Shown piece by piece: positions 1 to 64,000 of a stretch of 64,000 nucleotides of DNA. This DNA comes from Closterium sp. NIES-65 (Eukaryota; Streptophyta; Zygnematophyceae; Desmidiales; Closteriaceae). Every line of letters begins with the position of its first letter. Position 1 is the first letter of the stretch. The position numbers and the translations under genes were made by a program. The notes beneath the pieces are model-generated. The model searched no databases. It saw only the letters and a list, made by a program, of their open reading frames with translations, and had not been told where the DNA came from. The stretch is taken from positions 3,038,501 through 3,102,500 of the forward strand of contig CANXME010002001.1 in assembly GCA_948144175.1 (NCBI GenBank), in the 5' to 3' direction.

Positions 1-1008
1 TGGTTGCTCCGGTACAGGTAGAGGCTGAAGTAACCCTACTTTTTTTCTCCTTGCTGCTCTTCATCCGCTGGCACGTGTCGCATGAGGTGACGAACTGCTG
101 CACGTGTGCTGCCATCCCGGGCCAGTAGTAATACTTTTCTATCCCTGCTAACGTCTTGTTGCCCCCGAAATGTCCTGCGTATGGTACATCGTGAAACTCC
201 TCCAATAGGATCTGCCGTAGCGGGGTGTAATTCGGTGCCCAAATCTTTCCTGAACCCTTCCTTACAGGTAAGTCTTTCTCGCACTGTAATAGCTTCTTGG
301 TCTGTGCTGTAGCGATCTCTTCATCCACGGAGTACCCATGTTGGAATAGACCCTTGAGCAGAAGGTTCATCCCGTTGAGCTGGATGCCTGCTACATGAGC
401 GGGGCGGCTCAACGCGTCTGCCTTGTTGTGTAGCCCGGGCTTGTAGATGATGTCGTAGTGGAAGTGAGTTTCCAGGAAGTCCATCCACCGCACTTGTCGT
501 CGTGAGAGCGTTGGCTGCGACTTCAGGTATTTGAGACTGCAGTGGTCAGTATAGATTGTAGTCTTGGCTCCCTCTAGGTAACACCTCCACGCCTTGAAGG
601 CTACAACAATAGCTAAGGCTTCCTTGTCATGGATGGGGTGATTCAGTTCTGCTCCGTGTAGCTTATTACTGAGGTAGGCGATGGGCTGCAAACCGCGTCC
701 GTGATCCTGCAATAGTACTGCTCCGACTGCTTGGTCACTAGTGTCTGCTTGCACCACGCAGTCCTTGTCTGGATCCGGTAGGATGATTACTGGCGCTGTA
801 GTCAATGCTGTCTGTAACTTCTCCATGGCTTGCTGATGAGGAGTATCCCATTTGTAGGGTGTATCCTTTTTTAGTAGATCGGTTAGTGGCGCTGCTATCT
901 TGGCGTACTGCGGCACGAACCTGTTGTAGTAGTTGGCAAAGCCGGGGAACTGCTGCAACTCCTTCACGTTCTCCGGTAATTTCCACTTCTTCACGGCTTC
1001 GATCTTCC
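1..1008 (-). pseudogene. Chromovirus A: RNase H and integrase N-terminal remnant
   Basis: Minus-strand translation shows a typical gypsy RNase H region: 'YTDH' and a 'KADALSRP' tail are recognisable. A zinc-binding integrase N-terminus follows toward position 1. The left end matches copy B near 10535-10575, which places the two copies in register. It is a fossil polyprotein part, not a host gene. Confidence 0.75.
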
Positions 1009-1886
1009 TGTTAGAGACTAAGGACGGAGTCTACGAAGATTAGGTGCCAAAAATTCTCAAAATCGTTGGCTTAGAATTCTGGACAGAAAACGTCGACTTC
1101 ACAAGAAACGCCGTCGACGATAGGTGCACTGTTAAAACTTCACCAAACTTAGATATGTTGTAGCTCTAGTCCGTGGCTACAATTCCCACATTGAATCGTA
1201 CAATACGGTGAAGTATTTCTTGAGTTATGAATTTCGGCGCACTAGGGGGTATGCTGCCATAGAATATTAACTCAATCACAATTGTCTCACAAGCTCACAA
1301 TTAACTACACAAGAGAGTTCGAGTAGCACTAAACCAGGTGGGATGGGATGAGGAGGACAAGAAGGAAGGTCCCAAGAGAGTCCCCAACCAAGGAAACCCC
1401 ATGCCACACAATTCCCCTCTCCATAGGCAACCCCACTTTCACTTTTGTCACTTTCCCAACCCATGCCATCCACCTTAACCCAACTTGGCCACACTTGCCA
1501 ACCTGGTTTGGTTTCACCCAACCACTTGGCAGCAACTACAGTAGAAAAGACGAATTTCCCAACCCCCAAAAGTCTGTACCCCATATTGAGTCAACCCCAC
1601 AACTCCCCATAGTCACCACAACCAAATATCAAAAGCATACGAACTCCAACGTTTGTAACTTTCTTGTTCGTGCTCCGATTGAAGCGATACTTGGTTCGTC
1701 GGAAAGCTCTTGAGCAGAGGAGTCACTTCAGATATCTGCTCAAGCCAAAAAACATTCACACACACTCAGAAAATCCAAACCACACAAGACACAAATTTCT
1801 TGCACACGCTCACACCACGCATGCAACGCACAAACACATGATGGGAGGCAGACAGACGTGAATGCATATGGTTGCATCACACAACA
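1009..1886 (+). mobile_element. Solo-LTR-like insertion (878 bp)
   Basis: An 878-bp block with no coding potential starts TGTTAG and ends ACAACA. It sits exactly between two codons of the chromovirus RT/RNase H region. The flanks are CTTCC and CTTAC, a 5-bp target duplication with one mismatch. No internal region or second copy is visible in the window, so a solo LTR is the simplest reading. The orientation is uncertain. Confidence 0.5.
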
Positions 1887-2089
1887 CTTACGCGGGTCCA
1901 CGTGTACTCCCTCGGCACTCACCATGTGCCCGAGAAACTGCACCTTCTTCAGGGCGAAGTCGCTCTTTGACAGCTTCACGTAGAACTTGTTTTTCCGCAG
2001 CATCTCGAACACCTTCCGTAGATGCTCCACGTGCTCCTTCATATTCTTGGAGTAGATAAGAATGTTGTCCAGGTAAACCACCACGCACT
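1887..2089 (-). pseudogene. Chromovirus A: RT palm/thumb segment
   Basis: Minus-strand RT fragment with the recognisable block '[20 protein letters not shown]', the region just after the catalytic aspartates of gypsy RT. It matches copy B at 10590-10740. It is bounded by insertions on both sides. Fossil. Confidence 0.75.
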
Positions 2090-2331
2090 TGTCAGACTAA
2101 TAGATAATTCTATATATTGTTCTATAACTACCTGTAGTGTAGAATATTGTAGTAATAGAACTTTCTAGTTGGTGGTGCACCTTCCATGCTCTGTTTCTTA
2201 TATCTACTCTTGTCCTATAGTAAACATCATTCCCCTCTCAACTTTCTCGACACTTCTCCTTACCCTCGAACTCGATCACTAAGCTACTGAACCTATGGCT
2301 CCTAAGCCTACTCATGCTTAGTAACTCAAGA
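2090..2331 (+). mobile_element. Small insertion with 5-bp TSD (242 bp, solo-LTR-like)
   Basis: AT-rich 242-bp block beginning TGTCAG, flanked on both sides by the exact pentamer GCACT (2085-2089 and 2332-2336). Copy B has GCACT once at the corresponding place, which confirms the pre-insertion state. It ends CAAGA rather than a canonical CA, so the solo-LTR assignment is likely but not certain. It has no coding content. Confidence 0.55.
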
Positions 2332-3136
2332 GCACTCGTCCAGCAGGGGTCGAAGGATATAATTCATCTCCGCCTGAAACGTTGCTGGTGCGTTGCAGAC
2401 TGCGAACGGCATCACCAAGTATTCGTAGGAGCCGTATCTGGTACGGAGCGCCATTTTGTGGATCGAGTTGTCCCCCATCTTGATCTGCCAGTAACCCGAC
2501 CGTAGGTCCAGCTTCAAAAAGACTGTTGCCCACATAGTTGGTCCAGTACATCGTCTATGCGCGGTATGGGATATTTGTTTTTTACTGTCTGTTTGTTCAG
2601 TGCGCGGTAGTCCATGCACATCCGTAAACTGCCGTCTGGTTTTGGAATGAAGAGGAGTGGTGCACTGTAGGGAGAGGTGGATGGGCGGATTATTTGTCTA
2701 TCCAGTAGATACTCTACCTGTTTCTTCATGTCTGTCAGTTCGGCCGGACTCAGTCGGTATGGTGCGCGTGAGACGGGTTTCGCACCTGGTTCCTATACGA
2801 TCTCGTGCTCGTGGGTGCGTGCTGGAGGTACGCCTGCAGGTAGGTCGTCTGGTATGATGTCTTTGTACTGCTCCAACACCTCCTTCATTACTGCAGGTAG
2901 CTTTGCGTTCGGCTTCTCCTCCTCTGCTGCTGCCATAACTAGTGCTAAGTAACCTGTGTTACTCTCGTTCACCGTCCGTTCGAACCGTACCAGTGTCGTT
3001 TCAAGAACATTCCCTGTATCCGTCCAGCTTCGCAGCTCCACTCGTTTCCCGTTGTTGTAGATGCACGCCTTCCTGTTAACCCAGTCGATCTCGGGGTTGA
3101 ACCGCTTCAGGAAATCTTGCCCCAAGATGAAATCAG
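2332..3136 (-). pseudogene. Chromovirus A: RT N-terminus and protease/RT linker
   Basis: Minus-strand fragment carrying the gypsy RT fingers/palm blocks ('[20 protein letters not shown]', '[12 protein letters not shown]') and the linker from the retropepsin C-terminus. It aligns with 10750-11550 of copy B. Fossil. Confidence 0.8.
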
Positions 3137-4754
3137 TGTCAGAATATTATGCTCTAGCCTGTAGTGGGGTGCTCTATAGCGAGTACAACCCTTCTAGGGT
3201 TTGCTATTTGTATCCTCATTCTTGCTAGTGCAATCCTCTTCTTTCTTCTAAACTTTCACATGCTATCAGAGCAGGTCAATCCCCTTGGATCGATCCTGTG
3301 GGTGGGCTCACCACCTCGTTGCTTCCGCTGCAACTGCTACTGCTACTCTCTGTGCCGCACACCCCGTGGCGTGCGGCAGTTTTTCTTCCCGCCGTGCGCC
3401 CTGAGGCGCGCGGCGGTTTTTTGCCCGCGGTGCGCCCCGAGGCGCGCGGCGGTTTTCTGCCCGCCGTGCGCCCCGAGGCGCGCGACGGGTTTCTGCCCCG
3501 TCACTCGGCGCGTCGCCCCCGGGAGGCGCTGCGACGGGCGACGGGGACCCGCGCGTCGCACCCCGTCGCCCTACCTACGGCCCCGGCCCCGTCGCCCTAC
3601 CTGCGCCCCGGCCCCGTCGCCCTGCCTGCAACCCCGGCCCCATCGCCCCACCTGCGACCCCGGTCCCGTCGCCATACCTGCGGCCCCGGCCCTAGCCCCG
3701 TCGCCCTACCTGCGCCCCGGCCCTGGCCCCGTCGCCCTACCTGCGACCCCGGCCCCATCGCCCCACCTCCGACCCCGGCCCTGTCGCCCTACCTGCGCCC
3801 CGGCCCCACCGCCCTACCTGCGTACCGGCCCCGTCGCCCTACCTACGGCCCGGCCCCGTCGCCCTACCTACGGCACGTGCACCGCCCCCCCCCCCCCCCC
3901 CCCCCCTTTTCCCGTCGCCTGTCGAGGCGACCTGAGGGGGCCGCTGGGGGGTGGCGGGTGTGTGGTCTCCCCTGCTCCTCCTCCTCCTCTGTCTCCCACT
4001 GCTGCAGCTGCCGCTGAGGGGGGTGGGTGTGTGGGAGTCGACGGAGTGGTGCTAGGGGGTGGGGTGTGAGTGACCCTAGGGGTGTAGTAGGGGTGTGAGT
4101 GACCCTAGGGGTGCAGTAGGGGGTGTGTGAAATGGGGGTGGGATAGTTTGGGGAGGTTGAAGGGGGTGGCCGCCGAGAAGCCAGCAGCTCCAGTCGCCCG
4201 TGAGACCGTTGCGCCAGTCGCCCGTGAGCCCGTTGCGCCAGTCGCCCGTGAGCCCGTTGCTGCAGTCGCCCGTGAGTCCGTTGCTCGTCTGCCGCTACTT
4301 TTAGCCGCGGAGCCAGTTACTCCAGTAGCCCGTGTGCCAGTTGCTCCAGTTGCCAGTGTGCCAGTTGCTCCAGTTGCCCGTGTGCCAGTTGCTCCAGTTG
4401 CGCCGTGTGCCAGCAGCTTCAGCTGCCGCCCACTACCTCCTCTCCTCTCATAGTCCCTCCTCCTCCACACTAGCCCTCTGCGATAGCCTCTAGCTTTGCT
4501 CATAATTGTGAACTTTAAACTATTCCTTCTTGAACTTGTGCTCAGAATGTGTGGTGACATTGTGATCCACCCCGAGCTTGTCCTGCTTTGCTTGCTCTGC
4601 TGATTACACCCCACTTTGGCTATGGGGGTGTGTCAGAATATTATGCTCTAGCCTGTAGTGGGGTGCTCTATAGCGAGTACAACCCTTCTAGGGTTTGCTA
4701 TTTGTATCCTCATTCTTGCTAGTGCAATCCTTTTCTTTCTTCTAAACTTTCACA
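3137..4754 (+). mobile_element. Non-autonomous LTR element 1 (LARD-like, 124-bp LTRs)
   Basis: LTRs at 3137-3260 and 4631-4754 differ at one of 124 positions, so the insertion is young. Termini are TGTCAG and TTCACA. A primer site resembling the initiator-Met type starts directly after the 5' LTR at 3261, and a purine tract (TATGGGGGTG) precedes the 3' LTR. Flanking pentamers ATCAG and ATCTG are a near-perfect TSD. The 1.37-kb interior is GC-rich, repetitive and non-coding, with a 22-bp C run at 3885-3906. Its last ~120 bp match copia 3' UTRs elsewhere in the window, so it is probably mobilised by those copia elements. It sits inside chromovirus A. Confidence 0.85.
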
Positions 4755-6520
4755 ATCTGAACCCTTGATGTTCGTCATCGGCAATGTCGGCTTCCACCTC
4801 AGCGCCCCTATGTGCAGCTGCAGGGATGCTTCGCCGTGGATGGGAAGTTTCGTACCGTCCACCATCATTGTTGTGAACTTGGTCTCCTCCAAAGATTCTC
4901 CAATTTTCTCCAACGTCCCGTGTTCGCACACCGAGCGAGATGCACCGCTGTCCACAAGTGCCTGGAGGCGTCGCCCGTTGCAGATCACCTCGAGTAGTAG
5001 TGGTTGCTGCTGCTCCGAGTAACCGTAGATGGTCTTCCTCATAGGATCATAGGGTACGTCGAATAGATTATCCCTCGGTCCTGCGCTCGAAGCTGCTGAC
5101 TCCATATCAGTTTTCAACTGAGTTGGGTTAGAAGGATTTATCCGAGGCCGATTCAGCTTCATCTTGGCCTGGAACCTTCCCTTAAGCCTTTGCAGCTGTA
5201 TAGGCTTCTCATGTGGGCAATGGGGAGCCTTAACACTGTGCTGCGGGGAGAGAATATTAACTCCTTGGAACGCATGACCCTTTTCAACGCTCCAGAGTGG
5301 TTTGCCCAACTTCTTAGTTACCTGAATAATGTTTGAAGGCTTTTTCTTGGCCTCAAAATCTCCCTTGAATTTTTTAAAGGCTTGAAAATCTCGAGAGGAA
5401 ATATTCTTACTCTCGGGGGTGTTCGGCTGGAGTTTCCCGATCGATGCAGAGTCTTGTTTCGTGGAGCCTCTATTTGTCTCGGCGATTTCCCCTGTTGCCC
5501 GCCGGTCATGACGTTTTAAATTCACGCCATCATGTCCTCCTTTTTTTGCCATCGTGGATGTCGCACTATTGTTGCCCTGCAGCTCCGCTCGTGCCTTCTT
5601 CATTTTCCAACACACCAAGAATCGATGGCCTGCTGCGCCGCAAAAGTTCGCACTTCTTATATTTTGTCGGCCGCTACTTCGCGTCGATCTTGTCGACAAC
5701 CATCGGGTCGGCGGTCGTGGGTGGTGCCGATCGCTTTGTGCCAAATGATCGGTTCGGCACGTGGCGTCGTGTCTCGGGTTCACATAGCATTAGCGTATCG
5801 AATCTCTCTGCTGCACACACCATGTCGCGGTAGTTGTTGTAGTTCGCGGCAATTACCTGTCGGCGCACTTCCATTTTTAGCCCCTCCGTATACGCTTGGA
5901 TTTTTTTCCCTTCGGTCAGGTTGATTATTCGGTTGAAGAGGCTCTCCATCTGCTGCGTGTAGTGTGTTACACTGTCGAACTATTTATGCCGATGAATCTG
6001 CTACCGCGCCATGTAGCTGGAGTTGATTGGTTCGAAACGTTGAATTAAAGCTTCCCGAAACTACGTACATGACCCCTCGCCTCGGACCTCGTTGCTATTG
6101 TAAATCCACTCGAGCGCCGGGCCTTGTAGCAGTGTCGCTCCGAGCCGAATCCTCATTGCATCGTGTATCGGGGTCGTACAGCCAACGACCTCGAAGTAAA
6201 TTTCGAGGGTCGCAATAAATCGACGGACGTCGGTGTCTCTAGCATTCGGATTGAATGTCTCCGGTAGCCTCGGACGTGCCGCCTCAAGATTCACTGTAGT
6301 TGCTGCCGCTGCTGCTGGGTGAAGTGTCGGTGTAGCCGCCGCTGCTGCTGACGTCGCTGCTGCATTCGCCGCTGCGTTCGTTGCTGCCGTGGCGGCTGCT
6401 GACTGGTTCGCAAGAAGCTCTTATATTCACTGGAGTGCAACTTGCGTCTGGTCCAAGCCGGTGTGTAACTTCGTAATTTTTCGTACGGAATTATCACCAT
6501 TTTCCTCCATTTGACGATTT
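4755..6520 (-). pseudogene. Chromovirus A: gag and retropepsin remnant
   Basis: The minus strand encodes a Retrotrans_gag-like region ('EGKKIQAYTEGLKMEVRRQV', near 5674-5949; N-terminal part near 6061-6294). Next come a Cys/His cluster and a basic linker. Last is a retropepsin with the active-site block 'LQALVDSGASRSV' (4719-5783). The parallel region of copy B is 11474-15550. Broken, with a few breaks. Fossil. Confidence 0.8.
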
Positions 6521-7418
6521 ACAGGAAGATTTGCGACGAAAATAAATGAATTCTCGGCACTGGTCGTCTTATTGTGAGTCCAATTGACTGTATAAATGAC
6601 GAGCGCTGATTCTGTACGTCGCGCAATTCTCCCTTAGTCAAAATTTGCGTTCGATGTCGGCTGTTGAGATGAAATTCAATCCGACGCTCCAAATTCCAAC
6701 TTTTCTGGGCGAAATTCTCAAGGCCGTTGAGATTCGAATCGATCCGATGGTCGAAATTCCAACTTTTTCGCCACTGGACCTGAAGAGTGATCGAAAACCG
6801 GTTCGAGGGGGACGTTAAAAATAGCGTGGAACTGGTTTGCGTACCCGAAATCGGCACTTCCCGTCGTCGCCCCCGTGGTTTTAAATCCTAGGTTTTAGCG
6901 GTCGAAAAACTTCGCGTCTAAAAAGGCTCTAATTACCAACAGGGCTGACGATTCAAGGGCAAATGCCCTTAATGCCCTGAACATTAAGGGCTGGGTTCGG
7001 CCCAGCTTCCGAATTTTAAGGGTTGGCTTTGAGGGAAGCCCGTCCCCGCAAAGTGCTGGTTGTGGGCCTCACCCGGATTTCAAGTGCAGAGCAGATCTTG
7101 CAGCTAGCCCTTATCGTCCAATACTAATACCTCCCTCCCTCCCATTCCCTCACCAGTCCCCCCACCTCCTCCCAGCCACTCCCCTCTTCCTTTTCCCATC
7201 CCCGTCAAATCCATCGACATGTTTCGTACCTCAACCTATTGCATAGTTGGCTCTTAGTAGTTTGCCTAGGATAACGGACCCGAAGAGATGTAGGTTTTCC
7301 TTAGCGAAAGTGCAAAAACGTTGGTAGCCCTGATTTCAAGTGCTAGGTTTGCTCTCAGCCCGTAAATTTCAGGGCAACTTTTGGGGTACCTCAGCCTCTC
7401 AAGTTTTGGCTCCAAACC
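6521..7418 (-). other. Leader region of chromovirus A with a possible MITE
   Basis: Non-coding stretch between the gag remnant and the LTR at 7419-7786. About 15 bp beyond the gag start is AT/GC-balanced leader. Within it, 6940-7332 begins CAGGGCT and ends AGCCCTG, which are short inverted ends of the hAT type, but no convincing 8-bp duplication is seen. 'GATTTCAAGTGC' occurs twice (7076 and 7332). No gene is seen. Confidence 0.35.
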
Positions 7419-7786
7419 TGTGAGGATCTAGGATCGAGCTCAGAAAAGAGAGTTTGAATTGAATGATCACCTGTGTACAACACGAGGCTATATATAGGCT
7501 CGATAAAAGGCCCAATAACCAGGTGTTACGCGAAGGTTCTGCGGGTCGCGAAGCGTCCCGAACAGATCCTTCCTGAATTCGGTAGAAGGCAATTCGGTCT
7601 TAACCGAAAAGCCAGAATTCGGTGCACGCAACCTAGCTCGGTGCTATAACTATAATAAAATATAGGAAAGCACCTAGCCTAGGAAATCAAGCAATTCATG
7701 CATGCATATAATTATCCTATGCTAGAAATAGCATGATAAAGTAAAGGCAAGCAAGCATAGCTGGCATAAGCCGTCGTACTTTCACA
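7419..7786 (-). repeat. Chromovirus LTR shared between copies B and A (368 bp)
   Basis: Read on the minus strand this starts TGTGAAAG and ends CCTCACA. It follows the chromodomain stop and a G-rich tract of copy B within about 10 bp, so it is the 3' LTR of B. The leader and gag of copy A follow on its other side, so it probably also serves as the 5' LTR of A. A TATA-like 'CTATATATAG' lies inside. No second LTR of this family is seen in the window. Confidence 0.6.
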
Positions 7787-7796
7787 CGCCCCCCCC

Positions 7797-8412
7797 TCAA
7801 AGGTGGGTGGCGTGAGATACACCCTGCTTGACAAGATAGTCCTTGAGAGCACGGCGTGCGTTGCCCATATCAGCTTCTGCAACCCAACTGTCCTTAGTGG
7901 GGTCGTATCCCTTCCAGCGTATCAGGAACTCGAGGGCCTTGCCGCCGCGGCGCCGATGAGTGAGAACACGCTCAATCTCGTATTCTGGTTCATCCTGTAT
8001 GAGTACAGGTGGTGGTGGCGGTAGCTGCCGTCCCTGGAATTGTTGGTTGGGGTCCTTGTAGGGTTTCAGTAGCTGGACATGGAAAGCGTTGTGAAGCTTC
8101 CATGTATCTGGTAAGCGCAAGCGGAATGCAACTGGTGTCACCTCTGCCTCAACGAGAAAAGGACCACAGAAGCGAGGCCGGAGTTTGGATGGGAGGTGAG
8201 ACATGTTCAAGTTGCGCGTGTCAAGAAGCACCTGATCTCCGACTGCTACTGTGTGATCACGTCACTGACGATCGGCATACTGCTTCTGGGAGTTCTGCAT
8301 CGTGGTGAGACGTCGCTAAGTCTTCTCCCATAGCTGCTGCATGGTGGTGACGAAGTCATGTGCGGCTTGGACGTGTGCCGGTGTGGTAGGCTGCAGTGGT
8401 GTGAGTGGTTCC
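7797..8412 (-). pseudogene. Chromovirus B: integrase C-terminus and chromodomain
   Basis: The minus strand shows the integrase C-terminal 'KLRPRFCGPFLVEAEV' block and the 'HNAFHVQLLKPY' motif. A chromodomain follows ('EYEIERVLTHRR', 'FLIRWKGYDPTKDSWV'). In chromoviruses this module is thought to steer integration toward methylated-histone chromatin. It marks the family as Chromoviridae-type gypsy. The coding ends a few bases before the LTR. Fossil part. Confidence 0.9.
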
Positions 8413-10064
8413 TGTGAAGAAATGAGGAATGAAGAAGAGAGGGTTGCACTAGCAGCAGTTGGCATACATATAGGGAACCCTAATTGGGTTGTATTCGCTA
8501 TAGAGTACCCCACTGCAGGCTAGACAATTATAACATTCTGACACACCCCCATAGCCAAAGTGGGGTGTAATCAGCACAATGAGCAAGTAGGCATAGAGCA
8601 GGAGTTCACAATAGCGAGCAAAGCTAGAGTTAATCACAACGGGCAAGTGAGGAGGAGGAGGAACTGTGGAGGGAGAGAAGATGGGAGGCAACGACTGAAG
8701 CTGCAGAGGCACGGGCACAGGAGCGGCCGACTCAGTGGCTACCGAAGCAAGGGCGACGGACTACTGGAGTAACTGGCTCCGCGGCTATAGACGAGCGGCA
8801 GGAGCAACGGACCCACTGGCGACTGGTGCAACAGGCTCACTGGCTACCGAAGCAAGGGCGATGGACTACAGGCGCTGCAGGCGACACGACAGCTACCTTC
8901 ACACAACCTCCTCCAGCTGCCCCACACCCTCGACACACACCCCCTGCTCAAACCCTAGTTCCACTCCCACAGTACCCCCCTTTCACACACCCCCTGCTGC
9001 ACCCTAGGTTCACTCACACCCCACCCCCTAGCACCACTCCGTCGACTCCCACACACCCACCCCCCTCAGCGGCAGCTGCAGCAGTGGGAGACGGAGGAGG
9101 AGGAGGAGGAGCAGGGGAGACCACACACCCGCCACCCCCTACTCGCCACCCCCAGACCCTAACACAGGGCAGGGCGGGACGGCGGGTAGGGAGGTTTAGG
9201 GGGGGGGGGGGGGGGGGGCGACGCGCGGCCTCCCAGGGCGCCAAAATAGGCGGCAGAAGGGGCGACGCTCGCCCCCCCCCCCCCAGGTCGCGGCACCCCA
9301 GGGAGCCGCGACGGGCGACGGGAAAAGAGGGGGGGGGGGGGCGGTGCACGGGCCCCCGGTGCGCAGCGACAGGCGACGGAGCGGGGCCGGGGCGGGGCCG
9401 GGGCAGGGTCGAGGCAGGGCCGAAAGGGGCGGCGACGAGGCCGCAAGGGGCGGCGGCGGGGCCGCTGGAGGCGGCAACGGGGCCGATAGGGGCGGGGACG
9501 GGGCCGCTAGGGGCGTCGACGGGGCCGCTGGAGGCGGTGACGGGGCCGATAGAGGCAGCGACGGGGCCGCGAAGGGGCCCCGAGGGGCCTGAAAGGTCGG
9601 CGACGGGGCCGCTAGGGTCGGCGACGGGGCCGCGAAGGGGCCGCGAGGGGCCTGGAAGGGCGGCAACGGGGCCGCTAGGGGCGGCGACGGGGCCGCGAAG
9701 GGGCCTCGAGGGGCCGAGAAGGGCGGCGACGGGGCCGCTAGGGGTAGCGACGGGGCCGCTAAGGGTCGCGCGAGGGGCCGCGAGAGGGTCCTCTAGGAGG
9801 GCTCGACAAGAGGGCGGCCGACGGGAAGAAAAAAAAATAATCCGTCGCACGCCACGGGGCGCGCAACACACAGAGTAGCAGCGGAAGCAATTAGGTGGGC
9901 CCACAGGCCAGGAGCGTAGATGCACTGATAGCATGTGAAGAAATGAGGAATGAAGAAGAGAGGGTTGCACTAGCAGCAGTTGGCATACATATAGGAAACC
10001 CTAATTGGGTTGTACTCGCTATAGAGTACCCCACTGCAGGCTAGACAATTATAACATTCTGACA
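8413..10064 (-). mobile_element. Non-autonomous LTR element 2 (LARD-like, 131-bp LTRs)
   Basis: LTRs at 8413-8543 and 9934-10064 differ at two of 131 positions. A perfect TSD GTTCC lies at 8408-8412 and 10065-10069. The minus-strand primer site lies at about 9921-9933, and the purine tract follows the 8543 end. The interior is GC-rich and built of short repeats (GGGGCCGCTAGGGGCGGCGA-type units), with a G run at 9199-9218. It has no gag or pol. It belongs to the same family as 3137-4754 by LTR core, leader and 3' end. It is inserted in the integrase region of chromovirus B. Confidence 0.9.
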
Positions 10065-10590
10065 GTTCCCGTCCGTAACACTGGAAGAAAGGAGTTTTCC
10101 CTGTGGCCGCATGTGAGGCGTTGTTGTAAGCGAACTCTAGGGCCGGAAACTGTGTGCCCCAGTGGCTGACGTCATCTTTGCAAGCTGTGCGCAGTAACTG
10201 TTCAACCACCTGATTGAGTCGCTCCGTCTGTCCATCAGTCTGGGGGTGGTATGCTGAAGACATTGCAAGCTTTGTCCCCAACATTCCCATGAGCTCCTTC
10301 CAGAACTTACTCGTGAATTTGGGGTCTCTGTCTGAGATGAGTGTAGCGGGGATGCCGTGGATGGTGATGATGCGGTCGAAGAAGAGGCGAGCAGTTGCTT
10401 CAGCTGTAGCTGTGGCGTTGGTCGGTATGAAGTGGCCCATTTTGGAGAACTTATCGATTACTACGAGGATAGAATCGTGCCCCCGTGAGGTCGAAGGAAG
10501 TCGTGTGATGAAGTCCAGGCTAACGACCTGCCATGGCTGCTCCGGTACAGGTAGAGGCTGAAGTAACCCTGATTTTTTCTGCTTGCTACT
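10065..10590 (-). pseudogene. Chromovirus B: integrase catalytic core
   Basis: The minus strand encodes the rve core: 'KMGHFIPT', 'LISDRDPKFTSKFWKEL' and 'SAYHPQTDGQTERLNQVVEQ', giving the D, D and E positions expected of a DDE integrase. It continues across the LARD-like insertion into 7797-8412. Fossil part. Confidence 0.85.
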
Positions 10591-12422
10591 GCCCGAGAAA
10601 CTGCACCTTCTTCAGGGCGAAGTCGCTCTTTGACAGCTTCACGTAGAACTTGTTTTTCCGCAGGATCTCGAACACCTTCCGCAGATGCTCCACGTGCTCC
10701 TTCATGTTCTTGGAGTAGATGAGAATGTCGTCCAGGTAAACCACCACGCACTCGTCCAGCAGGGGTCGTAAGATGTGATTCATCTCCGCCTGAAACGTAG
10801 CTGGTGCGTTGCAGAGTCCGAACAGCATCACCAAGTATTCGTAGGAGCCGTATCTGGTACGGAACGCCGTCTTGTGGATCGAGTTGTCCGCCATCTTGAT
10901 CTGCCAGTAACCCGACCGTATGTCCAACTTCGAAAAGACTGTTGTACCACGCAGTTGGTCTAGTAGGTCGTCTATGCGCGGTATGGGGTATTTGTTTTTA
11001 ACTGTCTATTTGTTCAGTGCGCGGTAGTCGATGCACTTCCGTAGACTGCCATCTGGTTTTGGAGTGAAGAGGACTGGTGCACCGTAGGGAGAGGTGGATG
11101 GGCGGATCAGTTGTCTATCAAGTAGATACTCTACCTGTTTCTTCATGTCAGTCAGCTCGGTCGGACTCAGTCGGTATTGTGCGCGTGAGACGGGTTTCGC
11201 ACCTGGTTCCTCCACGATCTCGTGCTCGTGGGTGCGTGTTGGAGGTACGCCTGCGGGTAGGTCGTCGGGCATTATATCTTTGTACTGCTCCAACACCTCC
11301 TTTACTGCTGCAGGTAGCTCCAAACTCGGCTTCTCCTCCTCTGCTGCTGCCATAACCATTGCCAAGTATCCCGTGTTACCCTCGTTCATAGTCCGTTCGA
11401 ACTGTGCCAGTGTCGTTTCAGGAACGCTCCCTGTATCCGTCCAGCTTCGCAGCTCCACTCGTTTCCCGTTGCTTTAGATGCACGCCTTCCTGTTGACCCA
11501 GTCGATCTCGGGGTTGAACCGCTTCAAGAAATCTCGCCCCAAGATAAAATCTAAGCCATTAAAGTTCGTGATGGGCAACGTCAGCTTCCACCTCAGCGCC
11601 CCTATGTGCAGCTGCAGTGATGCTTTGCCGTGGATGGGAAGCTTCGTACTGTCCACCATTGTTGCCGATAACTTGGTCTCCTCCGAAAATTGTCCAATTT
11701 TCTCCAACGTCCCGCGGTCGCACACCGAGTGAGACACACCGCTGTCCACTAGTGCCTGGAGGCGTTGCCCGTTGCAGATCACCTCGAGTAGTAGTGGTTG
11801 TTGCCGCTCCGAGTAACCGTAGATGGTCTCACTTATAGGATCGTAGGGTACGTCGAATAGATCATCCCTCGGTCCTGCACTCGAAGCTGCCGACTCCATA
11901 TCAGTTTCCGACTGAGCAGGGTTAGAAGGATTTATCCAAGGCCGATTCAGCTTTGTCTTGGCCTGGAACTTTCCCTTAAGCCTTTGCAGCTCTGTAGGCT
12001 TCTCCTGTGGGCAATGGGGAGCCTTAACACTGTGCTGCGGGGAGAGAATATTAACTCCTTGGAACGCATGACCCTTTTCAACGCTCCGGAGTGGTTTGCC
12101 CAACTTCTTAGTTACCTGAATAATGTTTGAAGGCTTTTTCTTGGCCTTGAAATCTCCCCTAGATATTTTAAAGGCTTGAAAACCTCGAGAGAGAATATTC
12201 TTACTCTCCGGTGTGTTCGGCCGGAGTTTCCCGGTCGGTGCATATTCTTGTTTCGTGGAGCCTCCATTTGTCTCGGCGATTTCCCCTGTTGGCGGCCGGT
12301 CGTGACGTTTTAAATTCGCGCCACCGTGTCCTCCTTTTTTCGCCATCGTGGATGTTGCACTGTTGTTGCCCTGCAACTCCGCTCGTGCCTTCTTCATTTT
12401 CCAACACGCCAAGAGTCGATGT
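10591..12422 (-). pseudogene. Chromovirus B: RT, retropepsin and gag C-terminus
   Basis: Minus-strand parts in order from the right: Lys-rich gag tail (12201-12412), retropepsin with a DSG-type active site (about 11700-11800), the linker ending '[20 protein letters not shown]', and RT fingers and palm (10586-11458). It is close in sequence to 2332-5783 of copy A, so the two are sister copies. Broken, with a few breaks. Fossil. Confidence 0.85.
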
Positions 12423-12551
12423 TGTCAGATTTATATGACATAGTTGCTGTAGGCTATAGTGGGGTAGCACATATGGGGTACAGGGTTTCTAGGGTTGTAT
12501 TTGTACCCAATCTTTCCTTAGTCATTTCATTCCTGTTTTCTTTACTTCACA

Positions 12552-13665
12552 TGGTATAGAGCGGGTCCTACCTTAGGACCGTTTTTTTTTAGGGCCCACC
12601 GAAGCGCGCCCCGAGGCGCGCCTTTTTTTAGCGACCCCCTCGGGTCGCCTTTTCCCTCGCGGCCCCGCTGTCCCTCAGACGCGGCCCCGCCACCTCTCCT
12701 GATCGCGGCCCCGCCGCCTGTTTGACGCGGCCCCGCCGCCTACCCTGACGCGGCTCCGCCGCCTCCCCTGACGCGGCCCCGCCGCCTCCCCTGACGCGGC
12801 TCCGCCGCCTCTCCTGACGCGGCCCCGCCGCCTGTCTGACGCGGCCCCGCCGCCTCCCCGGACGCGGCCCTGCCGCCTCCCCTGACGCGGCTCCCCCGCC
12901 TCCCCTGACGCGGCACCGCCGCCTCCCCTGACGCGGCTCCGCCGCCTCCCCTGACGCGGCCCTGCCGCCTCCCCTGACGCGGCTCCGCCGCCTCTCCTGC
13001 CGGCCCGCCACTGCACCTGCCGGCCCGCCGCTGCACCTGCCGGCCCGCCACTGCACCCTATGGCCCGCCGCTGCACCTGCCGGCCCGCCACTGCACCTGC
13101 CGGCCCGCCGCTGCACCCAGCGGCCTACCGCCTCTGACGGCCTCGCCGCTGCACCTGCCGGCCTCGCTGCTGCACCTGCCGGCCCGCCACTGCACCCTAC
13201 GGCCCGCCACTGCACCCTACGGCCCGCCGCCTGCACCTGCCGGCCCGCCGCTGCACCTGCCGGCCCGCCACTGCACCTGCCGGCCCGCCGCTGCACCTGC
13301 CGGCCCGCCACTGCACCGGTCAACCCGCCGCTGCACCTGACGGCCCCGCCCCTGCATCTCCTGGCCGAGCCGCCTCAGCAGCCAAACCGCCCGTGAGCCG
13401 AGCCGCCCGACGCCGAGCCGCCCGGGACCCGAGCCGCCCTGCCGCCGAGCCGCCCGGGAGCCGAGCCGCCCTGCACCCGAGCCGCCCAGCCGCCGAGCAG
13501 CCCGGGAGCCGAGCCACCCTGCGCCCGAGCCGCCCAGCAGCCGAGCCGCCCAGCACCCGAGCCGCCTTTCTGCATACCTACACGACCTGCCCTGCCTGGT
13601 GAGCACAGTCCCACTGACACTGCGAGCTCTTTCCCTGCTGCTTGCACTGCGTCGCTGTCGTCGCC
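12552..13665 (+). repeat. GC-rich leader repeats of copia C
   Basis: The non-coding leader contains three successive tandem-repeat blocks. The first has units around 'CGCCGCCTCCCCTGACGCGG' (about 12640-13000). The second has units around 'CCTGCCGGCCCGCCGCTGCA' (about 13000-13330). The third has units around 'GAGCCGCCCGGGAGCC' (about 13390-13570). The palindrome GGGCCC is at about 12592, some 40 bp past the primer site. Long open frames here come from base composition. Confidence 0.75.
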
Positions 13666-14788
13666 ATGGCTACCCCTAGTGTCCTAGCTTTTGACGCTGA
13701 GGGTCGCGCCATTGATTTTGAGGTCTGGTTAGACGACCTGCAGCTGTTCTTACAGTGCGACAGGGCTGACGACCTTTCTCTCTTTGATCTCACCTCTGGC
13801 GCCTCTCCTGCTCCTGCTGCTGATGCTGATCCCGCTGTCCGCTCTAAGTGGGCCACCCGCGATGCTGCTGCACGTCTTGCTGTGCGTCGCCACCTCCCTA
13901 CCTCTGAGCGTGCGCACTTGGCTTGCAGATCACTCGGGACAGAGCACGCCGCACCATTACCTTGACTCAGTCACACATGGTGCAGCAGGTCCTTCAGCGC
14001 TTCGGCTTCACGTACTCCTCGCCTCAGGCCACTCCTCTGCCTACTCGCCACTCACTCTCAGCTCTGCCTTCGGATGAGTCCGTAGAGTCGAGTGGTCCGT
14101 ATGCAGAGCTTGTTGGCTGCTTCATGTACCTGATGACCTGCACACGACCTGACCTTGCATACCCTCTGAGCATTCTTGCACGCTATGTTGCTCCTGGGAG
14201 ACACAGACCGGAGCACATGGCTGCAGCGAAGAGGGTATTGCGCTACCTGTGCAGTACGTCGGGCATGGGGCTAGTGCTTGGAGGGCGGAGTCCAGTGGTC
14301 CTTACCAGCCACGCGGACGCTTCTTGGGCTGACGACCAGGCTACGCAGCGGTCGTCACAGGGTTACACCTTCAGCCTTGGTTCCGGCTCTGTCTCGTGGC
14401 GGTCTACTCGCTCGTCTTCGGTTCTCGGCTCCAGTTGTGAGGCTGAGATCTACGCCGGGGCCATGGCTGCACAGGAGCTTCGCTGGCTCACCTACCTGCT
14501 GACTGACCTTGGAGAGCCGCCTCGTTCTCCTCCAGTGCTGTACGTAACAACAAGGCTATGCTGGCCTTGTGTCGAGAGCAGCGCTTGGAGCACAGAACGA
14601 AGCACATTGCTCTCCGCTACTTCCTTGCTCGTGAGCTGCAGCAGCGTGGTCAGTTGCGACTTGCGTACGTGGCCTCTGAGGCCAACACTGCTGATGTGTT
14701 CACCAAGGCACTCGCGCCTTGTGACCATCAGCGCTTTTGCACCCAGCTGGGTCTTGTGCCTGTCTTGCCTCACTTGCTCTCCTCTTGA
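13666..14788 (+). pseudogene. Copia C: gag N-terminus and RT/RNase H remnants
   Basis: 13666-13922 encodes a copia gag start ('VLAFDAEGRAIDFEVWLDDL'). 13923-14788 encodes the RT C-terminus and RNase H: 'QITRDRARRTITLTQSHMVQ', 'YLMTCTRPDLAYPLSILARY', 'GHADASWADD'-type and 'SSSCEAEIYA' blocks. The parts match copia H (19101-21779) closely. The element is broken and lacks several parts. Fossil. Confidence 0.85.
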
Positions 14789-15127
14789 CTTCACTTGTAC
14801 TGTGACATATATATATGCCTGCTCTTGTTTGTCTAGTTTTATATATATGTCTGTACTCCTGCATGTGAACTGGCCTCTGGCCCTACTCTTGTGCTCGGAC
14901 TGTGTGGTGACTTTGTGATCCACCCTGAGCTTGCTTTGCTTTGCTTGACTGGTCTTGTGACCCCTTGTTCTCCCCACTTTGCCTATGGGGGTGTGTCAGA
15001 TTTATATGACATAGTTGCTGTAGGCTATAGTGGGGTAGCACATATGGGGTACAGGGTTTCTAGGGTTGTATTTGTACCCAATCTTTCCTTAGTCATTTCA
15101 TTCCCGTTTTCTTTACTTCACAGATGT

Positions 15128-15550
15128 CTCGCTGCGCCGCAAAATTCGCACTTCTCATATTTTGTCGGCCGCTGCTTCGCGTTGATCTTGTCGATATCCA
15201 TCGGGTCGGCGGTCGTGGGTGGTGCCGATTGCTTCGTGCCAAATGATCGGTTCGGCACGTGGCGTCGTGTCTCGGGTTGATCTCACGTGAGCGCATCGAA
15301 TCTCTCCGCTGCACACACCATGTCTTGGTAGTTGTTGTAGTTCGCAGCAATCACCTGTCGGCGCACTTCCGTCTTTAGCCCCTCAGTATACGCTTGGATT
15401 TTTTCCCCTTCGGTCAGGTCGGTTATTCGGTTGAAGAGGCTCTCCATCTGCTGCGTGTACTGTTGATGCCGTTGAATCTGCTGCCGCGCCATGTGGTTGG
15501 AGTTGATTGGTTCGAAACGTTGAATTAAAGCTTCCCGAAACTGCGTCCAT
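15128..15550 (-). pseudogene. Chromovirus B: gag remnant
   Basis: Minus-strand Retrotrans_gag piece ('MESLFNRITDLTEGEKIQAY', 'EVRRQVIAANYNNYQDMV'), nearly identical to 5674-5949 of copy A. It resumes directly after the TSD of copia C, so it belonged to the same gag before that insertion. It is cut at 15550 by the next copia LTR. Fossil. Confidence 0.85.
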
Positions 15551-15873
15551 TGTGAAGAATGAGGAATGAAACGAACTAGCAAGCAGGTGGGTGACAAGTA
15601 GGAAAACCTAAAAGTGTTGTACCCCATATTGTCTACCCCACTACAGCCTACAAAGACTATAGCATATGAGTTTCACACACCCCCATAGGCTAAGTGAGGG
15701 AGAACAAGAGGTCACAAGACCAGTCAAGCAAGCAAAGCAAGCTCAGGGTGGATCACAACGTCACCACACAGTCCGAGCACAAGAGCAAGTCCACAAGGCC
15801 AGATCACAAGCAAGATCATATCAAAAGGTAAACAAGCAAGTGCAGGTATGGAAAGATCACAATACAAGCAAGG

Positions 15874-17859
15874 TCAAGAAGTGAGCAAGTGAGGCCAAGT
15901 AGGCACAAGACCTAGCATCGTACAGAAGCGCTGATGATCACAAGGCGGAAGTGCCTTGGTAAAGATACCAGCAGTGTTGGCCTGAGAGGCCACGTGAGCA
16001 AGGCGCAGCTGACCACGCTGCTGCAGCTCACGAGCAAGGAAGTAGCGGAGAGCAATGTGCTTCGTTCTGTGCTCTAGTTTGTGCTCCCGACACAAGGCCA
16101 GCACGGCCTTGTTGTCTACGTACAGAACTGGAGGAGAACGAGGCGGCTCTCCTAGGCCATTCAGCAGGTAGGTGAGCCAGCATAGCTCCTGTGCAGCCAT
16201 GGCCCCCGCGTAGATCTCAGCCTCACAACTGGAGCCGAGAACAGAAGACGAGCGAGTAGACCGCCACGAAACAGAGCCGGAGCCAAGGCTGAAGGTATAA
16301 CCCTGTGACGACCGCTGCGTAGCCTAGTCGTCAGCCCAAGAAGCGTCTGCGTGACCTGTGAGGACCACTCGACGTCGGCCTCCAAGCACTAGCCCCATGC
16401 CCGACGTACTGCACAAGTAGTGCAACATCCTCTTCGCTGCAGCCATGTGCTCTGGTCGGTGTCTCCCAGGAGCAACATAGCGTGCCAAGATGCTAAGAGG
16501 GTATGCAAGGTCAGGTCGTGTGCAGGTCATCACGTACATGAGGCAGCCAACAAGCTCTGGGTACGGGCCACTCAGCTCTACGGACTCATCCGAAGGCAGA
16601 GCTGAGAGCGAGTGGCGAGTAGACAGAGGAGTGGCATGAGGCGAGGAGTACGTGAAGTCGAAGCGCTGAAGGACCTGCTGCACCATGTGTGACTGAGTCA
16701 GGGTAATGGTGCGCTGTGCTCTGTCCCGGGTGATCTGCAAGCCAAGGTAGCTGCGCAGTTCACCCAGGTCTGTGCACGTGTGTCTCTTCTGCAGCTCAGA
16801 CTTCACGTGAGCGAGTCCAGCAGTGTCAGCAGCGGCAAAGACCAAGTCGTCAACGTACACGAGGATGTAGAATGGCGACAAAGAGGTGTCGGTGCGCAGA
16901 AACAGCGACGGGTCGGCAGTAGAAGGAGCAAACCCAAGAGCCGCAAGTGTAGTCCTCAGTGTGTCGTGCCACTCACGGGGAGCCTGGCGGAGACCGTAGA
17001 CTGGCCGCCGGAGGCTCCACTGGGTACCAGGAGGAAACGACCCAGTGAAGCCAGGTGGGCGGCACAGCCAGATCTCCTCGTGCAGGCTGCCCTGTAGGAA
17101 AGCTGTGCTGAAGTCAAGAGAGTGAAGCTCGTAGTTGTGCTGAGCGGCTATGTGCAGCAGCACCCAAAGAGTGGTCATCTTCAGGGTGGGAGAGAAGGTC
17201 TGAAAGTAGTCAACTCCCTGCCGCTGACTGAAGCCTCGAGCCACTTAACGTGCCTTGAAGAGAGGCGGAGAACCCGGCGGCCGCTTCACCCTGAAAATCC
17301 ACATGCCACTGACGATGTTCGCCCCAGGTGGGGGAACATCGTCGACGTAGGTGCCTGTGGACTTCCAGGAAGCCATCTCTGCGTCCATGGCTGACTGCCA
17401 CTGAGAGGAGTAGGGACCCTCGATCGCCTCAGTGTACGATCGAGGAGTCGGGATGTCTGGTGTATCCAGGTCTCCCTCAGGGGCAATCAGCGTGGACACG
17501 AGATGAGGCAAAGCAGCAGCAAAACACTGGAACTCCTCTTGCCTGTCCTCAAGGACGTCCGTGCTAAGAGCACACTCACCCCCGACGAACGGATCACAGA
17601 CAGACTCAGACTTAGCAACAAGACTAGCAGCGTAGTCTAGACGACATCGAGCAGCAAAGTCGACAAGCTCAGCAACTAGGGCCGACGCAGCAGTGGACAC
17701 AAAGGAAGGGTCAGTGACAACAGTAGCCAGGAGACGCGTGACAGTAGGACTGGCAGCACGAAGAGAGTCAGACTCCGGATCAGCAAGAACAGGAAGAGAG
17801 GACTCTGGAGGAGACGGCAACGGGACACGCAGAGGAGCAGTGGAAGGACGCAATGCCAT
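15874..17859 (-). pseudogene. Copia D: RT and RNase H remnants
   Basis: Minus strand: variable Ser/Pro linker (17245-17859), RVT_2-type RT ('ARGFSQRQGVDYFQTFSPT', 'HSLDFSTAFLQGSLHEEIWL', 'FYILVYVDDLVFA'), then RNase H ending in '...HLLTS' at 15874. The YVDD box is that of copia RT. Same family as copia G and H. Fossil. Confidence 0.85.
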
Positions 17860-18092
17860 GTGGTGTGTGCCTAGGACCGCAGGAGGACGCGGACACGGAG
17901 CAAGACGACTAGGGCAGGGCCGCGAAGCGTAGGGCGGCAGGGCCGCTAGGGGAGAGAAGGCCGCTAGGGCGGCTCGGTAAGTGAATAGCCCGAAGCGCGA
18001 CTCGGGATGAGTGCGCTTCGGGCAGTAAAAAAAAAAAACTCGAAGTGGTGGGCCCTAGGCGCAGTTCCCACAGGGGAACCTGCTCGATACCA
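17860..18092 (-). other. Copia D leader
   Basis: Short GC-rich leader between the primer site and the pol remnant. It contains GGGCCC about 40 bp from the primer site and a pair of complementary GCGCTTCGGGC/GCCCGAAGCGC-type blocks (about 17985-18020) that could form a hairpin around an A/T run. No gene is seen. Confidence 0.5.
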
Positions 18093-18224
18093 TGAGAAGA
18101 TTTGAACGAGAATGAAATGACAATGAACGAAGTGAGTACAAATAGGAAACCCTAATTGGGTTGTACCCCCTATGGGATACCCCACTATAGCCTACACAAA
18201 TAAGTAAGCTATAATGTTCTAACA

Positions 18225-19200
18225 GGAACGCGCTACGTGTGGGTCATGAATGTGGAGGCGCGCGACAGAGCATACGAAGTATTTCGGCTTTGGCTGGCGC
18301 ATGCGGAGAGGCAATCTGGGAAGAAACTCAAGATTTGGCAATCTGACGGCGCGGCAGAATTCAGGAGCAACCAGATGCAGACCTTCCTGACACAGAAGGG
18401 GATCGAGCACCATATTTCTCTCCCCTACGCTCACCAGCAGCGGGGTGTAGCCGAGCGGACCAACCGCACACTGATGACGAAGGTGCGCGAGCTGAGGAAG
18501 CAGTCAAAATTGCCGCCAATCTACTGGACCTACGCGATGCACCACGCCGTGAGGGTGCACAACCTGCTTTCAACCACCGCAATCACCGGCAACCTGTCCC
18601 CGCACGTCAAATGGAGTGGAACCAAAGGGGATACCTCCATGCTCCGGGTATGGGGGTGCATGGTTCAATACCGCCCGCCGACCTCAACCATCGGCAAGTT
18701 CGCCAGCCACGCACGCTGAAGAATCCACCTCGACATCAGTCACGAGCACAAGGCGTGGATCGTGCTGGACCTCCTCGGTCAGAAAAGCACTCACGCTCGC
18801 GACGTCATCTTCTAAGAGCGTCTCTTCCTTGACCGATTCCGCCGCGACGAGCAGACGAATGCAAATCGGGTCTACGCCAACGACGGCCACAGCTACGCAA
18901 CACCCGAAGACGAAGCCGCTGCAGCAATCTTCGAGCAGGACACAAGGGGGGAATTCGCGTGGGAAAATCGGCGCAGCGACGACGACGACGACGATGATTC
19001 CTTAGGAGGAGGAATAGGCGGAACAGGCGGAAGCAGAACAGGCGGAAGCGGCAGAGGCGCGACACCGCAAGCACCTGAACTGGAGAGCGATGACGATGAT
19101 GTGCAGGAGGTCATCCCGGAACGTCGCCACGACAGCACCATCTCAGGGCTGCAGCTTCTCGGGCTTCACACCGCAACCTCGAAGGCACGAGCTGCTGAGC
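18225..19200 (+). pseudogene. Copia integrase fragment of a second lineage
   Basis: Plus-strand integrase piece with 'WQSDGAAEFRSNQMQTFL' and 'HQQRGVAERTNRTLMTKVRE', which hold the second D and the E of the DDE core. A copia-type post-core region and an Asp-rich stretch follow. The sequence differs clearly from the integrase of copia F and G, so it is another copia lineage. Its N-terminal half is absent. It abuts the 5' LTR of copia D on the left and the pol frame of copia H on the right. Fossil. Confidence 0.75.
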
Positions 19201-21779
19201 CTGGGGTTTCTCCTGCTGCTGCGTCTCGCCGGGAGCCCCTCTCTCCACAGGAGCTGCGCGAGTGGTTTGCTCGCCGCTGGAGGCGTGCTGCTGGAGCTGG
19301 AGCTTCTTCGACCATCGAGGGTGCTGGTGCTGCCGGTCCCGGAGCTGCTGGGCCTGCGGGTCCTAGTGGCGCTGGAGCTGCTGAGGGTGTTGGTGCTGAG
19401 ACTACTGCTGTCTGTCCTGGCGGTGGTTCTGCTGCTGGTGCTGCTGGAGGTCCTGCCGCTGGAGGTGTTGGTGGCGCTGGTGCTGTCGCTGGGGGTGCTG
19501 GTGCTGTCCCTGCTGTGTCTGGAGCTGCCGCGCGGCCTCGGCCGTACTTCGTTCCGCTCCTGCAGCAGGTTCTTGGTCTTTCTCCTCCGGTAGAGTGTCC
19601 ACAGCCTGTACAGTCGCAGTCACTGTTGGAGCCTTCCTCTCCACTGCCTGCTCCCTCTCCTTACACTGGTCCTACTGGAGGTCTTGCTGAGCGTCGTGAG
19701 CCTGCGTCTCGTCCCGCGTCGCCTGTTCGTCCTGCTCGCGCTAGTGGTCGCGGTTCGCGTCAGCGTCCTCCTCCTGTCCCTGGCACGCACCGGATGTCTC
19801 TGCGTCCGTCCACTGCTCCTCTGCGTGCCCCTTTGCCTTCTCCTTCTGAGTCCTCTCTTCCTGCGCTTGCCGACCCTGAGTCGGACTCCCTTCGTGCTGC
19901 CAGTCCTACTGTCACGCGTCTGCTAGCTACTGTCGTCACTGACCCCTCTTTTGAGTCCACTGCTGCGTCTGCTCTTGTCGCTGAGCTCGTTGACTTTGCT
20001 GCTCGCTGTCGTCTAGACTACGCTGCTAGTCTTGTTGCTGAGTCTGCGTCTGTCTGTCCTCCGTCCGTCGGGGGTGAGTGTGCCCTTGGCACGGACGTCC
20101 TAGAGGACAGGCAGGAGGAGTTAGAGTGTCTGGCGACTGCTTCACCTCATCTCGCGTCTGTACGACTTGCTCCTGAGGGAGACCCCGATGCACTAGACAT
20201 CCCGACTCCGCGCTCTTACGCGGAGGCCGTAGAGGGTCCCTACTCCTCTCAGTGGCAGGCAGCTATGGATGCAGAGATGGCTTCCTGGAAGTCCACAGGC
20301 ACCTACGTTGACGCAGTTCCCCCTCCTGGGGCGAACATCGTCAGTGGCATGTGGATCTTCAGGGTGAAGCGGCCGCCGGGCTCTCCACCTGTCTTCAAGG
20401 CGCGGTACGTTGCTCGTGGCTTCAGTCAGCGGCAGGGAGTTGACTACTTTCAGACCTTCTCTCCCACCCCGAAGATGACCACTCTTCGGGTGCTGCTGCA
20501 CATAGCCGCTCAGCGCGACTACGAGCTTCACTCTCTCGACTTCAGCACTGCGTTCCTGCAGGGTAGCCTGCACGAGGAGATCTGGCTGCGCCGTCCACCT
20601 GGCTTCACTGGGACTTTTCCTCCTGGCACCCAGTGGAGCCTTCGACGGCCAGTCTACGGTCTCCGCCAGGCACCGCGTGAGTGGCACGACACACTGAGGA
20701 CTACGCTTGCGGCTCTTGGGTTTGCTCCTTCTACTGCTGACCCGTCGCTGTTTCTGGGCACCGACACTTCACTGCCGCCGTTCTACATCCTCGTGTACGT
20801 CGACGACTTGGTCTTTGCCACAGCGGACACTGCTGGACTCGCCTACGTGAAGTCCGAGCTGCTGAAGAGACACACGTGCACAGACCTGGGTGAACTGCGC
20901 AGCTACCTTGGCTTGCAGATCACTCGGGACAGAGCACGCCGCACCATTACCTTGACTCAGTCACACATGGTGCAGCAGGTCCTTCAGCGCTTCGGCTTCA
21001 CGTACTCCTCGCCTCAGGCCACTCCTCTGTCTACTCGTCACTCGCTCTCAGCTCTGCCTTCGGATGAGTCCTTAGAGTCGAGTGGCCCGTACCCAGAGCT
21101 TGTTGGCTGCCTCATGTACCTGATGACCTGCACACGACCTGACCTTGCATACCCACTGAGCATTCTTGCACGCTATGTTGCTCCTGGGAGACACCGACTA
21201 GAGCACATGGCTGCAGCGAAGAGGGTATTGCGCTACCTGTGCAGTACGTCTGGCATGGGGCTAGTGCTTGGAGGGCGGAGTCCAGTGGTCCTTACAGGCC
21301 ACGCTGACGCTTCTTGGGCTGACGACCAGGCTACGCAACGGTCGTCACAGGGTTACACCTTCAGTCTTGGTTCCGGCTCTGTCTCGTGGCGGGCTACTCG
21401 TTCGTCTTCGGTTCTCAGCTCCAGTTGTGAGGCTGAGATCTACGCCGGGGCCATGGCTGCACAGGAGCTTCGCTGGCTCACCTACCTGCTGACTGACCTT
21501 GGAGAGCCGCCTCGTTCTCCTCCAAATCTGTACGTAGACAACAAGGCCATGCTGGCCTTGTGTCGAGAGCAGCGTCTGGAGCACAGAACGAAGCACATTG
21601 CTCTTCGTTACTTCCTTGCTCGTCAGCTACAGCAGCGTGGACAGTTGCGGCTTGCTTACGTGGCCTCTGAGGCCAACACTGCTGATGTGTTCACCAAGGC
21701 ACTCGCGCCTTGTGACCATCAGCGCTTCTGCACCCAGCTGGGTCTTGTGCCTGTCTTGCCTCACTTGCTCTCCTCTTGA
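19101..21779 (+). CDS. Copia H: linker, RT and RNase H open frame (892 codons)
   Basis: One long plus-strand frame. The first ~35 codons derive from the preceding copia lineage. Next comes the variable Pro/Ser linker starting near 'ASRREPLSPQELREWFARRW'. RVT_2 reverse transcriptase follows ('SGMWIFRVKRPPGSPPVFK', 'TAFLQGSLHEEIW', 'YILVYVDDLVFA' with the YVDD box). Last is copia RNase H ('HADASWADDQATQRSS', 'SSSCEAEIYAGAMAAQELRW', 'LYVDNKA'), ending 'LPHLLSS'. No gag, protease or own integrase lies upstream, so it is a truncated element, but this part looks whole. It closely matches the copia C and G remnants. Confidence 0.9.
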   Translation: MQEVIPERRHDSTISGLQLLGLHTATSKARAAEPGVSPAAASRREPLSPQELREWFARRWRRAAGAGASSTIEGAGAAGPGAAGPAGPSGAGAAEGVGAETTAVCPGGGSAAGAAGGPAAGGVGGAGAVAGGAGAVPAVSGAAARPRPYFVPLLQQVLGLSPPVECPQPVQSQSLLEPSSPLPAPSPYTGPTGGLAERREPASRPASPVRPARASGRGSRQRPPPVPGTHRMSLRPSTAPLRAPLPSPSESSLPALADPESDSLRAASPTVTRLLATVVTDPSFESTAASALVAELVDFAARCRLDYAASLVAESASVCPPSVGGECALGTDVLEDRQEELECLATASPHLASVRLAPEGDPDALDIPTPRSYAEAVEGPYSSQWQAAMDAEMASWKSTGTYVDAVPPPGANIVSGMWIFRVKRPPGSPPVFKARYVARGFSQRQGVDYFQTFSPTPKMTTLRVLLHIAAQRDYELHSLDFSTAFLQGSLHEEIWLRRPPGFTGTFPPGTQWSLRRPVYGLRQAPREWHDTLRTTLAALGFAPSTADPSLFLGTDTSLPPFYILVYVDDLVFATADTAGLAYVKSELLKRHTCTDLGELRSYLGLQITRDRARRTITLTQSHMVQQVLQRFGFTYSSPQATPLSTRHSLSALPSDESLESSGPYPELVGCLMYLMTCTRPDLAYPLSILARYVAPGRHRLEHMAAAKRVLRYLCSTSGMGLVLGGRSPVVLTGHADASWADDQATQRSSQGYTFSLGSGSVSWRATRSSSVLSSSCEAEIYAGAMAAQELRWLTYLLTDLGEPPRSPPNLYVDNKAMLALCREQRLEHRTKHIALRYFLARQLQQRGQLRLAYVASEANTADVFTKALAPCDHQRFCTQLGLVPVLPHLLSS

Positions 21780-22119
21780 CTTTACTTGTACTGTGACATA
21801 TATATACCTGCTCTTGCTTGTCTAGTTTTATATATATATGTCTGTACTCCTGCATGTGAACTGGCCTCTGGCCCTGCTCTTGTGCTCGGACTGTGTGGTG
21901 ACTTTGTGATCCACCCTGAGCTTGCTTTGTTTTACTTTGCTTGACTGGTCTTGTGACCCCTTGTTCTCCCCCACTTTGCCTATGGGGGTGTGTCAGATAT
22001 ATATGACATAGCTGTTGTAGGCTATAGTGGGGTAGCACATATGGGGTACAGCTCTCTAGGGTTTGTATTTGTACCAAACGTTCACTTAGTCATTTCATTC
22101 CTGTTCTACTATTCTCACA
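21780..22119 (+). repeat. Copia H 3' UTR and 3' LTR
   Basis: Short 3' UTR with TATATA tracts and the conserved purine tract TATGGGGGTG at 21981-21990, then the 129-bp LTR (21991-22119) from TGTCAG to TCTCACA. It has the common LTR core shared by all short copia LTRs here. No matching 5' LTR is found, so no TSD can be assigned. The LTR ends 223 bp before the start codon of gene X. Confidence 0.85.
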
Positions 22120-22342
22120 CGAACCGTGGTGGTCGGGGTGCTGTCACGCTGGGCACGATACGAGCGTAGCGCACGAATCTTGTTCGACGGCTACTCCGAT
22201 ACCTGGCTACCAAGCGTCGAGGTGCGAAGAGCGGTGCACCATGATCTGTTTATAGGCGATGTTTTGGTTCGAGCTTGTAGTACTTGCTCAAAACTTTGAC
22301 TACTAACAAACGCCTTCACTTACAGCCCTTTGCATCTCAGCA
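22120..22342 (+). promoter_or_regulatory. Upstream region of gene X
   Basis: Non-coding 223 bp between the copia H LTR and the first ATG of gene X. A CTTACAG acceptor-like site lies at about 22319-22325, 17 bp before the ATG, so a spliced 5' UTR is possible. No clear TATA box is seen within it, so the LTR may contribute promoter activity (inference). Confidence 0.3.
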
Positions 22343-25300
22343 ATGTCGCAGCCAACCATCTCCCAAGGCCGTAAGGGTGAGCAGGCGGGAGAGCAGGCGA
22401 ACGCAAAAAAAGGCCGTGGGCGTCGAAAGAGAGGTGGTAAGAAAGCACAATGCGCCACCGAGGAACGGCGCAAGCTCCCAGATGGCTTCAGCGCGGACAT
22501 TCTAGGTGAGAATGACGACGGTACGGAAACGTCCGCCGATCCGAACGGCTATGCGGTCGATAATGTGGCGCACGGTGAACAGGCGGTGTTTGGTGTGGCG
22601 AATGATGACGGTTCATATCGCGACGAGACGTAGGGCGAGAAGGTGGTTGGTGAAGCGGACAAAGGCGAAGCGGACGGAGGCGAAGCGGACGAAGGGGAAG
22701 CGGACGAAGGGGAAGCGGACGAAAGGGAAGCGGACGACGGCGAAGCGGACGAAGGCGAATCGGACGAAGACGAAGCGGACGAAGGCGAATCGGACGAAGG
22801 CGAAGCGGACGAAAGCGAATCGGACGAAGGCGACGCGGACGAAGGCGAAGCGGACGAAGGGGAAGCGGACGAAGGCGAAGCGGACGAAGGCGAAGCGGAC
22901 GAAGGCGAAGCGGACGAAGGCGGGGAGGGGGATGTCAGAATCCCAACCACTAGACCATTGGGATAAAAGAGCTTGTTTCAGTAGCGGGTCAGTGCGCCCA
23001 TAACCCCCCAGGCGAATGCGCCTGTAACCCTCTCCAGGATCAATCGGGCATCCACAGTGCAGATCTACTGACACCCCCCCACACTGGGAGGCCTTGGACT
23101 AAGCACAGCGGCAACGGCCTACATGTGCATACACCGGGAATCGAACCCGAGACCGCTCTAATACCATGTCAGAATCCCAACCACTAGACCATTGGGATAA
23201 AAGGGCTTGTTAAGTAGCGGGTCAGAGTGCGCCCATAACCCCCCAGGAAAACGCGCCTATAACCCCCCGTAGGATCAATCGGGCATCCACAGTGCAGATC
23301 TACTGACACCCCCCCACACTGGGAGGCCCAGGACTGAGCACAGCGGCAACGGCCTACATGTGCATACACCGGGATTCGAACCCGAGACCACTCTGACACC
23401 ATGTAAGAATCCCAGTCACTAGCTCATTGGGATAGAAGGGCTTATTTCAGTAGCGGGTCAGTGCGCCCATAACCCCCCAGACGAACGCGCCTGTAACCCT
23501 CTCCAGGATCAATCGGGCATCCACAGTGCAGATCTACTGACAGCCCCCCACACTGGGAGGCCCAGGACTAAGCGCAGCGGCAACGGCCTACATGTGCATA
23601 CACCGGGAATCGAACCCGAGACCGCTCTGATACCATGTCAGAATCCCAACCACTAGACCATTGGGATAAAAGAGCTTGTTTCAGTAGCGGGTCAGTGCGC
23701 CCATGGCCCCCCAGGCGAATGCGCCTGTAACCCTCTCCAGGATCAATCGGGCATCCACAGTGCAGATCTACTGACAGGGGAAGGCGAGGAGGGGGAAGGT
23801 GAAGGGGCGGAAGGCGGAGAGGCGGAAGGCGTAGGAGCTGTTGGCGAGGAGGCGGAAGGCGAAGGGGCGGAAGGTGGGGAGTGGGATGGCGAAGAGGGGG
23901 AAGGCGAAGAGGGGGAAGGCGAAGAGGGGGAAGGCGAGGAGGGGGAAGGCGAAGAGGGGGAAGGCGAGGAGGGGGAAGGCGAAGAGGGGGAAGGCGAGGA
24001 GGGGGAAGGCGAAGAGGGGGAAGGCGAGGAGGGGGAAGGCGAAGAGGGGGAAGGCGAGGAGGGGGGAGGCGAAGAGGGGGAAGGCGAAGAGGGGGAAGGC
24101 GAAGAGGGGGAAGGCGAAGAGGGGGAAGGCGAAGAGGGGGAAAGCGTAGGGGCTGTAGATGGGGCTGGAGAGGAGGTGGAAGGCGAGCAGGCAGAAGGAG
24201 AGGAGGCGGATGGGGTCCAGGCAGATGGCAACAATGTGGGCGAAGGCTTGTCCGATTACTCCAATTTTAGTGCAGAGGAGAGAACTAATGGGCGGCGGAC
24301 ACGCGTACAAGCACTTAGCCGCAGGTCGACGCTGGATGAGGATGAAGAAGCTGCACGAGTGGTGAAGAAAGGGCGGTTTATGATTCTGGGGGCCGCACCG
24401 GATGATACGCAACAGTGCGGTAACGGGCGTGGCGGAGAAGCAAAGGATAAACAAGGAGGGCAGACCGTGAAAGGGGCATTGGCGGCGGCGAAGCCACCCA
24501 CGAAGCACAGGAGTAAGAAGGCCAGCACTAAACCCCTTCCAAAGGGTAAAGGTGAAGCAACGGAGGGGAAGACAAAGACAAAACCTAAGCCCAAAAAGCG
24601 TAAGTCATCCATTTTTTGCCCTCCAGCCCTGTAACCCTTCGTTCTGACCCGCCTTGCTTTTTCCCATCCGTCTCTGTCAATACTCCCGTTGTCCCATGAA
24701 TATTCCCAACTAGCTTCCCTGAACCGTCCTGACCTGTCCCCTCATGCGCTATCCCATCCTAACCCGTCCCATCTTGCTCTCACCCTACACCAATCAGCGG
24801 TGAAGAATTCTGGTGTGGGTCCGCCAACCACCATCGAGCGATTCAACCTTGGGGGGGGAGGGGGGAAGCTGCCCCAGCTACAGGTCACCCAGCGGGCAAC
24901 TACTAGTGCGATGCAAGTGGGAGCAGCAGCAGCTCCTGCGGGTATGACTGTTGCGAGGGTGGGAGGAGCAGCGTCAACGGGAGGGAGGGTGGGAGCAGCA
25001 GCAGCATCAACTGGGGTGAAGGTGGGAGCAGCAGCAGCGTCAACGGGAGGGAGGGTGGGAGCAGTAGCAGCATCAACTGGGGTGAGGGTGGGAGGAGCAG
25101 CAGCGGCATCGACTGGAGGGAGGGTGGGAGCAGCAGCGGCATCGACTGGAGGGAGGGTGGGAGGAGCAGCGGCATCGACTGGAGGGAGGGTGGGAGCAGC
25201 AGCGGCATCGACTGGAGGGAGGGTGGGAGCAGCAGCGGCATCGACTGGAGGGAGGGTGGGAGGAGCAGCGGCATCGACTGGAGGGAGGGTGGGAGGAGCA

Positions 25301-27510
25301 GCAGCATCGACTGGAGGGAGGGTGGGAGGAGCAGCGGCATCGACTGGAGGGAGGGTGGGAGGAGTAGCGGCATCGACTGGAGGGAGGGTGGGAGGAGCAG
25401 CGGCATCGACTGGAGGGAGGGTGGGAGGAGCAGCGGCATCGACTGGAGGGAGGGTGGGAGGAGCAGCAGCATCGACCGGAGGGAGGGTGGGAGGAGCAGC
25501 GGCATCGACTGGAGGGAGGGTGGGAGGAGCAGCGGCATCGACTGGAGGGAGGGTGGGAGCAGCAGCAGCATCTACTGGAGTTTTCAGGCCCAGGGGTACC
25601 ACTACTGTAAGGACGCCGCCTCCAGGGCCCACGGCTTTGGCTGCCGTATCAACCAGGGTGGCGCACACGCAGTGGGTATCACGAGCGGAGTTTGCGGCGC
25701 TTAGGAAGGAGATGCTCCAACAGTTTGAGAGCCTCAGGGCTCAAGGAGTCGCGGTTCCTGCTCAAGGACTTGCGTCGCAGGGCAACGACGCAACAACAGG
25801 CGTTCCTCGCCCTCCAAGTCAGAGTGCCGGACAAATCGCTCTGGAAATGGTGATCGTCGATGCTGGAGACTGGAAGGTGAGTGTAAACCCTTGCTGCCCT
25901 TTCCTCCCATGCTCTATTCCCTCATGCAGTCTTCCCACCAGCTCTGTTCCCCGTTGATTTGCCACTCCTGCTCTGTCCCTTCCTGTGCGCTCCTCTCCTG
26001 CTCTGTCCCCTCCAGTGCTCTCCCTTCCTGCCTTGTCTCGCTGCTCCTCTGCACTCACCATGCCATGCCCCGTAGTGGTCTCCACCACGTACATTTTGTG
26101 TTGCCCCACCCTTCCATCTACTCATACATTTTTTTCCTGGCAGGTGAAGTGCCGGAGTGTCATCACCGAGTTCTTCTGGCTGAACGACGCTCTTCACATC
26201 CAGATGTATCCTTCGAGTGAAGAGGCGATGGCTGGGTTATCTACTTATCTGTCCCCTGATACCATGCCCCACTTGCAACTGCTGTGGAAACAACAATGCC
26301 CAACAACAAAGGGGGCATTCTATACAGCATGCAGCAATACCCGGTGTGCAATTGGCAAAATACTCCGTCGATTGGTTCTAACTGCATTGGGGCGGGAGAA
26401 AAACAAGGGGAAGGTGATGTCCCTCCCGGCGGAGTTGGATCGTCTGGCGGTGTATCAGAACGATGCCGAACTGGTCCGGGACAACATGACTGGTGAGCTC
26501 CTAACCCTTGCTCTCTCCCCCCCTCCTCTGTCACATGCTCTCTCCCCCCCTCCTCTGTCACATGCTCTCTCCCCCCCTCCTCTGTCACATGCTCTCTCCC
26601 CCCCTCCTCTGTCACATGCTCTCTCCCCTCCTCTGTGACATGCTCTCTTCCTTCCTTCTGTCACATGCTCTGTCCCCTCCTCTGTCACATGCTCTGTCCC
26701 CTCCTCTGTCACATGCTCTGTCCCCTCCTCTGTCACATTTTGTCCCCTCCTCTGTCACATTCTGTCCCCTCCTCTGTCACATGCTCTGTCCCCTCCTCTG
26801 TCACATGCTCTGTCCCCTCCTGCTCTGACCACTCCCGTGCTCTCCCCTCCTGCTCTGTCCCATCCCGTGCTTTTACCTCCTGATCTGTCCTTCCCTTGCT
26901 CTCCCCTCCTGCTCTGTCCCCTCCCTTGCTCTCCCCTCCTGCTCTGTCTCCTCCCATGCTCTCCCCTCCTGCGCTGTCCCTTCCCGTGCTCTCACCTCCT
27001 CTATCACATGCTCTGTCCCCTTCTCTGTCCCCTCGTCTGTCACATGCTCTGGCAGATGAGTGGGGGCTGAAATGGCATGTTGACCAGATCACGCAGCACC
27101 CATTCTCCACGAAATTGTTTGCGATCGCCATGAGCAAGGCTTTTCGAAGGCGCCGCGTCGATGTCACAGCGTGGAAGACACGCATGGTGGCTTTCGCCTT
27201 GTTTTCAGTAAGTGTTTTTTCATTATATCCAACGGTTAGGTTTCAATATCAACATGTTAATGATGTTTCGCCTTGTTCCTGTGTTCAGCTCGAGAACCCA
27301 CTGTTGGAGGCAGCAGGGGATGGCAAGCTGGGCACGGACCAGCGTGAAAACCGCAGGTTGTTCGAGCTAATGTGCATCAGGGTTCGACGTTGGGTGGAGC
27401 ACTCTGTAAATGTGCTGGGCGTCACGCATGATGCGACAACAAACGCGTGGGTGTTCGAAAACGGGGTCCGTATTGATGCGTCGGATTACCCTGCACTATT
27501 GCCTGTTTGA
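22343..27510 (+). CDS. Gene X: unrecognised five-exon protein with acidic and GGRVGAAAST repeats
   Basis: Exons with GT/AG borders and matching phases: 22343-24599, 24798-25876, 26144-26492, 27056-27207 and 27289-27510 (stop). The product starts with a Lys/Arg-rich segment ('KKGRGRRKRGGKK', possible nuclear signal). It continues with acidic GEADE and GEEGE repeats, a Lys/Pro-rich stretch, and about 17 copies of an 11-residue Gly/Ala/Ser/Thr repeat. It ends in ~230 residues of normal complexity ('WLNDALHIQMYP', 'WGLKWHVDQITQHPFSTKLF', 'RRWVEHSVNVLGVTHDATT'). Exon 1 has one in-frame TAG at 22631-22633 and a TRIM array at 22933-23776, so this allele may be damaged, or the start may lie downstream. 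I do not recognise the C-terminal domain. A nuclear or chromatin role is only a guess. Confidence 0.6.
22643..22932 (+). repeat. Coding minisatellite, GEADE repeats
   Basis: Tandem 15-bp units near GGCGAAGCGGACGAA, about 18 copies, encoding Gly-Glu-Ala-Asp-Glu in gene X exon 1. The opposite strand is also open, an artefact of the repeat. The tract ends at the TSD of the TRIM array. Confidence 0.8.
22933..23776 (-). mobile_element. Tandem TRIM array, four LTRs and three interiors
   Basis: Minus-strand LTRs at 22933-23073, 23167-23308, 23402-23542 and 23636-23776 (141-142 bp) are separated by ~93-bp interiors. One TSD, GGGGA, flanks the whole block (22928-22932 and 23777-23781). On the minus strand each LTR runs TGTCAG to CTGACA, then a site starting TGGTATCAGAGC (initiator-Met PBS), then the B-box-like GGTTCGATTCC, then a G-rich tract before the next LTR. 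It is non-coding. It sits inside exon 1 of gene X. Array plus one TSD is 849 bp, a multiple of three. Confidence 0.9.
23777..24150 (+). repeat. Coding minisatellite, GEEGE repeats
   Basis: After the TRIM array the frame of gene X resumes with an imperfect Glu/Gly/Ala tract. About 18 units of 15 bp near GGCGAAGAGGGGGAA follow (about 23885-24145), encoding Gly-Glu-Glu-Gly-Glu. They differ from the GEADE units before the insertion. Confidence 0.8.
24985..25590 (+). repeat. Coding minisatellite, 33-bp units
   Basis: About 17 tandem units of 33 bp (a few 36 bp) around 'GGAGGGAGGGTGGGAGGAGC' encode GGRVGGAAAST in exon 2 of gene X. Length differences between units are multiples of three, so the frame is kept. 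That supports coding use. Confidence 0.8.
26505..27050 (+). repeat. Intronic minisatellite of gene X
   Basis: Intron 3 (26493-27055) is filled with 24-26 bp units containing TCTGTCACATGCTCTGTCCC, then pyrimidine-rich 'CTCCCCTCCTGCTCTGTC' units. It is polypyrimidine throughout and ends in CTCTGGCAG at the acceptor. Confidence 0.75.
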
Positions 27511-29854
27511 ATTTCTGGTTAATAAGAATGGTAATAAATGCACCGATCCTTAAAGCAGTAATATGGGCAATACTAGTTTCTGTGTTCTGATATTAAAAAT
27601 TATATGGGCAGAACAATTATAACAGCAACAGCAACAGTAATAACAGCTGAACTATTATATGAAAAACAATTAAAAAACAATTGTAAAACGAATTGAGAAA
27701 TCAGCACAACACAAATATTTATATCGAACATAGATTTAATAAAAACTACTATACAAAAAACGAATTGTGTACATTATTACATTTATTAGCCCCGAGGCGC
27801 GATTCCGACGCGGAATGTGGCGTTACCACCACACCCATTTCGGTCAGTTACCAGCTGGAGCGCAGGCTGAACCGAACCCCTGAACCCATCCTATGATATG
27901 GCCTGCAATCCACGAGAAAACCAGTCACGTTAGTGCCATGTGTTCAGGTGGAAATCGACCCTGGTTTTCAGTCAGATTTCCGCCGCGAGTCTTGAACTCT
28001 GGCTGGAAACCAGCTGAAATCCAGACCGGAAGATTGTGATGGCCGTAGAAGCTACAATTTTCCGGGCGCTGGGCCGAAAATCGTTCCGCTGGGCCGAGTC
28101 GTCGCAGCGTGAGAGTCGCTCCGGGTCGAGTGTACGACGCCGCATATGTGCACCCGTCGCGCGCCTCGTTTGACGAACGCCACTGGGATTCACGCAGCAA
28201 CACCGCGCGCCACCGTTGCGCGCTTCGTGCAAAGTCCATTGAAAGGCGCGCCGAGCCGTGTGAGCGAGTCCCCCGATGGGCGCAGGAGCGCGTCGAGTCG
28301 CTACCAGGCCCAGGAAGCGCCGCTGCGCTCAGCACAGCTCAGATCGGCGCGGGGAATAGAACGGGGTTGCGATCCTGCTTATAACGCTCGCTACCACCAG
28401 TTCAAAATGGACGTTTTTCGAAGGCGCAGACGATCCCCACGGGCGGCGGGCGTTGACAGTTCCCCCCATGGTGCCACCGTCCTCGTGGTTTCAGAAAGTC
28501 GGACCCGCAAGGACGTCGACTTTGCTGGTGGGCAGGCCAGCGGCGGATGATTCGAAACTGGATTATTGCATTCGAGTTCTCGCTACGACCACTACTTGGT
28601 CGGGCGGAAAATGTGACCAGTCTGGAATCCGAACTTAGGGGACCCGCCTTACCACGGGCCAAAACGGGGGTTTCATCAGTCTTCCAAGGAAGACGCACAT
28701 TGTAAGTTAATATTGCGTCCAGGGGAAGCGTACGGAGTACGGACAGCTTCTAAGGTTTCTGTGGCTGAACTAGCTGCCTGAGGAGATTGAGAATGGGAGA
28801 TCCACGACTGCAATCTGGTTGTCACTTCAAATTGGGTTCGTTAAAGTTGGGTTGACTAGATGGTTAAAGTGACGGAGGAAATAAAAAACACACCTATACG
28901 CATGGGATTTTTACGGGATGTAATTTGGCGCTGAAATCGCGCGCCGTTTTTACATGATTGTTTTTTAAGTTGCCTAAATTATTTGCCAAGGGGTCTAACC
29001 CAACATAGCTTTGGAGGCGCAGAAGATGCCTTTCACCGTGTGAGCCAGGAGTCGGTACACTGCCATTTGCGTCACAAGCTTGAACCCCAAAGTCGACGCG
29101 CCTAAAACAGTAGTACTGTAATGACTTTTTTTGTGAGCGTTTCTCTTCTACCCCCCCCCCCCCCCCCCCCCTCATCCCCCTTCCTCCCGCCTTCCCCTTG
29201 TATCGAGCGTCGAGCGTCAAGGCGCTTGTTGTTTGGCGTATTGAGCGTTAGTCAGTTCCAGCTCCCACCCCTGCCTGCCTCCTCACCCATCCATCTTCAC
29301 TCATCCAACCTCACCCATTCATCCTCACCCATCCATCCTCACCCATCCCTCCACACCCATCCCTCCTCACCCATCCGTCCCCACCCATCCCTCCTCACCC
29401 ATCCGTCCCCACCCATCCGTCCCCACCCATACGTCCCCACCCATCCGTCCCCACCCATCCGTCCCCACCCATCCGTCCCCACCCATCCGTCCCCACCCAT
29501 CCGTCCCCACCCATTCCGCCGCCAGTTCCGCGCGATTCTAGTATTCCGCCAGCAGTTCAGTGCAGATCTGCATGAAACATTGAATATAGGGACCAACACT
29601 CACTCCCTGACACTTTTTCCGCTGCCCGGAACTTTTTTTCCCCTGCCTGGGACACCGTATTTTGAGCGTATCGTGGGGGCGGAAATCCATCGTACGACGT
29701 TCGTACGTTGGCGTATAGTATGAACGCGACTGGCTACCAGTTGCGTATATTGCAACACAGGTCACAAATTCAACCCCACCCACCCATCTCAACTCCTGTT
29801 ATCTAGCCTGGCTACCCCATCCCCGCCCACCATTCCCTCCACGCCTGCACGCAT
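27511..29854. other. Intergenic region between gene X and the histidine kinase
   Basis: 27511-27790 is AT-rich with AATAAA-like words, probably the 3' region of gene X. 27791-28640 is mixed-composition DNA; a 136-codon minus-strand frame (27925-28335) has no recognisable features and is probably chance. 28640-29120 shows nothing clear. A 21-bp C run lies at 29151-29171. 29690-29705 is a small palindrome around CGTACGACGTTCGTACG. The first exon of the kinase (signal/transmembrane part) should lie here or farther left, but I could not identify it. Confidence 0.5.
29280..29520 (+). repeat. 15-bp minisatellite upstream of the kinase gene
   Basis: About 15 tandem units near CCATCCGTCCCCACC. The first units are CATCCTCACC variants. 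Both strands are open because of the repeat. No coding use is apparent. Confidence 0.8.
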
Positions 29855-30445
29855 CAGGTAATATCAGTTCTGGCGGCATTGGGGAAACTGCAGGAGAACC
29901 TGCGCATCTGTCTCCACGCACCCCATGTGCATCAGACAGTGGAGGAGGTAGCGATGGTGTTTGGGAGGATACAGGGGGACGCATGGGCGGTGAACAGCAA
30001 CCTCACTCAGAGGCGCACTCAACCACACTCCACATAGTCCATCTCACCCGTCCATCCCACTCCACCCATCCCAACCCACTCCACCCATCCTAACCCACCC
30101 ACCCGTGCATGCATGCACAAGACAGTGGAGGGGCTGGCGTTGGTGTTTGGGAGGATACAGGAGGACCCATGGGCGGTGCACAGCAACCTCACTCACAGGC
30201 GCACCCAACCACTTCGCATAGTCCAACCCACCCGTCCATCCCACTCCACCCATCCCAACCCACCCGTGCATGCACCAGACAGTGGAAGGGTTAGCGACAG
30301 TGTTTGGGAGGGTGCAGGAGGACCCATGGGCGGTGCACAGCAACCTCACTCAGCGGTGCTTCGCCAACTACATCGTGCGCACCCAGTTTGCCCGCCCCTG
30401 GGTGCACGCCATTGCCTACATGGCCTTTGTCAACGGCTCCGACAG
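29855..30445 (+). CDS. Kinase exons: CHASE N-terminal part, with triplicated exon edges
   Basis: 29855 follows an acceptor (CATCAG) and reads 'VISVLAALGKLQENLRICLH', an amphipathic CHASE start. The block 'HQTVEGLATVFGRVQ...AVHSNLTQR' occurs three times (about 29935-30010, 30113-30205, 30270-30350). Only the third continues into 'FANYIVRTQFARPWVHAIAY' and a donor at 30446. The third copy is in a different frame from the first two, so at least one is spliced out or alternative. The 3' edge (PWVHAIAYMAFVNGSD plus donor) recurs at 30498-30558 and 30617-30681. Confidence 0.65.
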
Positions 30446-33400
30446 GTACGACAACTTCTGAGGCGCCTCAAAAGGTACGTCTTTTGCACACGTCCGGTCC
30501 GCCCCTGGGTGCACGCACGCCATTGCCTACACGGCCTTCGTCAACGGCTCCGACAGGTGCGTCTTTCTCTCGGGTAGAGAGGCCACTTCTGAGGCGCCTC
30601 AGAAGGCGCACATGTCCCGTCCGCCCCTGGCCTGGGTGCATGCAATCGCCTGCATCGCCTTCGTCAATGGCTCCGACAGGTGCGTCCTCTTCTTAAGGTG
30701 ACTCAATTTCATGCTACTTAGGCTTTTAGAAAAAACCTTCAGAAGAATTACAAGTGCGCCCATTCCTGGACTGCCCTTGTCACCACTGGCGCCTTGGCGT
30801 GACCTGTTGATGATCCGATTTAGGAGGAGAGCTTGGGTCCATGCTCATGCACGCTTAAGTAGCAGCTCCCCACCTGGTTGGCGAGCTGGGCTGGGCAGCT
30901 CCCCACCTGGTTGGCGAGCTGGGCTGGGCAGAGCATTGTGCTTTTGTGCTTCTGACCCCGCCATCGTTTCACTCGGGTGAGTAGGCGAGAGTGCATGCGT
31001 GCATCCAATTACAGGAACCATGTTCAACGTACCTTGGTGTCAGCTACTGCAACCATGCTGATCATACCTTGGTGAGAAGGCGAGAGCGCGTTCTGGCTAG
31101 CGGGATCAACATGGCAGCAGTTAAGGTAGACGCACGGAACAAGGAAGATACAACACACTCAGCTTGTTGACATCCCATTGGTGAGTTATAATCCTAATCG
31201 TGTAGAGGAATGGCCAAGGGTGTAGCTCAGCCTATTAAGGTTAACCTTAGTTGGCCAAGTGTGAGTGCGTAACATGACCCATACTACATCCATAATACGA
31301 GTGATAAGCCCTCGTTGCTTCTATGGTTTCCCTCCCTCTGTCGCTTCCCCCACAGCCTGCAGGGCAACCTTTCAGCACCGCATGGTTATGATGAGCGCCT
31401 ATGAACTGTTTGTGCATTGCGTTGCCCATCTCAAAGCCACCCCATCCCATGTGCTCCCCCTCTCCTTGTCGCATGCTCTCGTCTCCCGCCATCTCCCCCC
31501 ATCTCCCGCCATCTCCCCCCATCTCCCTCCATCTCCCCGCCAGGGCAACCTTTGAGCGGCGCATGGGGTGCGAGCTGGTGGACCTTCTATGGCGCCGCAG
31601 CCCGCCCGCGAACTGGTACATGGACGTGCGCGTGTGGTTCGACAGCCAGTTCCCCTTGGCCCTCACTGTTGGCTACTCGCAGTGCCTGGACGGCCGCCTG
31701 AACCCCTCGTATGGCCCGCAGCTGACCCGCGTGAAGGAGACTGCTGAGAAGATGCTCACCACGCCCTATGTGCTCTCCAATGGCCATCCAGGCATGGGTG
31801 AGCGGGCAGGGGCGTGAACTGGGCTCATCTCAAGCATGCTGCCGCTTGTCTCCCCCTCGTGCTCCTCCCTCTCTCCCTTTTCTTTGTCATTTTCTCTGTT
31901 TCTACCCCCCCCCCCCCCCCCCCCCTTCATTTTGCTTTGCACTCGGTCGTCCATTTCACCTAATGTTGATCCAAATTCTCTTCGAATCATCCAGGCATGG
32001 TGTTCCCGATCTTCAAGGGTAGCGTGACGGCAGCATCGCCCTTGCAAGACAGGCAGGCTGCACTCATAGGTGTCGTGGCGGCATCCGTGGACTTTAGCCG
32101 CCTCGCCGACTTCATCATTCTGGAAGTGCTCCGCCAAGGTACGCTCGCCCGCCTACCTGCTCAACACAACAGCTATCCCGACTGACTGGCGATGCCAAAG
32201 CTTTGAGATGCCTCGAAACTCGACTTCAACTGCCTCGAAACTCGACTTCAACCGCCTCGAAACTCGACTTCAACCGCCTCGAAACTCGACTTCAACCGCC
32301 TCGAAACTCGACTTCAACCACCTCGAAACTCGACTTCAACCGCCTCGAAACTCGATTTCAACCGCCTCGAAACTCGACTTCAACCGCCTCGAAACTCGAC
32401 TTCAACCGCCTCGAAACTCGACTTCAACCGCCTCGAAACTCGACTTCAACCGCCTCGAAACTCGACTTCAACCGCCTCGAAACTCGACTTCAACCGCCTC
32501 GAAACTCGACTTCAACCGCCTCGAAACTCGACTTCAACCGCCTCGAAACTCGACTTCAACCGCCTCGAAACTCGACTTCAACCGCCTCGAAACTCGACTT
32601 CAACCGCCTCGAAACTCGACTTCAACCGCCTCGAAACTCGACTTCAACCGCCTCGAAACTCGACTTCAACCGCCTCGAAACTCGACTTCAACCGCCTCGA
32701 AACTCGACTTCAACCGCCTCGAAACTCACTTCAACCGCCTCGAAACTCGACTTCAACCGCCTCGAAACTCGACTTCAACCGCCTCGAAACTCGACTTCAA
32801 CCGCCTCGAAACTCGACTTCAACCGCCTCGAAACTCGACTTCAACCGCCTCGAAACTCGACTTCAACCGCCTCGAAACTCGACTTCAACCGCCTCGAAAC
32901 TCGACTTCAACCGCCTCGAAACTCGACTTCAACCGCCTCGAAACTCGACTTCAACCGCCTCGAAACTCGACTTCAACCGCCTCGAAACTCGACTTCAACC
33001 GCCTCGAAACTCAACTTCAACCGCCTCGAAACTCGACTTCAACCGCCTCGCAACTCGACTTCAACCGCCTCGCAACTCGACTTCAACCGCCTCGCAACTC
33101 GACTTCAACCGCCTCGCAACTCGACTTCAACCGCCTCGAAACTCGACTTCAACCGCCTCGAAACTCGACTTCAACCGCCTCGAAACTCGACTTCAACCGC
33201 CTCGAAACTCGACTTCAACCGCCTCGAAACTCGACTTCAACCGCCTCGCCAACTTAATCTTTCTTCAAGTGCTCCGCCTAGGTACGCCGGCTGATCAACC
33301 GAGTGACTTCTGAGTCGACCCAACAGTCACCTCGGGACCACAATGGCACACGGCACACAGCCTTGCCGTCTTCATCGTTGTTGCAGCCTTTTGTTGCCCC

Positions 33401-36400
33401 TGCGCAGGCAGAGAGGGAGTACTCCCCTTCAGTTCTCTGACGGCCAGTCTGCCTGCGTGCTGCTGTACCCCCCACATGCTTGCTGCAGGGTGCTGTTCAC
33501 ATAATAAATCAACTATACCTCCACGCTCTCACCAAATCACAGTATCCCCCTTCCGTTGCTGCAGGCGCGGACTATTCTCTGGAGGTGTATGACGTCACCC
33601 CCACGGATCTTCTCCCCAACTCCTCCACCCCGCTGGGCCCGCGCCTGCTGTACGGGGTGGGGGACTTGCCTCAAGGCAGCTTCATGCAAGTGGCCAAGCT
33701 CATTCCGCCGTCCAACGAGACCATGCTGCAGCCGCAGAGACACAAGGTGGTGCACCAGATCAACCTCACTGACTATGGTGGTGCACCAGATCAACCTCAC
33801 TGACTATGGTGGTGCACCAGATCAACCTCACTGACTATGGTGGTGCACCAGATCAACCTCACTGACTATGGTGGTGCACCAGATCAACCTCACTGACTAT
33901 GGTGGTGCACCAGATCAACCTCACTGACTATGGTGGTGCACCAGATCAACCTCACTGACTATGGTGGTGCACCAGATCAACCTCACTGACTATGGTGGTG
34001 CACCAGATCAACCTCACTGACTATGGTGGTGCACTAGATCAACCTCACTGACTCATTAAGAACATATCAGCTATGGTGCCGGTCAGTTGCCTTGCTTCCA
34101 TGGCAAGCGCTGCCCTTCCTTCGCTTCTTGACGTGCGCTGCTCTAGTTCAATAATATCGTATTCAACTTAAAGCCAATCTCGGCCTACGCTGCACTGTAC
34201 TGTCAACCTCCATTCCATTCCATTCCATTCCATCGGCTCCGTCGGCCCCCAATGTGCCTTCCCTAACGACTTTTGAGACGTCTCAAAATTGTGCCTCCCA
34301 GCTTCCAGGGCTCAGATGAAGCCCACAGCATCGGCTACCAGCCTCTGTTCCATTCCATGCCATCGGCTCCTTCTTCCCCCAATGCGCCTCCCCTATCCCC
34401 TCCCCCAGCTTTCAGGGCTCGGACGAAGCCCGCAGCATGACTGCTGTGTTCCTGGGGGTGATCATCGTGGTGGTGGCGGCGCTGCTGGCCGGCATTGCCG
34501 TGAGCGTGACAATCAACACGCGCAGGCTGCGCGAGAAGACGGCTGCTGTGGAGAGGCTGAAGGAGAGCGCGGAGGTGGCGGAGCGCAACAAGAGTGCCTT
34601 CATTGCCAGCACAGCGCATGAGCTGCGCACCCCCATCAATGGCATGGAAGGTTCGTGGCAATGAGGTGCATAAGTACAAGTACTTCTGCAATGGCATGGA
34701 AGGTTAGTGGCAATGAGGTGCATAAGTCTCAGATCGTACAAGTACTTTTGTTTTTGTTATTTACCTTTCAATGTTGCCCTGCTCCTGCGGCACTGTCCCT
34801 GTTGGGGTGAGGTAGAGATTGTTACAAACCTTTCTCAGCTGATGATTGCACAATCACTGTGTTGTACTCTTCACATTCCAATCTCTGCGAATTCCCACTC
34901 GCTGTGCCAACCACAACCACCCGGCAGGCATGCTCAAGCAGCTGGACGAAGGAGGGCTGGACGGGGGGCAGAGGGGGGACGTGGGGGCAGCAGTGGAGGA
35001 GGCGGAGCGCATCCTGAGGCTCGTCAACGCCGTGCTGGACGTGTGCAAGGCGGAGGCCGGCCGCCTGCACCTGGAGAGCCTGCCCTTTGCCCTCCGCCCC
35101 TGGCTGCGTGACGTGCTGCTCCCACACGAGCAGGCTGCTCAGGAGCGCGGCCTCGAATGTAATCACCCTGATTCACCTTTCTCCAACCCGTGTCTTGATT
35201 ACCAGTTCCTGCTTTCTTTTCTCTCCGAAGAGCTGGCTCCCCTTTTTCCTTTTGATCCTTCAACAAAGGATGCCTGTTGTTTATGCCCATGTCATGATTG
35301 CCTGATTCTGCTTGCGTTTCTCTTCATGCAATTGGTGGATTCTTGCTTTTCTAATGGCCTGGATTTTTCTGCGTGTGCATGTGAGTGCGTGTTCAGTGAC
35401 ATGGCGTGTGGATGGGGATGTGCCCGGTGTGCTGGTGGGGGACTACCTTCGCCTGCAGCAGCAAGTGGTCGACAGAATAGTCGGTGAGTAGATGAAGATG
35501 AGTCGAATCTAATCACTGGCACTGGACGTGATGTGGGTGACGTTGGATGTGATGTGGGTGAGGTTGGATGGGCTTGGGTGCAAATGAGGATGAGGCGAGT
35601 TTAGTCAAGCCCGCGTAGAGTGGAGTGGAGTGGTCGACGCTTTTCCCGTCTCGAGAGTCCACATCTTGCCTTGGTTCGGCTGTCTCGAGGCGAGTATTCT
35701 GACGTGCACGTCAGCTTCGACTTTGCTATTGGGAGGAACTGGCGTGCAACGAGCCACTAGAGTTTGCTTCAGTCGGTTGACTAATGTAATGCTACCTGTA
35801 CGATGAGTCGACTCGACTCGCCTCCACATGAGCCTCTCGTGCTGATCTGCCTAGCCAACGGGTATGGATGAGGCCGGAACACCCAGACGCAAAGCGTTCA
35901 CACCCTATTTTAAATTAATTCACAGGGTTCCCAGTCGAGGGTCAGTCACACACTAGGCATGAGCGTAGCTCCAAGCCGAGCCTGCTTGTTTTGAGGTGCA
36001 CCGAGCCGAGCCGGCAGGCAGCTACCCGGCTCGTGTTTCGCGCGCCATAGGTGGTGAGGCGGGTGAGTTGGTTGATATGGGACGAGCAGATTCATTGCAG
36101 GGATGAATGGACTGAATTGAGCTGGGAGATTTTTTAGATGAATGGACTGGACTGTTTTTTCTCCCCGCCGTCACGTTCATTTTGTTTTGGGCTAAACTGA
36201 GCTGGATTAAGCTGAATTGAGCTGAATTAAGCTGAATTGAGTGAATTGAGCTGAATTGGGCTGAAGTGGGCTGAATTGGGCTGAATTGAGCTGAATTGAG
36301 CTGAATTCAGCTGGATTGAGCTGAATTGAGCTGAATTGAGCTGACTGGATTGAGCTGAATTGAGCTGAATTGGGCTGAATTGAGCTGAATTGAGCTGAAT

Positions 36401-39400
36401 TCAGCTGGATTGAGCTGGATTGAGCTGAATTGAGCTGAATTGAGCTGACTGGATTGAGCTGAATTGAGCTGAATTGAGCTGAATTGAGTTGGGAAATCGT
36501 GAAGATGAATGGGCTGCACTGAAGTCGCGTTTCAAACCCTTAGGGATGCTCATCTGTACGTGCTAATCCTCCCCCGTCTCCACGTGCTGCACATGCCCAC
36601 CGCCCAGACAACGCCATCAAGTTCACGGCCAGCGGAGGCGTGTGTGTGCGGCTGCAGTGCCTTCCCCCCGACACCCACATCCCCACCCACCTGCTCTCCC
36701 TCGGCTGCCTCCTTGCCGAAGAAAATTCCGGCTGCTCCTCGCCTGCCGCTGCTGCTGCGGCTACCACCGCTGCTGCTACGAATGCCGATTCTGCCTTTGC
36801 TGCTGTTGCCACCGCCGCTGCTGCCAGTGCGGGAGTGCATGGGAACGAAGTGGGAGAGCCTCTGCTTAGGATGTCCTTCTGGGAGCAGGTGGGGCAGCGA
36901 GGGCTGGCGAGGGCGGTGACGGGCGCATGCAATAAACGGGTGTTCCAGAGGGGCTTGTCCGCGCAGTGCCTCGGGTGCTACTGGCGCATGCCCCCCGTTG
37001 ACGAGGGGGGGCAGGAGCAGGAAAGTGAGCAGAGGGGGGAGAGTAAGGAGAAGGATGAGAGGGAGGAGGGGGAGGAGAGGGAGGATGGGGAGGAAAGGGA
37101 AGGAAACCCGATGAGGGCAAGCGCTAGGGAACAAAGTGGTGCGTATCAGCAAAGCGGGGGAGATGGGGCCGGCGAGAGGCCAGGAGGAACTAAAGGGGGT
37201 GACCCGTCACCGGGATGGGGTTGAGAACGGTGGAGAATGGTCGGTGGTGAGGTAGGAAGCCAAGGCAGAGGCGAGAGGGTTTGCAGTGAGTTGAGCGAAG
37301 GCAAGGGTAGTGCTGCATCATGGGGTACGGGAGATGAGGAGGGTGAGCGTGGGGGCATGGGGTCATGCACTGGTTTGCGGGGAACAAGAGCGCGTGGTGG
37401 GCATGCTGTAAATGCAGCAGAGAGGGCATCACCAGGGGTTGGTGGTATGGGCTGGTGGAGGGGAGCAGTTGAGAGGTGGTGGCATGGGCGGGGCAGAGAG
37501 GAGGGCACGGAGGAGGAGGGGGGGGGTGGCAGGCGGTGTGTGGTGCTGGTGACATGTGAGGACACGGGGTGTGGCATCGCAGAGGAGGAGCAGCGCGACG
37601 TGTTTCAGGCGTTCATGCAGGTGAGCCCTGCCCCTCATGCAGGTGAGCCCTGCGCCGCATGCAACCCACCTCATGCCATACACCTGATTAAGGTGAACCA
37701 TGCATTCGATTTGATTATCCGAGGATTTGACTCCGAAAAAGCATCCATTTTTCAAGTAGCCGCAATAAGGAGGCACACAGTCGCCAGCTTAATCTGCCTA
37801 GCATCTATCCACGTGCGACTTTCTCAGTCCACCGACCATTGCATTCTCGTGCTTCTCACAACACCTACCCATCAGACCCGTGCACACGGAGGCAGCGGCA
37901 TAAGCCTGCACTTGTGTCAGCAGCTGGTGAGTCATTCTGTGGACAGTTCAACCAGGTGCTTTCTTGTCGTCCTTTCATGCACTTGTTAACTCTCGGAGTG
38001 ATTTTTACTTCAAACTTCCTCTCACAGCACTGCCACACTGACTTTCATTTACAATCATCCACAATAATTCGTCTGCTGTGACACAATCCCACACCCCCAT
38101 GGCAGGTATCGCTGATGGGGGGCAGCATAGGGCTGCTCAGCACAGAGGGTCACGGCACCACCCTGCACGTCGCGCTGCCCATGCCTGTTGCTGCTGCCAC
38201 TGCTGCCGCAGCTGTGTGCGGTAGCTTCAGTTCCGGCAGCGCCAATGTTTCGGGGCCGCAGGCGATCTGTGCGGACGACGAAGCAGCTGCCTCAAGAGCA
38301 GTGGGGACGAAGAGTGCGAGGGATGGTTTGAAGGAGTTGTTGCAGGGCAAGGCAATTCTGGTGAGATGCAGAGCTTAAACCGGAAGGACTCTCGTGTGCT
38401 TGTGAGGGTTGTTTCAGGCACCGATTCTCTCCATGCACCGATTCTCTCCATGCACCGATTCTCTCCATGCATTGATTCACACTGACCTCAGTTGTATCTG
38501 CATCCCTCACCACACTCCCCACAACCCAACCCCTCTTCTCCTTGTCCCGTCGTTACAAAGCAACAGTTCTCTGCCCTCCCACACATGGCTGATGGCAAGA
38601 TTGGTGGTGCTCACTTGCTGATCCTCCCCAACCACCCCTGTGTGTGACTGCTCTTCCTCATGTCCCCCCACGCAGCTGATTCATGCACGTCAAAGCAGGA
38701 GACACAGGCCGTCTCCCTCTCCGCCTTCAATCTCCTCTGCTCTCACCCCCTCTCCACCCTGCTTGTATGCCCTTCGCCTCTCCCTTTTCACATGCCATCT
38801 CCGTGCCTCCATGCTCATCCCCTGTCCACCTCCCTACATTCCTCACGCTCTGCCTGTGCAGGCACGTGGTGGACCACAGCTCCATCCACCACGCCTCCGT
38901 TGTCAACCCCTCTCTCAAGCTCTCCCTCTCAATCCTCCCCTGCACCATGCACCAGGTGGTGGACCACAACGCCATCGTCGTCCCTCCATTCTCATCCCCT
39001 CTCTCCCCCCCTCCCCTGTACCCCCTATGTGCACCAGGTGATGGACCATAACGCCATCAACCGTCCCACCATTTTCACCCTCTCACCACCCCCCCTCTAC
39101 CCCCCTGTGCTACCAGGTGGTGGACGACAACTTGATCAACCATCGCACCGTTATCACCCCTCACCACCCCCTCTACCCCCTTGTGGTGGCCAGGTGGTGG
39201 ACGACAATCTGATCAACCATTCTCAGCCCCTCTGCATCCCTATCTGTACCCTCTCTATCCACCAGGTGGTGGCAGCGAGCACGCTGGCGCGGTACGGGGC
39301 GGAGGTGGCGCTGGCAGAGTCGGGCGAGGCGGCGCTGCGCCTGCTGCAGGCAACCCACTCCTTCCACCTCGTGCTCATGGACCTCCTCATGCCCGGCCTC

Positions 39401-39751
39401 GATGGCTTCCAGACCACCGCCGGCCTGCGCGCTCTCGAGGTTGCTGCTCACAATGCTCAGAGAGGGGTGCAAGGAGGGCAGGGGGCACAGGGGGAGCGGG
39501 GAGCACTGGCTGTGCACAAGGGGCAGGGGGCTCAAGACGTGCAGTGCATGCCCATGGTGGGGGAGAGTGGGGTGGGGGGTGCGTTTGGGGGCTGGCAGCG
39601 GCAGCAGCGCGTTCATGTGGTGGCCATGTCAGCAGATGTGGACAGCACTGTTGCCGCCCATGCAGCAGAGGTTGGCATGGATGGTGCCGTGCAAAAGCCA
39701 CTCAATGAGAGAGTGCTGCTGCAGGTGCTCTCAACACTTCATGGTTTGTAA
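29855..39751 (+). CDS. CHASE-domain hybrid histidine kinase (cytokinin-receptor-like), multi-exon
   Basis: Membrane sensor kinase of the plant cytokinin-receptor type. CHASE binds the ligand outside. The kinase core autophosphorylates on His, and the fused receiver takes the phosphate on Asp before transfer to HPt proteins. Exons with compatible phases: 29855-~30005 (probable), 30279-30445, 31544-31797, 31995-32138, 33565-33746, 34416-34650, 34928-35158, 35397-35483, 36608-37620 (internal intron likely), 37876-37926, 38106-38360, 39117-39149 and 39266-39751 (stop). The order is CHASE, one TM helix, HisKA, HATPase N/G1/F/G2 boxes, receiver. The 5' exon is missing. One in-frame TGA (37222-37224) lies in an acidic, low-complexity insert of the ATPase exon, which I take to be partly intronic. 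Most introns contain duplicated exon edges. Land-plant receptors also have an extra pseudo-receiver, not seen here. Confidence 0.85.
30446..31543 (+). other. Kinase intron with exon-edge copies and short repeats
   Basis: Holds two further copies of the upstream exon end (30498-30558, 30617-30681) and a 33-bp direct repeat CAGCTCCCCACCTGGTTGGC... (30863-30929, two copies). It also holds a copy of the next exon's start (31358-31385: acceptor plus GGCAACCTTTCAGCACCGCA) about 185 bp before the real one. No other gene is seen. Confidence 0.6.
31544..32138 (+). CDS. Kinase exons: CHASE central part
   Basis: 31544-31797 encodes 'ATFERRMGCELVDLLW' through 'RVKETAEKMLTTPYVLSNGH'. 31995-32138 encodes 'GMVFPIFKGS' through 'AALIGVVAASVDFSRLADFI'. 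The LTTP block aligns with the LTAP block of Arabidopsis AHK receptors, where a threonine contacts the hormone. The 'VFPIFK...GVV' pattern is the usual CHASE beta-strand end. The intron between them (31798-31994) is flanked by the direct repeat CATCCAGGCATGG. A C run lies at about 31907-31925. Confidence 0.8.
32205..33250 (+). repeat. 22-bp intronic minisatellite derived from the CHASE exon end
   Basis: About 47 near-perfect copies of GACTTCAACCGCCTCGAAACTC fill the intron after the exon ending at 32138. The unit resembles the exon's own 3' end (GACTTTAGCCGCCTCGCCGAC, 32091-32111). On the right the array runs into a second version of that exon end plus donor (33232-33285). Because 22 is not a multiple of three, all plus frames stay open by chance. 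I do not treat it as coding. Confidence 0.85.
33286..33564 (+). other. Kinase intron, right part
   Basis: Non-coding 279 bp between the second exon-end copy and the next exon. It ends in TTGCTGCAG. Nothing else is seen. Confidence 0.5.
33565..33746 (+). CDS. Kinase exon: CHASE C-terminal part
   Basis: Encodes 'GADYSLEVYDVTPTDL' and 'GPRLLYGVGDLPQ' up to 'QPQRHK'. The 'VYDVT...YG' pattern matches the C-terminal strand of plant CHASE domains ('VYDVTN...MYG'). Its phase fits the exon ending at 32138 (1/2 split Gly codon) and the transmembrane exon at 34416. Confidence 0.8.
33747..34050 (+). repeat. 31-bp tandem array starting at a splice donor
   Basis: About nine or ten units of 31 bp (GGTGGTGCACCAGATCAACC...) start exactly at the donor after the CHASE exon. 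Each unit repeats the same AG/GTGGTG-like donor context. The units are nearly identical, so amplification is recent. Confidence 0.85.
34416..35158 (+). CDS. Kinase exons: transmembrane helix and HisKA dimerisation domain
   Basis: 34416-34650 encodes a hydrophobic helix 'AVFLGVIIVVVAALLAGIAV', a Lys/Arg-rich coiled segment, and the H box 'AFIASTAHELRTPINGMEG' with the phospho-accepting His. 34928-35158 encodes the second HisKA helix ('ILRLVNAVLDVCKAEAGRL', 'LPFALRPWLRDVLL'). An earlier copy of the acceptor plus first ~25 bp of the TM exon lies at 34303-34333. The donor end of the H-box exon recurs at 34684-34715. Confidence 0.9.
35397..38360 (+). CDS. Kinase exons: HATPase catalytic domain
   Basis: 35397-35483 encodes 'TWRVDGDVPGVLVGDYLRLQ'. 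36608 onward encodes the N box 'DNAIKFTASGG', then a long Ala- and Glu-rich insert, then 'VLVTCEDTGCGIAEEEQRDV' (G1 box) and 'FQAFMQ' (F box) to 37620. 37876-37926 encodes the G2 box 'TRAHGGSGISLHLCQQL'. 38106-38360 encodes 'LMGGSIGLLSTEGHGTTLHV' and a Ser/Ala linker to 'GKAIL'. All ATP-lid motifs are present, so catalysis is plausible. The insert between N and G1 boxes contains one in-frame TGA. A short intron ending at GGTGGCAG (about 37533) would remove it. Confidence 0.8.
36190..36490 (+). repeat. Intronic GAATTGAGCT repeats
   Basis: About 28 imperfect 10-bp units of GCTGAATTGA in the intron before the N-box exon. They are partly palindromic (GAATTGAGCTGAATTC-like). No coding use. Confidence 0.8.
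38361..39265 (+). other. Kinase intron region with 15-bp repeats and receiver-edge copies
   Basis: Three to four units of CACCGATTCTCTCCATG lie at 38416-38475. From 38866 to 39265 there are repeated pyrimidine tracts plus acceptors plus copies of the receiver exon start, listed separately. Confidence 0.6.
38866..39298 (+). repeat. Six-fold array of the receiver-domain 5' edge (candidate 33-nt microexons)
   Basis: Copies start at 38866, 38956, 39038, 39117, 39194 and 39266 (spacing 90 falling to 72 bp). All but the first directly follow a polypyrimidine tract and (C)CAG; the first lies 4 bp beyond one. They read VVDHSSIHHAS, VVDHNAIVVP, VMDHNAINRPT, VVDDNLINHRT, VVDDNLINHS and, in the last, VVAASTLARYG, which opens the main receiver exon. 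The fourth (39117-39149) is 33 nt, is followed by GT, and is in phase with both neighbours. It would supply the Asp-Asp pair of the receiver's acidic pocket. The first copy also has GT after 33 nt. Confidence 0.7.
39266..39751 (+). CDS. Kinase last exon: receiver (REC) domain
   Basis: Encodes 'STLARYGAEVALAESGEAAL' and 'HLVLMDLLMPGLDGF', which holds the phospho-accepting Asp in the usual MDLxMP context. A low-complexity Gly/Gln insert follows. Then come 'VVAMSADVD' (Ser at the Thr/Ser position), 'DGAVQKPLNE' with the conserved Lys, and a stop at 39749-39751. The exon lacks the first strand and acidic pair, which must come from an upstream microexon. Confidence 0.9.
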   Translation: MVAASTLARYGAEVALAESGEAALRLLQATHSFHLVLMDLLMPGLDGFQTTAGLRALEVAAHNAQRGVQGGQGAQGERGALAVHKGQGAQDVQCMPMVGESGVGGAFGGWQRQQRVHVVAMSADVDSTVAAHAAEVGMDGAVQKPLNERVLLQVLSTLHGL

Positions 39752-40319
39752 CTTCAATCACACAGTCATGGTATCTGCTGCGTCACTAGATAATCTGGTT
39801 TGTACTTACACTGTCCATTTATTTTTTAGTTTATTTATTGTTAAATTATTCAATTTACTGTTTGCTTTTTAATATGGAGGGCACAGTGCGTTTGCAAGGT
39901 GGCACCACCGGCTCCATTGGTCAAACGTAAATTCAGCAGCCTGACAGTGGCGAGAAAGAAGTGTAAAGAAATATAGCATGAAGCCGTGAGACTCTTGCGA
40001 TATTCAGATTGTTTAGAGATAATTACTGCAGCTTAATCTCACATTCTATGCAAGGATTGGGGGACTTGCTAATTGGATGCAAATTGCTCTCCCACCCAAT
40101 GCTAATTCACCCTTTCCATACCTCTTTGATAAATTAAAAAAAAAAGTAACATCAATTTGGGATACTATTAATGACACTCGTTAAATCTTTTACCAGAGCA
40201 CATCTACCCGGACCCCAGGGCTCAGGTTTGCAGTGTAATTTACCCTTCTGTACTGAATACAAGGGTGAAATTTTGGGTCTACACTGATGTGCTGGGGTAA
40301 TTTTTTTATGAGAGTGTTG
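39752..40319. other. 3' flank of the kinase gene
   Basis: AT-rich 3' UTR and intergenic DNA with TTATTTATTG and AATTAAAAAA words. No gene is seen. It ends with the pentamer AGTGT, the TSD of the large element starting at 40320. Confidence 0.6.
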
Positions 40320-40693
40320 TTGACAGCTATATGGGATCTAGATGCACTTAGCACACCTTTAAATCACACTAGGTAGTCCCCACGGGGTCACCTCCAAGGG
40401 TCCTTGGGTGCCTGGTAAAACCAGCCCCTATCCAAGGGTCCGTGTTTGTAGAGGGATTCCCTAAGTATGAAAACCGCCGTGTGCTCTTAGAGCATTCCCA
40501 AACTCATGTGCGGAAGCAATAACGACTGATTGACTCGTATGCAGAAATTTCTCCTCGCGTCAATACGTCGATAGAGAAAACATTCACTTGAAAGGGTTGC
40601 ACCAAAAGGTTGATTACAATCAAATACAAGCACACATTTATAGAAAGTCTAATGGACGAGCAAAGGAGACACAAGGCATGTCGAAAATAGTTG

Positions 40694-40786
40694 CCACACT
40701 GTGGATGCAGATCTACTGACACCCCCCCACACTAGGAGGCCCAGGACTAAGCACAGCGGCAACGGCCTACATGTGCATACACCGGG
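40694..40786 (-). repeat. Inverted TRIM fragment
   Basis: Minus-strand copy of a TRIM LTR start and interior, head-to-head with the following plus-strand array. The pair (40694-40786 and about 40965-41055) could form a long hairpin. Confidence 0.75.
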
Positions 40787-40789
40787 GGG

Positions 40790-41391
40790 TGTCAGTAGAG
40801 CTACACTATGAGATCCCCGATCGATCCTAGGGGGGGTTACAGGCGCGGTTGCCTGGGGGGTTATGGGCGCACTGACCCGCTACTGAAACAAGCCCTTTTA
40901 TCCCAATGGTCTAGTGGTTGGGATTCTGACATGGTATCAGAGCGGTCTCGGGTTCGATTCCCGGTGTATGCACATGTAGGCCGTTGCCGCTGTGCTTAGT
41001 CCTGGGCCTCCTAGTGTGGGGGGGTGTCAGTAGATCTGCACTGTGGATGCCCGATTGATCCTGGAGAGGGTTACAGGCGCGTTCGCTTATGGGCGCACTG
41101 ACCCGCTACTGAACTAAGCCTTTTTATCCCAATGGTCTAGTGGTTGGGATTCTGACATGGTATCAGAGCGGTCTCGGGTTCGATTCCCGGTGTATGCACA
41201 TGTAGGCCGTTGCCGCTGTGCTTAGTCCTGGGCCTCCTAGTGTGGGGGGGTGTCAGTAGATCTGCACTGTGGATGCCCGATTGATCCTGGAGAGGGTTAC
41301 AGGCGCGTTCGCCTGGGGGGTTATGGGCGCACTGACCCGCTACTGAAACAAGCCCTTTTATCCCAATGGTCTAGTGGTTGGGATTCTGACA
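40790..41391 (+). mobile_element. Tandem TRIM array, three LTRs and two interiors
   Basis: LTRs at 40790-40931, 41025-41157 and 41251-41391, with 93-bp interiors. PBS-like TGGTATCAGAGC directly follows each LTR (40932, 41158, 41392). The A-box-like TGGTCTAGTGG is at 40907-40917 and the B-box-like GGTTCGATTCC at 40951-40961, 33 bp apart. The last PBS is followed by a different, GC-rich interior. Confidence 0.85.
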
Positions 41392-42995
41392 TGGTATCAG
41401 AACGACGTTCGTTCTGGCCTGTGCGCCCGCCTCACGTTTCCGCTGCTACGATTTTCCGGTCGCGCGCCTAGGGCGCGTGGCGATTTTTCCCTGTCCCGCC
41501 CCCGGTCGGCGTGTGACGCCTTCTCTGCCCGTCGCGCGCCCCGTGGCACGCGACGGTGCCCTTAACCTGCCCGTCGTGCGCCCCGTGGCACGCGACGGTG
41601 CCCTGCTCGTCGTGCGCCCCGAGGCACACGATCGGGCCCTTTCACTTGAACTTACCCGTCGTGCGCCCCGTGGCACGCGACGGGCCTTTCCGCCCCTGCT
41701 CTCCCTGAAGCCGCCCCTGACCTATCAGCGCCGACACCGTTTAGCCGCTCTGCAGCTTTCTTCCCGCCCACCCCCTCCTCTTTTGTCTCCCTGCAGCCGT
41801 GGGGAGGAGGGTATGGGGGTGGCGGGTGTTGGAGTGTTGGGTCGACTCTTTCCCTTCCCCTCCTCCTCCTTTCAGTCCCACCGCTGCAGCTGCCGCTGGG
41901 GGGGAGGGTGTGAGGGTGTGGGGGAGCAGGGGGAGTGGTACCGGGGTGGCGGGTGTGAGGCAACAAGCAGCCGTCCCTCCATCTCTCCTCTCTTCCCCCC
42001 TTCTCTGCTGCTCCTGCAGCAGTGTGGGGGAGGGGAAGGAGGAGGGTGAGGAGATGGAGGGGGTGACCAGCTAGTGTCAGCCCGCCTGCATTACCTGCTG
42101 TTGCTTGCTTTTCATTATTTTGCATGTGTACACCTGCAGGTTGTATTCTGCACATATTCCTGCTGCAGGCAGTTACAAATATAGGTTTTGACAAGGCAAA
42201 CATTAAACAGTTATACAACTGTAATCTAGGACTTCGCCATGTTGTCTTGGTAAAACGGTTGTCAAACTCAACTGCATTTGGCTTGATCCGCTTCATTAGA
42301 ATAACTGATTTCAAATGACACTTCATCCAAATGCCCCTGCTGACTCCCTTCGCGAGCACTCATGATTTCCCGTTAACATTCATGAAGCCTCGTGTGGGAA
42401 AACCGTTTTCCCGTTGCAAAACGGAATTTACCGTTTTGTACCTTGTCGAAATGATCACGCAATGTGGCGTGACTTTCTGGCGAAACCTCATGTTTGCCAA
42501 GTCAACACGGGATACAGTTTTTCAACTGTAAATCCCGAGTTCCCCACGTGCCAGCCAGCATGACCGAGATATTTCTCGGTCATGCAGGACAGGACGATCG
42601 CGTATGCGATCGTGCGCTATCCTGGCGCGAGACAGGGCAGTAGTTTGCCCTGTCTTGATGCGATCGTGGGCCCTGCCACGCTCGTAACAGTTCCGAAGCA
42701 CACGCGCGAGCCCTGAGAGGCCACACGCGTGTGTCAGAACCCCACGCGCGGGTCCAGACCTTCGCGCGCGGTTGACCTTGACCAGCGCGACTTAGTCAAC
42801 GTGGCAAAACACTCGCAACTCTCTAAAACGCACAGAAAATATGAACTCTCATGAACTCTAATAAAAACTCACTAAAACACATGAGAAACAATGAGCACAT
42901 ACGCAAATTCATAAACAATCGCGAACTCACGCGAACTTACCGAAACTCACGAACTTTCCTGCGCTTTCACAGAAACACATGAACATTCATGAAAT

Positions 42996-43365
<370 letters not shown>

Positions 43366-43540
43366 GCATATAACTTATGAACCGCTAAGGGGATTCACAA
43401 ACCGTAAATGTACAAATGTAAAGCACACAAATGCGCTCCTCACACTTCACAAACTAACCTTAAAATAAAAACTCTCATTTTCCTTTATCGTCAGCGAATA
43501 GGCGGTAGGTTGACGTGCAAACCACATTTTGCAGTCAACA

Positions 43541-43855
43541 AATTCCCCCTCAACCTGCCGACTATTTGAACCCACAATCACCGTCAGTGGATTTGATATT
43601 TTTCTTCACAGCTTCCACCATTAGCATAGGGACCATATCACCCTTGTCAATCTGCTCCCCCTCGACCGTCTCTATCTTGTTGCCGATCCCAACTCTAGAT
43701 TTTGGGAAGGCACTCTTCTGCTCCCCTTTAAGTCTAGCTTCCCCCGAACTCAGCTTCACCATGGGTTCTTCTTTCACCATTAACCCATCAGCTACAAAGC
43801 TTGCCGAGTTCTGCATCATTGTCTTCTCCTTAGCAGCTTCAACCCTCGGCTGCAC
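43541..43855 (-). pseudogene. Element E: tail of the internal region
   Basis: A minus-strand frame (43562-43861) of charged, low-complexity composition ('EEPMVKLSSGEARLKGEQKS') is followed by a G-rich tract and the 3' LTR. It is the end of the E interior, separated from the rest by copia F. No recognisable domain. Fossil. Confidence 0.65.
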
Positions 43856-44039
43856 TGTCAAACATTATATATGTTGTGTTAGTTTAGGCTACAGTGGGTT
43901 AGCCTATAAGGGGTACACAATTCTAGGGTTAGGTACTTGTACTCATTTCACTGCTAGTTCATTCATTCCTGTTCAGTGATTCCAACATGGTATAGAGCAG
44001 GTCCTTCCTAGGACCGAAATTTTCTAAGGGCCCACCACT

Positions 44040-44870
44040 ACGTAACTACCTACCTACCTACCTACCTGTGCCCTAGGGCGCCTCGGCGTGTCACGCCCCT
44101 AGAGGCCCCTCTTGACGGCCCCGCGCTAGCCCCGTTCAGGCCCCGTCGACCCCACGCCCGCTCTCCCTAGCGGCCCCGTTCAGGCCCCGTCGGCCCCTTT
44201 AAGGCCCCGTTCAGGCCCCGCGCTAGCCCCGTTCAGGCCCCGTCGGCCCCGTTTCAGGCCCCGTCGGCCCCGCGCTAGCCCCTCTCAGGCTCCGTCGGCC
44301 CGCGCTAGCCCCGTTTCAGGCCCCGTCGGCCCCGTTTCAGGCCCCGTCGGCCCCGCGCTAGCCCCTCTCAGGCCCCGTCGGCCCGCGCTAGCCCCGTTTC
44401 AGGCCCCGTTGGCCCCGTTTCAGGCCCCGTCGGCCCCGCGCTAGCCCCTCTCAGGCCCCGTCGGCCCGCGCTAGCCCCGTTTCAGGCCCCGTCGGCCCCG
44501 CGCTAGCCCCTCTCAGGCCCCGTTGGCCCCGCGCTAGCCCCATTCAGGCCCCGATCGGGCCCGCGCTAGCCCTGTTTCAGGCCCCGTCGGCCCCGTTTCA
44601 GGCCCCGTCGGCCCCGCGCTAGCCCCGTTCAGGCCCCGTCGGCCCCTTGCTAGCCCCGTCAAGGCCCCGTTTGGCCCCGCGCTAGCCCCGCTCAGGTCCC
44701 GATCGGCCCCGCGCTCGCCCCTCTAGGGCCCCAACCGGCCCCGTGCCGACCTCGCCGACCCGTGCCCACCACCTAGAGGCCCCAGGCGGCCCGTTCCCGC
44801 CGCAGCACACGAGGGAGAGCGGGCGGCCCGTCCGCGCCGTGACCCGAGCCGCGCGACCCGAGCCACGCAC
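44040..44870 (+). repeat. GC-rich leader repeats of copia F
   Basis: Tandem units of GGCCCCGTCGGCCCCGCGCT and variants (about 44100-44720) between the primer site and gag. GGGCCC lies about 40 bp past the primer site. There is no gene in this stretch. Confidence 0.8.
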
Positions 44871-45014
44871 CCCGAGATGAGCCGCGCGCCCCGAACCGAG
44901 CCGCGCCACCCAGCCGAGCCGCGACCCGACCTGAACCGAGCCGCGCCGCCCTGCCCTACCTGGTTCGTCCTACCTGCTTCTCCTACTGCTACTGCTGCTA
45001 TTTCTACTGTTCCT

Positions 45015-48000
45015 ATGGCTAGCCCACAGGTTCTCGTGTTCGATGCTGAGGGCCGCCCTCTGAAGTTTGACACCTGGCTCGATGACCTGCACCTCTACCT
45101 ACAGCTCACAGCCAAGGATGACATCTCACTGTACGATCACGCCCTAGGCCATGTCACTGCCCCTGCTGCTACTGCTGACAGCACTGCTTGCTCACAGTGG
45201 CAGACTCGTGATGCCCACGCTCGCTTCGCCATTCGCAACTCCCTGCCGATAGACGAACGCGAGCACTTTGGTCAGCACAAGACTGCACAGGCACTGTACA
45301 CAGCTGTAGTTGCTCGCTACTCCTCACCTGCCTCTGCCGCACTAGGCCGTCTCTCCCTCCCCTACCTGTTTCCCGACCAAGTCTCCTTTCACACAGTCGC
45401 TGACCTCATCACGCACCTCCGTACTAGTGAGGCCCGCTTCCGTGCCGCCATGCCTGCTGAGTTCCTTGCCACGCACCCCCCTCCACTCTGGCTCACTCTC
45501 TACCACCTAGTCACCCGCCTCCCTGACACACTGCGTGCTGTCAGGGACCACTTCCTAGCTCGTTGCCCCACTGAGCTCACCATTGCCCTCCTCGAGAAGG
45601 AGCTACTTGCAGCTGAGACTAGCATAGTCGCTGTAGGTGCCTCTCGTGGCGACCCCCGTACCCCGTTCTTTGAGGGGTGTTCTCCTTCCCCCCTTCTTCC
45701 CTATATCGCCTCTGCTGCTGCTGTCGACCTTCTTGGTACTGAGAAGGTCGGCACTGCGTCTGCCTCGAGCGGACGCCGCAGCGGCAAGGGCAAAGGGGGC
45801 AAGGGTGGTGGCGGTGACGGCGGGGGAGGCGGCGGTGGGGGCGGTGGAGGCAGTGGGGGTGGTGGCTCGGCTGGAGGGGCGAGTGGTAGCGGTGGGGGTG
45901 GTGGCGGCAGCGGCGAGGGAGGTGGCAGGAGTGGAGGCGGCGGTTGGGGTGGCGGTGGACGAGGCGGCGGCAGGGGTTGGGGTGGTCGAGGAGGTGGCAG
46001 CGGTGGTGGTGGCCGTGGAGGCACTGGCGGTGGCCAGGGCCAGCAGCACACTCCCTCGCCCCAGGAGGTCCGTGAGTGGTACTCTCAGCACGGGGGTGGG
46101 GGTGGTCTTAGCTGCACGTACATCATTCGCACTGGTGACCGCACTGGTCAGCAGTGTGGACGACCGCACGCCACACAGCGCTGCTCCTCTCGTCTCGACG
46201 ACGCTTGGCGTGTTCAGCTCCCTCAGGCCACTGAGCTGCCCCGCTGGCTTGATCTCCTGAAGAAGGGGATTGATATCTATGCTCTAGACTTTGATGCTAT
46301 TCTATCTGCCATGTATGTGATGTCTACTAGTGGAGAGGGTGCTCAGTACTTGTGTGTGCCGCCCGACCCGGGCATTAGGGCCAGTGCGTCTGCCGCTCCA
46401 GGTACTCGCGTGTCGGCTACCTTAGGTGTTGGTGAGGCTGCTGCTCTAGGTGCTCGTGTGTCTCCCCCCCTTGGTACTGCGTCGACTGCCGCACTGCATA
46501 GCTTCACACTGGACTCAGGTGCTTCTCGCTGCTTCTTTCGTGACCGCACTGCCCTTGAGCCGCTTGCTCAGCCAGTTGCTGTCTCCCTTGCTGACCCCTC
46601 TGGGGGTCCGGTCATTGCGACCTCTTCCACTGTCCTTCCCTGCCCTGCGGTCCCGTCGGGCACACTGTCAGGTCTCCACCTCCCCTCGTTCTCTACGAAC
46701 TTGGTGGCAGGATGTGCACTCCAGGACGGGGGTGTTCACCAGTTCACCCCTGCCTACGAGCGCGTGACACACTGCACGTGTGCTCGTACGGGCCGTCACT
46801 TGGCTACCTTCACTCGGCAGCCGGGGTCGGACCTGTACACACTGACTACTGAGTCCCCTCAGGTTGCTGCGACTGCGTCCGCGTCCGCGTCAGGTCAGCT
46901 GTCCGCCCCCTGCTCGTGTCGCTCTTTGGCACACGAGACTGTCCTCTGGCACCACCGCCTTGGCCACCCATCTGTGCAGAGGCTTCGTGCCATGCACTCC
47001 CGGTATCTTGTCTCTGGCCTGCCCAGGGTCCTTCCTGCCCTCCCACCCTCGCCTGCTCCTACCTATCTCCCCTGTGTCGAGGGACGGCAGCGCGCCACTC
47101 CTCACTCCTCCTCGTTCCCCCCGACGACTGCTCCCTTGCAGACACTCCACATGGACGTGTGGGGCCCAGCCCGCGTCCGTGGTCAGGGTCAGGAGAGGTA
47201 CTTCCTGATAGTTGTTGACGACTACTCGCGCTACACCTCGGTCTTCCCCTTGCGCACCAAGGGTGAGGTCCCTGATGTCTTGATCCCTTGGATCCGCAGA
47301 GCCCGTCTCCAGCTCAGCGAGCGTCTTCACTCGGACTTTCCTGTCCTGCGCTTGCACTCTGACAGAGGTGGTGAGTTCTCCTCCGACCTCTTGGCAGCCT
47401 ACTGTGCTGAGCACGGCATTGAGCAGTCGTTCACGCTTCCGGCTTCTCCACAGCAGAATGGGGTTGCGGAGCGCCGCATTGGCCTGGTCATGGAGGTCGC
47501 CCGTACCTCCTTGATCCATGCGGCTGCCCCCCACTTTCTGTGGCCGTTTGTGGTCCGGTACGCTGCGCATCAGCTCAACCTCTGGCCCCGTGTCTCCTTG
47601 CCGGAGACCTCGCCCACGCTGCTGTGGACGGGGGAGGTTGGCGATGCGTCGCGTTTCCGGGTCTGGGGGTCTCGAGCTTTTGTCCGCGATTCGTCTGCGG
47701 ACAAGCTCTCCTCCCGTGCTGTTCCCTGCGTCTTCCTCGGCTTTGTCCCGGACGCGTCTGGTTGGCAGTTTTACCACGCAACCTCGCGCCGAGTCTTGCC
47801 CTCCCAGGACGTCACTTTTGACGAGTCCGTCCCCTACTACCGCCTCTTCCCCTACCGCACTGCCCCGCTCCCCCCCCCCCCGCCTCTCTTCCTCGCGCCA
47901 GGTGCTGCTGTTGCAGACCCCCTCCCCCCTCAGGGTGCCGCTCCCTCAGGTGTGTCTCAGGTAGACCCGGTTGAGCCTGTTAAGGTAGCTGTCGACTCTC

Positions 48001-48272
48001 GTCCTGCTGGGGGTGCTGAGCCTGGGGGTGCTGAGCCTGGGGGTGTGGAGCCTGGGGGTGTGGAGCCTGGGGGTGTGGAGCCTGGGGGTGTGGAGCCTGG
48101 GGGTGTGGAGCTTGAGGGTGCTGAGCTCGGGGGTGTGGAGCCTCGTGGTGCTGAGCTGCGGAGTCCGGAGTCTGGGGGTTCTGAGTCTGGAGGTACTAGG
48201 CCTGGGAGTCCTGCACCTGGATATATATATGTATATATATATATACATATATATATGTACTCCTGCATGTGA
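45015..48272 (+). CDS. Copia F: gag, protease and integrase frame
   Basis: Taken from the ATG at 45015 ('MASPQVLVFDAEGRPLKFD'); the frame is open from 44877. Order: copia gag of about 300 residues, a Gly-rich stretch, and a Cys/His cluster spaced C-X13-C-X3-H-X4-C. Then come retropepsin with 'FTLDSGASRCFF', the GAG-pre-integrase 'HHRLGHPSVQRLRAM', and the integrase core ('MDVWGPARVRG', 'LHSDRGGEFSSDLLAAYC', 'SPQQNGVAERRIGLVMEVAR', the DDE positions). The frame ends in EPGGV-type pentapeptide repeats (about 48010-48190). It looks open through these parts. The closest relative in the window is copia G. Confidence 0.9.
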   Translation: MASPQVLVFDAEGRPLKFDTWLDDLHLYLQLTAKDDISLYDHALGHVTAPAATADSTACSQWQTRDAHARFAIRNSLPIDEREHFGQHKTAQALYTAVVARYSSPASAALGRLSLPYLFPDQVSFHTVADLITHLRTSEARFRAAMPAEFLATHPPPLWLTLYHLVTRLPDTLRAVRDHFLARCPTELTIALLEKELLAAETSIVAVGASRGDPRTPFFEGCSPSPLLPYIASAAAVDLLGTEKVGTASASSGRRSGKGKGGKGGGGDGGGGGGGGGGGSGGGGSAGGASGSGGGGGGSGEGGGRSGGGGWGGGGRGGGRGWGGRGGGSGGGGRGGTGGGQGQQHTPSPQEVREWYSQHGGGGGLSCTYIIRTGDRTGQQCGRPHATQRCSSRLDDAWRVQLPQATELPRWLDLLKKGIDIYALDFDAILSAMYVMSTSGEGAQYLCVPPDPGIRASASAAPGTRVSATLGVGEAAALGARVSPPLGTASTAALHSFTLDSGASRCFFRDRTALEPLAQPVAVSLADPSGGPVIATSSTVLPCPAVPSGTLSGLHLPSFSTNLVAGCALQDGGVHQFTPAYERVTHCTCARTGRHLATFTRQPGSDLYTLTTESPQVAATASASASGQLSAPCSCRSLAHETVLWHHRLGHPSVQRLRAMHSRYLVSGLPRVLPALPPSPAPTYLPCVEGRQRATPHSSSFPPTTAPLQTLHMDVWGPARVRGQGQERYFLIVVDDYSRYTSVFPLRTKGEVPDVLIPWIRRARLQLSERLHSDFPVLRLHSDRGGEFSSDLLAAYCAEHGIEQSFTLPASPQQNGVAERRIGLVMEVARTSLIHAAAPHFLWPFVVRYAAHQLNLWPRVSLPETSPTLLWTGEVGDASRFRVWGSRAFVRDSSADKLSSRAVPCVFLGFVPDASGWQFYHATSRRVLPSQDVTFDESVPYYRLFPYRTAPLPPPPPLFLAPGAAVADPLPPQGAAPSGVSQVDPVEPVKVAVDSRPAGGAEPGGAEPGGVEPGGVEPGGVEPGGVEPGGVELEGAELGGVEPRGAELRSPESGGSESGGTRPGSPAPGYIYVYIYIHIYMYSCM

Positions 48273-48526
48273 ACTGGCCTTGTGGCCTTGAACTTGTGCT
48301 CGGATTGTGGGGTGACATTGTGATCCACCCTGAGCTTGCTTTGCTTTACTTGACTGGTCTTGTGACCCCTAGTTCTCCCCCACTTCGCCTATGGGGGTGT
48401 GTCAAACATTATATATATTGTTGTAGTTATTTAGGCTACAGCGGGTTAGCCTATAGGGGGTACACACTTCTAGGTTTCCATATTTGTACTCATTTCATTC
48501 TTAGTCATTTCATTCCTTGTTCAACA
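48205..48526 (+). repeat. Internal 3' UTR plus LTR segment within copia F
   Basis: A TA-rich stretch, a copia-type 3' UTR, TATGGGGGTG and then a 127-bp LTR (48400-48526, TGTCAAAC to TTCAACA) lie between the integrase and RT parts. The LTR shares the family core but is not identical to the F terminal LTRs. No primer site follows it. It marks recombination between related copies or a nested relict. Confidence 0.75.
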
Positions 48527-49904
48527 GCGTTACGTTGCACGAGGCTTCAGTCAGCGAGAGGGAGTTGACTTCTTCCAGACCTTCTCCCCGACCCCGAAGA
48601 TGACCACTCTTCAGGTTCTGCTGCACGTCGCCGCTCAGCGTGACTACGAGCTCCACTCGCTTGACTTCAGCACTGCTTTCCTGCAGGGCAGCCTGCACGA
48701 GGAGATCTGGCTGCGCCGTCCACCTAGCTTCACTGGGTCGTTCCCTCCTGGTACCCAGTGGAGCCTCCGACGGCCAGTCTACGGTCTCCGCCAGGCGCCT
48801 CGTGAGTGGCACGACACACTGAGGACTACGCTTGCGGCTCTTGGGTTCGCGCCTTCTACTGCTGACCCGTCGCTGTTTCTACGCACCGACACCTCACTGC
48901 CGCCGTTCTACATGCTTGTGTACGTCGACGACTTTGTCTTTGCTACTGCTGACACTTTGGCACTCGCCCACGTGAAGTCGGAGCTGCAGAAGAGACACAC
49001 GTGCACAGACCTGGGTGAACTGACAAGCTATCTTGGCTTGCGGATCACCCGGGACAGAGCACGCCGCACCAGCACCTTGACTCAGTCACACATTGTGCAG
49101 CAGGTCATTCAGCGCTTCCGCTTCACGTACTCCTCGCCTCAGCCCACTCCTCTGCCTACCGGTCACTCGCTCTCAGCTCTGCCTTCGGATGAGTCCGTAG
49201 AGCCGAGTGGCCTGTATCCAGAGCTTGTGGGTTGCCTCATGTACCTGATGACCTGCACTCGACCAGACCTTGCATACCCTCTCAGCATTCTTGCACGCTA
49301 TGTCGCTCCCGGCCGTCACCGGAAGGAGCACATGGATGCAGCTAAGAGGATGTTGCGCTACTTGTGCAGTACGTCGGGCATGGGGCTAGTGCTTGGAGGG
49401 CGAGTCCCAGTTGTTCTCACTGGGCACTCAGACGCTTCTTGGGCAGACGACCAGGCTACTCAGCGGTCGTCTCAGGGTTACTCCTTCAGTCTTGGCTCTG
49501 GTTCTGTTTCTTGGCGTTCTACTCGCTCTTCTTCTGTTTTCAGCTCCAGTTGTGAGGCTGAGATCTACGCCACAGCCATGGCGGCCCAGGAGCTACGCTG
49601 GCTCACCTACTTGCTGACCGACCTTGGAGAGCAGCCTCGTTCTCCTCCAGTGCTGTACGTCGACAACAAGGCAGCCATTGCCTTGTGTGAGGAGCACAGA
49701 CTGGAGCACAGAACGAAGCACATTGCTCTGCGTTACTTCCTTGCTCGAGAGCTGCAGCAGCGTGGTCAGCTTCGCCTGCGTTACGTGGCCTATGAGGCCA
49801 ACACTGCTGATGTGTTCACCAAGGCGCTTCAGCCTTGTGACCATCAGCGCTTTTGCACTCTTCTAGGCCTTGTGCCTACTGGACCTCACTTGCTTACTTC
49901 TTGA
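48527..49904 (+). CDS. Copia F: RT and RNase H part
   Basis: RVT_2 reverse transcriptase from 'VARGFSQREGVDFFQTFSPT'-like sequence through 'FYMLVYVDDFVFA' (YVDD). RNase H follows ('SDASWADDQATQRSSQGY', 'SSSCEAEIYATAMAAQELRW', 'VLYVDNKAAIALCEE'), ending 'GPHLLTS'. It is a separate open frame from 48600. Similar to copia H and G. Confidence 0.85.
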
Positions 49905-50274
49905 GTCTGTTTGTACTGTGATCTCTATATATATACCTGCATGTTTACTCTTGTTAGGTTGTGACCATTGTACCTTTTGCTCTATTATAAACCTGCATGT
50001 GAACTGGTCTTGTGACCACTTGCTTGTGCTCGGAATTTGTGTGGTATCCTTGAGATCCACCCTGAGCTTGTTTTGCCTTGCTTTGCCTTGACTGGTCTCG
50101 TGACCCCTAGTTCTCCCCCACTTTGCCTATGGGGGTGTGTCAAACATTATATATGTTGTGTTAGTTTAGGCTACAGTGGGTTAGCCTATAGGGGGTACAC
50201 AAGTCTAGGGTTAGGTACTTGTACTCATTTCACTGCTAGTTCATTCATTCCTGTTCAGTGATTCCAACATGCAC

Positions 50275-52047
50275 CACGACACAAAGCTTCTGCTGCTCAT
50301 GGGTGTCACCCTTGTACACTCCCTTCTCCTTATCCGCAGCAGCAACAATGCACTTACTCCCCTTGGATTCTACACCATTCTTATCATCAGCCGCTGCTGC
50401 ATTTCCCTTCTCAGCTGCTGCAAGTCGAGCATTAACCTTGTGCAACTCATGCACAAGCACCTCCACGGTAGTTTTCAGCTCCTTGATAATTTCAGCAGCC
50501 AATCTACTGCACTCCCCTTTGCAGCCGTAGGTCTCATTCTCATTTTCAGGTACCGTCTCACTCCATGGCACCACCGGCACATGCCACAACTCATCATGCA
50601 GGTCCTTGTCTTCATTCAAGTCCCACAACAGTCGATTACAGAGATTCCCCTTGAACGTTTCAGCTCCATTGGTTACTGTGCACACACCTGCAAGTCCCAT
50701 TTTCCTTAGGGAGATCAGGTTCCCCTTCAACTCCGGCACCAAGAGCACGTCCTCCAAAATTATCGGCTTCCCGTCAGTTCCCTTGAAGGTTGCCTTGTTG
50801 ACTGCAATCACCTTCATTTTATAGCCGCATCCTGAGTTCATTTCAGTGATGCTCGTCTTCCCAATCTTGTCTAGCAGGTCCGCCCTTGGGTTCATGTGAT
50901 AAGCCGATCCGGAGTCAAGAATCCACGTGTCGAGAGGATGAGGTACTGCTCCCTCCTTGGCAGGTGCATTCTTACTCCCCCCATTCCCTTGCATATGGAA
51001 AAACTGTCTCGGTGCTCTCTCCCAATCATCTCCCCCGTCACTTGCGGTCTCTGCCACATAACCAACTCCATCATTGTCTCCTTGCCCGGGAGTCCACCAC
51101 TTCGGACGTTTCCAACACTTCACCCAAGTGTGCCCCGGCTTGTTGCAGTACCAACAAGTTCCCTTGAACTTGTGGTAGTCACCACGATCATCCTCATCAT
51201 CATCATCTTCTTCTTCACCACGCTTGTTGCTCGGCTTCTTATCATCACGCTTGCTTCTATAACGCCCGCGTTCACCTTCATACCGGGATTTTCCCTTACG
51301 CCATCCGCTGCCTTGCACCCCGTAGCCACCGTCACCATCGTCACCGTGACTCAGCTGCCTCCTCCTAAAGTCTTCCTCCAAGATCTTGGTTCGCACCCAC
51401 TCAAGCGTCCATGATTCCTAGTTTTGAGGCAGACTTAGACCACTCGTGAATGGCATCCAAGACTCGGGTAGCAGTGAGAACATGCGTAGGCACTTCGTCT
51501 TCTCCGGGTAGGTGATGCCTGCAATTTGGAGCTTCGCGTATAGCTCCCTCATCTTGTCAAGAACCGACTGAATCGGCTCCCCTTCATTCAGGCGCAATGA
51601 AGCCAACTCACGCTCCAGCATGAGCGTTGGGACCACCGAGGTTGGCGAGTGCAACTCCTTTAGAACCTTCCAAGCTCGTGGCCCATTGTCGGCTTCCCCC
51701 AGCAGATGCATCACATGTGCTCTCTGGTTGAGCTCCAACGTTTACGATAGGAGGTAGTATCCGGCTGATGCACGCTCGTCCCACTCTCCTTGTAGGACGG
51801 GATCGCTCGGCCTCTCCTCCTCGCCAATCATCATCTTTAGCAACCCAACTTGACGGAAGTACAGCTGCATTTTCCACGCCCAATCGTCGTACCCGTTGCC
51901 GTTGAACTTGTCGACGGTGAAGTTCTTGAGCACCTCTCTTAATAGTGAGCCCTGGCTGATCCGCACTCCCCTTGGCGCTGAACCCCCAGTATCTTGGCTT
52001 CCAATATTAGCTCGTGCAAGTGAACCTTCCGTTCCGCCTGACTCCAT
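50275..52047 (-). pseudogene. Element E: gag and protease
   Basis: Minus strand. Gag starts at 52047 with 'MESGGTEGSLARANIGS' and 'TVDKFNGNGYDDWAWKMQLY', a UBN2/DUF4219-like copia gag start. It continues through 51418-51738 ('LASLRLNEGEPIQSVLDKMR'). Then comes a basic region, a standard zinc knuckle C-X2-C-X4-H-X4-C ('CWYCNKPGHTWVKC') and a protease with 'WILDSGSAYHM' (50245-51396). A few breaks. No pol domains follow. Fossil. Confidence 0.8.
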
Positions 52048-52101
52048 GGTGTTCTAACGGCAAGAAGTCCAAAAATACTCAGAACCAGCTCTGATACCAC
52101 G

Positions 52102-53830
52102 TGTTGACAGCTATATGGGACCTAGAAGCCCTTAGCACATCTTTAAATCACACTAGGTAGTCCCCACGGGGTCACCTCCAAGGGTCCTTGGGTGCCTAAT
52201 AAAACCAGCCCCTATCCAAGGGTCCGTGTTTGTAGAGGGATTCCCTAAGTATGAAAACCGCCGTGTGCTCTTAGAGCATTCCCAAACTCATGTGCGGAAG
52301 CAATAACGACTGATTGACTCGTATGCAGAAATTTCTCCTCGCGTCAATACGTCGATAGAGAAAACATTCACTCGAAAGGGTTGCACCAAAAGGTTGATTA
52401 CAATCAAATACAAGCACACATTTATAGAAAGTCTAATGGACGAGCAAAGGAGACACAAGGCAAACATTAAACAGTTATACAACTGTAATCTAGGACTTCG
52501 CCATGTTGTCTTGGTAAAACGGTTGTCAAACTCAACTGCATTTGGCTTGATCCGCTTCATTAGAATAACTGATTTCAAATGACACTTCATCCAAATGCCC
52601 CTGCTGACTCCCTTCGCGAGCACTCATGATTTCCCGTTAACATTCATGAAGCCTCGTGTGGGAAAACCGTTTTCCCGTTGCAAAACGGAATTTACCGTTT
52701 TGTACCTTGTCGAAATGATCACGCAATGTGGCGTGACTTTCTGGCGAAACCTCATGTTTGCCAAGTCAACACGGGATACAGTTTTTCAACTGTAAATCCC
52801 GAGTTCCCCACGTGCCAGCCAGCATGACCGAGATATTTCTCGGTCATGCAGGACAGGACGATCGCGTACGCGATCGTGCGCTATCCTGGCGCGAGACAGG
52901 GCAGTAGTGTGCCCTGTCTTGATGCGATCGTGGGCCCTGCCACGCTCGTAACAGTTCCGATGCACACGCGCGAGCCCTGAGGGGCCACACGCGTGTGTCA
53001 GAACCCCACGCGCGGGTCCAGACCTTCGCGCGTGGTTGACCTTGACCAGCGCGACTTAGTCAACGTGGCAAAACACTCGCCACTCTCTAAAACGCACCAA
53101 AAATATAAACTCTCATGAACTCTAATCAAAACTCATGAAAACACATGAGAAACAATAAGCGCACACACAAATTCATGAACAATCGCGAACTCACGCGAAC
53201 TTACAGAAACTCACGAAATTTCATGTGCTTTCACAGAAAAACATGAACATTCATGAAATGCACACAAAAAAAAAATGCATGTAACTTATGAACCGCTAAG
53301 GCGATTCACAAACCGTAAATGCACACATGTAAAGCACACAAATGCGCTCCTCATACTCCACAAATTACCTTAAAACAAAAACTCTCATTTTCCTTTATCG
53401 TCGGCGAATAGGCGGTAGGTTGAGGTGTGTCAGTAGAGCTACACTGTGAGATCCCCGATCGATCCTGGGAGGGTTACAGGCGCGTTCGCCTGGGGGGTTA
53501 TGGGCGCACTGACCCGCTACTGAAACAAGCCCTTGTATCCGAATGGTCTAGTGGTTGGGATTCTGACATGGTATCAGAGCGGTTTCGGGTTCAATTCCCG
53601 GTGTATGCACATGTAGGCCGCTGCCGCTGTGCTTAGTCCTGGGCCTCCCAGTGTGGGGGGGTGTCAGTAGATCTGCACTGTGGATGCCCGATTGATCCTG
53701 GAGAGGGTTACAGGCGCGTTTGCCTGGGGGGTTATGGGCGCACTGACCCGCTACTAAAACAAGCCCCTTTATCCCAATGGTCTAGTGGTTGGGATTCTGA
53801 CAACGTGCAAACCACATTTTGCACTCAACA
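52102..53830 (-). repeat. 5' LTR of element E (with a TRIM inserted)
   Basis: Starts with TGTTGACAGC at 52102 and ends with CACTCAACA at 53830. It is the partner of 40320-43540. It includes a perfect-looking hairpin pair around GCGATCGT (about 52855-52880). A complete TRIM unit is inserted at 53428-53802. Confidence 0.85.
53428..53802 (+). mobile_element. Single complete TRIM (375 bp)
   Basis: LTRs at 53428-53568 and 53662-53802 (141 bp each, about 9% different) with a 93-bp interior (53569-53661). PBS-like TGGTATCAGAGC starts at 53569, and a G-rich tract (GTGTGGGGGGG) precedes the second LTR. Flanks AGGTG and ACGTG form a TSD with one mismatch, and the other LTR of E has ACGTG once there. 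This copy defines the unit of the family. Confidence 0.9.
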
Positions 53831-53908
53831 AGTGTTACACTGATCTGTAAGTGTATCGACGTAGGCCACATTGATGCCTTAGGGTAAATTCTCCCTTAGC
53901 GAAGATTA

Positions 53909-54406
53909 CCGTATTCTCCCGGATATAAGACCCGGGGGAATTTCCTAAAATAGAGGCAAAGTGGCTAGGGTGAACATTTAATTGGCACAAGTTGTAAGAG
54001 TCCAGGGTACACTTAATAATAGAGTACAGTTATGCGATTTAGGGGTGTACATTTGAATTTGAAAGGGGGGGGGGGGGGGGGGGGGGTCTTATGTTCGAAC
54101 CGAAAAAATCTTGCTTGTGCGAAACTCGCGCGAACGGCGCGTCAGAAGTGTCAGATTTCGTATCTGACATGAGTGTGTCAGAACCCGATTCTGACACAAA
54201 TGACGTGTCAAATTTTGGATTCTGTGTGTCTAAAAGCTGACGCACATATTCGATTTTAACTAGTGTAAACAGAAAAGGTGGGTCTTCAAATGTTTTATAG
54301 CAAAAGAGGGGTCCTCTCACATTTCATACATATTAAGAGTCCCAGACCCGAATTGAAGTCCCGGGGGTCCTTTTTTCGGGAGGGTCCTATATCCGGGAGA
54401 ATAAGG
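53909..54406. mobile_element. Pogo/Tigger-like MITE (498 bp)
   Basis: Terminal inverted repeats: the left end CCGTATTCTCCCGGATATAA and the reverse complement of the right end CCTTATTCTCCCGGATATAG match over about 25 bp with two or three differences. The element is flanked by TA on both sides (53907-53908, 54407-54408). The TATAAGACCC motif in the TIR is typical of pogo/Tigger-type Tc1/mariner elements. No transposase is present. A 22-bp G run lies at 54065-54086. Confidence 0.75.
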
Positions 54407-54778
54407 TACACTGAAGAGCGTACAGGGACCCCCCCCTCCCCCCCCCCCCTCCCCCTCTTCCCCAAATTTTGTCAGATCGTGATTTTCGATAATCATGCAA
54501 GTACCGAGGATTTTTTCCGTACAGTTATGAGCGTTGGCCGTGTGAAAGAACGAGGAATGATTTACTAGAGGAAAGGGTAGGGTACAAATACAAACCCTAG
54601 AAATGTGTTGTACCCCATATGTGCTACCCCACTATATCCTACACAGGCTAAGTCATATAAGTCTGACACACCCCCATAGGCAAATTGGGGGAGAACAAGG
54701 GGTCACAAGACCAGTCAAGCAAAGCAAAGCAAGCTCACGGTGGATCACAACGTCACCACACATTCCGAGCACAAGTTC

Positions 54779-55795
54779 TGTTGTGCCAACACATTACAGT
54801 GGCACGGTCATCGCACTCCCATTCAGCCTACAAGCCTGCTAAGCTTCTGGAATTTTGTGGGGAGGTTGTTCAACAAGTGTTCTTCAAACCCTCAAAGTTT
54901 CAGAGTTTTTGAAGCAGTTACCAAGGCATGACAACATTTTATGTTTCAAGACTTATGGCATCCCGGAAGTGTGTGTTACTCCTTTTTGGTAACACCCGAG
55001 TTCACCATTTCTGCTGCTGACTTGACTACCAAGCTCTGATTGATCTGAAATTCGGTCTGGCAGTTCTTTGCCCCGCTGTGCAGGTGGTCACCAAGTTTCA
55101 GAACGATCCAAAATCTGAGCATTGCGTGACAGCTGCCGAAATTCACTGTTCCGTAGTCATGGTGCACTGTTGGCAGCATTTCCCTTGCCACCCTTTCATT
55201 GTTGTCATGCCAATGGTGCAGGGACAGAGAATGAGACGAGAAGTACAGGTGGTCAAGTGGGAATCTACAGCCCTCCTTTTGAGAAGTGTGGTCTTCCTGG
55301 AACTAGCTTGCAAGAGGGTGCAAGTGGGAAGACAAGCTGATTCATGGTTAGCTTAACTCACAATTGGTTGCCTTGAGTACAGCTCTGAACATCCATGTGT
55401 GGTTGGCTTTGCTGACCTAGCTAGGACGTTTCACATCCTTCTCTAGCCTTTCTCCCCTAGGACTCAACCTTCTCTGAGTTCCCAGGATGATCCCAACCCC
55501 TTAAGAGTCCCCTAGGCAATGTTGTACCTCACCTCTTCCTTGCATCAATGAGAATACACGTTTTGCAGCCGAGCTTAAGTTTTCATTCACAGCGTAGCGC
55601 ATACACCTCTGGTGAAAGCAAGCAATACACCGTTGGAAAGCAGACACTCAAGGCTAACTGCTGTTCACGTTTCAGCATCATGTGATGTTGGAGCTGATCG
55701 TGACGGCGTTTTGAACAGAGGTGGTTTGAAGACGTCAGATTCTGCTTAGGCGGTTTCATGGGCATCCGCGACCTCTAAGTGGACTCTTGCCTAAA
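54779..55795. mobile_element. Unclassified 1,017-bp insertion with 8-bp TSD
   Basis: The copia 3' UTR is split by a block flanked by ACAAGTTC (54771-54778 and 55796-55803). The copia F 3' UTR has the uninterrupted sequence on the opposite strand (about 48280-48300), which confirms an insertion. An 8-bp duplication is typical of hAT elements, but no clear inverted ends are seen. A 92-codon plus-strand frame inside (55078-55356) resembles nothing I know. Confidence 0.6.
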
Positions 55796-55891
55796 ACAAG
55801 TTCAAGGCCACAAGGCCAGTTCACATGCAAGATCATATACAAAGGTAAACAAGCAAGTGCAGGTATAGAAAAGATCACAGTACCAGCAACG

Positions 55892-57830
55892 TCAAGAAGT
55901 GAGCAAGTGAGGCCAAGTAGGCACAAGACCTAGCATCGTACAGCAGCGCTGATGATCACAAGGCGGAAGTGCCTTGGTAAAGATATCAGCAGTGTTGGCC
56001 TCAGAGGCCACGTAAGCAAGGCGCAGCTGACCACGCTGCTGCAGCTCACGAGCAAGGAAGTAGCGAAGAGCAATGTGCTTCGTTCTGTGCTCCAGTCTGT
56101 GCTCCCGACACAAGGCCAGCATGGCCTTGTTGTCTACGTACAGAACTGGAGGAGAACGAAGCGGCTCTCCTAGGTCAGTCAGCAGGTAGGTGAGCCAGCG
56201 TAGCTCCTGTGCAGCCATGGCCCCCGCGTAGATCTCAGCCTCACAGCTGGAGCCGAGAACAGAAGACGAGCGGGAAGACCGCCACGAAACAGAGCCGGAA
56301 CCAAGGCTGAAGGTGTAACCCTGTGACGACCGCTGCGTAGCCTGGTCGTCAGCCCAAGAAGCGTCTGCGTGACCAGTGAGGACCACTGAACGTCGCCCTC
56401 CAAACACTAGCCCCATGCCCGACGTACTGCACAAGTAGCGCAACACCCTCTTCGCTGCAGCCATGTGCTCTGGTCGGTGTCTCCCAGGAGCAACATAGCG
56501 TGCCAAGATGCTAAGAGGGTATGCAAGGTCAGGTCGAGTGCAGGTCATCAGGTACATGAGGCAGCCAACAAGCACTGGGTACGGGCCACTCGGCTCTACG
56601 GACTCATCCGAAGGCAGAGCTAAGAGCGAGTGGCGAGTAGACAGAGGAGTGGCCTGAGGCGAGGAGTATGTGAAGTCGAAGCGCTGAAGGACCTGCTGCA
56701 CCATGTGTGGCTGAGTCAGAGTAATGGTGCGCTGTGCTCTGTCCCGGGTGATCTGCAAGCCAAGGTAGCTGCGCAGTTGGTCGGTGTCTCCCGGGAGCAA
56801 CATAGCGTGCAAGAATGCTAAGAGGGTATGCAAGGTCAGGTCGAGTGCAGGTCATCAGGTACATGAGGCAGCCAACAAGCTCTGGATACGGGCCACTCGA
56901 CTCTACGGACTCATCCAAAGGCAGAGCTGAGAGCGAGTGGCGAGTAGGCCGAGGAGTGGCCTGAGGCGAGGAGTACGTGAAGCCGAAGCGCTGAAGGACC
57001 TGCTGCACCATGTGTGACTGAGCCAGGGCAATGGTGCGGCGTGCTCTGTCTCGGGTGATCTGGAAGCCAAGGTAGCTGCGCAGTTCACCCAGGTCTGTGC
57101 ACGTGTGTCTCTTCTGCAGCTCGGACCTCACATAGGCAAGTCCAGTAGTGTCAGCTATGGCAAAGACCAAGTCGTCGACGTACACGAGGATGTAGAACGG
57201 TGGCAGAGAGGTGTCGGAGCCCAGAAACAGCGACGGGTCGGCACTAGAAGGAGCAAACCCAAGAGGCGCAAGCGTAGTGCTCAGTGTGTCGTGCCACTCA
57301 CGTGGCGCCTGGCGGAGACCGTAGACTGGACGCCGGAGACTCCACTGGGTACCAGGAGGAAACGACCCAGTGAAGCCAGGTGGGCGCAGCCAGATCTCCT
57401 CGTGCAGGCTGCCCTGCAAGAAAGCTGTGCTGAAGTCGAGAGAGTGCAGCTCGTAGTCACGGTGAGCAGCAACGTGCAGCAGTACCCGAAGAGTGGTCAT
57501 CTTCGGGGTGGGAGAGAAGGCTTGAAAGTAGTCAACTCCTTGCCGCTGACTGAAGCCACGAGCCACGTACCGTGCCTTGAAGACAGGCGGAGAACCCGGC
57601 GGCCGCTTCACCCTGAAGATCCACATGCCACTGACGATGTTCGCCCCAGGCGGGGGAACCTCGTTAACGTAGGTGCCTGTGGACTTCCAGGAAGCCATCT
57701 CTGTGTCCATAGCTGTCTGCCACTGAGAGGAGTACGGACCCTCTATCGCCTCCGCGTAAGAGCGCGGAGTCGGGATGTCAAGTGCATCCGGGTCTCCCTA
57801 AGGGGTAAGCAGTACGGACACGAGATGAGG
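55892..57830 (-). pseudogene. Copia G: RT and RNase H remnants
   Basis: Minus strand: RT ('GMWIFRVKRPPGSPPVFKAR', 'FYILVYVDDLVFA'), then the duplicated 'YLGLQITRDRAQ/YLGFQITRDRAR' region and RNase H ending '...HLLTS' at 55892. Fossil; same family as D and H. Confidence 0.85.
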
Positions 57831-60800
57831 TGAAGCGGCTGCCAGACACTGGAACTCCTCTTGCCTGTCCTCAAGGACGTCCGTGCCGAGGGCACACTCA
57901 CCCCTGACGGACGAAGGACAGACAGACTCAGACACAGCGACAAGACTAGCAGCGTAGTCTAGACGACAGCGAGCAGCAAAGTCAACGCGCTCAGCCACTA
58001 AGGCAGACTCAGCAGTGGACTCGAAGGAAGGGTCAGTGACGACAGTAGCAAGGAGACGCGTGACAGTAGGACTGGCAACACGAAGAGTGTCCGACTCCGG
58101 GTCGGCAAGAGCAGGAAGAGAGGACTCAGGAGGAGAAGGCAAAGGGGCACCCAGAGGAGCAGTGGACGGACGCAGAGACATCCGGTGCGTGCCAGGGACA
58201 GGAGGAGGACGCTGACGCGAACCGCAACCACTAGTGCGAGCAGCACGGATAGGAGACGCAGGGCGAGATGCAGGCTCACGATGCTCAGCAAGACCTCCAG
58301 TAGGACCAGTGTAGGGAGAAGGAGCAGGAAAAGGGGAGGTAGGCTGCAACTGTAATTGGGACGGGACAGGCTGTGGACACTCTAAGGGAGGAGGAGGACC
58401 AGTAGAAGGCGGAAGACTAAGAACCTGCTGCAGGAGTGGAACGAAGTACGGTCGAGGCCGTGTGGCGACGCCAGACACAGCAGGGACTGCACCAGTACCC
58501 CCAGTAGGAGCACACGCTCCAGTAGCACCTCCAGCAGCTCTAGAACCTCAAGCAGCACCAGGAGTACCCCCAGCAGGACCGCGAGCGGTAGTCTCAGCGC
58601 CAACACCCTCAGCAGCACCAGCCCTAGTCGAACCTGCAGGCCCAGCAGCTCCAGTACTCCCAGTACGAGCACCTCCGGGACCCGCGACAGCAGCACACTC
58701 AGTAGCCGAAGAACCTCCAGCACCAACAGCACGGCTCCACCGCCGGGCGAACCACTCGCGCAGCTCGTATGGAGGGAGTGGCTCCCGGCGAGACGAAGCA
58801 CCCGGAGAATCTCCAAGCGGAGCACCTCCAAGCTCAGCACCCCCACGTACAGCACCCCGAGGCGTAGCACCCCCAGGCTCAGCACCCCCAGGCTCAGCAC
58901 CCCCAGGCCCAGCACCCCCAGGCGTAGCACCCCTAGGCTCAGCACCCCCAGGCCCAGCACCCCCAGGCTCAGCACCCCCAGAGTCAGCACCCCCAAGCTC
59001 AGCACCCCCAGGTCGAGCACCCCCAGGCTCAGCACCCCCAGAGTCAGCACCCCCAGGCTCAGCACCCCCAGGTCCAGCACCCCCAGGCTCAGCACCCCCA
59101 GAGTCAGCACCCCCAGGCTCAGCACCCTCAGCAACACCAGAGTCACCAGTAACCTCGACAGGCTCGACTGCGTCTACCTGGGACACACCTGAAGGGGACG
59201 GACCCTGAGGGGGGAGGGGGTCTATCGAAGGGGGACCAGGTACAAGGAAGAGCGGCGGCGGGGGGAGGGACGGAGTGCGGTAGGGGAAGAGGAAGTAGTA
59301 GGGGACCGACTCGTCAAATGTGACGTCCTGGGAGGACAGAATACGGCGAGAGGTGGGGTGGTAGAACTGCCACCCAGGCGCATCAGGGGGGAACCCCAGG
59401 AAGACGCAGGGAGCAGCACGAGGGGACAGCTTGTCCGCAGACAAGTCGCGGACAAACGCCCGAGATCCCCAGACCCTGAACGCCGACGCATCGCCAACCT
59501 TCCCCGTCGACAGCAAGGCTGGGGAGGTCTCCGGCCTGGAGACTCTGGGGTGTAGGTTGATCTGATGCACCGCGTACCTCAGTGCAAACGGCCACAGAAA
59601 ATGGGGAGCAGCCGCATGCATCATAGACGTACGGGCGACGTCCATCACCATGCCAATGCGGCGCTCAGCAATCCCATTTTGCTGCGGGGAGTCCGGAAGC
59701 GTGAAGGTCTGACGGATGCCTCGTGCGCGACAGTAGGCTCGCAGAAGTCCAGAGGAGAACTCTCCGCCTCTGTCCGAGTGCAGACGCAGAACAAGAAAGT
59801 CCGAGCCAAAGCTCGGCCTGAGCTGTGACATCACCCTTGCTGCGCAAGGGGAAGACTGTGGTGTAACGCGAGTAGTCGTCAGCAACGAGCAGGAAGTAGC
59901 GCTCGTGACCCTGTCCACGGACGCGGAATGGGCCCCACACGTCCATGTAAAGCGTCTGCAACGGGGCCTCTGTCGGAGGAAACTGGGAGGAGTGAGGGGC
60001 AGCACGCTGGCGCCCCTCGACACAGAGGACATAGGTAGGGCCAGGGCCCTGAGGAAGGGGAGGGAGGGACCGGGGGAGACCAGAAACAAGAAGACGGGAG
60101 GCCATGCCTCTGAGCCGAAGCAGAGAGGGGTGACCAAGGCGGTGGTGCCAAAGGAGAGTCTCGTGAGACAGGAGACGACATAAACAGGGGGCAAACTCTG
60201 GACCAGACCTGGACGCTGCAGCAAACACCTGACCCGATGTAGCTACCCTACCAGACTCAGCAACTGGAGGAGACGCAGTGGTCAGTGTGTACAGGCTCGA
60301 CCCCGGCTGACGGATGAACGTAGCCAGGTGTCGGCCTGTGCTAGCCTCTGTGCAGTGCGTCACCCGCTGACGTGCAGGAGTGAACTGGTGGACTCCCCCA
60401 TCCTGTAGGTCACCACCACTCACCAGGTTCATAGAGAACGAGGGGAGGTAGAGACCAGACAGGGTGCCAGTGGGAGCCGCCGGACACGGGAGGACTGTGG
60501 AGAAGTGAGACAGGACAGGACCCCTAGAGGGGTCAGCCAGAGACACCGCAACCGGCCGACTAAGCGGCGTGAGTGTGGTGCGGTCCCGAAAGAAGGAGCG
60601 AGACGCCCCTGAGTCAAGGGTGAAGGTGAGGGAGGCCGAAGCCGACGTAGTACCTGAGAGCGCAGACTCACCAGTACCTGAGGACGCAGACGCACTAGCA
60701 CCTAGAGCAGCAGCGTTGCAAGCACCTAGGGCAGCCGCCTCACCAGTACCTAGAGCAGCAGTCTCAATGCCCGGATCGGGCGGGAAACACCGGTAACAGT

Positions 60801-60831
60801 CACCCTCATCACTAATAGTCACAGCATACAT
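57798..60831 (-). pseudogene. Copia G: linker, integrase and protease
   Basis: From the right: retropepsin ('FTLDSGASRSFF', about 60600), GAG-pre-integrase ('HHRLGHPSLLRLRGM'), integrase core with 'LHSDRGGEFSSGLLRAYC' and 'SPQQNGIAERRIGMVMDVAR'. A linker of GGAEPGGAD pentapeptide repeats (58830-59130) and a Pro/Ser-rich stretch to 57798 follow. It parallels copia F closely. Fossil. Confidence 0.85.
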
Positions 60832-60879
60832 GGCAGAAAGAATAGCATAAAAAACAAGAACATAGATGGCAACTCCCGC

Positions 60880-61925
60880 TCAAGACAGCTCGCCCCATCG
60901 AGGGATCTCTGTGGCCTCCGGGAACTGGTGACGCCACGCGTCCGTCAGGCGGCCAAAGCAGCGCTGGGTGAGGTGCGCACCCCCACACTGCTCACCCGCA
61001 CGGTCGCCGGTGCGCAGGACGTAGGTGCACGGACCAAAACCCCCACCCCGCTGGCGTGCAGCGTACCACTCACGGAGCTGTTGAAGGGACAGGGTCTCAC
61101 GACCGCGCTGCTGCTGCTGGCGCGGACCACCACCGGAGCCACTCCTCTGCGTAGACCCGCGACCAGCTCCACCGCCACCCCCGCCGCCTTCGCCGCCTCC
61201 GCCACCACCGCCGCCTCCGCCACCACCGCCACCTCCGCTACCACCGCCGCCTCCGCTCGCTCCGCCACCGCCGCCGCCTCCGCTTCCACTGCTGCCACCG
61301 GTACCCCCACCCCCGCCACCACTCCCACCACCACCCCCACTCCCTCCGCTGCCTCCACCGCCGCCTCCACCGCCCCCGCCAGCTCCTCCAGCGCCCTTGC
61401 CCCCCTTGCCCTTGCCTGTGCGGCGCTTCCCCGAAGGGGCAACGAGGTCGCCGCAATAGCAGAGGCAACAGAGGGCAAGAGGGGGGAGGGAGAGCACCCC
61501 TCAAAGACAGGGGTGCGGGGGTCACCACGAGAGGCTCCTACAGCGACTATGCTCTTCTCCGCCGCTAGGAGGGCCTTCTCGAGGAGATCAACGGTGAGAG
61601 TGGTGGGGCACACTGCGAGGAAGTGGTCCCTGACTACTCGAAGGGAGTCAGGGGGTCGGGTGACAATGTAGTAGAGGGTGATGTACATGGAGGGGGGGGG
61701 TTCTTGGCGCAGAAGTCAGCAGGAAGCGCAGCGCGGTAGCGAGTGTCACTAGTGCGGAGGTGCGTAGTGAGGTCAGCGACTGTGGGAAAGGCAGCAAGGT
61801 CAGGGAAGAGGTACGGTAGCATGAGACGGCTCAGTGCAGCAGTGGCAGGGTAGGAGTAGCGTGCAACTACAGCGTCGTACAAGGTCTGAGCACTCTTGTA
61901 ATGACTAAAGTGGTAGGGGTAGCCA
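60880..61925 (-). pseudogene. Copia G: gag remnant with Gly-rich tract and Cys/His cluster
   Basis: Minus strand: gag pieces (61634-61882, 'AALSRLMLPYLFPDLAAFPT'), a long Gly/Ser tract (about 61130-61400), and a Cys/His cluster spaced C-X13-C-X3-H-X4-C (about 60950-61045), the same spacing as in copia F. Fossil. Confidence 0.8.
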
Positions 61926-61929
61926 TGAC

Positions 61930-63129
61930 TATAGTAGACTAGCAGTGCAAACAGTAGGGAAAGGGCAGTGCAGTGACAGAGGCGCGGCGCTCACCGGACG
62001 GGGCTGCTCGGGCGGCTCGGTGGTAGGGCGGCTCGGCAACTCGGCGGCTCGGCTGCTGGGCTGCTCGGCGGCTCGGCTGCAGGGCTGCTGGGTGGCTCGG
62101 CGGCTCGGCGGAAGGTCGGCTCGGCTGCTGGGCGACTGGGCGGCTCGGCTGCAGTGCGGCTCGGCGGCTGGGCGGCTCGGCTGCTCTGCCGCTGGGCGGC
62201 TCGGTTGTGCTGCTGCAGGGCGGCGCGGCGGTCGGCTGCTCGGGTGGGTGAGGCGGCTCGGGCGGCTCGGGTGGCGGGCGGCGCTGCAGCAGGTGACGGG
62301 ACCGAAGATAAGGGCGGCTGGGCCGCAGGTTAGGGCGGCGGGGCCGTAGTTAGGGTGGCGGGGCCGCAGGTAAGGCGGCGTGGCCGCAGGTAGGGTGGCG
62401 GGGCCGCTGGTAGGGTGGCGGGGCCGCAGGTAAGGTGGCGGGGCCGCAAGTAAGGTGGTGGGGCCGCAGGTAAGGCGGCGAAGCCGCAGGTAGGGTGGCG
62501 GGGCCATTGGTAGGGTGGTGGGGCCGCAGGTAGGGTGGCGGGGCCGCTGGTAGGGTGGCGGGGCCGCAGGTAAGGTGGCGGGGCCGCAGGTAAGGTGGCG
62601 GGGCCGCAGGTAAGGTGGCGGGGCCGTAGGTAAGGTGGCGAAGCCGCGGGTAAGGCGGCGGAGCCACGGGTAGGGTGGTGGGACCGCAGGTAAGGCTGCG
62701 GAGCCGCGGGTAGGGTGGCGGGGCCGCAGGTAAGGTGGCGGGGCCGCAGCAAAGGGCTGCGCAAGGGGCCGCGGAGGACGGCGGCGCGTCGTACGGGCGG
62801 CACGCGACGCCGCGAAGGGCGGCGATGGGCCGGTACAGGCGGCGACGAGCCGGTACGGGCGGCGACGGGCCAATACGGGCGGCGACGGGCCGGGACGGGC
62901 GGCGCAAGGGCGGCGACGGGCCGCGTAGGGTTGCGACGGGCCGCTAAGGGCGGCGACGGGCCGAGCAAGGGCGGCGCAAGGGAGGCCGCTAGGGGCGACG
63001 CGACGGGGCCGAAGGAGGCCTAGGAAGGGCACGATGCGGGCCTAAGCGAGGCGCGCTCTGGGCAGGAAAAAAACTTCGATTTTGGTGGGCCCTAAGAACA
63101 GTTCCCACGAGGGAACCTGCTCGATACCA
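61930..63129 (-). repeat. GC-rich leader repeats of copia G
   Basis: Two repeat blocks. GGCGGCTCGGCTGCTGGGCG-type units lie at about 61990-62280. GGTAAGGTGGCGGGGCCGCA-type 18-bp units lie at about 62320-62750. The palindrome GGGCCC lies about 40 bp from the primer site (about 63088). Long open frames here are compositional. Confidence 0.75.
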
Positions 63130-63258
63130 TGAGAAGAAACGAGAATGAATCAACTATGAATGAAGTAGGTACAAGTACTAACCCTAGTTGGGTTGTACCC
63201 CCTATGGGATACCCCACTACAGCCTACACAAATGTATAAGCTATATAATGTTCTGACA

Positions 63259-64000
63259 AAAACATATCAATACATGTTGCTCTATAAAGTCCAAATATGC
63301 AATACATTTTTAGACAACTATTTTTCCATATACAAACAATACAACCAGTTTTACTCATAACATCTATTCTATTAATGGATCATATTGCTTACTAAGATTA
63401 CTTCTGCAGTCTTCGCAATGCTATAGTAGAACACTTAGATTGGATATATTGCCGATGGTTCTGCAAGAAAACGAACAGAAGAAACATAATATGTTTCACA
63501 AGAAACAATATTTCAATAACAATTTTTCAATTTTATTATATTGCTAAAACATTTAGTCCATAAAAATACCTACTAAAATTCACCAAACATTCTTCAATTT
63601 ACATTTGACCCTTAACCCCAAACTCTGATACACTTTCATATGAATCGACACAAACAAAAAAACATATAATATTGGCATAAAGAAAATACAGCACATCTCA
63701 TACGCTCAAAACCCTCCAATATTGATGATACAAAATTACGTACTTGAATTGCAGAGCGCTCAAGATCAGCAACTTAACAATGTGAGAGCCAGAAATTGTC
63801 AATGGATCTGAAAGAAACAACATCAAACAAGAAAAAAAAAATATGTATTATACAAGTTCATGTTCCGAAGAACTACACACGTGCTATAGCATTTGTAATA
63901 CATAGTTGCACTTGCAAATCTCACATTTGTATACACACTCTGAAATCTGACAAGACATTGAACAACAGACTTAAAAAAATCATACAATAATGGAATCATA
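63259..64000. other. AT-rich flank
   Basis: Roughly 70% A+T, unlike the rest of the window. It holds oligo-A and oligo-T runs. A 64-codon frame at 63796-63990 has no support. I see no gene, repeat or RNA here. Confidence 0.6.

Follow-up and report, generated by a model that had tools for sequence, protein, structure and literature searches.

The window, a stretch of 64,000 nucleotides (C1703:3038501-3102500 in an assembly of 874 Mb), carries on its plus strand, from about 29.9 to 39.75 kb, a CHASE histidine-kinase gene. The exon model of this gene was built from homology; it starts without the N-terminal exons, those upstream of exon 1, and comprises twelve exon pieces whose phases match. When the loop of exon 8 was replaced by X in the spliced model, the Pfam profiles for CHASE, HisKA, HATPase_c and receiver domains all scored above their curated cut-offs. 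The closest PDB matches of the protein were the AHK4 sensor and the AHK4 receiver. Comparison with paralogues gave new limits for two exons, 34081 as the last base of exon 4 and 34409 as the first of exon 5, and the exons are listed here accordingly.

30279..30445, plus strand: exon 1 in the model, with the beginning of the CHASE domain; the exon start agrees with the paralogues
31544..31797, plus strand: exon 2, from the model and the paralogues
31995..32138, plus strand: exon 3, from the model and the paralogues
33565..34081, plus strand: exon 4, limits from the paralogues; the 31-bp array inside it (33746-34053) adds in-frame stops
34409..34650, plus strand: exon 5, transmembrane (TM) helix and H-box, from the paralogue comparison
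34928..35158, plus strand: exon 6, from the model and the paralogues
35397..35483, plus strand: exon 7, from the model and the paralogues
36608..37620, plus strand: exon 8, N-box, long loop, G1 and F box; in-frame TGA at 37222-37224 in both haplotypes
37876..37926, plus strand: exon 9, G2 box, from the model and the paralogues
38106..38360, plus strand: exon 10, from the model and the paralogues
39266..39751, plus strand: last exon, receiver; the VDDNLINRR segment present in the paralogues is missing from its first codons

A first-pass annotation of this DNA had listed ten places at which the edge of an exon, together with its splice site, recurs in the neighbouring intron. We checked these by reading the letters, with Tandem Repeats Finder, by self-BLAST and by aligning border probes to their own intron. 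Eight of the ten are local copies of exon borders, as follows.

29914..30359, plus strand: end of intron, acceptor and start of exon 1 (CHASE), three copies, the third running on into the exon
30392..30706, plus strand: end of exon 1 and donor, three copies, the first joined to the exon; probe score 55, against 16 in the reversed intron
31355..31580, plus strand: acceptor and start of exon 2, two copies, the second joined to the exon (border probe)
32090..33287, plus strand: end of exon 3 and donor, two copies flanking a 22-bp array of 47 copies (Tandem Repeats Finder, self-BLAST)
34297..34438, plus strand: acceptor and start of exon 5 (the TM exon), two copies (self-BLAST); probe score 50, against 13 reversed
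34638..34730, plus strand: end of exon 5 and donor, two copies spaced 52 bp apart (border probe, diagonal scan)
37613..37663, plus strand: end of exon 8 and donor, 22-bp tandem copies (Tandem Repeats Finder); probe score 34, against 14 reversed
38863..39265, plus strand: copies of the acceptor and receiver start, spaced 72-82 bp apart (motif scan); 39117-39149 is a micro-exon in the model

The threefold repeat of the CHASE 5' block was recovered by self-BLAST, which aligned 29914-30195 with 30095-30352 (79% identity) and 29928-30016 with 30271-30359 (85%). Likewise, the three donor edges of exon 1 were found as 30392-30563 against 30499-30686 (73%) and 30397-30471 against 30631-30706 (80%), the doubled end of exon 3 around its array as 32090-32144 against 33233-33287 (85%), and the doubled acceptor of the TM exon as 34297-34331 against 34404-34438 (89%). 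The acceptor pair of exon 2 (31358 and 31541) is short, with a probe score of 37 against 17 in the reversed intron, and the doubled H-box donor scored 63 against 17. The repeated F-box donor corresponds to the 22-bp unit at 37613-37663. For the receiver edge, reported as sixfold, the motif scan located five copies at -310, -228, -149, -72 and 0 relative to 39266, and self-BLAST a weaker sixth near 38863. The two remaining cases fared differently. The 31-bp array is real (33746-34053, 9.9 copies, 99% by Tandem Repeats Finder) but it is not an array of donors, since by comparison with the paralogues exon 4 runs to 34081 and the array thus lies within it. The 13 letters of CATCCAGGCATGG are indeed present at each end of the intron 31798-31994, but the case is marginal: at either end the final six letters belong to the exon, and the spliced protein reads ..GMGM.. 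there. An insertion scar was rejected as the origin of this repeat because the intron is common to the paralogues.

Searches with 601 bases of the window and with a receiver peptide revealed at least nine close paralogues besides the window gene (W), and for at least seven of these ten genes a haplotype partner is among the candidates listed. No relatives were found in viral contigs. Paralogues P1-P8 were taken over the modelled gene and P9 in part (11.8 kb); as only exons 10 and later were found in that segment, P9 enters the receiver counts and one intron of the diagonal scan only. Wherever the exons could be modelled, ten intron positions are common to the window gene and P1-P8; the nine genes could have 90 such introns in all, of which 82 were modelled. 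The eight left out concern several missing exons of P1, the exon 9 acceptor of P4 and P5, and, for P7, the donor of exon 4 and the acceptor of exon 5, with none in P2; the model misplaces the exon 3 donors of P1, P7 and P8 by one or two bases. Because they are common to the paralogues, the introns must predate the spread of the kinase family. Moreover, their positions are shared with or without a duplicated border, so the copies are younger than the introns and not their origin. Separately, P7 and P8 have an extra intron in the receiver exon, which holds copies of its donor edge and reflects either a gain or a loss.

Tandem arrays are generally prone to assembly error, and repeats misjoined by the assembler would be a trivial explanation for these structures. 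However, a haplotype contig (C2320) carries the same copies, and this makes an error unlikely; over 9785 aligned bases the two contigs show 3 mismatches, and their lengths differ by 10 bp or more at two places, by 45 bp in the 22-bp array and by 17 bp in a 17-bp array. In addition, the copies inside one gene diverge from each other by 10-30% (self-BLAST), and copies also occur independently in nine paralogues. We therefore consider an artefact of assembly extremely improbable.

The window gene itself is probably a recently disabled copy that has also gained repeats inside its exons. Its reading frame is not intact: exon 8 contains a TGA codon, which is shared by the other haplotype, and the array in exon 4 brings further stops if it is not spliced out. 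Additionally, the last receiver copy lacks the DDN segment. An intron that skips the TGA was ruled out, since the loop region is one open frame in P3, P3h, P4h, P5, P7 and P8; the loop frame is broken in P1, P1h, P2, P2h, P4, P5h, P6, the window gene and its haplotype. Ratios of dN/dS ranged from 0.22 to 0.56 over 21 pairs and did not separate open from broken copies; in the six pairs that include the window gene they ranged from 0.24 to 0.54 and bear no mark of a dead gene. The exon 4 array and the split receiver exon could instead be read as newborn introns, but we favour a dying gene because the nonsense codon is found in both haplotypes.

The idea that the window gene displays many stages of intron birth, through tandem duplication of exon segments bearing AG and GT, had been the central proposal of the first-pass annotation. 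For most borders of the window gene it did not hold, as the ten introns at its duplicated borders are common to P1-P8, wherever modelled, rather than absent from relatives. The best fit is found in the sister gene P6 (contig C1731). Here, exon 5 is split by an insert of 244 nt that follows CTGGCAG, starts with GT and ends in CTGGCAG, so that CTGGCAG|GT stands at both ends, and whose last 57 bases align as a degenerate copy of the exon end preceding it. Omission of the insert brings back the conserved reading frame and the protein then reads as in the other genes. In all eight other genes for which exon 5 is available, it is unbroken. The insert thus bears the signature of an intron born by tandem duplication and looks like a real gain; we infer this from sequence, and put it no higher since exon 8 of P6 is broken. 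Exon 8 of the window gene is broken as well. The exon 4 array of the window gene offers a GT and an AG in each unit, such that splicing in frame is conceivable in principle, but its acceptor has hardly any pyrimidine tract (judged by eye). Taken over the window gene as a whole, many stages of intron birth are improbable. A broader version, in which the kinase family is a live nursery of introns with each step preserved in one genome (direct repeats, border duplications limited to one haplotype, arrays, decay and the finished intron of P6), has somewhat better prospects and is offered tentatively.

We then asked how special the borders are. With 50-base probes in seven genes (W and P1-P6), 27 of 126 borders, donors and acceptors among them, recur in their own intron, compared with 1 of 126 in the reversed intron. 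However, windows from the interior of the introns did so as well (190 of 560; with the introns reversed, 31 of 560). Of 20 borders scored in the window gene, 6 passed, compared with 46 of 93 inner windows, and the description of nearly every exon edge as duplicated was therefore too strong. A diagonal scan found 97 repeat clusters in 83 introns and none in shuffled sequence; 22 of the 97 cross a border, where random placement predicts 17.3 +- 3.6. By a BLAST-based count 22 of 57 clusters cross a border against 13.3 +- 3.0 expected, and at a higher cut 19 of 48 against 11.8 +- 2.8. Depending on the method, border-spanning clusters thus reach 1.3 to 1.65 times the random expectation. The H-box donor is an example of close tandem copies that seem to have escaped the BLAST-based count, and the exon 1 donor an example of gapped copies that the diagonal scan splits. 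The absence of an excess of border repeats over other intron repeats had been named in the first-pass annotation as evidence against its own reading. No such excess is seen per window or by the diagonal scan, but the BLAST-based count gives a moderate one, and borders may therefore be somewhat special. Part of any excess could arise because a copy held by selection stays recognisable for longer. Overall, repeats strike borders at roughly the same rate as the remaining intron sequence, or perhaps at a slightly higher one.

Of the whole window, 20.5% consists of local repeats; within the window gene they account for 41% of the introns and 18% of the exons. Two tubulin loci taken as a control showed no local repeats, so that this density may be peculiar to loci of the present kind; two introns from these loci scored 10 to 22, under the cut of 30, and the control is too small a sample to carry weight.

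The richest border is that of the receiver exon. In nine of the ten genes the intron preceding it holds one to seven extra copies of a tract followed by CAG and GTGGTGGACGACAAC, 30 in total, whereas shuffled introns yielded 0.011 motif hits each; the exception is P3, in which the motif scan of this intron found no copy. Identity among 23 of the 30 copies, from five genes, was 0.572 within genes and 0.576 between genes, seven copies being left out of the comparison. Since the copies are as alike between as within genes, the array seems to predate the split of the family.

The extra copies of splice sites mean that alternative splicing may be possible, and one could speculate about recursive splicing at the CAG|GT copies. 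Might the repeated sites have been retained as a device for alternative splicing, for example to provide alternative starts of the receiver domain? Their presence in nine genes would agree with this, as would the observation that the CAG and the core following it are well kept in the 23 copies and the flanks vary. However, copies were chosen by the likeness of their core, which inflates its conservation, and this conservation is therefore not evidence of selection. Moreover, the 23 copies depart from the consensus to a like degree at codon positions 1 and 2 (about 9%) and 3 (about 8%; hand count), and P3, in which exon 8 is open, does without a receiver copy. Finally, the extra donors of exon 8 in P3 are exact repeats of the real donor, which would agree with such a device, but their use would lead to a frameshift or to a stop at the 16th codon. 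Such a device is thus very improbable.

Comparison of haplotypes gives a view of how border units may arise. Across six haplotype gene pairs there are 24 length differences of at least 10 bp, three of which are border units. At the exon 10 donor of P3 the edge is single in one haplotype and present as three tandem copies, 26 bp apart, in the other, a difference of two 26-bp units; the triplet forms the head of a 440-bp insertion. At the exon 8 donor of P3 one haplotype has a single 22-bp unit more than the other, and in P4 the haplotypes are told apart by a donor-like unit of 20 bp that follows exon 9. In the undoubled haplotype of P3, TGCAGG flanks the exon 10 donor on either side at a spacing of exactly 26 bp, the size of the unit. 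This match is short, and a six-base match is rare here but not unique (the longest match averages 2.7 bases over shifts of 10-79, and shift 74 likewise gives six). In P4, P8 and P5, which lack copies of the exon 8 donor, the flanking matches are 4 to 7 bases long, with none at 22 bp among the best shifts. The haplotype differences and the TGCAGG repeat suggest replication slippage between short repeats lying across the splice site as the simplest account of the border units.

Taken together, the results favour with good confidence a reading in which the border copies are mirages, that is, minisatellite-like tandem duplications across the exon-intron borders of old introns, near-harmless and located in a probably disabled copy of a kinase gene. 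Short direct repeats flanking a splice site would let replication slip, and a block consisting of the end of an exon and the start of its intron, or of the end of an intron and the start of the next exon, would be duplicated. The copy joined to the exon would keep the coding sequence and any further copies would end up in the intron, and for this reason the duplication would be nearly harmless. The intronic copies could then persist, grow into arrays or decay, the spliceosome presumably using the sites joined to the exon. In a repeat-rich locus, borders would be hit about as frequently as the rest of the intron.

If this is correct, mirages at 27 of 126 tested borders, about one fifth, in a family of plant-type receptor kinases would provide a second, distant case for study. 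The family could show what decides the choice of a splice site that lies beside its own copies, how introns lengthen and whether duplications of this type give rise to new introns, and exon 5 of P6 makes the last of these a testable question.

As to the domain architecture, the window gene is related to the cytokinin receptors of plants and resembles AHK4 and the plant-type CHASE histidine kinases in its CHASE, HisKA, HATPase_c and receiver domains, but differs from them in the long low-complexity loop of exon 8 and in that the window copy is probably disabled. As to the border copies, the closest known system is that of lancelets. According to the available text of PMC3087553, mirages were named as border-spanning minisatellites in the lancelet Adh3 gene and described in lancelet globin genes, where haplotypes differ, the copies in BflGb6 evolve in concert and a model of intron gain was proposed; the available part of PMC3902484 mentions them for troponin C and PGBD5. 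Our searches of the open-access literature, as far as its text was available, found no mirages outside lancelets. As in the lancelet genes (Adh3, BflGb6, BflGb9, troponin C and PGBD5), to the extent that these accounts describe them, the kinase family has tandem copies over both 5' and 3' borders, donors and acceptors alike, in units measuring tens of bases and reaching about 160, with a copy number that varies between haplotypes (the exon 8 and exon 10 donors of P3 and the exon 9 donor of P4) and a proposed role as a source of introns. Concerted evolution within a cluster is not seen in the 23 receiver copies compared, but we do not take it as a defining property. Intron gain through duplication is known from a potato RdRp gene, in which the duplication crossed a border (available text of PMC4974935), and from cases in Drosophila (likewise PMC2891723). 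On these partial accounts, exon 5 of P6 is similar in that a duplicated exon end supplies donor and acceptor and the frame is restored; in contrast, the window gene had introns at its duplicated borders beforehand, and the P6 case is known from its sequence. What we describe is thus a known phenomenon in a distant lineage, probably that of green plants as judged from the AHK4 matches, and at unusual density, which, as judged from the genome, would differ from the lancelet examples in affecting a whole kinase family.

In the P6 paralogue of the window's CHASE histidine-kinase gene (contig C1731, loci L027/L028), exon 5, which encodes the transmembrane helix and H-box and is otherwise uninterrupted, was found to be split by a 244-nt GT..AG insert. 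This insert is composed of degenerate copies of exon 5 itself, and its sequence makes it a candidate newborn intron. Paralogues P7 (L029/L030) and P8 (L031/L032) have an additional intron in the receiver exon, 3' of the LDG motif, that the other genes lack; in both, it contains internal copies of its own donor edge. The exon 8 donor of P3 (L019/L020) is a tandem of six near-identical donor sites spaced 22 bp apart, to which the other haplotype adds one further unit, and only the first site preserves the reading frame. Among the matches listed, a single contig, C1703, carries at least seven genes of this kinase family between 1.92 and 3.08 Mb.

Separately, we noted a near-perfect palindrome of the TTGAGGCGCCTCAA type, all three window occurrences of which fall within introns of the window gene:

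30458-30471, palindrome, intron
30589-30602, palindrome, intron
34273-34286, palindrome, intron

Three occurrences were matched by 1 of 100 shuffles. Across ten loci the palindrome core occurs eight times, in the window gene, P6 and P7 (0.85 in shuffles), and it is possibly a tiny hairpin element.

The window gene is also bracketed by two tandem arrays, whose consensus units, as judged by eye, share mutual reverse complements:

22932-23776, 234-bp tandem array, one side of the gene
40784-41401, 226-bp tandem array, opposite side

A pure CA run of 182 units spans positions 42997-43360.

Numerous long open frames bearing reverse-transcriptase-like motifs occupy window positions 1-21800 and 48000-61000. 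From these motifs, rather than a family search, we take them to resemble LTR retrotransposons.
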